DNA of 64,000 nucleotides from Selaginella tamariscina (Eukaryota; Streptophyta; Lycopodiopsida; Selaginellales; Selaginellaceae), in contig PUQB01000067.1 in the NCBI GenBank assembly GCA_003024785.1, positions 397,999 through 461,998 of the forward strand, read 5' to 3'. A program made the position numbers and the translations under genes. This document shows, in pieces, positions 1 to 64,000 of the stretch; position 1 is the first letter of the stretch; each line of letters starts with the position of its first letter. Under the pieces are notes generated by a model, which saw only the letters and a list, made by a program, of their open reading frames with translations, was not told where the DNA came from and did no database searches.

Positions 1-590
1 TGTCCTTGGCGTTCCAAGACAACTCAAAATATAATATAGAACAATGTAATTTAATTTGGCAAAGGAAATTTGACGCCATTAACATGTCCTCCGTCCCAAC
101 AACTATACGTTATACGGAAATTAATATTTCACCTTAAATTGTACATACAGGTGATACACAACCAACTGTTCAGAAGCGCAAAACTCCACAGTACGCCGAG
201 CGTATAAATAGTTACATAGTATTAAAATATTAAATAAGTTAAATTAAATGTCAAAGTTACACTAATGGAAGAATTTGGGCTGAGTCGCACTGACCCTTAA
301 AACCCTTAAGCGTTTAATGGTTACTACATAAATTTTATGTAGTATTACTATCATATTCACCCTTAAAATGTAGTAATAATTAAATTTTTAAGGGTTTTTT
401 AGTGTCGCATCAAAACACTTAAAATAAATATAAAATATTCATCTTAAGGGTGACACTATCCCACTATGAAAATTAAAAATTTTAAGGGCAAAGATTACTG
501 TCACATTGCTTCACACTTTTAAGATTTAAATTTCAAATTTTAAATAATGCAAACATACTCCGTTAAAGCACTTCTCATTGCATTTCCTAG

Positions 591-1906
591 CTATGTTGGA
601 GTGAGATTTTCACTAGCTATTACTGCTTCATCGTACTCCACATAAATTCCAAGATTTCTTCTACAATCAACTTCGTGCTCAAGGTCCTGAAGTTCAACTT
701 CTACGTCTGTCTCGTTCAAGTCAATGAGCAAGTTGTGGAGGATACAACTTGCCCAAACATTGGGAAGGTTCTCAAGCTTCATCTTCTGCTTCTGATCAAG
801 ACACCGAAACTTCTGTTTGAGCAATCCAAAGCCTGTTCGATAACGACTCGTGCCTTGTGATGTTGACGATTGAACTCTATTTGTATAATATTCAACTGTG
901 CATCTGTAACCAAAGATAAAAATGAAAAACAAAAGCAATAGCAAAAATACCTGTGTAAGGAGTCATGAGCTGAGGGATAAGTGATAACCCTTATCACCAA
1001 CCATGTACGGTCTAACGTTCTCCCCAGCAACAACCACTATAGGATCACGGAGTACATGGCCACCTCGAATCATATTGGACAAAGGAGAGTTTTGCCACAC
1101 ACGCATGTCATGTGTACTTCCTAAAATAAATGTTAATAAACATAACAAGTTTCAACAACAACATACCTGGCCAACCACAATAGATGCTAAGAAACCTTTT
1201 CTTCGCATCACAAACAACTTGCATGATTACACTATAACGCTGCTTCCTATCAAAAAAGTCCTCGCCGTCAGTCCTTGAAGGTTGAATAATCTCAAAGTGT
1301 GTGCAGTCAATCGCTCCTGCAATGTTTGGCAAAGTTGTTCCAGTTAACACTTGAAACTCCAAAGCGATTTGTGCGATTTGTTGCTCCTCTGAAGGGTATT
1401 TGCAGAGAAAACCAAACCGGTGAACTATTGCCGCTATTGTGCTGTTGATGATTTCAAGAACTGTGCTTTCTCCCACTACAAACATCTCCGACAACGTGTC
1501 CCTATCAAGATTTCTCATTAGCTTGTACAACGTCACACCAAGCCGGATTGGAACTGGAACTGCAAGTCAAAAGTTTGTATTCTTCTTTTGGATGTCCGGT
1601 TCGAGCATCTCACAAAGCCAAAAGAAGGTGTGATTTGACATTCGTAGCTTGCAAAACCATCTGTCATCATCGTAGAAACTTGTTCATGAACTTGTCCCAC
1701 CAAGTATAGCTTCTTGGCCTCACCCACCAATCTCCTAAGCTTTTACTAACTAGGCAAGCCATCATTTGCTATTGTAAAATGATAGTGTAGTCGAAGTTGT
1801 CATCCTGGTCTTCTAACAAATCAAATACAGGACTTACATCAAACTCCTGGTGAAATCTTTGAAACCCCTCCACTGCTAGCAATAAAGCTTGGCCAATGAG
1901 CTGCAT
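591..1906 (-). pseudogene. Harbinger DDE transposase (frame breaks)
   Basis: This is a nuclease-family (DDE_Tnp_4) transposase of the PIF/Harbinger group. Read on the minus strand, the segments in order are: an N-terminal part starting MQLIGQALLLAVEGFQRF at 1906, a segment with AIDCTHFEI (first catalytic Asp, near 1290), then STHDMRVW, then VGDKGYH (second Asp, near 1000), and a C-terminal part with HKARVVIEQA and WASCILHNLL. A GT-AG intron of about 45 bp (roughly 1122-1166) restores the frame between GWPG and STHDMRVW. Just after GDKGYH the frame is lost. Adding one C to a run would restore a sequence ending QLMTPYT, so the break may be a one-base error. Further breaks near the N terminus leave open whether the gene is alive. 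Confidence 0.8.
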
Positions 1907-2035
1907 TGTCCTAGGCCGGACACGTCATTCACCTTCTAAAGCATTGTTCAACTGTGAAAACAAATAAGTTTTAATAAACTGAAATCAATGAAAAAAATTC
2001 AAACAACATAAATGCAAAACACAAGATCTAAACAA

Positions 2036-3423
2036 CTACTCTTTAGACTCTCGAAGGTGTTGACAAATCGCAGCACTGAGATCTGCAAACGACTTGGCAA
2101 ATAACTCGCTGGAATCTGCATTTCTAGTGAGCAAGTCCGTAGTGCGGAAAGCCAAACTGTAGGAGTGTTCATACTGCTGCATCCTCAGGTCAAACTGCTT
2201 TCCCATCATCTGGTTCGATTCCTTCATGCACTGGATCATTGAAGCTGAGGTTTTCTTGTTCTTCTTCTTGCCACTGCTTCCAGGTGCTCCATCACCGTCT
2301 GTCCCATCAAAAGCATCAGGTAAAGATGCATCTGTTGTGTTTGCCTCGCTCGCAACTGAACTTGGACTAGGACCGGAACCTTCAGAAGCAAACACTGAGG
2401 TTGGTGTCGTTGTAGCTTGAGCTCCAGAGAAACTATCCACGGCATCGTACCAACCCTGCTCCATGTTTTTCGGAAGTTCCAGTGACACTCGCTCGTCCTG
2501 AGTGAGACTGAAGTACTCGGCAGCTCCAGTCTGTCTTGAATAATCTTTGATCTTCTTGTACATTGTCCAGATATTCTCCCAGTGTCGTTTAACTTGATCA
2601 AGGTCTCTCTCGAACCCGGTCTTTTCAGCGAGCTGCTTGGTTATCTTAGTCCATCGAGAAGCTGCTGTTTGGGAGGAGCATTCACGGCTTGTGAGCTCCC
2701 CACGTCCTAGAAACTCCTGCCTTTTAAGCTCAATCAACTCCATAGTTTCTTCAAATGTCCAGTTGTTTGCTCGTTGTCATTTAGACATCTGTTCATTCTA
2801 AATGCAAAAGGTTGCATGCAGTTAACATAGAATAGAATGCTCACCTCATTTGGAACATCATCTTCCAAGTCAATAATATTGTGTCCTGCTCTGCGTCCTC
2901 GACCTCTACCTCTGACTCTCCCTTGACCTCGGGAACCACGTCCTCCACGAGTTGTCCCCCCAAATGCCAACCCAGAGTTGATATCCGGGCTGGCTCCTTG
3001 AGAAGTCGCTCCAAATGCCAGCCCGGAATTGATATTCGGACTGGCTCCATGTCCAACCCCTGAAAACGCCAACTCGGAGTTGATATCTGGGCTGGCTCCA
3101 CATCCAACCCCTGAAAATGCCAGCCTAGAGTTGGTATTCAGGTTGGCTCCACGTCCAACCCCTGAAAACTCCAGCCCAGAGTTGATGTCTGGGCTGGCCC
3201 CTCGACCAGCTGCTCCAAAAGCCAGCCCGGAGTAAATATCTAGGCTAGCTCCATGTCCAGCCTCCAGCCCAGAGTTGATGTCTAGGCTAAAATCTTCTGC
3301 GCTAGTTTCTAAAAGTAGAGACAAACCTCCACGGCCAATTTCACTCACCTGAGTCCGCATGTCACCTCTTCCTCCTCCAGTTGACATACCCAAACCCAGC
3401 TCTTCAACACCATCATGCTCCAT
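2036..3423 (-). CDS. Harbinger Myb/trihelix-like accessory protein
   Basis: This is the second protein of the Harbinger element; in this superfamily a Myb-like partner helps transposase enter the nucleus and bind the ends. The first exon starts at MEHDGVEELG (3423) and encodes about eight imperfect 17-residue repeats built on GASPDINSGLAFSGVG, then an RGRGRGR-type basic box, and ends at DLEDDVPNE before a GTGAGC donor near 2845. The second exon begins close to 2780 and encodes a trihelix/Myb-like domain: NNWTFEETMELIELKR, a central ASRWTKITKQLAEK, then QVKRHWENIWTMYKKIKDY. A Ser/Thr-rich linker, a KKKNKK patch and a helical tail follow to the stop at 2036. The exact acceptor is uncertain. The 17-residue repeats are unusual for the family. 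Confidence 0.75.
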
Positions 3424-3949
3424 CGCTATCAATCGTGATTCTCTGCCTGCCAAAACCCAAAAAAAAAAAAGAAAAATTAGTATAAAAAAACCCATCGGCC
3501 AGTTTTATCACCAGTTCCACTCACCCCAGTCCGCTCCTCTTCCTCTCCAAATCACATACCCCAATCGTCCGCTCCTCTCCTCTCCAAATCACATACCCCA
3601 ATCCAGCTCTTTAGCGCCACTATATCAACCCTAACTCTACCCGCCAGAACCAAAAGAAAAATCTAAGAAAAAAAAACCCACTAACAATAAATGATGTTTT
3701 TCTTAAGGGTGCTTAAAGGACCTATTTTCCTACCCTTAAGTTATGTGGAAAAAGTGCATTTTTTATGTAGTGATGTCACAAGTTAAAAATTTTTTAGTGG
3801 TAGGTGCGACACAAAAAACCCTTGAAATACCCTTAATTTTATGTATTCTTAAGGGTGCACTAAGGGTTTTAAGGGTCAGTGCGACCCTACAAAACCCTTA
3901 AAATACGTAAGTTAAGGGTTTAAGGGTCAGCGCGACCCAGCCCTTTGTA

Positions 3950-4818
3950 TTCACACTGGTTTCCTTTCCATTAGGTTAACTAACATAACAGCTTAAAACA
4001 GTTTTGCATAGGGTCACTACTAAGGTTAACTAACATAACGGCAATATCCTCGGATAATATTTTTGTTAAGTTATGTAACAGTATGTCACTTCACACATAA
4101 TTCCGTTGTGTTACCAATCTAAATTCTGTTATGCTATTAATCAAAAAATCAAAATTCTAAAATTCTAAAAAACACTACAAAAACATTATATTTATCTCCT
4201 TAATAAGTGATCTTCAAGCCACAATCTGCATATGTAGTATACAATGTTCTATTTTTTTTTTTTTTCTAAAAAAATCAGAAATACCTCATAAGGATCTTGT
4301 TTTTGATCTCCTTCACTATTTTCAATTTATAATTTTTGTTCTTTTTCTTTCAGTTTTCAATTTCTAATCAGCAATCATTATTTTCAATATAAATTTACCC
4401 ACTAGCCTCATAAAGCTGCATTTAGTTCTTGTTTAAAAAAAAAAAAAAAAAAAATCAAAAGAAAATCCTTGCTTGGGTTAGAGACATTGTGGGCATCAGC
4501 GGTTGGAGTTTGACACTTGGCACTTGGCACAACAAAAAATACAACAATTGAAGAGCTTCCTAGTGGGAGCATGTAGAGATGATTACTGAAGCAGTAAACC
4601 CTAATCTCATACCTTAATGGCACTGTTAATTCCTATTTAAGAACATATAACAACCTTGCATTGAATTAACAAAATGAAAACTTAGTGCAACATAAATAAG
4701 TTTTTGTGTGAAGGTTCCGTTACAAATATGTTAATAGTAATCAATTACAATTTAAGCTAACGGATGTCTATGTGAAGATAACTTTGCTATGTTAAGGCTT
4801 TGTAACTGCTGGTGTGAA
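3950..4818. repeat. Foldback-like non-autonomous element
   Basis: The left end starts TTCACACTGG and is followed by TTAACTAACATAACAGC. The right end read backwards starts CTTCACACCAGCAG and is followed by CTTAACATAGC. Internal copies of CTTCACAC near 4090 and, inverted, near 4712 also face each other. No protein is encoded. It abuts the Harbinger right end. The superfamily is not clear and the boundaries are approximate. Confidence 0.45.
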
Positions 4819-5995
4819 GATACCTAAGGCCCACTTTCCACTAGCGAGCACTATTAATTGCCTTGACCAATCAAATTTTAATAAATTATTTATTTTATCG
4901 GTAGTTTTAAATTTTTTCACTTGCAGATTATATAAAATATAAGACCTACATGGCACCTATGTGGTGCATACATGGCTTTTCGGTGGTAGCCAAATAACCG
5001 GGCAATTTTGCCTGGTTATACGGTTACCATGCATAAATGGCAACACGTGTATAATATTTAACCTGCATTATTAAGCTTTCCTTAATCATTAGAATGAATG
5101 CAACATTTGCGGAGGTGCATGATTATGTGGAGACTTCTCTAGGGTTATTGATGGTACTACCATTCAAGGCACCACAGCCTATGGTGACTGTCGATCAATC
5201 TCCTTTGCCGCTTGTTTTTTATGAATCCGATGTGCATGTGCTCTTTTTTTTTATTATTACTTCTTTTTTATTTGTGTTGCAGGAGATCTGAATGAGAACA
5301 TTAGGAAAAGGCACAGTAGGGCTCTCAAGCTGAAGGAGGGTTCAAGAAAGTAAAGAAAGATCCTAATGAAATGAAGGCATTAAAATGAAAGGATAAACAT
5401 GTGGAGCTTCTCATTTGTTTTAAGGAAGAGATGTTGGAAGAATTTAATAAACCCCCAAAATAAGGAATCAATTTATGACAAATTGTGCAAACAAAAATTA
5501 TTGGTAAGTTGTCTTTTTTATTTTTTAAACCTTTTTAATATTGAATTTTGTATAGTACAATCTCTAAATTTTTAAAAAGGATGCAAAGGCATATCGTAAC
5601 AAGTGGAAAACAGAGTATACAGAAATAAAAAATTGAAGGTATACAATGAAGTCTTTGGCAACAACAGGAAACAAATAAATAGTATTATCTTATTGATAAG
5701 TTCATGAGTAACAGGGCCCATGTAATCAAAGAAGTCCACGGTGACAATGAAGGCATTGGATACTTGCAACTAATGAGGATGCACAAGAAACAAAAAAAAG
5801 GACAAGGAAATAAAGCTTCCAAACTTGGTAATGAACTTAATAAAACAAGGACTTCCATTTTAAACACAGGTAATCAATGGGAAGAGCGTAAAGTTGGTCT
5901 TTAAGGCATTCTACAACAACTTGTGTACAAGTTGTAAAATTGTACTTTATTTTGTAATGCATGTATTTGGACACACTTTACACTATTGGTATATG

Positions 5996-6036
<41 letters not shown>

Positions 6037-6429
6037 GTTATGCATACATATCTGTACATTCATGCCTACATACATACACACGCTTACGGTCTATAATATA
6101 CACATATATTCAGATGCAGGACTCAACAATTGGTGGGTAACCCGGGTGTTTAACATACCTATGAATAAAGTCTTGTAAGTATCCCTTGTTCAAGTATGCA
6201 TGCGTGCCCACACGCAACAAACACACACGCAGACCAGGGAAAGAAACTAACTATTCTTTTTGTATTATTTAGCCAAACAGTCTGCCACAAGGGATGAGGA
6301 AACCATGGCTAGAAATCTATCCTTCGGAAAAGATAGAGTTATTGTATGTATATTGTATATTATGTTATGAGTGTGTATGTATATTGCATTTGTGTATGTA
6401 TATGTATGTCTATGTGATTATTTATGCAC
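4819..6429. other. AT-rich stretch with no convincing gene
   Basis: Holds an (AT)n microsatellite near 5998-6027 with adjacent CA repeats. There are short open stretches around 5094-5290 and 5704-5904, and an exon-like segment at 6116-6176 (coding potential LNNWWVTRVFNIP), followed by GTAAGT. None is recognised. This could be decayed genic sequence interrupted by the insertion at 6430. Confidence 0.4.
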
Positions 6430-6450
6430 GTTGTAACTAAAGTGGGCATG
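6430..6450 (+). repeat. Left terminal inverted repeat of the 14-kb element
   Basis: Matches the reverse complement of 20549-20569 at 20 of 21 positions; the single difference is G versus A at the 13th base. Confidence 0.8.
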
Positions 6451-6711
6451 ATACGTGAAAATGGAATATAAAATAAATTACTAATTAATACTTAAGTTTT
6501 AATTATTAATTAATCATTTAATTAATATGTAATTAAGCCTTAAATATTAATTAATTAATTAATTAATCCTTCAATAACCTTACTTAGTAAGGAATATTCC
6601 TAAAATATCTTAGAATATTCATATTATTCTAAAAATAATTTACAATAATGAAGAAATACTATCAAACATAATTACAAATAAAATCATTTTCTTATCAACA
6701 TGTTAATTTTT

Positions 6712-6966
6712 TTATAAATACTTTCTTCCTATCATACAAAGAAATCTCCTCATTTTGTCTAAATCATCACTCTCCAAATTAATCAAATCATTTTGGTCAA
6801 TATCTTGATGTTGTTGCCACCACTTAACACTCTTACGAATGCAATTGGGAGTTGCCATCCTTGTTAATACATAAGTTGTGATAAGAGAAGGTCTGCATAA
6901 AGGCTCATCTAAAAACTGACGTTCCTTAAGAATAATATTATAAAGCGCCCGGTTGCTATCCTTCAT
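6712..6966 (-). CDS. Small ORF just downstream of the FCP1-like gene
   Basis: An 84-codon reading frame starting MKDSNRALYN lies two bases after the stop codon of the FCP1-like ORF and on the same strand. It is rich in charged and aromatic residues (KWWQQHQDIDQNDL, then DKMRRFLCMIGRKYL). I recognise no family. It is either a short separate gene or the C-terminal tail of the FCP1-like protein cut off by a frame break at the stop; the tight spacing favours the second view. Confidence 0.4.
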   Translation of the reverse strand: MKDSNRALYNIILKERQFLDEPLCRPSLITTYVLTRMATPNCIRKSVKWWQQHQDIDQNDLINLESDDLDKMRRFLCMIGRKYL

Positions 6967-6968
6967 TT

Positions 6969-7599
6969 TTAAAATTCAAAATCACGAGAAAGAAAAGCTT
7001 CAGGAAATGTATGATACGATGGATACTGCTCACAAAAATTTTCGAGATTCTTCTTTCTGAGGCACGTATCCAAGTAGTTCACTAGCTCATCCATGATATC
7101 GGTATCAGAATATGGATCGAAAGTGATTGGATGAATACAAGCAATGTTTTGGTTGAGCATAGCCTTCTGAGGAGAGTCGTCTACCACTAACATCTGTGCG
7201 TTCTTCATTATTCTTAAGCAACTGATCTCCCCATGAGTCCCAATTATTCTTTCATTCTTGAAGAAGTACGGCTTGCTTTCCTTTCTTATATTGTAAAATT
7301 CGAGAGGTTTATAACATATTCGCTGGTCAAAAATCCAATCTTTACGAATCACCTCTTCTGCAACACTACAATGTTTCTTAAGCAAATTCAACAGCAGTGT
7401 TAAGTTATGAATCTGCATGCATGACCAAATCCCCACAAGCGCACCCATTTCCTTAAGCTTTTGAAAGAGACGATCCAATGGTAACGATGTTTGAGCTGCA
7501 TTATTATCCATTTCCTGCATGAACTCTGTCATTCTGACATGTGGCACAAGAAATTGTCGCCAAACCCCTCTCTTACCTCATGCAATGCTGAAAATCCAT
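6969..7599 (-). pseudogene. FCP1/HAD-like phosphatase-domain gene, probably internally deleted
   Basis: The C-terminal two thirds match plant proteins of the FCP1-like (NLI-interacting factor-like, HAD) family: LDRLFQKLKEMGALVGIWSC, CYKPLEFYNIRKESKPYF, then MLVVDDSPQKAMLNQNI and IHPITFDPYSD. VDDSP is the conserved acidic HAD motif. The likely start is ATGGATTTTCAG at 7599, but the frame breaks soon after. The second copy at 63191-64000 contains about 340 bp between GCAGCTCAAA and the LDRLFQK segment, including the HAD nucleophile region (LLDINGVF). That stretch is missing here, so this copy lacks the catalytic start of the domain unless it is spliced in some way I do not see. The gene looks like a captured host gene; its role in the element is unknown. 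Confidence 0.6.
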
Positions 7600-7803
7600 G
7601 TTCTCAATTATTTCATTACATCTGCAAAATGATAATTAGCTGACCTTAAAATTATCAAGGTATATTATTTACCTTGTTAATGTGTGACCCATGTTTGAAC
7701 TAAAAGCTTCATTAATCCTTGAGAATTTATTTTCTGTACAAATATAAAAGAAATATACAAAAATGCCTTATGTTACACTCATTTACAACTATTCATCACT
7801 CTA

Positions 7804-10800
7804 TCAATTCATTATCAATTCTTCTTCGCTATTACCTTCTGAGTGAGGCGAAGAAGGTCTAAGCCGCTTGTGAGATGGTTCAAGATCTTCTGCATCTTCT
7901 ATTGATGTTTCCATGGGTCCTGGAGTGTGCGAATGTTCTGTACTCCTCGAGATAACTTCCGGTCTAATATCTGATTGAAGTTCGTTCTCAGACTCCGAGA
8001 TTGAACCAGATTCACCTTCAGAGCTATCGCACTTATCTGGAGGGAACTTTCTCAAATACGCCTTTATGGATTCGTTGGGTACTCAGTTGAGACCCAATCT
8101 ATCCACTTGTTCAGGTCCTCAACCATGGTCTTATCCTTTTCAACGGCAAACACACATGTATGCCGAAGGTAACACTCCTTCAAGACGGACCCCCTAGTGC
8201 AGTAGTCAAAAACCCACGCATCACTGTGAGGACCCCTAATCAAGTTGACGATGCTCCGTGCCGCTTGACTTGTAATGTTTGGATAACGTACATTGCCGAA
8301 TACGTCACTCATACCTATCGGTGTATCGGATGGAGGTTCAGGGCCGTTGGAGTGCAAACAGATGCCTGGCCAGTCATTTGGAAGCTTGAAATTGTTTGGC
8401 GCATTCCTAACAACCAAGTGAACAACGGTATCAATGCACTTGGGATTAGCATCGTTCATATAAAATCCTGTCCAACGATGTCTATTCTTCTTGGCGAAGG
8501 CGAAGGCAAAAGTATCGGTGACATGAGCAAGAATCAAGAAATAAATACCTGAAAAAGTAGGTATCAGTGAAGAGCGCAAGCATGAATTCAATAATAAATA
8601 CCTTCTATGTATATGCTTGCACGGCTAAGTTTCTCCACCAGATCCTCTAGTGCCCTATCTGTCGAAAGATTTTTTGACACCCGCCGATCCATCACGAACA
8701 ATTGAAACGGTTTCCTACAAGCAGTGATGTTACCCCATAAAGTCTCCGAATCTAACAACAAACATCTGTAGGGCTTGTCGTGATTCGTAGCATCCTCCTT
8801 TATAAGGTTCAATTCGGTTCTCCGCTGCTGAAGGACTGCCATAAGAGAAGGCGTCATCCCAATGTTCTCCTTTTTGGCGTTGGCGTGCAATAGATTCTTG
8901 CCTAGATCTTCCGATTGGTTCACCCATTCGACAAGCATATCATCGTTCGTCACATGCAAATATTTGCTGACCTCTTCATATGTTGAAGTCGAGGTCCAAC
9001 CCAGTTTGTGGCAGTGTATTCCCAACCACTCCTTGAAATGCCTGACCGTCTTCAACTCCATTGCCTTGAGATGAAAAGGAGAGGTTGGGCTGCTGTTATT
9101 AATTTGTAGTTTGCCATCGATCACCAAATCAGCCAAGACTTCCATCTCCTCCATCGTTGTTCCATTTAAAGGCTTCAACCATGTGAGCTTGAAATCGTTG
9201 TCTACATCCTTTGTAGATTGAACAGACTTAGCCTTCGGCGTCTTACTGGGTTTCTTTGCAGACTTTTCTGAGGGCTCCCCTTCACTTGTCTGCTTCTTCT
9301 TCAGTGTTCCTTTTGAAAAGGATTCCATAATCCCCAACCATTTGGCAAAGATCCTATCTTCGGGGCAAGAAATCAACATCATCAGAAAGGATGTTTCCTT
9401 CCCGCCCACCTGGGCAAAATCAACTGCTGCAATTTCTTCAACTCTCTGAGGAAAAAGACAGATTAATATACCGGCGAGATAAATCCCGCCCAAACAATTT
9501 GCTTACCCGGTATTCCGCAGATTGTGTATTCCCTGCGGTAGCTCTTTGTGGTCGCTGAAGAGATTCCCACACGGCTCGCGTGTGTTTAAACTTCTCCCAT
9601 ATTTTGCTGTTGTAGTGGTTGGTGTCGGCAGCGTCCCATTCCGCCGATAACTTATGGTACTGCTCGATTGTGAGATTCGGCTTAGCTAAAAACGCCGATC
9701 TTTTTGTCAGCTTCTCACGGGTATGCTCGGAAAGTTTTGTTGCCATCGTTCCTTTGTTGTGTTCTCGAGAAGTCGTTGGGCTGCCGTTATTGTGTGCTGG
9801 CCACTAATGATGTAGTACTTGATAGATTTTTATTCTCCGTCTGAATCTTCATGAGTTGTTCTGGTGTTGTGATCCAGACTTTGTCAGCGCCCTTCCTTCT
9901 TTCATAGTATGGACACAAAACAGCATTATGTGGAACGGTATAAGAATTGTCGTCCTTCATCTTCTCCATGAGCTCAGCTACACGTTCCTGGTTGAGTGGC
10001 CTGTAATTGAAGTTTGGGTTGACGCTGCAATATTTAACCCTACAAGGATAAATCTTATCATCCAACATCATTTCCTTGTGACTTATTGCAGCATGAGATG
10101 CCACAGGTGCAGCTGACAAAACGATTGATGATTTTCTTTTGCGATCCGAATCAACATGTGTGATCCCCGACTGCAGCTGTTCTAGTGTTCTCGGCACACT
10201 CTTCCAGCTCCCGAAGCTCCTAAGCAAATTGAACGTGATCTGTAGAGAACCTGAGACCGAGCCACCTCTCAATCTCCTTATGATGTCGCTGTGTTCTTCT
10301 TCAATGTGAGGGAAGATTGCTCCACTTGCTGATTTTCTGTATTGTGAAGCAATATCTCCTGACAATACACCTACTCGATGAGTCTGAAGATCTTCGAAGT
10401 AGACATCCAGATGGATCCCCTCCATAGATGGGCTTTCGTTGAGTTGAAGAAGAACTCCAAGGTCAACATCATTAGTGAACACGTGAACGTCATTATCCAC
10501 AAGTCGACAAAACCACCCGAATTAATGTTGTAACTGACGACCTCTGGATCCGAGAACGTGACATTGGATGGAACAAGGCATATCTGTCGAGAATCGTCCA
10601 ATCTGGGTTCGCAGCCTGCTTTCGGGTGCTTGACTAGCGAATCTACTTTCCATTGTTTTGCTTGTCCATGAGATGTGACAGAGGTTAATTTGACAGCAGC
10701 CATGGTTGCTCCAATGCGCTTCCCATTTATCTTAAAATATGGCCAAGTTGATTCCAGAATCCCCCTGCCCATCTCTTCTCCTGCTCTTGTCTTTAATGTC

Positions 10801-10943
10801 ACCTCAATTCCACATCTGAATACAAAAATGATTAGTTCAAGTATCCGAGTATAACAGATTTTATTTTAATTCTTACCCAGAATTTGACGACGACTCCATA
10901 CTAATGACTCGATCTCCTTGTTTGATCAAATCGTCCTTCTGCA
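7804..10943 (-). CDS. ParB-methyltransferase-like protein of the 14-kb element (diverged)
   Basis: A multi-exon gene read from 10943 to 7804. The first coding exon (KDDLIKQGDRVIS) ends at a GTAAG donor near 10884. The next encodes EMGRGILESTWPYF, followed by a frame break near 10515 that one extra T in a T run would repair. A ParB-like segment follows: VNPNFNYRPLNQERVAELM. Further exons give MATKLSEHTREKL and, after an intron (about 9444-9513), a long lysine-rich domain. The C-terminal part aligns with the MULE methyltransferase at 41681-45313: NNFKLPNDW here against EDFQLPW there, and VFDYCTRGSVLKECYLRH against VVDLTVGTGASILAAFHTGR. The position expected to read DPP(Y/F/W) is MDRRVS. It ends in an acidic Ser-rich tail like its homologue. 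It is probably a catalytically dead relative that may still bind DNA. Exon limits are approximate. Confidence 0.62.
9473..9490. repeat. Single palindrome unit inside an intron of the ParB-methylase-like gene
   Basis: GGCGAGATAAATCCCGCC is a near-perfect copy of the array palindrome. It lies inside the intron whose donor is at about 9513 and whose acceptor (TTCCTCAG) is near 9444. The homologous intron of the second gene copy keeps a decayed unit at 61355-61372. Confidence 0.7.
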
Positions 10944-11040
10944 AAATAATACACTATGAATACAAATATATAAAAACGCACACACACTTGTATAAACCCG
11001 AATATACAAAAATAATACACAGAGAGAAGTAGACGTAATT

Positions 11041-11129
11041 AACTGTCCGAAGCTCACATTTGTGCTAGTGCAAAAGAAAGATAACATTTCGTTTTAGAAC
11101 CACCACAAATGTGAGCTCTGGACAGTTTT
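11041..11129. repeat. Imperfect hairpin upstream of the ParB-methylase-like gene
   Basis: AACTGTCC followed by AGCTCACATTTGTG at 11041-11065 is matched by its reverse complement at about 11103-11129 (CACAAATGTGAGCT, then GGACAGTT). The loop is about 38 bases. It sits between the first coding exon and palindrome array 1 and could be structural, a small non-autonomous insertion, or a binding site. Confidence 0.6.
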
Positions 11130-11239
11130 ACATAGATTCCTAGCTTTTACTCGAAATATTAATAAGATGATAAAAGTAAATAAAATGAGATATGCAACTT
11201 ATATATACTAATACACATATATATTCACATGGAAGGTGC

Positions 11240-12485
11240 GGCGGGATTAATCTCGCCACCCCTTCAATGCCTCCTGAAAGAGTGGGCGGGATTAATCTCG
11301 CCACCTTTCTGGAGGCCTTGAACGGGAGTGCGGAATTAATCTTGCCACCCTTCTCGGTCTCAGAGAGAACTGGGCAGGATTTATTTCTCACACCCCTTCA
11401 GTGACTCCAGAAAGGAGGCGGGATTAATCTCGCCCACCATGTAAGGATGGTTAAATGAATTTCCCCACCCTTCCCAATTCTCTCCATTGGTATGTTGTAA
11501 ACCTTCTACGTCTCAGACAGAAACGTTTGGGATTGGTCCGACTCACCAATGGAGAAAAAAGGAAGGGATTCATTCCTCCAACAGGCATTGAAGACTCGGC
11601 GGGATTAATCCCGCCGCCCAGGGCCTTCACTCGGTCCCTATGCGGCGGGATTAATCCCGCCGGACGCCAATTCCCTGCGCGGAATCGGGCGGGATTAATC
11701 CCGCCGCCTAGGCACTTCAGGCAGGCCAATGGCGGCGGGATAAATCCCGCCCGATTCCGCGCAGGGCATGCGTACCGGCGGGATTAATCCCGCCTCCCAG
11801 GCCCTTCACTCGGGCCTTAGTCGGCGGGATTAATCCCGCCGAACGCCAATGCCCTGTGCGAAATCTTGCGGGATTAATCCCGCCGCCTAGGCCCTTCAGG
11901 CAGGCCAATGGCGGCGGGATAAATCCCGCCCGATTCCGCGCAGGGCATGCGTACGCGGCGGGATTAATCCCGCCCACCATGTAAGGGATGGTGAAATTAA
12001 TCCCACCACCCTTCTCAGTTCCCTCCATTGGTATTTTGTAAACCTTCTCCGTCTCAGACAGAGTTAGTCGGGATTGATTCAACATACCAATGGAGGAAAA
12101 AAGGGTGGCGGGATTAATCCCGCCACCGGGTAATGAAGGTTCGGAGAGACTAATCCCGCCGCCCTCTCGTAAATCATGCGCTCACACATATATATTGGCT
12201 GCGGCATTTTGAACAGGGATGGGTGGGGGCGGGATTAATCCCGCCGCTTATATCCTGCGGAAGTGCCTGAGCGGCGGGATTAATCCCGCCGCCCTCCGCG
12301 AAGGGCATGAGCGTGGGCGGATTAATCCCGCCGTTCATGTCCTGCGTGAATTCCCTGGGCGGCGGGATTAATCCCGCCGCCTTACGCGCAGGACATGTCA
12401 TGCAGGCTCTTCGGTTAGCCTTCCGTGCAGGATCTTTCATGCAGGCTCTTCGGTTAGCCTCATGAGCGGCGGGATTAATCCCGCC
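11240..12485. repeat. Palindrome array 1: GGCGGGATTAATCCCGCC
   Basis: The 18-bp perfect palindrome GGCGGGATTAATCCCGCC occurs intact about 11 times (for example 11598, 11644, 11688, 11777, 11823, 11957, 12107, 12228, 12273, 12361, 12468), with several variants (ATAAAT centre at 11734 and 11913; CTCGCC arm at 11240 and 11285). Spacing from 11598 to 11957 is close to 45 bp. Spacers recur in a four-step order, giving a higher-order unit of about 180 bp, and a larger block (11416-11555) is repeated about 541 bp on (11957-12098). That block has its own hairpin built on CTCCATTGGTA and TACCAATGGAG. The array lies upstream of the ParB-methylase-like gene, probably in its 5' leader intron. Confidence 0.93.
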
Positions 12486-12529
12486 GCTCAAGGGGCTTAG
12501 CGTGGTGTGCGAGAGAAAAAATTAATAAA

Positions 12530-13500
12530 TAAAAAATTATACAGATAAAAACACACACATATATATATGTGTGTATATATATATATTTATATATATATAT
12601 ATATATATATGTGTATGTATGTATGTATGTATAGGAGTGTACGTGTGTGTGCAAGAGATGGATAAATAAATAAAATTATACAGTACTGGTACAATATATG
12701 TGTGTACATAGGTATATATATGTGTGTATATGTATATCGTGTGTATGCGTGTGAGCGAAACAAATAAAATCATACAGATAAACAAACACACACACACACA
12801 TATATATACACAGGAGTGTGCGTGTGTGTGCGAAAAATAAAACTAATAAATAAATAAAATTATACAGATAAACACACACATATATATATGTGTGTATATA
12901 GATATATAACCCATAGAGAAAGAGAAAGAGTCTGTGAATATATAAGCATATATATAAACTAGTGTTGTATACTATTTATTAATATGCATTATTATATATA
13001 TATATATGTAAAGCAGTGTGCGTGTGTGTGGGAGAGATAGATCAATAAAAAAAATTATATAGATACTGGTACACATAATATATGTATGTATATATGTATA
13101 TAGGATATATATATGTGTATATGTATATTGTGTGTATGCGTGTGTGAGCGAAACAAATAAAATCATACATATAAACAAACACACACACACACATATATAT
13201 ACACAGGAGTGTGCGTGTGTGTGCGAGAGATAAAAACTAATAAATAAATAAAATTATACAGATAAACACACACATATATATATGTGTGTATATAGATATA
13301 TAACCCTATGAATATATAAGCATATATATAAACTAGTGTTGTATACTATTGTTTAATATGCATGATATATATATATAATATATATATATGTAAAGCAGTG
13401 TGCGTGTGTTGGGAGAGATAGATCAATAAAAACAAATTTATAGATACTGGTACACATAAAATTATACGCACACTCCTATACATATATACATACATACATA
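12530..13500. repeat. TG/TA microsatellites in a tandem duplication of about 390 bp
   Basis: Long (CA)n, (TG)n and (TA)n tracts, many mutually inverted and able to fold back. A block around 12690-12990 (including GTATGCGTGTGAGCGAAAC and AGGAGTGTGCGTGTGTG) recurs at about 13090-13400. Open frames here are repeat artefacts and I see no gene. Confidence 0.8.
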
Positions 13501-13511
13501 CACACATACAC

Positions 13512-13572
13512 ACAGAGATCTCACCTGTGTGCACAGCCGCCGCCGCCGATTTCACAGCCGCCGCCTCTTGAA
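13512..13572 (-). other. Candidate 5' leader exon of the ParB-methylase-like gene
   Basis: On the minus strand a GGCGGCGGC-rich stretch ends at CACACAG followed by GTGAGATC, a strong splice donor near 13515. The first clear coding exon of the downstream gene (10943) is preceded by an ATTTTGCAG acceptor, so a leader intron spanning array 1 would connect them. The MULE methyltransferase has a similar leader exon with a donor near 40901. This is inference from splice motifs only. Confidence 0.4.
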
Positions 13573-13899
13573 ACCCTAAGAATATACCTAAACCCTAAAG
13601 GAATTAAATATATATATTAACCCTAATAGAATATTCCTTCTGAGAATATACTTAAACCCTAAAAAGAAGAAAATATAGATTCGCCCTAAACGAATATTCT
13701 TTCATTATATTATTAGCGCGTGCGTGTGCGTGGGTGTATCACATACACCCCAAAAATATAAATCATGCAGGGATTTAACATGTGTGTGTCCATGAGAGTG
13801 TTAAAGTTTCATGTGTATCAATACATACATACACATTGCATATATTAATACACATAATATATACATACACACGTGTATACACACAGACATACATACATA

Positions 13900-14470
13900 T
13901 TACATGGGTTTAGGGTTTAGGGTTTAGGGTTTTGGATTTAGGATGGATCATGCATGATGTGTATGTATGAGAGAAGAGTGTTGAAAAATTATTTTTGTAC
14001 ACATTTATATATTAGTACACATATATACTTACACATATTATACATAGATATACATACATAGTATATGAGAGAAGAGAGACAGTACATATTATGGATCATG
14101 CATGGTGTGTATTATACACACAGACATACATACATATTAGTACATAATATTAAAGAGACCGAGTACATATTATAGATCATGCATGGTGTGTATGTTTGAG
14201 AGAAAAGAGACAGTACATATTAACATGGATCATGCATGGTGTGTATGTATGAGAGAAGACAGAAAGTACACATATATACATACACATGTGTATACACACA
14301 GACATACATACATATTACATGAGTAAATTCATTGTGTTACATATTAGGGTTTAGGGTTTAGGGTTTAGGATGGATCATGCATGGTGTGAAGAGAGTGTTG
14401 AAAAATTATTTTTGTACACACATGTATACACAGGGTTTAGGGTTTAGGGTTTAGGGTTTGCTCCCAACAA
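13900..14470. repeat. TTTAGGG telomere-like tracts and a dispersed motif of about 32 bp
   Basis: Short runs of the plant telomere word TTTAGGG occur near 13907-13930, 14345-14370 and 14430-14460. Between them a motif beginning GGATCATGCATGGTGTGTAT and continuing GTATGAGAGAAGAG is repeated about five times (near 13942, 14092, 14176, 14225, 14376). The same motif reappears far away near 59947-59983. No coding sequence is seen. Confidence 0.75.
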
Positions 14471-14699
14471 GCTTAATATAAATATTACACATGTAAATTC
14501 AATGTGTTACATACACACAGATTGAGTACATATATCATACATGCGTTGAACATGATGTTTTCAATAAAGAAGCAACATATTTCTTCAGTTTGGTTTAGGG
14601 TTGTGCATGTGTGTGCATATGTGTTTTTGTAAGTTCTTGTTGTAATGCGTGTGTAAATTTATGATTGTGTTTATATATGTGTGCAAAACAAACATCGAA

Positions 14700-15430
14700 T
14701 AATTAAGAAAATAATATTAATAAACACACTATGAACATATTTTAAATTATACATAATAATATATGATTTTATCTAATATATAGCCATATATAGTTTTAAT
14801 AATATATATTAATTTAATATTGATAAAAAGGTTTAACATTGAAATATTCTTGAAATAATAAGAAATTAATTGAGAAAATCCCATTAATATATACAAATGT
14901 AAATTAAGTACTCAAATAATTAACTAAATTAATTATCATAATCATGTTTAATATTGGAATATTCTTGGAATAATAAGAAAATAATAAAGAATATCCCATT
15001 AATATAAAGAAGATTAATTACTCAAGTAATTAAGGAAATGATATTAATATACACACTATGAACATATTTTAAATTATACATAATAATACATCATTTTATC
15101 TAATATATAGTCATATATAGTTTTAATAATATATATTAATTTAATATTGATAATAAGGTTTAACACATGAATATTCTTGAAATAATAACAAATTAATTGA
15201 GAAAATCCCATTAATATATACAAATGTAGAATAATTACTGCAATAATTAAGAACAAGACTAATTTAATTATGATAATCAGGTTTAATATTAGAATATTCT
15301 TCAAATATTAATAAAATAATAAAGAATATCCCATTGATACTAGGAAATGAAAACTAAATACTCGAGTAATTAAGAAAATAATAATAATAAACAGACTATG
15401 AATATATTTTAAATGATACATAATAATATA
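14700..15430. repeat. AT-rich tandem repeat with a period of about 335 bp
   Basis: A block starting CACTATGAACATATTTTAAA at about 14727 recurs at about 15053 with high identity over some 190 bp, and partially again near 15390. The whole stretch is over 75 percent A+T and has no gene. It lies between the two divergent gene sets of the 14-kb element. Confidence 0.7.
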
Positions 15431-15699
15431 TCAATTTATTTATTGTATAAGTATATATTTATATATATATATAATATAAATATACTTGAATACTAAGAAT
15501 GTAGAATATAGTCTAAAATTTCGTAATATTAAACAGCTTGAATCACTTGAATAACATTAAATGCAATTTTAAAATACTCATTGGAACTGGAGAGTATATA
15601 TGTCAGAGTGTCGGATATTTGTGTCAACTCATCTTAAATTTTATTTTCTGTTCTTTTTAAAAAATTTGAATTTCTGACATATGTATTGTCGGTCTGACA

Positions 15700-15890
15700 T
15701 GTAAATTTGAAAATGCATTTAATTTCCCACTCAAATTCAGATCTGGTTCTTTCTCCGGCAAGGGTTTCTTCATTTCTGTATTTTTCACTCTTTAGATCTT
15801 CTTTTTTCTTCATAGTGATCATCTCAGGAGCGAGATTAAATTGGGTGCTATTCTTTATAGGAAAGCACGGCGCCTTCAGTGCTGTTTACA
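15700..15890 (+). other. Candidate 5' leader exon of the transposase-like gene
   Basis: A less AT-rich stretch ends in GTTTACAA followed by GTAAGTAT, a near-ideal splice donor at about 15891. A matching acceptor, TTTATGTGCAG, lies just before the coding start at 16951. The implied intron contains all of palindrome array 2. Not proven without transcripts. Confidence 0.4.
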
Positions 15891-16061
15891 AGTAAGTATT
15901 ATAAACAAATTTAAAAATACTTATAAAGATTCACTCTCTTACATTCTCTCTTAAAATTACAATTTAGGGGTTTAGGAATGCATTAGGATTATAATATATT
16001 CCGTTAGGGATTTATCCCGTTTAAATATCCTTTTAACTTAATATTCTAGGTTAACCGGGGC

Positions 16062-16795
16062 GGCGGGATTAATCCGGCCATTTCTTTTTCGCCTCTTCGA
16101 AAGGTGGCGGGATTAATCCCGCCACCATCTCTCGGGCAATGCTTCTCCGCCACTGAAAAAGAGTGGCGGGATTAATCCCGCCGATAACCTTCTCAACTGA
16201 TGAAGAGTTACCAGAATTTATTAGAAAGAGTTGTCGGCGGGATTAATCCCGCCAACCATTTTAGGAGGCAGGGAAGGGGTGGCGGGATTAATCTCGCCAC
16301 CACATCCCTGTTTTAAAGGATTTGGGGACAGGATTTATCCCGAGATCTCTTTGAAATCATAGTTTTGGAGAGAGTTATGTGCGGGTTTAATCCCGCCACC
16401 CATTCCCCGTCGTAAGAATTGTGGGCGGGATTAATCCCGCCACCTTCCCCTCGAAGGAAGCCGGCGGGATTAATCCCGCCCCTCTTCCCCTCGAGAAGTG
16501 GCGGGATTAATCCCGCCGACTCCTCCGAAGGAAGAGCCGGCGGGATTAATCCCGCCGGACTCCCCCGGGAGGAGAGCGGCGGGATTAATCCCGCCGGCTC
16601 TTCCTCGAGGGAGTCGGCGGGATTAATCCCGCCACTCTCTCCGCGAGGAAGAGTCGGCGGGATTAATCCCGCCGGACTCTCCTCCGGAGGAGAGTCCGGC
16701 GGGATTAATCCCGCCGCTCTTCTCGAGGGAGTCCGGCGGGATTAATCCCGCCGACTCTCCGAAGGGGTTGAGTCGGCGGCGGGATTAATCCCGCC
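16062..16795. repeat. Palindrome array 2 with palindromic spacers
   Basis: About 13 perfect and several variant copies of GGCGGGATTAATCCCGCC. From about 16424 to 16795 the spacing tightens to about 38-40 bp. Many spacers are themselves palindromes of CTCC/GGAG type; the one at 16674-16697 is a perfect 24-bp palindrome around CCTCCGGAGG. The result is an alternating double-palindrome array immediately upstream of the transposase-like gene. Confidence 0.93.
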
Positions 16796-16947
16796 CGACC
16801 GTTCCTCGTCAGTTGTATTAATCAACATGAGATATTATCTCTAAACATAATTATGTATTATTGCATATGCATATTATTAAGTAACCGTAATTCAGATTTC
16901 TTAGAAATATTGCATAAACAGATATCATAAATAATACAATTATTTAT

Positions 16948-19900
16948 GTGCAGGACAATATGTTTAATACTGGAGATAAAGTATGTCTTCTTCGGAACAA
17001 CGAGATAGTTGGCACTGGAACTGTGGAAGTTCGAGATAATAATGCATCATGTCACAATATTGCCCAAGGATCTTGTGTGTACGTATGGGTGAACACCATT
17101 TACAAGCATGTTGAGGTTCTGGGAATGGAATTTGAGGAGGGTTCTCCTGTATTGTGGAATTTGGATGAAGTCAAGGCTGACACAGAATATGCAGAGTCAC
17201 AAACAAATAGTAGCACGAGTTTACCAGATGATGGCTTGCCTGCTGTGATGGATGAGGTGATTCTCTTTCTTCGTGAGATTGAAGTCGGAAGAGGCATCAT
17301 CACAGCTATAAATCCAATGGAAGCAGTGTCAGAAGAGAAACTAGGGTCCGACTTCGTGGGTGTAGTTGTGACAGAGGTTTCACCTAATGGCACATTGTAT
17401 CCTGGATCCCTCGTGAGGTGGCGAACATCTGAATTAAGACGGCAAGATGGTTCAACATATTCTGGGTTGGATTTCAATAATAACAACCCGGAAGAACAAC
17501 TCATATTTGAAGAGGTTCCTTGCATTGGTCCTATTGTAAGAAAAAGGCGATTCATGGGTTGTAGATCTTCCCCTGCAAGTTTCAGCAAGAGGGTAAAGAT
17601 GGATCCTACATCTTCCGAAAGTGTTACGAGCATTTCCACGATTGACTGTTGCAAGAAGAAGTGTTGTCAGATGGCAGACCGGAATGAAATTACCCAATGT
17701 AGACATGTCTTTCGTATGCTCACCCAAAAGCAAAGGCATGAGTTTGTATATGCTGCACTAACTGGGTGTATTGATGGAATGGCCTCGGACACAGGTTATC
17801 AGAGTACATCCATGGTATTTAATAAGGTGGCCATCTGCTTCAAAGCTTGGTACAGTATATACGGGATCCCAAAGACCACGTTCTACCGTCGGAGGGATGA
17901 GTGGCTAGATGGAGCGCGAACCTCAGTTCATGGGAACACTCGCTTGGTCAAAACCCGCTCTCACATCATGGCAGCCATAGAGATACTCAAGGCTTTTGTG
18001 GAAGCAAATGCAGACAGGATGCCTCACAAATGCCGAACCACAAATGCAGGGGTCAGGGAAAATCTCAAGGTTTTGCCTTCAATCTACACTCAATTGAAGC
18101 TGTGTGAACATGTGAACAAGTGCCTCAGTTTGATGGGGCTCCAAGCAATCTGCACTGGTACCTTCAACAACATATGGAATACTCATTTTAAGGATGTGGA
18201 GATTGCAAAACACTCTAGCTTTTCAAGTGTGACACTTGTACATCATTGAAGGCTGCAGAGGCTTGTGCAAAAACCTTGGTGGAGATCACTACCATTCAAA
18301 GAAGATGGAGGCCCACATGATTGCACAACAAACTTGCCGGTCTCAGTACTATGCACACCGCATGCTTTCTGTGTCACGCCCATCAGAGTACCTGTGCTTG
18401 ATCCATGACAAGATGGATCATTCAAAGACCAGCATTCCAAAGCTCTTTGCAACACCAAAGTGCCTTGGAAATGTCATGAAACTTCCGATTTCATTGACAG
18501 GTGTGCTAACACATGGACACGGTTGTGAGTCATATGGACACTTTTCACTTCCACATTGGTCTAGCGACTCCAATTTCACTATTGGGTCGTTAGCCATGTG
18601 TTTCAGAAACCTTGAAGCCCACTCACAGACAAGTCCTATCAGTGATCTCAAAGTGAAGAAACAACACCTTCAACCTTTACATAATGCTCTCATGAACACG
18701 TCTGCACTTGAGGCTACTTGGGAATATGAGAGGCATTGTCAACACCTGCACAAAAAACAGATGGCCCTGTTGAGAGTTCAGGTTCAGTGGAGGGATCTAG
18801 CTCAAATAGTGTACATGTGTCCTCAACATCAAATAAGCTTCCTCGTCATTTGCTTTTACAGATGGATAATTGTGCAGGCGAGAACAAAAATAGGTAAATC
18901 ATTTTACTTAAGGGTTTCTCAAGCTCATACTTACTTTTATTTTCTAGATATGTGCTAGCATACTTGTCAATGCTTGTTGCCAAAGGTGTGTTTGAAACAA
19001 TCACGCTCAGTTTCCTTATGGTTGGTCACACTCATGAAGATATTGATGCGTTCTTCAGCAAGGTCTCCAACTCTACAAAAAGGACAAGTGCACTTACCTT
19101 ACCGCATATGATGAATCTTTTTGAAAATTGCATCTCCAAAAAAAGTTGTGCTTTGCTTGTGACTGAGGTGCCAGACTTCAAAAAATTTCTCAAGGAGTAT
19201 ATAAAAGAAGGGAGTGATTCTTTAGTTGGTCACCTTGTGCCGCTACAATTCTTTTTCTCCATACGAGATGGTATACCTATTATGCAGTACAAGTTACGGC
19301 CATCAGAGCAGGAGTGGTTACCGAAAGAGGGCTTAATGCTCTTCAAAAGTGGAGAGGATGGAAAGCCACTTCTCCCAGAAGGACAACCAGACCCTATTCC
19401 ATTGAGTGCCCAGCTCAAGGAACAAGAGGTTATTATTGATGGCATCAAAAAATATGTGGCATGGGTTCAAAAATCGATGCCAAAGAATTCTGATAAGGCA
19501 ACTGGTTACTCAGAACTATATAAGCATGTGGTCAACTATTGGGAGACTGTTGTTCGAGAGTTGGAAGGGCCTACTGTCACAAGTACAGAATTGCAACACC
19601 CTTTCTGGCCTAAAACAAGGTGGCGAGAGGAGATTGAAATGACATCACTGAGCACAGACGACATAGAAGCCAGTAGTGATGTGGAAGTGCAAACCCCACA
19701 CTTTGTTGGACAAAGGAACCAAAAACCTAAAGCATACTTTGATTGTTGCAAGGATCTTCAAAAACTAATGATGGTTCTCATTACTCCAGATGCGTCATAT
19801 AATCAGCCTATTTGGATGGGTCAAATTATCGACACACCTGAAGTAATCACAAAAAATAGTATTGTTAAGGTTGTTCAAACCAAAAAAAGGCGACACGAGA

Positions 19901-20070
19901 AGGAGAGCGAAAGATATAATGGATGCCTAGAGAAAACATGGTCTCCCAATCAAAAAGACCCAGCATGTTTTATAAATGTTAAATCCATTCGATATGGGTG
20001 GATGTCAAGAAGCGTTGATAAAGTCACGATTAACAAAACTGCAAGGGAATGTATGTTTTCTGAAGCTTAA
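16948..20070 (+). CDS. Transposase-like protein, DUF7869 type, with apparent frame breaks
   Basis: The first ATG in frame is at 16960 (MFNTGDKVCLLRN), just after a likely splice acceptor. The N-terminal 60 residues resemble the TNP1/En-Spm-associated domain (GDKVCLLRNNEIVGTGTV). A Cys-rich CCKKKCC patch and a helical domain follow. Near 18230 the frame breaks; one extra A would give KCDTC, a probable zinc-binding pair. The next segment has LCLIHDKMDHSK (Asp motif). A second break in the A6 run near 18755 is repaired by one more A. Then LQMDNCAGENKNR is joined by a 54-bp GT-AG intron (18894-18947) to YVLAYLSMLV, with GHTHEDIDAFFSKVS downstream. These Asp/His motifs define a family I know as DUF7869, whose RNase-H-like fold I infer. 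It is probably the mobilising enzyme of the 14-kb element. Confidence 0.72.
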
Positions 20071-20548
20071 AGCAATTACAAAATTATAAAATATCATATA
20101 TTTAATATTCATAATTATTATAAACTCTTTAATAATAGTACCAAATTGTATACTTAACTATATAAATTTAAAAAATGATATGGAAGATTGACTATATTAT
20201 TATAGGATTTTATATATATATTATTACTACTACAAATTTTTAATTAATAATGTTATATTTAAATATTAATATTTTAATAACAACATCAATATTTATATAA
20301 TGTACCTCTTATGCTCTTCCTTAATTGTTATATTAGGCAATATATTATATAATTTAATACTTCTACTTTTATAATGTTATTAATTTTTGTTCAATGAATG
20401 CTATAATTTATTAAAGGGTAGAATACAAAATAGAATATTCTAAAGAATATTCTTTTTCAAACATATATTCTAAAGAATATTCCTTTAATATTAGAAAATG
20501 CTAATTAAATAGCTAAAATTGCTAATTATTAGGAAATGGGACTATAGC

Positions 20549-20569
20549 CATGCCCATTTTAGTTACAAC
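20549..20569 (-). repeat. Right terminal inverted repeat of the 14-kb element
   Basis: Inverted partner of 6430-6450; ends AGTTACAAC at 20569. About 480 bp of AT-rich sequence separates it from the transposase stop codon at 20070. Confidence 0.8.
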
Positions 20570-21353
20570 TTGCATATTTGTGTATACTAACCTTGCTTTC
20601 CAGCTTGGATTGGTGGGAAACTTGTTTGTCAATTTCAAAGGAATATACATGTGTATATACATACGTATGATATATGTATATCAACGTTTATAATATGTGT
20701 GTACGTGTACATTTGCAGATGAAAGTTGCAGAAGTTCTTACACACGATGGCAAACCTGTTGCATATGTTGCGGCACCAAACTGAAACAGTACAATAATCT
20801 TTTTGTTGCCTTTGTACATTTGCATGTACATGCTGCATCCGTCCATGTGTGTGCGTGTGTGTGACATTGTCATTATTAATTGATTAATTACTCTTCTCTG
20901 TGCAAATCAAGTATGTCTTGGCTATAATATTTGCTCTATTTATATTATTAAAAAATTATAATATTTATCTGACATGCTTGATATCTCATCCGAAACAAAC
21001 AATTGGGGTGTTGGTTTACCACCAAAGAGCAAGAATGCGCCAATGTGTGTGCCCCTCCCCCTCTCTCTCACACACACACACAAACATTTGCTAGTATTAA
21101 GTGGCCATTCATAATATCAAGATGAGGAAGCTCTTAAGTAATGAATCTTTGAAAGCTCGTCAAAGGCATATTCTCGTATCTGTGGCGAACTTTGAAGATC
21201 TTTAAACATTAGATTCTCTTTTGGTTGAAGACTGTAAATGCTGTATATGTGTGTGTGTGTGTGTTAATAGAAATAGAGTCACTGGTAAAAGACTAATAAT
21301 ATAATATCTCTAATTTAATAATAATAATAATAATAATAATATTGTATATACAG
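20570..21353. other. Flank of the 14-kb element with exon-like remnants
   Basis: Contains a short frame beginning MKVAEVLTHDGKPVAYVAA right after a TTTGCAG acceptor near 20719, and (TG)n/(CA)n tracts near 21065-21080 and 21247-21262. It may belong to the same broken host gene as the limit-dextrinase fragment, but the match of this part is not clear to me. Confidence 0.35.
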
Positions 21354-21637
21354 GCAAGAGTGGAGTTTCACAACGCAGGTCCTTCAAGTGTTCTTGGTGT
21401 TATTGTAATGAGCCTTTAAGGACGGGGATGAAGGCCAACCAGGCTTCCTTCAGAAGTAAGTGTGTGTATACACACACAAACATGCATGTGTGTAGACTGT
21501 TACACATAATTGTTTTTTTATTAATTTTAAAATTTTGTAGTTATCGAATTATAGTGGTTGTTTTCAATGCACAGTCGGATGACGCAACAGTGTGGATTGA
21601 ACATGGAATTGCATCCTGTCACTCGATAGTTGATTAA
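21354..21637 (+). pseudogene. C-terminal fragment of a limit dextrinase (pullulanase-type debranching enzyme)
   Basis: Two exon-like pieces separated by a GT-AG intron (about 21456-21540). The first reads RVEFHNAGPSSVLGVIVMSL, very like the conserved RVxFHNTGPSSVPGVIVMSI stretch near the end of plant limit dextrinases; the second reads YRIIVVVFNAQSDDATVWI, matching the following strand with VVFNA. A stop follows MSL in the first piece. Plant limit dextrinase cuts alpha-1,6 branches of starch in plastids. Only the last part is present, so this is a remnant, possibly separated from its upstream exons by the 14-kb insertion. Confidence 0.6.
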
Positions 21638-22439
21638 GCATACCTTTGTAGACACGAACATATGCAGGTTTTTGTGAGGGCAATAAATTTACATCTGATA
21701 AAATAATATTTTTATTAAATTAGTATATATAATTAAGTTGCACATTTTCAGGTTGACTATGAGCATGAGATTGTGAAATTATCGTCTTATGATCCTCTTT
21801 ATATGTTGAAATCTAAAATAATTATCAGTCACTCATTTAGAAGTATATAACCTTTTACCTTCATTTTTAAGTATATATTATGGACAATAATTAATTTGTA
21901 CTAGGTTCTCTAGGTACATTCTAATTCTTAACTTTATTAAATATAAAATTTATTATAAACTTATAATGCACAAAAATTAAATTTACAACTTTATATTTAA
22001 TATCTTACTTCAGAGCATATTTAATAAAAAATATAGGTAAATGTTTAAGAAAGTTTGGCAATTAAATCTTGACAAGCAAATTACATGGAATATGATCCAT
22101 AAGAGAATATATGTCCATTTATATTCTTACAAGCAAACATATAAGTTGATGTACACATAAACACACACGGTGTAATATTTAAGTTTAAAACAATAAAAAC
22201 AAATGATTAACACTAAACAAATTACTTCTTACTCTTCTTACTCACTAAAGTTATTTTCTCTAAACACTTGCATCACAAGGTTTATGTTTGCATTCTTAAA
22301 CAACACTTTGCCAAAGCATCCCTCCTCTCTGAGTCTAAGTAGTTACTCATGGCCTGACATATATTACTTATTATTGCATTATCGTCATGTTCTTCAAGAG
22401 TTCTTACTAAAGCTTTTATATGAGTCAATCCTATTGCTT

Positions 22440-23464
22440 TTACTTAATGTAAATTATAAAATGATGTTTGGCTACCTCACTTTCATCGAGCTTACATTGC
22501 TTAAAGGTATTTCTCACCTTTTGAAGAACCAATGTACTTTCCTCCTCAGCTTTTGTTGTAGCTTTCAATTCTTTTTTAGCTTCAGTCATATAAGCATCAT
22601 TAAAATTATCACTATGTAGAAGGGATAAGTTATGAAGAACACAACATGTAGCCACTTGATTATGCACATATTTTAACTTGTTATCATTCCTCTTTATAAG
22701 AATTCTGAAATGAGTTTTAAATTCACCAATTGCATACTCTATTGGCATACGAGTGCTAATAATACTTTATTCAATCTAAATTTTGTTTGCTTCCTTTGTA
22801 AAGAGAAAACATCTAAGGTTTAATAGCATATGCAGCATCTCCAATTAAATAATATAATCCAAGATATCCCTTCTTAATTCTCAAATTAGCTGTTAACCTG
22901 TTAAAAACATTGGAATCATGCAAATTACTTGTATATCCAATGTCGTAATCCCATGGATATACTTCTTTGCTGAGACAATCAACTGAAGTATAATAGCATA
23001 AAAATCCTTCCTGTTATAATAATCTTGCAGATGAAGTTTTGGTACAATCACTTATAAATAACTTTCATCGACTCCAACAATACTAAGAATGCCTTTGATC
23101 CTCTCAAATTTTTAGATAGTTTTTTTTAACTTTTGTGGTGATGGTCAAGCAATGCATTTATCTCGAAACTTTATTTTTATTACATTACAAAACTCCTTAA
23201 CTATCTTGTGCATCATTGTCATTTTAATATCGTACTCATCCGCAATATCCTTAATGAGATTACCAGTGTCTAACTTGGTAAGGGCAACATACACTCGCTT
23301 CTAAAGTGGAATGGCTTGCCGTAAATGAGTGTCATGCCGTTGTAAGTATGAAGCAAGTTCTGTACATAGAAATCTTGTGATACACACATCCTTGACTTGA
23401 ATATAGCACCATTATAAAAATCAAGAAATGTTCTTTCAATATACACATTAGGCCTATCATACAT
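22440..23464 (-). pseudogene. Decayed PIF/Harbinger transposase remnant
   Basis: Minus-strand pieces carry the C-terminal signature of Harbinger nucleases: PIEYAIGEFKTHFRILIKR and VATCCVLHNLSLLHSDN. The more upstream segment (towards 23464) is full of stops and frame changes but keeps spaced words such as NAFDSNVF and IVSAKKY-like fragments in RNA sense. No terminal repeats were located. It is unrelated in sequence to the Harbinger copy at 277-3943. Confidence 0.6.
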
Positions 23465-25110
23465 CTAAATAAATAAAGAATTCCGTTTTGCTATGCCATC
23501 ACAGCCAATTCAAAGGCCTTAAGAAATAACTCAATTGTTAACATACATGTGATGTTAGTAGTTTCTTCTAATATATCTTAAATGGAAATCCAATCGCAAT
23601 TACAATTTGAATGAGATACATTTTTTTATACTCAGAATCCATAGCTAAATGCCATCAAGCCTCTCCCTTTTCAAGTAAGAGCAAAACTCAATAACCCTAA
23701 ATTATAGTTAATTTAAAAAACATCCTTAACCATAGTTAAATAAAAATTATTTAATATTAATTTAATTTTTAATTTAATTAACCACTCTAATGTAAAACCA
23801 CAATGGTAATTATTATTAATGACATGGTATTTTTTTAATTTATAACCACCCGCAAAGTGGGCCTAAGGTTTATACTGTATATGTTTGGACACATTAACAT
23901 GTGTTCCCATGCCACGTGGCAGTATTTAAGTTAAGAAGGGATAGATTATTTTTATAAATAAGATTAAGTATTGTAATTCATATTTTATTATTGACCCTTG
24001 TGATATTCAAATTCATAATTATTTTATTTTGGCTTTAATATATTATTGATGACTGTATATTTTATAATTTGATAAAAAAAGTCTTCACTCGACTTCACCG
24101 GACACACCCAAGTGTATATACGAAATAAATTTATTTATTTTTGGGTGATCCATATGTGTACGTAGGGTTATGAAAATTCGCTGCCGTACATACGGCTAAG
24201 GGATTGGGTGAAGGGCGGCCATCGGCGGTAGCGGCGGCTAGAGGCAGTGGTGCGCGCATTGGTGGAGTGCTTGGGTGGCAACCAGCATTGGAGAAGTGTG
24301 GACAGACTTGAGAAGAGCAGTGAGGTAAGGCTCCATTGTGGCCTCCATCCTCACAAATCCCATTATGAATTTTAAGTAAGAACAGGTGCAGATTACACAA
24401 ACAGATAGATATAGTAACCATTCTAAATGAAGAACTCAAGAGGCATGAGAACAAAGAACTGGGATAGAGGAGGACTTAACTGGGGAAAAGAAGTTCGATT
24501 TTGATGCTACATTTGTATTCCACTCTACAAGATCTTCAACAAATATATATATAAACAGGTACACTTAGTCTTCCCCCTTCTGCACATATCTATAATATGA
24601 CACTTTAGGTTCTCCCACTTCTTCACGTATCCCACTGTTATGTTCTAGTGGAGACACAAACACACATGATCTAAACTTTATAGTGCACACCAATGAACAC
24701 ACATATGCATTATATACCCAAGTGGAGATCCAAACATGCACTATTAGAAGTTAATGGGGAAGTATGCAAGTGAAGGATACTTCTTTAGAATCTTAGGGAG
24801 TCTAAGTTCATCACCAAGAACTAAACCCTAGCAAGGCAAGGTATATGCTTGTGTGTGTGTGTGTGTGTGTGTGTATTATAGAGACATACGAGGCATATGC
24901 ATACACATACATAGTAGATAAAAAATCAGCATTGTTTCAATAATTTTATGTCAAAAATTGCTTGTATATCTCCATGTATTTGTATATTAGATGTATATGC
25001 CTATTCATAAGATAAAGAAACCAACTTTAGTTCAGCATAGTGCTCTCTCTCTTTCCTTGTGTATATTATGAGATAGTGTGTTATGTATATGTGTAAATGG
25101 ATATTCTACA
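23465..25110. other. AT-rich intergenic DNA
   Basis: No supported gene. A (GT)n tract lies near 24849-24874. An open frame at 24131-24454 (minus) is low-complexity and unsupported. Confidence 0.4.
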
Positions 25111-25112
25111 AG

Positions 25113-25375
25113 GACTAAGCTACGAGAGGATGCAAGGGATAGTACAGGAGTATGTCAAGGGGCTCATAGCCAAGTATCCATACTAGAACCGTACAATGGG
25201 GGTAGACCACTTCTTTGTGACGTGTAACGATGTGGGAGCTAGGGCGACCAACACCTAGTGAAAAATACGCATGGTTTGCTCTCCCAGCTATAATGGGGAC
25301 TTTATTCCCACAAGGACGTTGCCATGCCTCAAGTATTCCTTCCACGTGGTGGGAATGATGTGAAAACAAGTGAGC
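25113..25375 (+). pseudogene. Exostosin/GT47-like glycosyltransferase exon remnant
   Basis: In the plus frame the sequence reads VQEYVKGLIAKYPY, a stop, then NRTMGVDHFFVTCNDVGA, a double stop, then a segment that after one base shift reads HKDVAMPQVFLPRGG. This follows the plant exostosin (GT47) pattern YPYWNRTxGxDHFFVxxHDxG and PxKDVxLP. GT47 enzymes build cell-wall polysaccharides in the Golgi. The in-frame stops and the shift mark it as a dead fragment of one or two exons. Confidence 0.6.
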
Positions 25376-26519
25376 ATGTGTGTGTACTATAGATAACTAC
25401 TTACATAGAGATAAAGTAACGCTCTCTCTCTTTCATGGAAATCTGTGTATAAATAGAATATGTGTACATTTGCAAATTACATGCATGTGTATAGTAGTAA
25501 TTTGTGAGGGTATGACTATGTATAGAGAGAATATAAAGATGCATGTATTGTTCCATGTGTATATATATGTGTCCACACATCCATAAATACACGTGAGCAT
25601 ACAAGTCTATCTATATATACACGCACATACATGTTGCTGCTTATGGCTAGGATGAGGAGAGTTATGCCTCACAATTTTACGTATATATTTGCATTCACAA
25701 ATATCTACTGAAGGACATCTCATGGATCTTAGTTACCCAAAAACTTCAATTGCATAACATGAGCAACCAAGGGCTTCTCAAACTTTAACATTTTACATAA
25801 TTTAGGCTAAGTAATGCAATTGCTTAATCAAGGGCATCATGAAACTTGTGTCTTTGTAAGAATTCATTCATTATAAGCACTACCTATAGTGTGTGGTTTT
25901 GAGGTTGAAAAGAAGGCCCTTTTTATATGGTTTTTGCCAGTAATAAATTACCTCATACATTTACATATAATTATTTCCAAAGTCCATAAAAAAAAGCCCT
26001 TTACTTGCATATACATGTTTTAGATTGTAAAAAATTAATTATAGATACGTTTTTTTTAAAAAAAATTATAGTTTTCTTCTACCAGAAGCAGTCGTAACAT
26101 TTTTGTCAACCACAAACTTATCAAAGACAACTCAATTTGTATCCTTCGTATCCGAGCATTGTTAACTTGTGAGGCAGATGCAGAACTTGCTCTTGTAAAA
26201 CTACTTCTATTAAACAAGCTCCCCTTTTAAAGTTATTATAGTTATTTACGATGGGATTAATCATGAAACCAATACAACTTAAATCTAATCTACGTAATAA
26301 TCTTTCATTACAATGTGAAATATATATTTCATTTGTATATATAAACATGGTTTGAAGTATATATTTTCTTTACATATATAATCCTTATAGTTCTCACTTA
26401 GGTTTCTTTCCACAATCTATGCCCTTATTCACTAACTCAAGGGTTGTTACTATACATTCCTCCATTAGTCATGCATGACATGCATACAACCAACTTAGAG
26501 GTGATTGATACATTGATCG

Positions 26520-27020
26520 CATGGTTGTGTTTATAACACATGTCAATTAGAGTAATGCGCTTGGTGACAATTGGTATGTATCACATGTCAATTAGAGCCA
26601 TGCTACTAGGGCTAGAGGTGCTCACATGTCAATTGGAGCATAACTATGTTTATATCACATGTAAATCGGAGTGCTCGTATCACATGTCAATTGGACCCAT
26701 GCGCCTGGGGCTAGAGGTACATGGTTGTACACATGTATATGAGGGGTTTATTAAGGTAAGGATAAGCCCACTCATCTTGTTTGTATCACATGTCAATCGA
26801 AGCCATGTCACTGAGGCTAGAGACACATACAACTAGCTCAAAGGCATATACATGTGATTGTGCTTGTATCACATGTTAACTGAAGTCATGTTACTGTGAC
26901 TAGAGAGAAGCACATACAACTAGTTCAAGTATATACATTGATTGTGCTCATATCACATGTCAACCGGAGCCATGCCATTGAGGCTACAGAGGCACATACA
27001 ACTAGTACATAGGCAACACA
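26520..27020. repeat. Degenerate tandem repeat built on TATCACATGTCAATTGGAGC
   Basis: At least eight imperfect units with spacing of about 45-100 bp (starting near 26530, 26578, 26618, 26655, 26678, 26786, 26868, 26951), many followed by GGGCTAGAGG and CACATACAACTAG. No coding function. Confidence 0.7.
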
Positions 27021-27289
27021 TGTATATGAAAGGTCTAGTCATATAAGGATAAACCTGCTTACTTGGTGCATGAGCTACACCATTTGTCTTTGATGGGAAT
27101 CAAACTTAAAACTACTCATGTGACTTTTATTTTCTTCTTAAGCCAACAAGGCAAAGAGTTAATTGGTGTTTATGAGAGGGCCTATAATTAATATAATTCA
27201 AGTCTATTTGGGTTTTGTTTTCACATATTTCACGATCATTACCCAAGTGATCAACCCACCATATTAGAAATGTAACAAGAGATTTTAGA

Positions 27290-28480
27290 GGCACATAGTG
27301 TATAAGATTGCATTGTTGTACACATGTATATGAGAGCAATTCTAGAGCAATCTTAGAGGTGCATGGCATCTAGGATTGCATAATTGTACTCATGTATACA
27401 AGAGCAAGATCCTAAAGGCATATGATGTTAAAGATCACATAGTTATACACATGTATATAAGAGCAATTCTAGAGGTGCAAGGTTGTACATATGTGTACAA
27501 AATAGAGTCTTGTCAAGTAATGATTAACATGCTTACTTAGTGTATGAATTCAAGTTCTCATCTCTTAGCTAGAAAAGTAAACATCCAATTGGTACATGAG
27601 AAAGATATATGTATTACTTAACCAGGTAGCACATAATTTATTTGAGTAATTCCCAAGCCGACCTAAGTTATAATGACCAAGGGTCTTCTTATAAACACCA
27701 ATTGACCCTTTACCTTATTGGCTTAATAGAAGAAGAAAATATCATGACAGCTTAAAAAGTTCATGATAGCTTTCCCATATATGTGTATAATCATGCAATC
27801 TTAAATGTGATTACCTATAGCCTGATTAACATGTTGATACAAGACTAATTATGTGACCAAAATGATATACCCATGATGGTATCGACTAATATGTTGATAC
27901 AAGAACAACCATGTGATCAAGATGATATAATCATGATGGTATTAATAACTTCATATTAATGACATGTGGTTAATATGATATAACCATAATGGTATTAATA
28001 ATTTTTGAATTGGTTACATATTTATTGAGAGACCAACTAAAGAAGGTGATAATAGCAACACATACAATACTAGACACCATGCACTTTTAAAATCACCATT
28101 AGCCCAATTAACATATTGAGATGTGAATAGTTATGTGATTAAGATGGTACATTTATGATGATAATAATTAACATTTTGAGACAAGAATAACCATGTAATC
28201 AAGATGTTACAACAGATAGCTTCTGAATTAATTATATGTCTGTTAATCATTGAAAAAATGTGATAGTAACAACCCATGGAATCATAGACACCATGCATCT
28301 TTAGAATTACTTTTGTTTCAATTGACATGTTAATACGTAACTATGCAATTAAGATGGTAAATCCATAATGCACTATTTGACATGTTAATATAAGAACAAT
28401 CTTGCAGTTATGGTATAACCATGATGATGTTAATAGCCTTTGAACTACTTGCATGCCTATCAAGAGTGACCAATGGAGAA
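27290..28480. repeat. Two further degenerate repeat fields
   Basis: 27290-27490 repeats a unit containing TTGTACACATGTATATGAG and GAGCAATTCTAGAG. 27810-28470 repeats a unit containing TTGATACAAGA, ACCATGTGATCAAGATG and CATGATGGTATTAATA. Units are diverged and no gene is seen. Confidence 0.6.
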
Positions 28481-29379
28481 AGGTGGCAATAACACCCCCT
28501 TGTCAATTCAAGAGTGACTAATGGAGGAAGATGATAATAGCAACATTTGAGTTTATGAATAAAGACATCCACTCTCTCAAAAGGGTGTTAAGTGTGAGAG
28601 TCATTTAGGTAGATCATGTGACACTCGATTTAGGTATATAAGTTTTATTATTCAAATTGCCCATGTAGATGTCCATGGACAACAGGGTGAAGCTTTTGCT
28701 AAGCAGATGACATCCCCAACAAGACCCACCTCTTCCAATGCTCTCGACATTTAAGAGATGGCATGCGCCATTTGCAATGGGCAACACCCACTGTTTAGAT
28801 GCTCAAGGATGGCCACATAATTATCAAGAGTGACCAATTGATGGAATAGTGAATGTCACAGTTCTTACCTAATGAGAGTTGTTTATGTATATCATGCATC
28901 ACTTAACAAAGTAGTATAAGACTTTGATTTAGTAATACATGGGCCTTCATGTAACATTAATTAGCCCTTTGCTAAATGAAGAGAATAATATTCTTACATG
29001 TTTTCTCTCAACGATTAAGATCAATTATAAAAAATATTATTAATATATTATGATACTATGGTTATTTTTAAATATGCCATATCAAATTTAGAAAGAAAGA
29101 TATTTTCTAGCTTAAATTATATGTACATATTTTAATTTAAAATATTATTATTAAATTGTTACATTTGTATTAAAATTAAAAATTAAACTAAAATTTTAAA
29201 ATTATAAATTTAAATATTTTAAATTTTAAATTCAAAAGTGAGATTTTCCATATCTTATATAATAAATTTATTCAATGTGTACGTATGTTTGTCCATGTCA
29301 TAAATGCTTCATTAATGGCTAGTTATCTTTAAATTTTATTTGATGATTATATACACTCAATCCAATGATTATCCAAAAT

Positions 29380-30075
29380 TCATGAGATTTAAAATGGGTT
29401 AAGGGTCTAGCTTAAGGATAAACTTAGTTAAGAATAATAATTGGGTTAATTAGAATAAATTTATCAAATTAAGAATAACAAACTGGGGTTAATGGTCTAG
29501 CTTAGGGATAAATTCACTAGGTTATAAATAATAAATTTAGCAGGCTAAGGAAATAACTTGTTTAAAAGTTCAAACTTATGGATAAACTCATCATGTTAAG
29601 AATAACAATTGGATTAAAGGTCTAACTTAGGGATAAACTCATTAATTTATTAAAATAAGAATAACAAATGATTTAAGAATCATTAAATAAGTAAGTCCAA
29701 GCATGGGTAAGGTTAAAGATAATAATAAGTTTATATTGTGTGTATTTGTGTATGTCATGGACGCAGCATCCGATTGTTGATATCCTCTACCCCATTTAAC
29801 AATTATATAACTAAGTTAACGATCTAACTTAGAAATAAAATTATATGTTAAGGATAACAATATATTAAGGGTAAATAAATAGTTAAACCCGAACATGGGT
29901 AGATTAAGGATAAACTTATCATGTTAAGGATAACAATTTTAAGGGTCATTAAATATAAAATACAAGATTTTAATGATAAACTCACACAAGTTAGAAATAA
30001 CAATTGGGTTAAGGGTTTAGTTTGGAATAAACTCATTAAGTTTAAAAATAATAACTAGGTTAAAGTATAATTATA
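29380..30075. repeat. Degenerate repeat built on GGGTTAAGGGTCTAGCTTAG
   Basis: About eight diverged units of roughly 60-75 bp, each joining AAGTTAAGAATAACAA to TTGGGTTAAGGGTCTA and GGATAAACTCAT. Similar words reappear at 45735-45880, beyond the far end of the retrotransposon, so the repeat probably flanked the original insertion site. Confidence 0.6.
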
Positions 30076-31249
30076 AGGATTCTATAGAACTAATATGGAT
30101 GCCACATAGGACAAAAGAATTAAATCAAAGGGTTGCCTAAAATAGCTTAGCCTCGTATATAAGGAAGAGTTAGTTGAATTTTCATTAGTGGAGATGTTGG
30201 ATAATCTCTACTTCATCTTTTCTTTTTAAGTCTTCTTCTTTTTTTCTTTTTTTTCTCTCCTGGAGCAACTTTTGCATAGACACAACAATTGCTTGGTGTC
30301 TTGCCAAAAACCCACAAAATCCAAATGGGTATAATCCTCCTCTTCGCCTTGACTCTTTCTCATGAGCAGTCACAGAAGAATGCACATGCTTGGGTTAAGC
30401 ACTTCCATGTGGTGTCTGGATATCACCAATGGGATCCCCTCCAACTTCGTGAGTTGCCACCTTGCTTGCATGGATCTACTGCTTGTGGTTTTAACACCTA
30501 GCCTCGACAGCCAAAGTACAATTAATTTGTCTTTATCAACATTGGCGATTGCATTCGGGCGTCTAGTTGATGGTGGTTTTGACCATCGTCAAATTGTCAG
30601 CCAACACGAATGAGGACGGGACGGAGCAACCGAGCGGTGAAGGTACAATAGGTACAGACTTGGGACAGCACACCGTATGGGAGGCACATAAATGCTACAG
30701 GCAGGACTCTGTCATAGGGCGGCAAACTAGTGAGTGGGTGCCACATGTACTTTAGGATCTAGCACTAGCCGACCCACTATATAAGCTGGGAGGCTGGTAG
30801 TGGGTCGGGGTACTTCTAGTCTATTTTCATCTTGTATCTTGCTTCACCTTCTGAGGCATCTTTGTACTCAAGCAGGCAATATATACATATATACATGTTC
30901 CTTTTATTCACCACCTCTCCGGCTACTCTTCTCTCACTCTGCTCCTAGGCCAAGAATGTACTCAGGTAACAAGCGGTAGCACTATTCTAGGAGAACTTCT
31001 CCACACATGTACACAGACCCTCGCAGCATCTGGGTAGAGGCCATCTTAGCACTTTCCAGTACTCTCGAGGTAAGGCTGCTCACTGGCACAGACCCTTGGG
31101 ACTGGACTCTATCCACAGTGTCATGGGACCACCGAGACTTCATAGCAACACCACATCTGGCCTACAGAGTCCCCACCAGCATCATGTGGATGCCTCTGTG
31201 TTGTTAAATGAGGTTTTATGGTTGCAGTGAAAAGATGGTGAAACAACTG

Positions 31250-31680
31250 CATAGTTTAGAGTCCGTTTTAAGGACCACTTGGTTCAAGTGGATCTTATCA
31301 TGTATGAGGTGGTTAAGAAAGGGCTACTTTATCAAGTGCTTGGTACAATAGGAGTCCATGTTCATGGACATCGCCCAACGACCTTGGAAGATGCTATCTA
31401 AATTGCACAAGCACTTGAGAGATGGTGCTGCCTCCTTTGCTACTCATGTTCAACCTGGATTGCTTGGACCAAACCCCTCTTTTTGCCAGTTGCTCATCCA
31501 CAACCCATGGAGGTAGATGTTGCAGTTCCACATATTGCATTCCAGTCCATACGACGAGGATGAAGAAGTGGTCGTGGATACGAAGGTCGTGGATGTGGTG
31601 AACATCACAAACGTGAAATACAGTGTTTTGAATGCCAAGGATTTGGGCACTTAGCAGTTGAGTGTGCTAATCATCAATGT
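31250..31680 (+). pseudogene. Gag remnant with CCHC zinc knuckle
   Basis: A zinc knuckle of CX2CX4HX4C form (CFECQGFGHLAVEC) is encoded near 31622-31663. Upstream, around 31370-31425, RPTTLEDAI and IAQALERW resemble the capsid-end region of Gypsy gag. Stops interrupt it. Confidence 0.7.
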
Positions 31681-32469
31681 TTGGCTCATCAAAGGGTACA
31701 AGACATGGAAATTGTAGTTCCATCAGTGGATATATTACTTCTTTGATAATGAGCAGGGAAACTAATTCCCATCACCAATGCAATTGTGATGGAGTTTTAC
31801 AACCTCTGTGTTTTCGTGGTGTGATGTTACAAGGTGTGGTTGAACACTCGAGAAGGAACATGACGTCTTTTCTTTTGAAGGTTTTGTGTGTGATCATCCA
31901 GTATTAATTCTTTCTTGATTCTAGGTCGACCTTCTCATCCATTCAACATTCTTAGTGACACAATGCTCTTTTCTAGTGAAATCTACTCAGTGAACACTTT
32001 GAATATTGTATGGAGACAAGAAGTTTTTGCTATCTCTTCCAAGGCTTGTTATACCCCTATTTGCCTAGGGTCATATTCTAAGACATTACCTCTTTGAGTC
32101 ATGCCTTCCCAATTGTATGATGTGGATTTTGGGTTTTAATTGGATTTATAAGGGAGAATAACCAAGAATGAAAACCTTCCCCATGTTGAAGTCCACATGC
32201 ACACCCTCAGCATGCATCAATCTATAGTGTGATTTGGAGTTCGTGCATCTCTTCAGGCTGTTGCAGAGGTGGTCTTCCTCCCAATCCATCTCCATAATGT
32301 CGTTAAAAGGATATAGATAAGTTTCTTTTTGGTTCCTAGATTTACAACAGTCAGTGGTGGTAGAGAGGACTACGGTTAACACTCGTCATTGGATTGATAC
32401 AAAAGATGCTGCATCAATAAAGGCTCCAGTTCATCGATGGTCTCCTTGAGAAAGCAAGAGATGGCATAA

Positions 32470-33200
32470 GCTATTGGGATATGTTAGCTCAAGGAGTGGT
32501 ACGTCCATCTTGTAGCCCATGGGCTTTTGAGCCTCATATCATCTACAAAGCAGATAGAGATAAGTGTTTCATGATTGATTTTTGGCCTTTAAATAATGTG
32601 ATGGTACCGAATAGTTATTCTATGTCATGCATGGAGGACCTTATTGATAAATTGGGGACGAGTTGTTAGTTCATAACACTAGATCTAGCTTCAGGCTATT
32701 GGCAAGTTCCTCTCAATTTGGTAGATGCACCAAGATTGCTTTTCAAACACCTAATTGATTATATGAGTTCACAATGATGCCTTTTGGTTTGATGAATGTT
32801 CCAGCCACATTTCAACGGCTCATGGATGAAGTCATTCAAGGTGTGGAATCTTTGCATGAGTGTTTGTGGATGATCTTCTAGTGCATTCAACTGGTACATG
32901 GGAAGAACATTTGGCTCACATGGAGCAAATCTTATTACAGTTGCAGCGATATCAATTGATGTTAAAATTGTCAAAGTGCAAATTTGGTCATATTTTTATG
33001 AAGTATTTGGGAGTTGTTATCTCTCTTGAGGGTGTTCGTCTAGATCCAAGAAAGATTCAAGCAATGAAGGAATTCTTAATTCCAAAAACACATCATGAAC
33101 TTCAAAGATTTTTGAGCAAGGTGACTTACTTGGTGCAATTTGTTCCACGTTTGACAGATGAAATGGCTCCACTACGTGCTTTGCTCCGTTCCCTTTTTTC
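32470..33200 (+). pseudogene. Ty3/Gypsy reverse transcriptase remnant
   Basis: Recognisable motifs in order: GVVRPSCSPWAF, FITLDLASGYWQVPL, MPFGLMNVPATFQRLMDE, and the active-site box FVDDLLVHS near 32862, followed by CKFGHIFMKYLGVVIS and the thumb segment KTHHELQRFLSKVTYL. Several in-frame stops and shifts separate these pieces, so the enzyme is dead. Confidence 0.85.
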
Positions 33201-33289
33201 TCATGGTCCTCATAGTGTCAGTCCTCCTTTGAGTCTCTCATCCATCTTTTTGAGCTTTTCTCCTCTTCTTTATTATTCTGATTTCTCTC

Positions 33290-34612
33290 ACCCTTTGTTC
33301 TTCGTACTGATGCTTCGGATATTGGTCTAGGTGTTGATCTCATGCAAGAAGATCTAAATCAAGTCAACGACATCCCATTGCATATGTCAGTCAAAGTGTC
33401 AATGGTCTAGAACTCAATTATTTAACTATGGACAAGGAATGGTTAACAATTGTTTGGGCATTCCATAAGTTTCATGCTTACCTTCATGGTTCTGCGGCTT
33501 TGGTGGAATGTGATCATGTTGTAGTACATTTAGTATTAAAGAAGAAACATTTAATGGGTTGACATGCACGATGGGCATTAGCATTACAAAATTATCAATT
33601 CATAATTCATCATTGTTCAGGTTCTTTCATGGCGGATGTGGATGCTTTGTCACGGGCACCAGTTGCTGCAGGTGTCTTATCACCTTTGCCTAGTCTCCAC
33701 AAAATTAGGTTGGCACAACGCTTGGAACCATGAAGTCAATGAATAATAGATGCACTCATATCTCCTAAATTAGTTGTAGATGTTGATATTGATTTTCAGG
33801 ACCATGTTGCAAAGTTCACGATGGTAAAGGATCTTCTTTATTTTGTGGAACAAAACAAGTACAAGTACTCCACCTCGGTTGGTAATCCCATCATGCTATG
33901 TACCTCACTTTTCATGCTTTCCATGATAATCCTCTCTGTGGTCATCTCGAGTTTCACAAAGTGTTAAACAAGTTACGTTCACGGTTCTATTGGCCTCAGC
34001 TCTGACATGACCTTCATCAATATTTACAAACATGTCATTTCTATCAAGTTCGGAATTCTCGATCCACTCCTCCTAGTGGTCGTCTGCAATCTCATCGTCC
34101 TTTTAAGCTAGTTACATACAATCTCATTGAACCGTTTTAGGCAACGACAGTAGGGAATACATATGTTATTGTTCTATTAGACTATTTGACACAGTATGTG
34201 GAGGTTCGGGCTCTCTTCTAGAGGCCAAAGTAGCTCTTGTGACAAATTTCTTATTTCATTAAGTGGTGCTAAGGCCTTTCAGATCAAGGACCTCATTTCA
34301 CAAGTGAAGTTTTGAGTTTGCTAACTATGAGGTTGGGAATCAAATAGTCTTTTATAACACCTTATCATCCAGAAACTAATGGTCTAGTGAAGCAACTCAA
34401 CTGCACTTTTAAGTGTATATTGTCTAAAATGTGAATCAATACCAGACTGATTGGGATCAATATTTGCCCCTCCTTTGTGTCTTTTGTCCACTAGTCCATT
34501 GGAGGCTCCCCATTTCATTTCTTGTATCATTCCCTTGTGTTTCCTTTTGATGTTGATTCCCAATAGATGCACAAATGTGGAGCCAGTATTTAAATCAAAC
34601 TCTTTCGGTACT
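33290..34612 (+). pseudogene. RNase H and integrase remnants of the Gypsy element
   Basis: RNase H begins at LRTDASDIGLGV near 33303 and continues through a DKEWLTIVWAFHKFHAYL segment. The integrase zinc domain (HDNPLCGHLEFHKVLNKLRS) lies near 33918-33980, with CHFYQ after it. The core catalytic region is broken by stops. The sequence is interrupted at 34613 and resumes at 36297. Confidence 0.75.
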
Positions 34613-36296
34613 GTTTTTACTATGACTCGATCCTTTACTTTGGACGTTGATTGTTGTTACCTACTGTACTATGTTGATGGATCCTAGATGTAGTAGGAAA
34701 CAGGCCCACTTAGTGCACTTGGTGATGGTCTGGCTGGGTGTCATTAGGTATTTGCAGGAAACTCTAAACGAAGCTAAAACTTACCTTTTTAAAAATCCAC
34801 CCCCAATTTTGACGTCCCAGATAGGTTGATTGGTTAATGTAGATGAGTTCGACGTTTTATTAGGGTTAGTAACACCCCTAGGGTTGCCCTAACCCACATC
34901 CTAAAAACCCCCACCCCCTTGGGTAGGGTTTTAGGGTTAGATTAGGCTAAGTTAAACACTCTCTCATTACTTAATAAGGGCTAACTAATTTCGTGCCAAC
35001 CCACTTACACATTTCAAAAAAGGGGGGGGGGGGGGGGGGCTCCGTCACATAAATAAGGTAGAGTATGTAGGAGTGAGAGTTCCTGGTTCATGACTGAGCT
35101 TGTTACTCTTCTCCCGGTGCAAGCTTTAGCTTGTGTCATCAAGGCACAACTCTCTGTTGTGCCGCCTAACTTCCAGATGATAGGGGTACGTTCCACCTTT
35201 GGGTAACTTATCCTTAACGTTGGCGAATCCATGCATGGGAGGTCTTCATGTTCCAAGAGGCAGAGGTTGAGGCTTGTCTCTAGCCTCCTCCTCCACATTA
35301 AGCTAAGAGCAACACTCACAGCTAAGCAGGGCACGTTCGTGCCCTTGTCCAACTGTGGTCATGGGTTCTTGATTGACATGGTTTTCTTACCGAGTCCTGA
35401 GGGATAATTGAGGGGTTCTAGAGTTGGCATTTAAGAGCCACATTTGTGGTACTTGGTGCAACTCTTGAATCTAAGGGCTATGGCATGATAGCCCACATCG
35501 TGGAAGGCAATGTCACATGAAGATGTGACACTAGACTAGACGCGATACAATGCCCAAGGCATGCCCTTTGGGGTTGTGTCATGAGTTTGTCGCCAAGGGG
35601 TTGGATACTCTAGCAAACATGTATGCTTGTGCTCGCACTAGGGTGCTAAGCCTTGGGCATCCGCTCAAGGGAGGTTAGGTCTCGTAACTAGGTGTGCTTT
35701 GGCACACTGGGAGTGTTCCCCTTGGAATCTAAGGGTTGAACAACTTAAGCGTGTTAGCATGAGCCCTTTCGTGAGGCACTCGCAAAGTCATGTATTTAGG
35801 GTTAACAAACCTAGCCTTAAGGAGTTTGCTTAGCAGAACACTCATGTCCACTTACGGTGCACACTCGTGTCCTCACTAAGTATTAACCCTAGGTCTAGGG
35901 TATCACTTGGCCACTCAAACCCTTAGGGGTTAGTCGTGGTTCAGGGTACCCCTTGTCACCCTAAAGGGGTTGTACTCCCAAATGAGGGTGATTCCTCAAG
36001 GGGTAAGTGATGATGCCTTGGCTTATGTGTGAGACATATCTCCTTTGTGGGGTTAGGGCATGAGCCTGTTTAGGTCTACTGGGACATGATCCTAAAGTTT
36101 ATTCGGGTTATCCTCTAGGGTTCAGGGGATGGTCATTTTAGGGGACTTAGGGTAGAACTCTAAGTCTTCTGCCTAATTGGGCCTCCGAGTTAAACTCTTA
36201 GGGTTATCTTGGAACACTTAGCATTGTTCATACAGGTAATGATGTCGAATGGCCACTTGGCAGTCACACGTGTTGGCCCTTCGGGTTAAAACTCTG
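34613..36296. mobile_element. 1.7-kb unclassified repeat, copy 1, inserted in the integrase
   Basis: The insert begins TTTTTACTATGACTCG and ends TTAAAACTCTG. A 42-bp segment of the integrase gene (34571-34612, starting ACAAATGTGGAGCC) is repeated with one mismatch at 36297-36338, so the insertion duplicated 42 bp of target. A second copy with the same ends is present inverted at 57832-59582. It has no credible ORF, contains a run of about 18 G after AAAAAA near 35018-35039, and many words of the type CCCTAGGGTT. The superfamily is unknown; no TG..CA long terminal repeat or clear terminal inverted repeat is seen. Confidence 0.6.
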
Positions 36297-36627
36297 ACAA
36301 ATGTGGAGCCAGTATTTAAATTAAACTCTTTCGGTACTATGCAAGGAGATGCAAGAGGTACAACAACGACATATAATGCTCGGCATTCGTTTATCCCTGA
36401 TTATGTTGTGGGTGATGAAGTACTAGTCTTATATCCGAAAATACATTTCAAAGAGTTGTCCTCTGGACTAATTTCCAAGCGGCTTGGTTCATATTCATTA
36501 TATTTTATTGTATGAAGATTGTGTATTCCCATATCATAATTGACGTTCGAATCTAGAGAAGGGAATAATGTAAGGATCTTACAAAATATACCTTGAATAT
36601 ATCATAATGCATATATTAGAACTATAT
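36297..36627 (+). pseudogene. End of the Gypsy integrase and start of its 3' LTR
   Basis: Resumes the split integrase and reads through DYVVGDEVLVLYPKIHF, typical of the post-integrase GDxVLV stretch, and SGLISKRLGSYSLYFI, then the LTR-like sequence TGTAAGGATCTTAC from about 36570 up to the MULE target site. Confidence 0.6.
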
Positions 36628-36831
36628 GGGGCACGGCGAAATTCGAGCGCAGGTCAACGAGCTTGACCTAGATTTCCGAATATTCTTGAATATTCCGTTG
36701 TTCCGTACGATTTCCGTCTAGATATCCTCGAATATTCTGTACGGAAATTTTTCGTACTGCCAAGTGTACACACAATTGGACCTTCCAAAATTTTCAAGAA
36801 TATTCTAGAATATTCTAGTGCGGCGGCCGCA
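36628..36831 (+). repeat. Left terminal inverted repeat of the MULE
   Basis: Starts GGGGCACGGCGAAATTCGAG and ends with GTGCGGCGGCCGCA at 36818-36831. It contains several GAATATTC words and TGTACGG. Confidence 0.75.
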
Positions 36832-36992
36832 TACAAAATATGGTAGTATATTTTTGTTGTATTTAAAGAAAATATATGTTAAATTACTTAAAAATATGCT
36901 AACATAAAATTACCATTAAAATTTATATTGAAAATTATAAGTTTGAAATAACAAATATAAAACCGAAGCTGTTTGAAAACAAACCAAACACA

Positions 36993-39900
36993 CTAAATAG
37001 ATGGTGGAGGATGGAGGTTCCTTGGTAGCATCAATAAAGAACTTAGTTCACGGGGTGCAAGTGTACGACGTTGCAAATGCTTGACAACTCGAGGATCAGC
37101 TCCCAGTACACGCTTGTAAACAAAATACATATGTTTGCAAGGCACCCACTGACGACCATTGCAGAACTCCGAGCATGAACAAGATGGTGCGCTACAAATG
37201 ACAACCCAAGCAGATGTATGGTCGTTGTCACATACTCTGAAGCGAATGCATGTTGGAGGATCAACCACGTCAACTTCTGCGACATATGCTCCCAACGTCA
37301 AACATGCTTCAAAACTTACCTGTTGTTTCTTAGACATCCCTAAAGGTGTTCTTGTTGCACGACCACTTGCAGGAACAGGAGGTCCACGAAATTGTGCAGG
37401 GGTGTTGAAAATCCAGTGACTCCAACAGGAACTGAAGGAACATGAGGTGTTGAAAAACCTGGCACTCCTGCATGAGCTGAAGGAAGCCCAGCTAGCATAA
37501 AACCTGATCTTGCCAGATCATTGATCTCCATTGCTATCAGCTTCGTGCCCACTTGAACTTTCCAAACCGAGGTAGAAGCTGGCGGAGAAACAATAGTTGG
37601 TCTTGGATGTCTGTTGCAAAGCATGTTTGTTGGACAAAAATACATCATTTGTGAGCGAAAGCATTCTTCACCAGTTTCTTTGTCATTGTATCTGATCCTT
37701 CCAAAAAAACAAGGAGCAGCCACTCGATTACCACTAGGACTGATCTTTTTGTCACAAGCACTCCACTGACCTCCTGAAGAGGGAAAGCCTGCCAGACATT
37801 TCACAGAACTTCTTTCACCACATCTTCTAATCGCCCATTGTCCAGGTGTAACATCTTGTTCTTCAACCAGAACATATTCTTCATGTTCTTCTGCAAGTTG
37901 AAAATCCAATCGTCGCTTCCGTCTACACTGTGTTGGAATAACCTGTTCACTATAGAAGATGTCCGGTCGGTGGGATCGTTCAGCCTCTGACCCCATATTT
38001 CTTTGCACAGTGCGATGTTCAACATTCGTGGCAGCCACAAAAGCAGTATCCTGCATGCTTGATGGAGCAACATCTTCAACTAAGTCGATGATAACCTTTG
38101 CTGTAGGTGTTGTTGAGTTAGCATTTGACATTCTTCTCTCGAACCTTGCTGAGAGCTCCTCTGAAGTCGGCCCGGAACCACTATACCTTCCATCTCTAAA
38201 AGCCTTCACAAGAGCACATTGTCGCACTGATTCAGTCAGGTCGTGGATTGTAGCTTGGTACAATGAAATGTATTTTGAATCTCTAGCCCTCCTCCATCTT
38301 CCGTGAACAGACTCCGACTGGTTTGTCATGGGCACAACCCTTGCAGCATTCTCCGGCATGCTTTCAAGAACAACATTTGAAATATGATTCTTCTGTCTTT
38401 CCCACCATGAAAACCACGTCTGCATAACTCCAACATCCTTCACATTTTCATTCCAAAAGCGGAAAAGATTATTTTCAATTTCTTCACGATCAGTTGTTGA
38501 TGTGGCTGTTGGCCATGATCTCAAAAGTTGAAGATGTTGTTGTTGATGTTCAAGAGGGACCCACTTCCTTGTCACACGTTGTATGGCTTGTTCATAGTGA
38601 AAGATACAGCTCCGTTCACGTCCAGGAATTTCTTGGCCATTAAAGAACACATTCCTAATTGCTTGCCAGATCGCTCCTGCTTCATCGGACATAAACCCAG
38701 CGAACTGCACATTGTAGATTCCCTTCTCGGAACAGACATCCAACATAGCACGAAAAAACTTCTCCACAGCTCCAGCCGTTTGTCTCTTCATGTCACCATA
38801 AGCAATGGTGGATAATCGGCGCACACTATAAAATAATCAAAGAGTTAAGCAAACAACAAAAAGATAACATCTTACTTTGGGTCGTAAACATGCAATGCCA
38901 GAGTGATCCACTTATCAACAACACGGTGTGTGTGATCAAGTAGAACCCAACTCTTCTGCAAAGGGCCAAGAGGAGGTTGGCACATCCTTACATAATCGAT
39001 TCCAGAACCTGGCCCTGAAACCGTCATCTTAAAAACTAATGCCTGGTCGTCTGAACCACGGAAATTCATCCCAGGATAGTGAATCACGTGGATGAATGGG
39101 ATAGACAACCTTCGTTTCAGCTCCAATAATCCATCAATATTCTCTGGCATTTCAGCAGCAGTTCTCTTTGCGGACGCTACCCATTGACGAACTCTGCATC
39201 AAAGGTATTATCAAAGAATGCTCAGCACAAAGTAAAACTCTAATTGTACCTTCGATTGTTTGATAATGGTTGCAAATGATCCATGAGCTTATCCCAACTT
39301 CCAGGCTCAGAATTATCTAATAGGAAACCAAAGATAGCATCTTTACATGCTGCCATTTCGATGACTCTTGGACTAGCTCTGGGAGTTCTTTCTGTTGCAT
39401 TCTGGACCGCCATATGCATTTCTTCTTTGTTCGATGCAGAAACACCATCACCCACTGGATGTGAATGTTTTCCCTGGTGGATAAACAATCTAGTCTTGGT
39501 TATGTCGTCTGGGAAAACGCAAAACGCCACAGCATGACAAACTTCAAGGCACAATGGATTTTCTTTACAGAAAAAACATGTCAATCCTTTTGCCAGTTTG
39601 TCGATTGAAGGTGGGGAAACAATACATCCTTTCCATTTAGTGCAGTTCGGAAATCCTGCCTTAGAAGCAGGGCAGTCCGGGTTGATACAGCAAAGGCTCC
39701 CAACACATTTGCTCCTGGACACCCTCGCTTGAAAATTCCAGTTGCTGGTCGTTCCTGCTGTCCAGGTATGTCCATCCTCTTTCCGATTCATTCCTTTGTA
39801 TTTGTATTCGGAAGGAGGGAGCTCAAAAATGACATCCCCATCATACGCAATAGGCAATTCATTTGTATGAATGATCGTGGAACCCTCGATAAGAATTCTT

Positions 39901-40228
39901 CCCTTTTTGCAGGTATTAGAAGTGAAAAGGTCTTCAACGTTGAGTATTCAGAGTCAGAAGCAACGACAAGCTTAAACAATGGTCCTTCATCCGGTAACAA
40001 AACATATCCTGGATTATCCTTCCCTCCAGCATCTTGGTCCTCGTTTATTTCGATCTCTAAAGCAGATTGCCCATGAAGAAGTTTAAAAAGACGAACACTT
40101 TGCCAATCAAAAATGCCAAAGAACGTTCTAATCTGATTAGTAAGAATGATTCCAACACCATCTATCACAGGAACATCGTGATCCAAATTGCCGTAAACAA
40201 TCCTGGCCATTTTGCAAGCAGTTACCAC
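36993..40228 (-). CDS. MURA-like MULE transposase with SWIM zinc finger
   Basis: Read from 40228 (or from the nearby ATG at 40210, MARIVYGNLD) to 36993. The N-terminal part ends near 39915 at a one-base frame break in an A5 run; one more A would restore KKGRILIEG and the next segment. That segment has a Cys-rich GCM/WRKY-like zinc region (SKCVGSLCCINPDC, later HQGKHSHP). Next comes the catalytic core: SWVLLDHTHRVVDKW, the segment QFAGFMSDEAGAIWQAI, and CIFHYEQAIQRVTRKW. A C-terminal SWIM finger of CxC..CxH form (CSCSEFCNGRQWVPCKH) is at about 37120-37180. Short introns separate the segments. Known role of the family: cut-and-paste transposition in the nucleus with 9-bp duplications. Confidence 0.82.
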
Positions 40229-40849
40229 AAACGTGACAGAAAAACAACAGCATTACTTAATCATCTTTTGGTAAATATCGGATATTACCATTTCAAAAAA
40301 AAATTCAAAAATTGACTCAACGTGGGCGAATATTTAATTCAAGGAAACGTATAGATCTTAGATGCTAATATAGTATAGCACTTCACGTAGAGATAGAGCA
40401 ATCTTTATTGTCTTTTAAATAAATGTGTGTCTAATCTACATTCATCTGACATATTTATTTATGACTTGTTTATATTCTGTTAATTTATTTATTATAATTA
40501 TATAGTTATTTGATCCAGTATTTTATCAAATGTAGATGTTGATTAATACTTGCTCCGCTACCAATTGTCAATTATAAATACATATTTTTACACGAATATT
40601 TATTTAATTATATAATAATATGTTTTTTTAACATACAAATTTTTACTTAAATATGTGTTTGTATTTGTATCCTTTTATATAGTATGTTATTTATCGTAAG
40701 TATTATATATACTGTTGTATGGTTTAATTAAACACAGTTTTATAGTTAAGGGTCAAAGGGTTAAGTGTTAGATTTTAGGGTAAAGGTTCAGGACTACCCA
40801 TTCTTCTTCTCCATTCTCCATTGTTGAGAGAGGGCACTTTTGTTCTTTT

Positions 40850-40901
40850 TTTTGCGGCGACAAGAGGCTAGTGTGAGCGTCACGGCGACATGGCTACAGG
40901 T
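40850..40901 (+). other. Candidate 5' leader exon of the ParB-methyltransferase gene
   Basis: TTTTGCGGCGACAAGAGGC and onward to ATGGCTACAG, followed by the donor GTAAAATC at 40902. Joined to the acceptor TTGCAG at 41679, the upstream ATG gives only a four-codon frame (M-A-T-E-stop), so it would act as a tiny upstream ORF before the main ATG at 41681. Confidence 0.45.
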
Positions 40902-41032
40902 AAAATCTTATATATGTGTATAGTAATTTCTGTGAATGTATGTGCAAATTCAGTAGGATTTCTTTGTATTCACAAACGCACGCGCGTGTGCACACACACA
41001 CACCTCCGACGCATGAGTTATTGCCGATTTCG

Positions 41033-41150
41033 GCAAACACACACACACACACACACATTTCCTGCCAATTCGGGCAGGAAATCTGCCGCCTGGATGGTGC
41101 GGCGGCCGCACCATCTGGCGGCAGGATTCCTGCCCAATTCGGGCAGGAAA

Positions 41151-41190
<40 letters not shown>
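41033..41190. repeat. Large CpG-rich inverted repeat inside the putative leader intron of the methyltransferase gene
   Basis: A (CA)n tract, then TTCCTGCCAATTCGGGCAGG, then a 23-bp palindrome GATGGTGCGGC-G-GCCGCACCATC (about 41094-41116) flanked by CTGCCGCC and GGCGGCAG, then a second TTCCTGCCCAATTCGGGCAG, then a (TG)n tract. The whole block of about 155 bp is close to one inverted repeat and could form a cruciform. Its core GTGCGGCGGCCGCA (41097-41110) is identical to 36818-36831 in the left terminal repeat. Confidence 0.9.
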
Positions 41191-41194
<4 letters not shown>

Positions 41195-41680
41195 TGCGCA
41201 CACACATAAATAACATTTTACACACGTATGATTATACAACATTAGACTTGTATACATGTGTGTGTGTATATATAAATATATATATTTAAATACATACTTA
41301 AAAAGACTTATATATATATATATATATTATTATGTATGTATGTATGTATAAGTATATGAATTTAAGACTTGTATATATGAGATGATGCTTTTTCGTCTGT
41401 ATATACATGTGAAGAGATATGAATATACCCATATTCTCTCACACAGACACATCACAAAACACAAACAACATTGCACACACACACACATAATCAACATTAC
41501 ACACATACACAAGGAACATTATATAGTGAGCACACACACAAACAACATTACACGTATAAATATGTGTGTGTGTGTGCGTGTGTGTCTATATATATTGATA
41601 GGTATACATATATAGTAAATGTGTGTCCATAAATTAAAACAACTCACACACACACACTTATCAGTTGTTGTAATTGCAGA

Positions 41681-44600
41681 ATGAGACAAAGGCAGAGTAA
41701 GAGACTACGAGATAAATACAAGACTTTGACACTTCAAGAACATATCGTCCAAGAAGCTCTTGCAGATATGGCTCCAAAACCTCGTGGCAAGAAAGGAGGC
41801 CGAGGCGCCAAGCAACAACTGCAACACAAAGAGATGATGCCGACGAACAATGAACCTGTGGATAGTTCGCAAGTCATTGATGAACATACTGTGGTGAGTG
41901 AATGGATGCCTAGAAATAGGGAGATTGCAGGAAGCTCTGCAGAACACGGTAATGCAGAGGAAGTACCGGATATTGATCTTGGTAGTAAAATGTTCAATAA
42001 GAAGAGGAAACTGGATGCTCCTGAGGATGTTGCCGAATCATATGCAATTCCGGAGCGGCTGACACTTGAGGCTCCATCCAAGCTTCTTCGGGATCTTGTT
42101 ATTCGGTATGACACAGATATTGACACATCGCTACAAGGACGAGACCACTACGTTCCAGTTGAGCTTGGTGAGCCTCCGCGTATCCCGGTTCACAGGTTGC
42201 TCCCACACCAACGTTTGAGGAATGTCACTAAGGACGGCGTGAAAGACCTTGTTGGATGGATTAGAGCTGAAGGATTTTACCAGGAGACGTCAGTGTTCAC
42301 CTTATCTTTCGGACCACAGCTGAGTGCAGACGAACGCCGAAGTTGGAATGAGTCAGAAGCACAGGTCGATAGAGAGTTTGAAGCGGATTTGCATAAGCCA
42401 GCATTTTCTGCATGGTATCGATTTCTGAAAGATGCAAAGTTTCTGGTGTGGGATGGGAATCATCGTCGGGTTGCTTTGAACACTTTGCTTGCTGAAGAGC
42501 CAGGTTTGAAATGGACTTTGCGTGTACGTGCAACACTCATAGCATCCACAGTGCAAGAGGAGAAGAGACTAATCGCTGCTTGCAATCGGTTGAATGAGTA
42601 AGTGACTTGTTTGTTTCATTATTTAAATACTAAATAAATGTTGTTTTGTTTTGCAGAGCAACTGCTCGTGTGGTTCCTACAACAATCATTCACACCTTGC
42701 AGTTCTTACGGAATTGTTGTGTGAAGTCTGCAGATCTTTCTACCGATCATGTTCTTCGCGGGATGCCGGAGGAAGATAGAAAAGCTGTGGAAGTGTGGAG
42801 ATCGAACAGAAAAGAAGACGTTTGGTACGAGTATCCAAAGACGACATTGGTGAAGATTTTTTGGGAGGTAATCTTTTCTTCTTCTTTTGACTGTTTTTTG
42901 ATTTTCGGTTTCTTTTGCAGAATCAACTGAAGCGACAAATCGCTACAAAACTTGCGAACAGAAAACCAAACCAGACAGAATCTCAGATCCTCTCCAGCGT
43001 TTACAAGACATTCACAGTTCGGATGAACAAATTCCTCACCATTGCTGATCCGGCGGTCGGTGAAGATTGGTTCAAGGCGATCACAGATATCACTATCAAA
43101 CCATCAACGAAGCAAATAACTCTGGAGAAGCTTCAAATGCTCGCGAAGTCCCAGCTTCCTTCCAACGTCAAGGTTGATATCCTTGGAAAGCTTGTGCACA
43201 TTCAAGAACGTGGCGTTCTTGAGAAGCTGGTGAACATGACGGAGAAAGACAAGAAGGAAGGTGTCACCGGCTGGCCTGACAAGGACTTCATCAAGTTTTT
43301 GCACATCTTTACTTACTGGTTCCAGGTAATTTAATATTTATATTTTTCATTTTTATTCGTTTTATCGTGCCAGGTCGCGGAGGCAGCTAAAGAGCTTTTG
43401 GTCGAGCATGTAGAGGAGTTCATGACATGGTATATGAAGATGCACAATGAAATTAAGTTGGATATGTACCAGAACATGCTCGAGAACAAGGAGTTCGGTG
43501 CGACAATTCCACCTCCTCGACTATTTGAGCTGGAAAAATCTGCAAAAAGAATGGCATTCAGGCAAGTTTTTTTTTTGTTTCTTTACAGATTTTTATCTAT
43601 TTTTACAGGTTTTTAAAATGGAAGAACGATGCACTCCCTGAAGATTTCAAAGAGTGGATGGATGTTACCAAGGATTCTAGCATGTGGAGCCGGTTGTTAC
43701 GTGATATCAGTGATTACGAAGTGGAACACTGTCCTTTCTGGCTGGATTTCCTTCCTGGTGACTGTCCCGAATGGGAGATGGCCAGCTATAAGATACACAA
43801 GGATGATCGGCGAGAGCTATTATGGAAGAACGACAATGCTGCAAGGAAGCTCCATGTGAAGATGGATATCAGGTATGCTAGATCGGCGAGCAAGGTCAGC
43901 AAGGGACAAGCTTCTTCTTCAGCCCCATCCTTCATCTCGGCTGGATTGGAAGAAGATGATATGTTGAGGATGGTGATGCCTGAGAAGGGAAATGGAAGCT
44001 GGGAAATCATTCATGCAGATTCAGAGAACCTTGCAGTCCAGTACTTCAAAGCCGGAAGGCCTTTTCCGTCAGGATTGAAGGAGCTTGAGGATTGGATCGT
44101 GAGTCACAAGTCAAGTTGGACTATTCATGTGTTTGGTGCGAAGCCTCCACCAAAATGCATCCAGGGAGCTGTTGATCTCGTTGTCATCGACCCGCCTACC
44201 GGATGCGTTGCTGAGGCAGGCGGGATGGTGGATCAATACACGAAGTTCTCGGATGCTTTGCTGAAGAACTTGGTGAACCTTGCTTTCGGGATATTAGACA
44301 GAGCTGGCCATGTGGTAGTGTTTGTGCTACCGGATGATGTTCTAGCTTTGAAGAACACTGCAGAAACTTGCAAGCTAAAGTTTCTGCAGATGAGTTATGT
44401 GCACACGACAAAGTCATGGGGATACCGTTTCTCTAGAAAGGTAATTCTTCTTTTTGAGAATGTCATTTTTTAATGTTTATTTTTTCAGGAAAGCATCATT
44501 GCCATGTGTATTTTTGGTTCCCCCTACTCTAAGGTTGCCAAGAACAAGGAGATCTTGGACACTCGCTACACTCTTCTTTTTGATGAGCCAGAAGATTTCC

Positions 44601-45313
44601 AGCTCCCATGGTATAATGTTGTTTGTTATTTCTCATGTTCTAATATTGTAACTTTCAGGATTTCAATTGGCCCGAAATCTCCCAAGTTGTTTGCGATGCT
44701 AGTGGAGAAGCTCACAAAGCCTGGTGGAACTGTTGTGGATCTAACAGTGGGAACCGGTGCTAGTATTCTTGCAGCTTTTCACACAGGGAGACATGGTTAT
44801 GGAATCGACATCAACAAGGATCTGGTTTTAGCAGCCAGAGATGTCTTCAGGAAGGTCATTCCAAGTGTTACAGCAGCTGAAGGTGGTGGGGATGATCAAG
44901 TTGTTTCCATGATTACTCCTTTTGATGAGTGGAAGAGGGCCATGGAAACAGAAGCACAGGATTTGCCTTTGGCTAGCGACAACGATGGAGACCAGGATCC
45001 GCCTTCTCGAAACGACAAGGATGTTGTTACGGAGAAGTCCGTGGAGCACAACGACGAGTCATCAGATGAGTCAGCAGAAGAGAGATCATACGAGTCATCA
45101 GATGATGAGTGAGATTTGTTTTATCATTTCTTTGGTTTTAAACTTTAATATGTTTTCAGTATTGTTCTACCAGACTACGCTAATCAGATGGCAAAGAAAA
45201 TGGTTGAAGAGTTCGAAGTTTACGACAGACAGATTTTGGAGAAACGTTCACGACACCGTAACAATGCATTCATTAACGACGAGGCACTGGCTGGTGGAAA
45301 CGAGTCTTCATGA
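41681..45313 (+). CDS. ParB-domain/beta-class DNA methyltransferase fusion protein of the MULE
   Basis: Eight short introns give one open frame of 1092 codons. Exons: 41681-42597, 42657-42867, 42921-43325, 43374-43561, 43609-44440, 44489-44610, 44659-45108, 45160-45313; all splice phases agree. Residues about 160-290 form a ParB/Srx-like domain: PRIPVHRLLPHQRLRN and WDGNHRRVALNTLL (Asp at 258). A helical middle region follows. The methyltransferase fold has motif IV as VVIDPPTG (Asp 768) before motif I, VVDLTVGTGASILAAFHTG (Asp 919), then GIDINKD. That order (IV before I) is the beta class, as in CcrM and phage ParB-methylases. The aromatic residue of DPP(Y/F/W) is Thr, so activity is uncertain. 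An acidic Ser-rich segment follows motif I before the C terminus. One intron (43562-43608) is GC-AG. Probably acquired from a prokaryote or virus by an ancestor of the element. Confidence 0.85.
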
Positions 45314-45500
45314 TTGAGTTATGTTTTTATTGTAATTTTTATTTAGTTTGATGCGGTATTTATATAAAAATATAATTATAGTTATAAATATAAATATTAA
45401 AAAAATAAAAACATAAATATAAATATAAATATATAAATATATATGTCAGATTAACCCCCAAATTTGTGAAACTTTGACACATTACCGTGCCGCCATGATT

Positions 45501-45621
45501 GCCCGCCCGCCGCACCAGAATATTCTTTATATGAAAACGAATATTCTGTACGGAATGGAATATTCCGGTATGACGGAAATCCGTACGCTCGGCAAACTGC
45601 GCTCGAGGAAATGTCAAACCC
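45501..45621 (-). repeat. Right terminal inverted repeat of the MULE
   Basis: Read inward from 45621: GGGTTTGACATTTCCTCGAG, CGCAG, CCGTCATACCGGAATATTCC, and GGTGCGGCGGGCGG near 45501-45515. Shares spacing and words with 36628-36831 but is shorter. Confidence 0.7.
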
Positions 45622-45721
45622 GAACTATATATGGATGACACATAGGACAAAAGAATTAAATCACTTAACCTCTTTGAAGGGTTTGATAACTTTGTATGTA
45701 TCCTTAAAGTTGAGTACATGT

Positions 45722-47833
45722 CCTTTTTATAATCAAGTTAAAAATAATAATTGACCAACTTAAAAATAAATTGTCATGTTAAGAATAATAAATAAATTAA
45801 ATAATTAAGATTAAGTTAAGGATTTACTTAAAAATAAAGTGACTAAGTTAACTAGGTTAAGGGTCTAGAATTAAGTAATTATTAAATAATTAAGCCAACA
45901 AAAGGCATTTGTACTAGTTCAATTATAAACGACTTATTTAGATATTAAACTAAAAATACTAAAATTTATAGACTTATATTTTAATATTAAAAATTAATAA
46001 TAATATTATTAATGTCAATTATGTTATAACACTAATGTCGTGACAACTTAGTAATGTATTCGATCTTGCCCTAATCTTATGATGTGGATAATATTTGATT
46101 TTGAAACCACGGAGGCATATTCAGTTGACATATCCTTTAAAAATATGGAAAAAAAAAAATAAATATAAAAAGCAGCTAGCATTTGATATGTCATTAAGGA
46201 ACATAGGCCACTCAAGTCTCCATAACCATGTCTCCTCGATTTAGATTATCTCGGCAAAGAAGCCATCCAATCACTGCACTGGTGCAAAGATCATTCGTAC
46301 TCTCGGGAGAGAATAATTCGAGCGCAAGAGCATCGGACAAAGTGAGTCCTGTTTGCATAAGAAATGTTAGTACGCAGGAGCTGGCGAACATAAAGTTGAC
46401 AAAGACACCCGCGGCAACTCTTGAAAACAGCCTGTTGAAATTGAGAAAGTTCTATCTGGTCGATATATACATGCACATATAGACAAGTTTACAATACAAT
46501 TTCTATACAGAGAAAGACGGGAAATAACCTTGTGCTAGTCCGCAATAGTCTGGCGTTAAAATTTAATCCGTCGGTACCAATGCTGTAGTTGAATATGAAA
46601 CATTGTTCACCAGGATCGATACACAGTTTATAATTCATGGTTTCCTCCTCGTGAGGTTCCTACACTTGGTACGGGGCATAAACTCTTGCAGTTTGAGCAG
46701 AATGGCACATATTTCCTGCTATTGCTGTGCACGTTGTAATTCATGAGTTGTGGTTATAAACATCAGACCTGACAGACCAAGACTCGAGTACTCCTTTCTT
46801 CCATTGCCCTGTCCTGGAATTGAAGAAACTCACATGCGCATTCCTATCGAAAATATTAACAATGATTTCCCTGCTGCGGGATTGCAAACTCGCATTGCAT
46901 CATTTAGTCAAAGGGAGGCAGTAGAAAACCTCACTGGATTGAATACTAGCAATAAAGCCGTCTTATTAACATCACCGTCCAGGACTTCAAAGCATAAGAG
47001 CCTGCAAGTCTGATCTTGCCCTCCTTATTGGTGACGTAGATTGTGTTGTCCGCATGAATGCAAATGCTAGGAACTTAGCCATGCGTGCTCTTGGAGAACT
47101 TCATTGCCAATAAATCTCTTGCACACTTGCCTGTGAATTATCAATCCCAATACTAACCCTAAAGCGCCATTATTTAAACTTATGTCCAGCTTCTTCTCAT
47201 GTGTGCATGTGCAAGTCCAAGGCAAGTCCAAGGCAAGTCCAGCTTCTTTATACAAGTCCAAGGCGGCCAGTTGGAGTGTTTACACACACGTGCTCGCATA
47301 TACGGCCGCCTCGCTCGCTCTCTCATCCCTCAATCATCGACGTCATCATCGTCTACAAGTTATACTTATCAATCAATCAATACAAGCTTTCTTTATTTCT
47401 TTCACAAGTACGCACATATATATTATATAGGTATCTGTATCCGTGTGGAACAAGTGGTTCTAGTGCAAACGAGCTGAACTAATATCTGGAATTGTCACTA
47501 TCCAGATCGAACTACTGTGTTGGGTCCACTTCAAACATATAATATGTCATGGAAAAGAGAGAGACTCATCTTCCCCAAATCACATGTGGAGACATGATGA
47601 GCTTGAAATTTACTGGGCTTTGGTTTGAATAATGTGCTGGGGGTATAAATTAAAGCAATCGTAAGACATGGACAGAAACGTGATCACTTTTTGGATTATT
47701 ATCATGAAATGTACAAAGAAAAATATTTGTATATATTAAACACATAAAGAACATCAACCCTGTTGAATTTGGGAGCGACCTGGGGCCACACAAAAGCCGC
47801 CTCACATTTCTTCCAAACGATGACGAGTCTACT
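45722..47833. other. AT-rich DNA and unrecognised sequence between the retrotransposon and the PADRE gene
   Basis: 45735-45880 resembles the repeat field at 29380-30075. A frame at 46228-46482 (plus) and a minus-strand segment near 46515-46640 (MNYKLCIDPGEQCFIFNYS, then GTDGLNFNARLLR) look exon-like but match no family I know. A short direct repeat of GGCAAGTCCAA type lies at 47213-47260. Confidence 0.35.
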
Positions 47834-48510
47834 CTACAAGTGCCTCTGGTTATGGCTCCCAGATGCCTCGGATATGCTCTCCAGGCCCGGTCTCCACCGG
47901 AAGTAGACCTTACAGGAAGAACGCCGGTGACTGTTGTGGTCGCGTGAGGCATCAGAGTTGTTGTTGGCTGTGGTGTTTGTCTTCAGCTCCTTGTCAGAAA
48001 GAAGTTGTTCCAAGTACTTCTTTGAGACACCAACGTAGTCACTCCTCCTTCCTTGCGGACTCGGAAGGGGGCATTGTTACCTCCGTGAACTCGACTTGTG
48101 CTCAAAGACGGTGATTGATGCTCATTACTTGGCGTGGATGTTGGTTGTGCCTTGATTTCTTTGCATGCTGCTTGTGCTCCTGAGCGACATCCACATTCTC
48201 TTCTGACAGACACTGGAGCTTGTAAGCACGGCAGCCCGTGTCTGCAATTGCAGCAGTTGTGGAGCTCTTGGTGGTTTTCAGATCTAGAGGCAGCAAAACG
48301 AATTTGTTGGAGTTGTCCTCTTCCACTTCCGCAGGTGGATTCAACTGCTTTCCAGCACATGAAGAAACAGAGGAAGGCTAGGTTGTGAGCCCAGATAAGC
48401 TCGGCTGTTCTCATGGGTCTGACGAGCTTCTCCACGCTACCATTTGCGTTCACAACGTGAACAACCTCCATTGCGCCGCATATCAGCACACAAGACATCA
48501 AATTCCCCAT
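47834..48510 (-). CDS. PADRE-domain (DUF4228) protein, frame broken
   Basis: The N terminus MGNLMSCVLICGAMEVVHVV, then NGSVEKLVRPMRTAELI, is the classic start of plant DUF4228/PADRE proteins (MGN..SC, VVHV..G.V..., AAELM). The middle segment in another frame contains EEDNSNKFVLLPLDLK, matching the LP-containing strand of the family. The C terminus, in a third frame, reads KYLEQLLSDKELK and then FRWRPGLESISE, the conserved WRPxLxxIxE end, with a stop at 47834-47836. These small proteins of about 150-220 residues are linked to stress and pathogen responses in flowering plants. The frame changes could be small introns or lost bases; I could not place splice sites with confidence. Confidence 0.6.
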
Positions 48511-49942
48511 GTTATGTATTTACCCCTTAAACGAGCAGGACCAAAGGAGGAAAGCAAACAAGAGAAATCGTAACGCTCATATCATCATCATCATATCATA
48601 TATATGAGATGAATTGAATGAAGGAGAGAGGAAGTAGTGAGAGCCATTGAATGGCAATAATATAGGAAACCAAACAGCTGTACTGCTTATAGTGAACAGG
48701 GGAATAAGGCAAGCTAAGTGGTGTAGATACAATGTACAAGGGTAGGTAGATACGTATATTTACCTTGATGTTTGATTTACCTCATGGGAATGCGTACTGG
48801 AGGCGGGGAGAGAGATAGCCAGTCCCTTGTTTTGTACGCTTTATATATATATATAAGCGTATTCATATTCATACAAGCGTGACAGGCGCTGCACTGCGAT
48901 CGGGCAATCCAGATTATTCTAACTATACGCGCATTGTTTGACTTATGGTATTAAGAATAGAGCCTGTCTGGTGAAGCGTAAACAAATGCATTAAACAATG
49001 TAGCTATTTTCTCTCACCTAGCTATGCATGCAACTTATCAATCTCTAGTTTAGAAATCATTCAGACACATTGTTCAATGAATAGACATATAATCATGCTT
49101 TTAGAGTGGCCCCTATGCTTAAAAAAATCTACCCTGCCTCCCCTGCACACAAGGACAAAATGATGACTGAAAATTTCCCTCCAATCTTTTGCCCATGTGG
49201 CATTCCTGCATCGCAAATGGGAAGCATCCACATGTCACTCGGCTCATCAGATGGTCCATGTGACTCGTATGACATGAAACCTTTGAAGTTTAACTGTGTG
49301 CTTAGCTTAACAGGTTTTGTCTTGCAGCATATTCTTTATCAAATACCTCCTGCCACTCACTTCATACCTTTCATCCTGGATGGCAATACTTCCTTTTCCA
49401 TGGCAGTGGTAACAGACAAGTTGTGACATATTCCTGACCTCAGTACTCCCTCAGAAAATAACAAATAATGTTAACTCGTTGTGTTTTATGGACTGCACAG
49501 GGAGTTAATAACTCCTTATTTGCGATCACAGGGAGTTATCTAATATAATGCGAGTACAAACGTTGTTATGTACATCATAATACAGTGTATGGGGGAAAAA
49601 AAATTATGGGATAAAGGTACCAATCAATCAAACAATAAATACAGCAGCGTGGAGGGGCCGTGCTACATATGCCGGAGCTTGACAAAAGCGAAACAAACAA
49701 AGAGTTAAATAATGGGACCGAGGAATCGCTTCCACGCTCCACATGGTTTAAGCTCGTGGTCCGCACGTTTGATCAACTCAAAGAAAAATAAAAACAGAGG
49801 CGGAAAAGCTTTCAAACCATGATTAAAGCCATTCAAAGTAGCAAAAGTCTTAGAATATACGATTAAAAAGTCACTACGTTGTACCTCTAATTTTCGTAAA
49901 CTGTAACATTTCAGGTGCTCCAGGTGACTTTCTTTATCCATT
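48511..49942. other. Intergenic region without a supported gene
   Basis: Probable promoter side of the PADRE gene and 3' side of the RPT2 gene. An open frame at 49106-49426 (plus) has no recognisable domain. No repeats of note were seen apart from a short (AT)n stretch near 48842. Confidence 0.4.
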
Positions 49943-51611
49943 TCACATGTACAAGCCTTCAGGAACCCCTTCTTTCTTCTTGTACATGACCTTCTCTTTA
50001 GCCTTCTTAAAGTCGGCCTGAGTTACCTGGTTAACATGACCATCGTCAGTCAAATCTAACCGTCCGATAACAGGATAGTATTCTACACACACATGCTATA
50101 TTCTTGTGTGTGTGAGTGTGTGTATCTGAGAGATTACCTTCATGCGACGCTCTCTAAGCGCCAACAGGCCGGCTTCTGTGCACATGGCTTTAATATCGGC
50201 TCCCGAGAACTCATCTTTGGTCATCACGAACTCTTCAAAGTTAACATCATCTGCGAGAGTCATTCTCGAAGTATGAATCTGTATCAGAGGTGGTTAAGGA
50301 GGATAGCAATATATAAGTCCTATAGCACCTGAAAGATGCGTCTTCTGGTTTTGATATCAGGCAAAGGGAACTCGATCTTTCGGTCAATCCGTCCCGGCCT
50401 AAGGAGTGCTGGATCCAAGCTTTCGATACGATTTGTGGCCAGAATAACTTTCACATCACCGCGTGCATCGAAACCGTCCAACTGATTTAATAACTCGAGC
50501 ATGGTACGTTGAATTTCGCGCTCTCCACCAGAATGTGCGTCATACCTAAAGAAAGTAGGTAGCAAATAATAAAGCACTGTAACAACGCATACAGACACGC
50601 AAGACAGATCATTACCTTTTTGTACCGACTGCATCGATCTCGTCAATGAACACGATAGAAGGAGAAAGATCATCTGCAACTCGGAAAAGCTCTCTAACGA
50701 GCTTAGACCATCTCCCAGGTATTTCTGAATGAGCTCACTTCCAACAACGCGCAAAAAAGTCGCAGACGTAGAGTTTGCAACAGCCTGCAGAATCGTATTT
50801 GATTACGTAATTCATCAATAAAGACTTGGGAATAAGAAATACATACCTTAGCTAAGAGCGTTTTACCAGTACCAGGCTCACCATACAGAATGACTCCCTT
50901 GGGAGGTTTAATCCCAATGTCTTCATAAAGCTCTGGATGCGTAAGTGGGAGCTCAACCGCCTCTTTAATCTCCTGTATTTGTGCATCTAAACCTCCAATG
51001 TCTGCATAAGACTCTAGAGGAGCCTTCTCCACCTTCATAACCGAGACCATCGGATCCACTTCGTCTTGAAGTAGCCCAACCACAGAAAGCACCTGAGCGC
51101 AACGATAAGCTTCCATGTTTTACAGAATAATCATACCTTGTTGTGCATGAGGATGGCGCAACCAGGCTCGAGCTGGTCCTTGTCAACAAAGGACAGGATG
51201 TTGACGTAGTATTCAGGGCCGACCGAAGACGAAACGATAGCATGGTTCTCGTCGATTATCTCTTCCAAGCTACCTACGCTCATAGGGATCCTCTAAGATC
51301 ATCCACTTTGGATCTGTCTTCCTCGTTCTTGTCTTCCTGGGTTTGAGCCGCTCCTGATTCGATACATATTCCTCCTCCATCAAAGGTAGTCCTTGACACG
51401 CTCCAATTTCAAAAGTCGCAACTTGCACTTTGTGGCCGGTGTGACAGTCGGCAATCTTGCCGCGGCCTCTGGTCCTTCTGCTTTCTCTGCTTTGCGCCCA
51501 ACCCTAATCGGTGGCGCTGCCGGCTCGTACCTTCTTCTCTTTCTTGTCATCGGGCTTGCGCTCGCCCGGCGGCCCTTGCCTCGGCAGCCCTGTGGATTGT
51601 CCCTGTCCCAT
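49943..51611 (-). CDS. RPT2: 26S proteasome regulatory subunit RPT2 (regulatory subunit 4)
   Basis: AAA+ ATPase of the 19S proteasome base, which unfolds ubiquitinated proteins and opens the 20S gate. The N terminus [19 protein letters not shown] fits the family, including the myristoylation glycine. Later segments: [40 protein letters not shown], Walker [29 protein letters not shown], Walker [32 protein letters not shown], arginine finger region [19 protein letters not shown], and the C terminus EGVPEGLYM ending in the gate-opening HbYX motif. Introns are 45-90 bp. The frame is broken at about five places (near 51528, 51382, 51326, 51292, 50723); four look like one missing base in a short run, and the protein is otherwise perfectly conserved. 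I read these as sequence errors rather than decay. Confidence 0.9.
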
Positions 51612-51677
51612 CGCTCACAGACACTCACCTGCGACAAGAACCCTAATGTCGAACCCTATGTTATGTTTTTAGGGTTT

Positions 51678-53677
51678 ATGCTTATCAATGCAGAGGCAAA
51701 GGCGGAATGGAGTCGGCTTCTTCGCTTGTTCGGCAATGCAAGGGACCTGTTACAGGGCAGGCGCGTACACCACCGAATGGTGAGAGAAATCACCACCGTG
51801 ACATATATCTCTCCAACCTTGTGATCCAGATGTATGGCAAATGCGGCAGCATTGCCGAAGCGTTGGTCGTTTTCAACGGATGCAGTCGCAAGAATTCATT
51901 CTCCTGGAGTATCCTAATGTCAGCACTCGTCCAGAATGGACAATTTAATAGCGCAGGACGAGTCCTCCATGCGATGCCATTGTGGACCGCTGTCGCGTGT
52001 ACCATCCTAGTGGCTGCATATACCCAGAAAGGGCATATGCATGAGGCCAAGAAGCTCTTCGATCTCATCCAGGCTCCGAGCATTGTCTCTGGAATGCTCT
52101 CTTAACGGGCTATGCCCAAAACGGCCATCTACATGAAGCGAGAAGAGTTTTTGATGCTATGCAGGAACACAATAGTGCGTCGTACAACTCTATGATTCAG
52201 GCCTATGTTGTCAAGGGGGACTTTGAGGAAGCCAAGAGAATTTTTTCAAGCAATGCACCCGGTCTCACAAGAAACGGCAACAAATGGGTGTCTTCACGAG
52301 ATAAGAACACACGATAGCATTGACAATCGGGACGTGGTCACTTGGAAACCATGATAGAGGCGTATGCTCAAAATGGGCATCTTTCTCAAGCAAAGTGCAT
52401 GTTTGACGTAATGTATGGGAGGAACGTTGTCACCTGGACGGTGATGCTGGTTGCGAGTTGCCAGGAGGGTAGGCTCGAGGATGCAAAGGGAGTTTTTGAC
52501 CGTCTTCCGCAGCAGAACGTGGTTGCATGGAACATAATGGTTCAGGCTTATGCACTGAAAGGTCACATAGATCAGGCAAAGAGCTTGTTTGACAGGATCC
52601 CCTGTTGGAGCATCGTCTCCTGGAATGCTATGATAGCTGCTTATGGACAAGCGTTCTGCGTGCAGAAAGCCAAGGATCTAGTAGACAGAATGCCAGAGTG
52701 GAATGTAGTTTCACTGACTGCTCTTCTTGCTGCTTATGGTAATAATGGACTCTTGGAGGAAGCAAAGAACTGTTGACAATATGCCAGGCGTAATGTGATA
52801 TCCTGGAATGCAGCGCTTGCGGCATTTTCTTCGGGTGGGTCCTTGGAAGAAGCAAGAAGAGTTTTCACACTGGCCCCTGGTTGGGACTTAACTTCATACA
52901 ACTCCCTGGTTCAGGCTTATGCGGAGAATGGAGAGCTTGAAACAGCCAAGGAGATGTTTGACAGCATGCCACACCGAGATACAGTCTCTTGGATCATATT
53001 CTGGTGGCTTATGCCCGAGAAGGGCAAATGGAGCAAGCGAGACAAATCTTCGACCGACTTCCAGAGCCGAAAAGTGCATCTCTGTGCAGCTGCATGATAA
53101 GCTGCTACACCGAGAATGGGCTTGTGGAGGAAGCAAGGAAGATGTTTGATTTATCTCCACTGCAGAAGCTCATTTCGTGGAATGCAATGTTTTCGTCTTA
53201 TGCTTCCAGGGGACATGCAAGGGAGGCTCTTGAGCTATTCAGGAGAATGATTCAGCAGGGAATTGAATGCAACGATATATGCTTCATCGGTGTTCTTCAA
53301 GCCTGTAGTCATATGGGATGGGTGGAAGCTGGTCGCGAGTTTTTTGTTTCGATGACACATGATCATGGAATCCGGCCTCTTCAAGACCATTATTCATGCA
53401 TCATTGATATTCTTAGCCGGGCAGGACAGCTGAACAAGGCAGAGGAAATCATCCTTAACATGCCTTTCTCGCCGGACAGAGTTGCTTGGGGACTTTGCTT
53501 GGTTGTTGCCAGAGCTACGACTTTGTCGAGATGGGGGAGCGCGCTGCAAAGCATCTCATGCAGCTAAACCCCGAAATGCCCACAACTTATGTGTCCTTGT
53601 GTAATGTATATCGTAGCACCTCATTACATGACATAACAATCTTTTACTTAAACGCTGTTTTACTGTTGGACTGGTAA
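51678..53677 (+). CDS. PLS-class pentatricopeptide-repeat protein, frame broken, ends in the E region
   Basis: PPR proteins bind organellar RNA and guide editing, splicing or stability. The likely start is MLINAEAKAEWSRLLRLF at 51678 (an upstream in-frame ATG lies at 51663). About fifteen repeats follow, with the pattern VVSWNAMIAAYGQ, EEAKGVFDRLP and NVVAWNIMVQAYALKGHI. The end has the typical SWNAMFSSYASRGHAREALE, FIGVLQACSHMGWVEAGREF, DHYSCIIDILSRAGQL and, in a shifted frame, GTLLGCCQSYDFVEMGERAA of the E motif, but no DYW domain. Frame breaks near 51790, 52095, 52765-52790, 52990 and 53490 nearly all repair by one added base in a run. The gene is head-to-head with RPT2, with 66 bp between the two start codons. 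Confidence 0.82.
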
Positions 53678-53779
53678 GTTAGCAATCAAACTTTAATGCG
53701 TACTCTAGCATGCATAATGGCCTTGCTCAAGAATGTGGACCGTTGGTGATTCAGTAGTATAACATTTTAATGGATTTAT

Positions 53780-56050
53780 TCACAATGTGATCGCTTGAGA
53801 TGGTTCTGCAAGGACATCTCCAGGGAGTTGCATCTTAAGTATATCGTCCCGGTTTAGCACTTGTTCTCCAATTTGTTTATCTTCACCTTCTAGGTCCCCT
53901 TGTGTCTCCAGCTCAGGAAAGCACGTTGTAGTCTTGTTGTTTGGACGAAAACTGAGATATGCCACAAATACCAAATACAAGAGTGTCATCGTGAATACTA
54001 CGACAGCAGAAATAACTCGAGCAACTAGAATGACACGGCTCACTAGAGCCATTTCACAAATGCTGACACCAAGAAATATACGTTGACAGTCATGAACATC
54101 CACCAATGAACCCCGTGGTGACCATTATCTGTTTAAAGTTGACGTGATTGGCTAACTCAATAATAATACAAGCATGATAAGATACCGGCCATGAGTTTGC
54201 AAGTTGTCCCATCTTTAACCTTGCTCCCAGTGAACTTAAGCAGTGGAATCAAAACGAACGGTAGCACAAAGATAATATCATCTGCAAATTGATATATCAA
54301 GAAGACATAATATATAGGAAATGCTTACGGAGCAGATGATGATCAACCGCCCGGCACTTCTGGAGCCTCCACCAGTGCTACTATCAAGCTTGGTACAATG
54401 TGCAACACTTCGCGTTATCAAGTTTCGCATCCACGGTTTAAGACGCAAGTTAAGGAATCCCTGTGAATTTTTAAGTAAGTATTACTACTTCATTATGACT
54501 CTTACTTGCATCACGTATTGCCCTGCATAGGTTCCAGTGATTGTGGAACTCTCTCCGGATGCAAGCAGTGCAATTGCAAAACAAAACTTTGCTCCAATTT
54601 CCAAGAACGTTCTACAAAAGCGTGAACCAGTGGTCGGCCGAAGAGAAACCATACTTGTAACTTACACGGAGCAGAAATGATGCTTGGTTTAGATCCAAAT
54701 CCTCGCACTTGCTCTTGTCGCTTGGAGAAAGATCTGGCTTGTAGCACACGGTTGCAGTTACGGAAATGACACAAACATTTATCAAAAAGGAAAGAAAGAT
54801 GGCAAGTCCACTTTCGACCAGGCAATATCTGCAACCTTCCTGTCAACCAACGTCACATGGCAGTCCACAACTGAATATCAACAACTTGCCTTGATTGCTT
54901 CTTCCGATCGATGGACTTTTCTTGTTAAGACCAGAGCTGAGTGTAGATACAAATTATGCCTGATAAACAAAATGAATAAATAGAAAGACAGAGAAAGATG
55001 CAACTCACGGCATGATCATGGCACCAAGTAGAGAAATAGCGATCCCAGTAGCACCGTGACCTCGTAACCTTGGTACAAATCCATGCAAGATCTGATTCAC
55101 CTTGGGTTTTGCATTACCAAGCTCCACAAAGAAACAGAATACCATAACAAAAACAAATGTTGCAACCACAAACTCAAGCTTCCTCACCTATTTTAAGAAG
55201 TTCACGATAAACATGCACACACACAGTGTGTGGTATGGTATATATACCCCGTATCGTTGCAAAGCGAGGAGAAATAACGTGCTGATTCCCGTTAGTAAAA
55301 CTCCAATCCACAATGGTATCCCAAATAGCATGTTCAACGCGAATCCAGTTCCAATCACTGGGTAGAAATTTAAAAAATAAACATGTTTATATGCACTAAC
55401 CTTCTGGAATATCCGAAGCTATGATGGTTGCCTCCGCCAGTATCCATAACACGTATCTTACTAGCTCCGGATACTCTGTTCTACAGTGCTCAGCTAGATG
55501 CTTGCCTGAAAACGTGTGTATAATAAATCACTATTCCTTTCCAAGGTTGAGTAGTTACCAGTGACAACCCCAAGATTTGCAGCCAAAGATTGAATAATCA
55601 AGCCGGCTATGGATGCAAATAAGACAACCCACAAGAGCTGCATAACAAATAATAAGATGATGAAAACAAAACCGAAACCATTTCTCAACTCACCTCAAAC
55701 CTGTACTTTGCTCCGGATTGCAAGTCGCTCTCAACTATTGAAAATCATACCATATTAACGCTCGTGCATGCACACATATATATATATATATATGAAGAGA
55801 CTCACAGTTTGCAGGATCAATGTAAGCAATACACACTAAAAAACCTGGGCCCAGGAAAGCCAATAGTTTCCCGAGGACTCCGTCTTTCTGCCATCAACCA
55901 TCAAATGTATTGATATATTCATATTAATGAACACATCTTAGATACCCTTGGTATAGTCACTCGGTTCTTCATTTCTTCATCTTCGGAGGTGCTCCCAGAG
56001 CGTGACATCTTCACGGAACACATGAAGGTCTCGTTACCATATAACGCCAT
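53780..56050 (-). CDS. NRAMP-family divalent metal transporter
   Basis: Moves Fe2+, Mn2+ and similar metals with protons across a membrane (plasma membrane, vacuole or endomembrane in plants). Possible starts are [10 protein letters not shown] (56050) or [13 protein letters not shown] (56008). Exons in order encode [27 protein letters not shown] (metal-binding DPxN of TM1), [73 protein letters not shown] (TM6 MPH motif), [31 protein letters not shown], and a final TM segment with a hydrophilic tail ending at 53780. Introns are short; the one after RSEEAIK (about 54887) starts GCAAGT, a GC-AG intron. Metal-binding motifs are present and I saw no clear break, so the gene looks functional. Confidence 0.9.
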
Positions 56051-57299
56051 TATAATTACTAGGGTTAAGTACAATAAACCACACACTTGGTTTGCTGCCC
56101 TTTTGACACGTGTTCTCCTTTTCGGGCTGATGTGGCTGCACTACTTCGATGGTACGATTCTTGTCGTTGAAAAACTGCTCTTGCAGCCTCCTGTAAGATT
56201 AATTAAACCTTGTGACTTTTCTGTATATATGCAGGTGTATACCTGTACTTTCCACGCAGCGTCCCTCATCCACAAGTTGGATCAAATTTGAATTCAGGTT
56301 TAATGCATATTTACATTAAAATTTCAAATGATGTAGCATAAGTGTCATCTTAACACACTCACACACAGTGTATATTTAAAAATATTATCTACATACATGT
56401 AATAAAATATATACATATATAACATTAAAAACAAACAGTGAAACATTTGTTTTCAAATGAGTCCATTTTAAAGATTACATGAAACTAATATAAATATTTA
56501 TATATAAGAATATGAAATTAATATACGTATATGTATTTATAATTAAAGGAACAAGTTCACAGATTAGGTGTATGCACATGATCGTTCAACTGTGGATTTA
56601 GTTGAACTACTACTCATTGGTATTATTTATTAAAGAAAGAATCACTGCCATTGTACAACTTTGGATTCTTCATTTCAAAGTTTAAACATTGCTTTAACAA
56701 CATTAATAATGTATGAACGATAATTAACAAGATTCACTTCAACATAATAACTGTATAACATCAGTATATGAATGGGAGTTTTGACTTTTGGCATACAACG
56801 TGTCGTGAAATGAGAAAGCTTTAATTAATTAACTCCACCAAGGACTCTATAATGATATTAAGGACCTCCTCTTCACATTCCATGAGGAACCAATAAGTCT
56901 CTTTGAGGCTTTTAGTTGTGCCATATAATGAGACATTTGGTTATTTAAACATGGTTCCAGCAATCTCATTCAAGGGAACACACCCTGTGGATGTCACGCT
57001 TTGTATATACATGATATCACATATGCTCATCAATCATAAAAAAAAAACCCTTTATATGGGGTATATTAAAACTTTTATAAAAGCTTTCCATATTTATAAA
57101 TCAAAATAAGGAATTTATATTTAACTTCTTCCCTTAAATTTACATAAATCAATTTGTATATAAACATTGCTTAGCCTAGTTCTACTTAGTAAAAGATCTC
57201 TTCTTACCAATAACACTTATAGCCTTAGCTTTATTTGTAAAATTAAATGTTATTAATATATATTAAATTTAACTTTTATTAATATATATAATAAATTAT
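56051..57299. other. AT-rich intergenic DNA upstream of the NRAMP gene
   Basis: Includes the presumed NRAMP promoter. Open frames near 55989-56291 and 56903-57109 have no recognisable content. No repeats stand out. Confidence 0.45.
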
Positions 57300-60060
57300 G
57301 GGTCAATCCGCACCTGCACTTATACTTAAAAATTTGAAGTGTTAGCAGTTAAAAAGTTAATGGTCTGTACATTCGCACATAAAAACTTTAAAATGATTTT
57401 TACGATTTAATTACACATTTTAAGACTTCTTGTGTTCACACATGACAATGAATTTATCCTTAAATTTTAACCCTAAATGCGTGTCTCTTCGTACATGAAA
57501 CATTTAAATTTTGTTAATGTTTTCATCTTCGAATATGTTTTAACCTTTAAATTCTATTTAAAATTCAAAAATTCAATTTTTTAAATTCAACATTCCCATA
57601 AAGTTTGAGAGAAGAGTTCGGGTGGCGGCTAGTGATTCAGGGTTGCCACGCCCAACTTTGTGCACTGTGGGATTTACGCGCCTAGCTCCAAGAGCTCGTG
57701 GAGGTGCGAGATTCCCATGTGCAGCTCGGGGATTCTTGCATGGAGCTCGTGGAGCTCTCGGATTGGCGCGCCCTAAACCTGGGCCCCAAGCTCCACCTCC
57801 AGCGTCGAGTTGGCCTCAGCCTCAATTGAGGTGTCAGAGTTTTAACCCAAAGGGCCAACATGTGGCTGCCAGGTGGCCATTCGGCGTCATCACCTTGTGT
57901 GAGCAACGCTAAGTTTCCCATAACAACCTCAACGATCCCTAGGGCTAAACTCTAATGCCCAAGTGGACAGGAGACTTAGGGTTTAGCCTAAGTCTCCCTA
58001 GAATGTCTGCCCCTAGAACCCTTGAGGGATAACCCTAGTTGACTTAGGGTTTAGCCTAAGTCTCCTTAGAGTGTCTACCCCCAAAACCCTTGAGGGATAA
58101 TCCTAGTTGACTTAGGGTCTTGCCCTAGAAGACATAGACAGGCTCATGCCCTAACCCCATCAAGGAGATGTGTGTTCCACACATACCCGTGTGACAGAGC
58201 TAAGGCATCGTCACTTACCCCTTGAGGAATCACCCTCATCCGAGAGTACAACCCCTTTAGGGCAACAAGGGGTACCTTGAACCACGACTAACCCCTAAGG
58301 GTTTGAGTGGCCAAGTCATACCCTAGACCTAGGGCTAGTACTCAGTGAGGACACGAGTGTGCGCCGTAGGCGGACACGAGTGTTTTGCTAAACAAATTCC
58401 CTAAGGCTAGATTTAGGATAACCCTAAGCACATGACCTTGTGAGTGCCTCACGAAAGGGCTCTTGCTAACATGTTTAGGTTGTTCAACCCTTGAATTCCA
58501 AGGAGAACACTCCCCTAGCCAAGTGTGCCAAAACACACCTAGTTATGAGACCTAACCTCCTTGAGCGGATGCCCAAGGCTTAGCACCCTAGTGCAAGCAC
58601 AAGCATGTCTGTTTGCTAAAGTATCCAACCCTTGGCGACAAGCCTATGACATAACCCCAAAGGGCGTGCCTCGGGCGTTGTACCATGTGGCGTTTAGCCC
58701 AGTGTCACATCTCCATGTGACATTGCCTTTTCCCGATGTGGGCTATCATGCCATAGCCCTTAGATTCAAGAGTTGTACCAAGTGTCACAAATGTGGCTCC
58801 TAAATGCCAACTCTAGAACCCCTTAGTGAACCCTCAGGAACTAGTAATGTGAACCTGTCAAACAAGATCCCACGCCCACAGTTAGACAAGGACACAGATG
58901 TGCCTTGCTTGGCCATGAGTGCTACACCTAGCTTGACATAGAGGAGGAGGCTGGAGACAAGCCTCTACCTCTGCCTCTTGGAACGTGCATTCTCACAAGA
59001 CCTCTCAGGCATGGATTCACCAACGTTAAGGGTAAGCTACCCCGAAGGTGGGACGTACCCCTAGCAATTGGAAGTTAGGGCGGCACAACAGAGGGTTGTG
59101 CCTTAACGACACAAGCTAGAAGCTTGCACCGAGAGAAGAGTAACGAACTCAGTCATGAACCCAGGAACCCTCACTCTTATATACTACTTTATTTATGTGA
59201 CAGAGGCCCCCTCCCTATTTTCTTGTTTACATAAGTGGGTTAGCACTGAAATCTCATTCCCAGAGGGAACATACTTGGTGAGTTATCCATCAACCCCTAA
59301 ACCCTAACCGATATTTTTAAACATATCGACATGCCGAACTCACCAGAACTAATCATTAACCCAATCGGGACACGGAAAACCAAGGTAAGAGTTTTCTAGA
59401 AGGTAAGTTCTAGCTTCGCCTAGAGTTTCCTGCAAATACCTAATAACACCCGGCCGGACCATCATCAGATACCCAAGTGCACTAAGCGGGCATGTTTCTT
59501 ACTATATCTAGAGCTTATCAACATAGTATAGTAGGTAACAACAGTCAACATCCAAAGTAAAGGGTCGAGTCATAGTAAAAACTATGACATGAGGCCTAGA
59601 GTCCACGCCATCTCCTCCTCCCCGCTCACACACCTAATTGTCGCCTTGATCGCCACCCTGATTAGCACCTTGCTCTTCCTCTAAAAGCCCTAAATCCCCA
59701 ATCACTGCCTCCTCACGATCCGTGGGTGGCAATTGCACCCCTGACATCAGTCGCTAGCTGCCATGAACTCTAGACCTAGCCTTTAAAGAATCTTGATGAG
59801 AATCTTTTTAGAATAATTTATAAGTGCCCCTTAAAATTTAAGATCACCTTCCGAGGTCATTTTAAATTTTGATTTTTTTCTTTCTGAATAAATTTTAATG
59901 GTTACGCCATTAAGTTTAAAATAGGTGCGGAGCAACACATATTACGGATCATGATCATGCATGGTGTGTATGTATGAGAGAAGGATTATGCATGGTGACA
60001 CTGTGTATAGTGCACTTTTGGCCCTTATCTCTAAGTATAAGTGTAAGTGCGAATCAACCC
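57300..60060. mobile_element. Harbinger-type non-autonomous element containing a nested repeat
   Basis: The left end GGGTCAATCCGCACCTGCAC and the right end read backwards, GGGTTGATTCGCACTTACAC, form inverted repeats that both continue TTATACTTA. The 3-bp flanks are TAT and TAA (one mismatch). The ends resemble, but are not the same as, the Harbinger copy at 277 (GGG..., CGCAC). No transposase is encoded. About 1.75 kb of the interior is the inverted second copy of the repeat first seen at 34613. Confidence 0.6.
57832..59582 (-). mobile_element. 1.7-kb unclassified repeat, copy 2
   Basis: Reverse complement of the 34613-36296 element: it starts (minus strand) GTTTTTACTATGACTCGA at 59582 and ends AAAACTCTGACA at 57832, giving 1,751 bp. 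Long shared stretches include the segment around AGGGCTATGGCATGATAGCC. Here no 42-bp flanking duplication was found. The outer flank at 57620-57830 is GC-rich with SacI-like GAGCTC words. Confidence 0.65.
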
Positions 60061-60959
60061 TAAACATTATTATAGACCAACATAGGTTGAGTCCCACTAG
60101 ATAGCTAAGAAGGTCACTCAAGTCCACAATCTCTAAAGAGTTCTCTGCATGCATAATTTATTTTTGTCGCATACTTCAAATTCTTCCTAAATACCACACA
60201 TTTTTTTTTTTTTTCTTCCTTTTACCCCTTGAAGTAGTTTGTAAGCAAATTGCACCGTCACTCCCTACATCAAATGTAGTAGCTACATTTAGTGTTGAAC
60301 CATACTTTCTTTTAAAACCACACTTTAGCATATCCTTCAAAAGCCATGGATTTTTATTCAATTGACTAACAAGTGTATCAATGCACACTTGCTTCCCATC
60401 CACTAACACATTTTTATCAATCTTGATACCTTCAACTTCATCCACTATGCTATAAAAAATATGACATAACTTAGTCCTATTGATTTTCTCTTTTAAAAAT
60501 TATTCATTCATCAACTCTTCTTTTGTGATACTTGTATCATTAATAGTAGCATAATTTGTAAAAGTACTTTATTTCCCAAGGTTTGTTCCACAATGGTTCA
60601 TGTTGCATACCAACCCTTTCACAAAGTTCATGTGCTTGTTGTAAACCTTGAAACCATGCGAATTCAATCTTTTCATTAGTTGAGATGCTAGTGTAATTAC
60701 CTAAGTTACATGTTGTTAACTTATCATCTCCATCTCATTTTTCCTCCAATTCAAACTAGTTTGGTATGAGTTGAAGGAAATGTAAGTTTGGAGCTAGCTT
60801 GGAACTTTGCTATTCTATTGATGTAACCAGCTAAGTCTATAAGGTTTTGATCATCATAATTCCTCTCATTTTGAATCATGTCACCCACTTTAGAAAAAAA
60901 AAACTCTCACATACATCAAAGCTATATTTAGCAAGTGGAACAACAAGATGAGAATATTT
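60061..60959 (-). pseudogene. Unrecognised transposon-like coding remnant
   Basis: Minus-strand segments read IEFAWFQGLQQAHELCERVG with MQHEPLWNKPWEIKYF, then EEINRTKLCHIFYSIV-like text, then VLVDGKQVCIDTLVSQLNKN and a Lys-rich tail. Stops interrupt them. I do not recognise the family. The region precedes the duplicated methylase-like block. Confidence 0.35.
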
Positions 60960-62990
60960 ATCTCGAAAGTGGAGATAGTGTGGGTAACAACACCAGAACA
61001 AATCACGAAAATCCAAATAAAGAATAAAAAATCAATCAGGTATTACATTATTAACGGTCAACACACGATAACGACAGCCCAATGACTTCTTGATGAACAC
61101 AATAAGGGAACGATGGTAACAAAGATTTCCAAGCATACCCGTGAGAAGCTGATAAAAGATCGGCATTTTTAGCTAAGCCAAATCTCACAACCGAGCAATA
61201 CTATAACCTATCGACGGAATGGGACGCTGTCAACACCAACCATTTCAATAGCAAAATGGGAGACACGTGATTCATGTGACAAATTATTGGGCGACCATAA
61301 AGAGCTACTGCATGGAGAGAACAAAGCGCGGAATATCGGTAAGAAAATTGTTTTGGTAGGATTTATCTCGCCAAATATTAATCTGTCCCTTTTTTAAACT
61401 GCAGAGAGCCAAAGAAATTACAACAGTTGATTTTACCCATGTGAGCGGGAAGGAAACATCCTTTCTGATGATGTTAATTTATTGCCATGAGGACAAGGTT
61501 TTTGCCAAATGGGTAGGAATTATGGAATCATTCGTAAAAGGAACATTGAAGAAGAAGCAGACAAGTGAAGGGGAGTCCTCAAGAAATCTACAAAGAAACA
61601 TAGTAAACACCGAAGGCTATTTCTATTCAAGCTGTAAAGGATGTGGATAATGACTTCAAGCTCACATGGTTGAAGCCTTTGAATGGAATAACGGTGGAGG
61701 AGATGGATGTGTTAGCTAATTTGGTGGCTAATGGCAAACTACAGATTAACAATAGCAGACTTGGAGCTGAAGACAATCAAGCACTTCAAGGAGTAATTGG
61801 AAATACACTATCATAAACTGGGTTAAACCTCAGCTTTAACATATGAAGAGGTCAACAAATATCTGCATGTGATAAACAATGATATGCTTGTTCAATGGGT
61901 GAACCAATCGGAAAATCTAGGCAAGAATCTATTGCATGCCAACACTCGAAAGGAGAACATCGCGATGACGCCTTCTCTTATGGCAGTTCTTCAGCAACGA
62001 AGAACCGAGTTAAACCTTATAAAGGAGGACGTTACAAATCATGACAAGTCCTATAGATGTTTGTTGTCGGATTCAAAGACTTTATGGGTAACATCACTGC
62101 CTACAGGAAATCATTGCAAATGTTTGTGATGGATTAGTGGGTGTCAAAAATCCTTCTTTAGATAAGGCATTAGAGGATTTGGTGGAGAATCTTAGCTATG
62201 CAAGTATGTACAAAGAAGGTATTATTATATTTTTGCACACTTAGTTTGATACCTATGTTTTTATTATTTATTTCTTGATTTTTGCTCATGTCACCAATAC
62301 TTTTGCCTTGTCTTTGCCAAGAAGAACAGACATCGTTGGACTAAATTTTATATGAATAATGTTGATTCCAGGTGTATTGAAATGGTTGTTCACTTGGTTA
62401 TCAGGAATGCACCAAACAATTTCAAACTTCCAAATAACTGGCCATGCATATGTTTTCACTCCAATGGGCCTGAACCTCCATCTGAACACCAATAATTGAA
62501 AGGGATGTATTCGGCAATGTACGTTATCTTAAAAGTCAAGTTGCACATAGCATTGTCAACTTGATCAGGGTGATGCATGGGTTTTTGACTACTGTATTAG
62601 AGGATCTGTCTTGAATTAGTGTTACCTTCGGAATTCATGTGTGTTTGCCATTGAAAATGATAAGACCATGGTTGAGGACTTGAACAAGTGGATAGAGAGG
62701 TTCTCAACTAACTACCCTAATAAACTCATACATGAGTATTTGGGAAAGTTCCCTCCTGAGAAGTGCGATATCTATGAGGAGGAATTTGATTCAATGTCGA
62801 AGTTTGAGAACAATCTTGAACCAAATATTACACCAAAAGTTATCTCAAGGAGTACATAACATTCACTTACTCCATTGATCATGAAAATATCAACAGAAGA
62901 AACAAAAGATGTTGAACAATCTTCCAAGCGGTTAAAACCTTCTGCCTCACTCAGGTAATAGTGAAGAATCATTGATAATGTGTTGATAGA
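60960..62990 (+). pseudogene. Second, 5'-truncated copy of the ParB-methyltransferase-like gene
   Basis: Homologous over about 2 kb to the minus-strand gene at 7804-10943 but starting in the middle of it (near the segment WITTPEQLMKIQ). Corresponding pieces include GKETSFLMMLIYCHEDKVFA, FAKWVGIMESFVKGTLKKKQ, LGKNLLHANTRKENIAMTPS, VRNAPNNFKLPNN and FAIENDKTMVEDLNKWIERF. Stops and small indels are frequent, so it is dead. The intron with a decayed palindrome unit (61355-61372) and the gene order towards the FCP1-like gene are kept. The copy is inverted relative to the first; its far end lies outside the window. Confidence 0.8.
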
Positions 62991-63190
62991 GTGATGAATA
63001 GTTATAAATGAGTGTAACATAAGGCATTTTTGTATATTTCGTTTATATTTGTATAGAAATCAAATTCTCAAGGATTAAAGAAGCTTTTAATTCAAACATG
63101 GGTCACACATTAACAAGGTAAATAATATACCTTGGTAATTATAATGCCAGCTAATTATCATTTTACAAATGTAATAAAATAATTGAGAAC

Positions 63191-64000
63191 ATGGATTTTC
63201 AACACTGGCATGAGGTAAGAAAGGGTATGGCAAAAAAATTTATGTCACATGTCAGAATGATAAAGTTCATGCAGGAAATGGATAATAATGCAGCTCAAAA
63301 CATCATTACTATGAGGGCCACTTCAGTTTCTACATCATCATTTTTATTGCCTTCAATTCCTAAATTACTTTCTTCAACACCTGTAATATCTAAATTTTAT
63401 AAGGATGATGTACAAGTAAATGATAAAGGGAATGGCAATAATATAACGTCAAAAGATAAATGTGCAAGGAATCAAACAAGTGAGTTGCAAAGCATTTAAA
63501 AGGCAACATTGCCCTTGTTACCCATGGTCATATTGTGTTGTTAGATATTAATGGTGTTTTTCTTCATTGACAAAGGTCTAATGATAGAGAAAAAGAAATC
63601 AAATAGGGAGATTTCATTCGTTGTGATAGTAAATTTCGACATGATATCATTTTTCGTCCGGGGTTGGACCGTCTTTTTCAAAAGCTTAAGGAGATGGGTG
63701 TACTTGTGGGGATTTGGTCATGCATGCAATTTCACAACTTGACACCGCTGCTAAATTTGCTTAACAAACATTGTAGTGTTGTAGAAGAGATGATTTGTAA
63801 ACATTGACTATCGAATATGTTATAAACCTCTCGAATTATATGATGTAAAAAAGGAAAGTAAGCCATACTTCTTTAAGAATGAAAGATTAATTGGGCTGCA
63901 TTGGGAGATCAATCATTTAAGGATAAAAAGAACACACATATCTTAGTGGTAGATAACTCTCTTCAAAAGGCTATGCTTAACCAAAACATTGCTTATATCC
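63191..64000 (+). pseudogene. Second copy of the FCP1-like gene, cut by the window end
   Basis: Starts MDFQHWHEVRKGMAKKF at 63191 and continues FMQEMDNNAAQ as in copy 1. It then keeps the part that copy 1 lacks: a Ser-rich linker and, after a frame change, LLDINGVFLH, the position of the HAD nucleophile motif (plant FCP1-like proteins usually read LDxNGxL). After another shift, FRPGLDRLFQKLKEMG, VGIWSC, CYKPLELYDVKKESKPYFF and VDNSLQKAMLNQNI follow to the window edge. Stops and shifts indicate a decayed gene, but this copy shows what the intact protein looked like. Confidence 0.65.

Follow-up and report, generated by a model that had tools for sequence, protein, structure and literature searches.

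A recently active Mutator-like element of Selaginella tamariscina with a ParB-methyltransferase-like accessory gene and GAATATTC palindromes clustered at its ends

The window analysed here, a stretch of 64,000 nucleotides from Selaginella tamariscina, contains a Mutator-like element (MULE) of a family that we call F1. The element is flanked by two perfect copies of the 9-bp target-site duplication (TSD) GAACTATAT, so that the first-pass annotation was right to describe it as bounded; the terminal repeats named there are borne out as imperfect terminal inverted repeats, with TCGAGCGCAG as a 10-bp exact core at an equal offset from each end. Inside are two divergent genes, a transposase and an accessory gene, and between them an inverted repeat with a GC-rich centre flanked by CA and GT tracts, which varies between copies. 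Coordinates of all features are given in Table 1.

Table 1. Features of the F1 element and of gene C, in window positions
Feature	Position	Strand	Remarks
Family F1 MULE	36628..45621		8,994 bp
TSD GAACTATAT, left	36619..36627		9 bp
TSD GAACTATAT, right	45622..45630		9 bp
Left terminal inverted repeat, imperfect	36628..36750		~120 bp; extent judged from alignment
Right terminal inverted repeat, imperfect	45500..45621		extent judged from alignment
Five GAATATTC palindromes, left end	36678..36815		at 36678, 36688, 36730, 36798, 36808
Three GAATATTC palindromes, right end	45518..45565		at 45518, 45539, 45558
MURA-like transposase gene	36993..40210	-	3 predicted exons: 39250-40210, 38876-39193, 36993-38825
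Inverted repeat between divergent genes	41034..41174		33-nt arms, 91% complementary
ParB-methyltransferase-like gene	41681..45312	+	8 predicted coding exons, 1,092 codons
Its exons 1-4 (predicted)	41681-42597, 42657-42867, 42921-43325, 43374-43561	+	
Its exons 5-8 (predicted)	43609-44440, 44489-44610, 44659-45108, 45160-45312	+	
ParB-like (DndB-like) region	42035..42597	+	residues 119-305
DGNHR box	42452..42466	+	residues 258-262; invariant in F1, F2, F3
Motif IV position, DPPT	44189..44200	+	DLPN in F2 and F3
Motif I, SAM-binding DLTVGTGAS	44738..44764	+	conserved
Gene C	6969-10865	-	probable ParB-like gene

A search of the 300.7-Mb genome gave 146 first-look candidates for F1, of which 40 were scored; copy numbers are lower bounds. 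The element is near-identical at all 40 scored places (over one exon). Copies were fetched from 20 of the 39 scored places other than our own, giving 21 copies with that of the window. Both genes are present in all 20 fetched copies (L018 and L022 are incomplete through N). In each of the 20 the accessory gene lies inside the element, which speaks against a mere chance bracketing by terminal repeats, part of an outcome that the first-pass annotation had named as refuting. The left boundary is common to 20/20 fetched copies and the right boundary to 19/20, L018 running into N. Perfect 9-bp TSDs were found in 11 of the 20, all 11 different; L024 and L028 have 8 bp shared in the TSD, and no TSD was found in seven, among them a copy that ends in N. 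The flanks of the 20 copies all differ except for one pair. The F1 boundary is beyond chance, and F1 is a recently active, high-copy MULE-type element of which the accessory gene is an integral part.

The description of the first gene as a MURA-like transposase with a SWIM finger holds for part of the evidence. The SWIM zinc finger PF04434 is at its curated cut-off in the transposase of a related family, F2 (19.6 bits; cut-off 19.6), whereas the F1 match is weak (E 1.8); by eye, F1 shows the CxC...CxH spacing. The MULE domain PF10551 matched a core piece of the F1 transposase over profile positions 2-96 of 99 (E 0.006, below cut-off); in Pfam, it matched neither the whole 1,037-aa protein nor two F2 core pieces. 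The transposase is open through 1,037 aa in 7/21 copies (L022 and L024 were left out of the assessment), and both genes are intact in 4/21. In the window copy the frame is broken at two points, and the intact copies have neither break; a strict splice search found no path through its transposase gene, and a looser one found convincing introns at two of the four frame changes. Because this frame is broken, the window copy is not itself an intact autonomous element.

The accessory gene had been read as nine exons and 1,092 codons; the frame of 1,092 codons is indeed open, but through eight predicted coding exons. Its seven predicted introns are 47-59 nt long, six of them GT-AG and one GC-AG. Of the F1 copies, 10/21 encode one and the same 1,092-aa protein; in 11/21 it is changed or incomplete, in some perhaps through assembly errors. 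Substitutions occur at 7/3,278 exon sites versus 0/354 intron sites (indels not counted). A Pfam scan gave no unrelated family above cut-off; a match to an unrelated host family was another outcome that would have told against the original description.

The beta-class amino-methyltransferase proposed for this gene is recognized by Pfam: residues 897-950 match N6_N4_Mtase (PF01555) with E 3.8e-8 and 34.0 bits against a cut-off of 26.7. The match covers profile positions 165-218 of 221, and PF01555 is found at E<=1 in 3/3 members (best 3.4e-9). The phage profile phrog_67 matches a longer span that includes motif IV, residues 640-1023 (E 7.6e-11). Against the PDB, an F1-F3 profile matched MboIIA (8.4e-6), CcrM (3.2e-5) and DpnA (3.9e-4), all three matches being confined to the motif X/I half. 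By its sequence, the C-terminal part is beta-class amino-methyltransferase-like in its SAM-binding half. Motif IV of beta-class N6/N4 methyltransferases is canonically (D/N/S)PP(Y/F/W), and none of the three families has this form: the usual aromatic residue is missing from all, and F2 and F3 also lack the first of the two prolines. D768 and P770, the D-x-P core of the motif, are invariant in F1, F2 and F3. The protein may be catalytic; because motif IV reads DPPT or DLPN, catalysis may also have been lost. In the genome, 739 first-look candidates were found for this methyltransferase motif, and all 150 that were scored lie above the curated cut-off.

The other half of the proposed fusion, a ParB-like domain, draws its support from the conserved DGNHR box and from weak matches to DndB. 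The box, also present in the environmental relative P0001, may correspond to the Box II phosphate-binding motif of the ParB/Srx superfamily, to which we matched it by eye. The DndB match (PF14072, E 7e-4) is partial and below the curated Pfam and NCBIfam cut-offs, and no ParB model was matched in the Pfam scan. The N-terminal module may thus have a ParB fold. A profile of the ParB region matched 1/3,343 protein-database candidates, a 178-aa environmental protein (E 9.5e-14, 25% identity).

Two further families have the same gene. F2 is a MULE family with the same divergent two-gene layout as F1 and the TSD TTTTAAATT (read by eye; perfect in L030 and 8/9 in L029); the F1 and F2 transposases belong, by eye, to a common MURA lineage. 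F3 has the accessory gene and similar ends, and its sequenced copies are often frame-broken. The accessory proteins of these diverged families have 28-30% identity with that of F1. Between F2 and F3, pN is 0.253 and pS 0.838 (saturated) over 517 codons; with pN far below pS, this indicates purifying selection on the accessory protein. In protein-database searches with 7,999 scored candidates each, no match reached E<=1 for the F1 protein alone or E<=0.1 for the F1-F3 profile. Two short peptide patterns gave 19 matches in viral contigs and 42 in prokaryote genome contigs, of which none was confirmed in either set.

What is new here is that GAATATTC palindromes cluster at the ends of F1, F2 and F3 (in F3, the right end) and are missing from the F1 and F2 interiors. 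The arrangement of five left-end and three right-end palindromes recurs in 15/21 F1 copies, with fewer in the other six, and the middle of the element has none in 21/21. The one complete F2 copy examined has six in its ends and none inside, and 2-3 occur near the right end at 7/7 F3 loci. Outside both elements of the window there are none in 40.9 kb, where about one is expected; flanking DNA has three in 10.5 kb for F1 and one in 10.5 kb for F2/F3. In 5,000 Markov shuffles of the F1 ends, the mean was 0.03 and the maximum 2, and in 1,000 shuffles the commonest of any 8-bp palindrome occurred at most three times. By inspection, many of the spacings lie near a whole number of helical turns, exceptions being 68 bp between two palindromes of the F1 left end and 12 and 30 bp in element 2. 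We propose the palindromes as candidate target sites of the fusion protein.

The other element of the window (6423-20576) is a probable one, of putative mobility. It contains a DUF7869 gene, which is unrelated, and gene C, which is probably ParB-like; it has GAATATTC near its ends and five more inside. Gene C was rejected as a homologue of the F1 gene, since blastp gave nothing significant (best 0.74). Its piece 9710-9829 is the best non-self ORF of 709 with F1-F3 profiles (E 0.15 with A2, 1.1 with A1), and another piece has an hhalign probability of 1.4; because of these values we call gene C only a probable ParB-like gene. A methyltransferase part, for which Pfam gave no hit, is a guess by eye.

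The reading that we prefer, at roughly even odds, is that the accessory gene joins a ParB/Srx-superfamily-like module to a beta-class amino-methyltransferase, is integral to a recently active MULE family and acts through the GAATATTC ends; by means of the fusion gene, the element may be able to place a mark on its ends. The ParB-like part, perhaps an NTP-switched clamp, would bind the palindromes near both ends, and the SAM-binding part would then methylate or occupy these regions. The element ends and divergent promoters could thereby be shielded from host silencing, or the ends marked for the transposase. This would parallel VANC, the anti-silencing proteins that VANDAL MULEs encode in Arabidopsis, but with a bacterial/phage-type protein.

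The palindromes might instead, with a likelihood somewhat short of even, be transposase-binding sites, or heat-shock elements tying expression to host stress factors, with the fusion protein acting elsewhere. They could serve the transposase because F1 and F2 have a common MURA lineage; the probable second element of the window, whose DUF7869 gene is unrelated, speaks against this with GAATATTC near its own ends. Pairs of palindromes 10 bp apart read GAAnnTTCnnGAAnnTTC, a pattern that fits heat-shock elements, but other palindromes, at spacings of 11, 19, 21 and 22 bp, are out of register with such elements. It is unlikely, if still worth weighing, that the methyltransferase half is catalytically dead and that the protein, as a SAM/NTP-binding DNA clamp, assists the transposase in pairing or protecting the ends and leaves no DNA mark. 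The altered motif IV beside a conserved motif I and DGNHR box would fit such a clamp, as would the short reach of the Pfam match; the invariant D768 and P770 and the extent of the phrog_67 match tell against this reading.

Capture of the gene as a neutral passenger, as in Pack-MULEs, would agree with the altered proteins in about half of the F1 copies and with the broken F3 frames, but we judge it very improbable given that the same gene occurs in diverged families and that, between F2 and F3, replacement change falls far short of synonymous change. The bacterial or phage character of the domains could also point to contamination, or to a misassembly in which a bacterial gene became joined to a plant transposon. 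That the gene lies between 11 different pairs of TSDs rules this out for practical purposes, and the seven predicted introns and the differing flanks of the 20 copies tell against it as well. A broader version of our preferred reading is decidedly doubtful: in it, transposons of a vascular plant would encode a general marking system like that of partition, and several MULE families, and perhaps the DUF7869-type element, would each use ParB-methyltransferase-like proteins and parS-like end palindromes for clamp loading, DNA marking and shielding from silencing.

The first-pass annotation knew of no autonomous MULE with a ParB-methylase; for transposons at large such accessory genes are already published, in algae. 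Sola1-1_Ec32 of Ectocarpus, a 21.5-kb DNA transposon, is described with one, and its authors suggest that the protein binds and modifies its own transposon (PMC12477816). Like that of F1, this protein has about 1,100 aa, with ParB-like and N4C/N6A methyltransferase domains, and is encoded on the strand opposite to the transposase; the two are likened by description, Sola1-1_Ec32 belonging to the Sola superfamily in a brown alga and F1 to the MULEs in a land plant. Transposons of green and red algae encode the same kind of protein, judged by citation alone (Iyer 2011 and Petroll 2025, as cited in PMC12477816). Phages are described as carrying ParB-N6_N4 methyltransferase fusions (PMC12704722), the same domain combination as in F1, whose methyltransferase half matches phrog_67; a tblastn search of 50,697 phage records with an 837-aa stretch of the F1 protein gave nothing at E<=1. 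DndB, classed as a ParB-superfamily protein (PMC10853773), has a DGNHR-type box in common with F1. VANC proteins cause methylation loss, and their binding has been shown, the VANC21 motif being YAGTATTAY (PMC5735166). In both VANC and F1, a MULE has an accessory gene and a short motif repeated in its non-coding parts; the likeness is one of description, not sequence, and binding is shown for VANC but proposed for F1. Beyond the published algal transposons, the ParB-methyltransferase accessory gene is thus extended to a Mutator-like element of a land plant, and selection on its protein together with a candidate target site makes it testable whether plant transposons write non-5mC marks on themselves.

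The accessory gene of F1, the family of Mutator-like elements (MULEs) to which the window copy belongs, is an integral, high-copy gene that encodes a SAM-binding methyltransferase half. One of its exons (832 bp) was used to search the genome (300.7 Mb in 1,391 contigs), which returned 146 first-look candidates; all 40 of those scored, the window's own included, show near-identity over at least 826 bases, and 25 of the 40, again with the window's own, reach the maximum score. We compared 20 of the 39 other scored places, most of them high on the list, and every one is an element with parts of both genes (an N run cuts into the accessory gene of copy L018, and a long one lies within the element in L022). 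Perfect 9-bp duplications flank 11 of these 20 copies, two more (L024 and L028) have 8 bp in common between the flanks, and none was found on looking for them in the remaining 7. Because identical 9 bases lie on both sides of L025 and L026, these are probably one duplicated site.

Features of the window, with positions in its own numbering
Feature	Position	Strand	Length	Remarks
Harbinger-like frame	1108-1566			by eye; adjoins the Myb/SANT-like protein gene
Myb/SANT-like protein	2036-2776	minus		PF13837, E 8.8e-9
Element 2, probable second large element	6423-20576			28-bp inverted repeats, 26/28 matching
Open frame adjoining gene C	6972-7577	minus		NIF/FCP1-like phosphatase, a weak match below the cut-off (E 8.9e-4)
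GGCGGGATTAATCCCGCC arrays in element 2	11598-12468, 16106-16778			24 perfect copies of an 18-bp palindrome in all
F1 MULE	36628-45621		8,994 bp	perfect 9-bp target duplication, imperfect terminal inverted repeats
Inverted repeat, F1 intergenic region	41034-41174			GC-rich centre flanked by CA and GT tracts; varies among copies

The first-pass annotation had described a perfect target duplication, which is present around the window copy, and long terminal repeats, which are there as inverted repeats, although imperfect. Its MURA-like transposase with a SWIM finger fares less evenly: a three-exon gene of 1,037 aa with a SWIM-like finger at its end is found in 7 of the 19 F1 copies assessed (out of 21), but it is interrupted in 12, including the window copy with its two breaks, and its MULE domain match (E 0.006) is below the cut-off. 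Assignment to the MULEs draws mainly on the 9-bp duplications, on the inverted repeats and, from the sister family F2, on its SWIM finger. Both genes are intact in four F1 copies (L009, L012, L016 and L026). The intergenic inverted repeat could belong to a divergent promoter that serves both genes.

The second gene does have 1,092 codons with agreeing phases, as annotated, but they come from eight predicted coding exons rather than nine. Counting the window copy, 10 of 21 copies encode an identical protein, and 11 have indels, substitutions or gaps. Substitutions affect 7 of 3,278 exon sites and 0 of 354 intron sites (indels not counted), which means that the burst is very young. Identity among F1 copies is by itself no proof of selection on the accessory protein; for that, we turn to F2 and a further sister family, F3, which carry the same gene.

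In a genome search with PF01555 there were 739 first-look candidates, and all 150 scored, a set that lacks the window's own place, exceed the curated cut-off. The DNA was inspected for 12 of these 150, picked to span different scores: five are F2 (L029, L030, L035, L036 and, by its end only, L042) and seven F3 (L031-L034 and L037-L039). F2 has divergent MURA and accessory genes, with 9-bp duplications visible by eye in both copies examined. At the F3 loci the accessory gene is present and the right ends are similar; among the seven pieces, 5.7-5.8 kb long and listed on their sense strand only, one (L033) shows MURA-like frames, which there share the strand of the accessory gene. The accessory proteins of the three families align over their full length, F2 and F3 being 28 and 30% identical to F1. 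Over 517 codons, F2 (L029, L035) and F3 (L032, L038, L039) differ by 0.838 at synonymous sites (saturated) and 0.253 at replacement sites, which is our evidence, at the codon level, that the accessory protein is under selection. F1 is too far from F2 and F3 for its comparison with them to be informative (replacement 0.50 and 0.49, synonymous 0.77 and 0.76).

Of the annotated ParB-methyltransferase fusion, the methyltransferase half is well supported by profile matches; those to solved structures are confined to its motif X/I part. Motif IV usually has an aromatic residue at its end. Here the region reads VVIDPPTG in F1, VIFDLPNG in F2 and IILDLPNE in F3; because only D-x-P is invariant and the usual aromatic end is lacking, the methyltransferase activity is putative. 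The ParB-like half has no ParB model among its matches in the Pfam scans, and its candidate assignment rests on an invariant DGNHR box, weak DndB matches and a domain pair known from phage (PMC12704722). A profile of this region matches P0001 (E 9.5e-14), a 178-aa environmental protein from a 1,841-base contig. P0001 also contains WDGNHR, a sign that the family is not confined to the Selaginella tamariscina genome.

In 15 of the 21 F1 copies the 8-bp palindrome GAATATTC is found five times at the left end and three times at the right; the other 6 lack at least one site (L018 has no right end), and none of the 21 has it in the middle. When the F1 ends are Markov-shuffled, the motif averages 0.03 occurrences per 500 bases and never exceeds 2 in 5,000 shuffles; the commonest 8-bp palindrome of any kind reaches at most 3 in 1,000 shuffles, versus 8 observed. 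Because the motif was picked after the ends had been inspected, the F1 numbers are descriptive and do not amount to a test; finding it again in F2 and F3 is the more independent evidence. The one complete F2 copy examined has six in its 300-bp ends and none inside, two more F2 right ends have three each, and all seven F3 loci have two or three close to the right end (with two extra, unplaced, in L034 and one beyond the end in L037). In the 40.9 kb of the window outside both elements there is none (about 1 expected); flanks contain 3 in 10.5 kb around F1 copies and 1 in 10.5 kb around F2 and F3. Many spacings look close to whole helical turns; those below 60 bp are 10, 42, 10, 21 and 19 in F1 (which also has one of 68), 22, 10, 11 and 22 in F2, 20 and 10 in F3, and 21, 12 and 30 in element 2. 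Element 2 has GAATATTC near both ends and five times inside, and contains a DUF7869 gene that is split in frames (E 9.6e-27) and gene C (probable ParB-like, frame-broken, minus strand).

In the mechanism that we propose, the accessory protein would recognize a target site, act as a DNA clamp, methylate DNA and have an anti-silencing effect. The first-pass annotation knew of no autonomous MULE with a ParB-methylase; transposons with ParB-methyltransferase accessory genes have already been published (PMC12477816). Among the titles and the starts of abstracts of the papers listed we found no report of one in a MULE or a land plant, which does not establish absence from print. The nearest working model is VANC21 (PMC5735166): this protein, encoded by a MULE, binds a short motif repeated within the element that carries its gene, as the F1 protein is only proposed to do.
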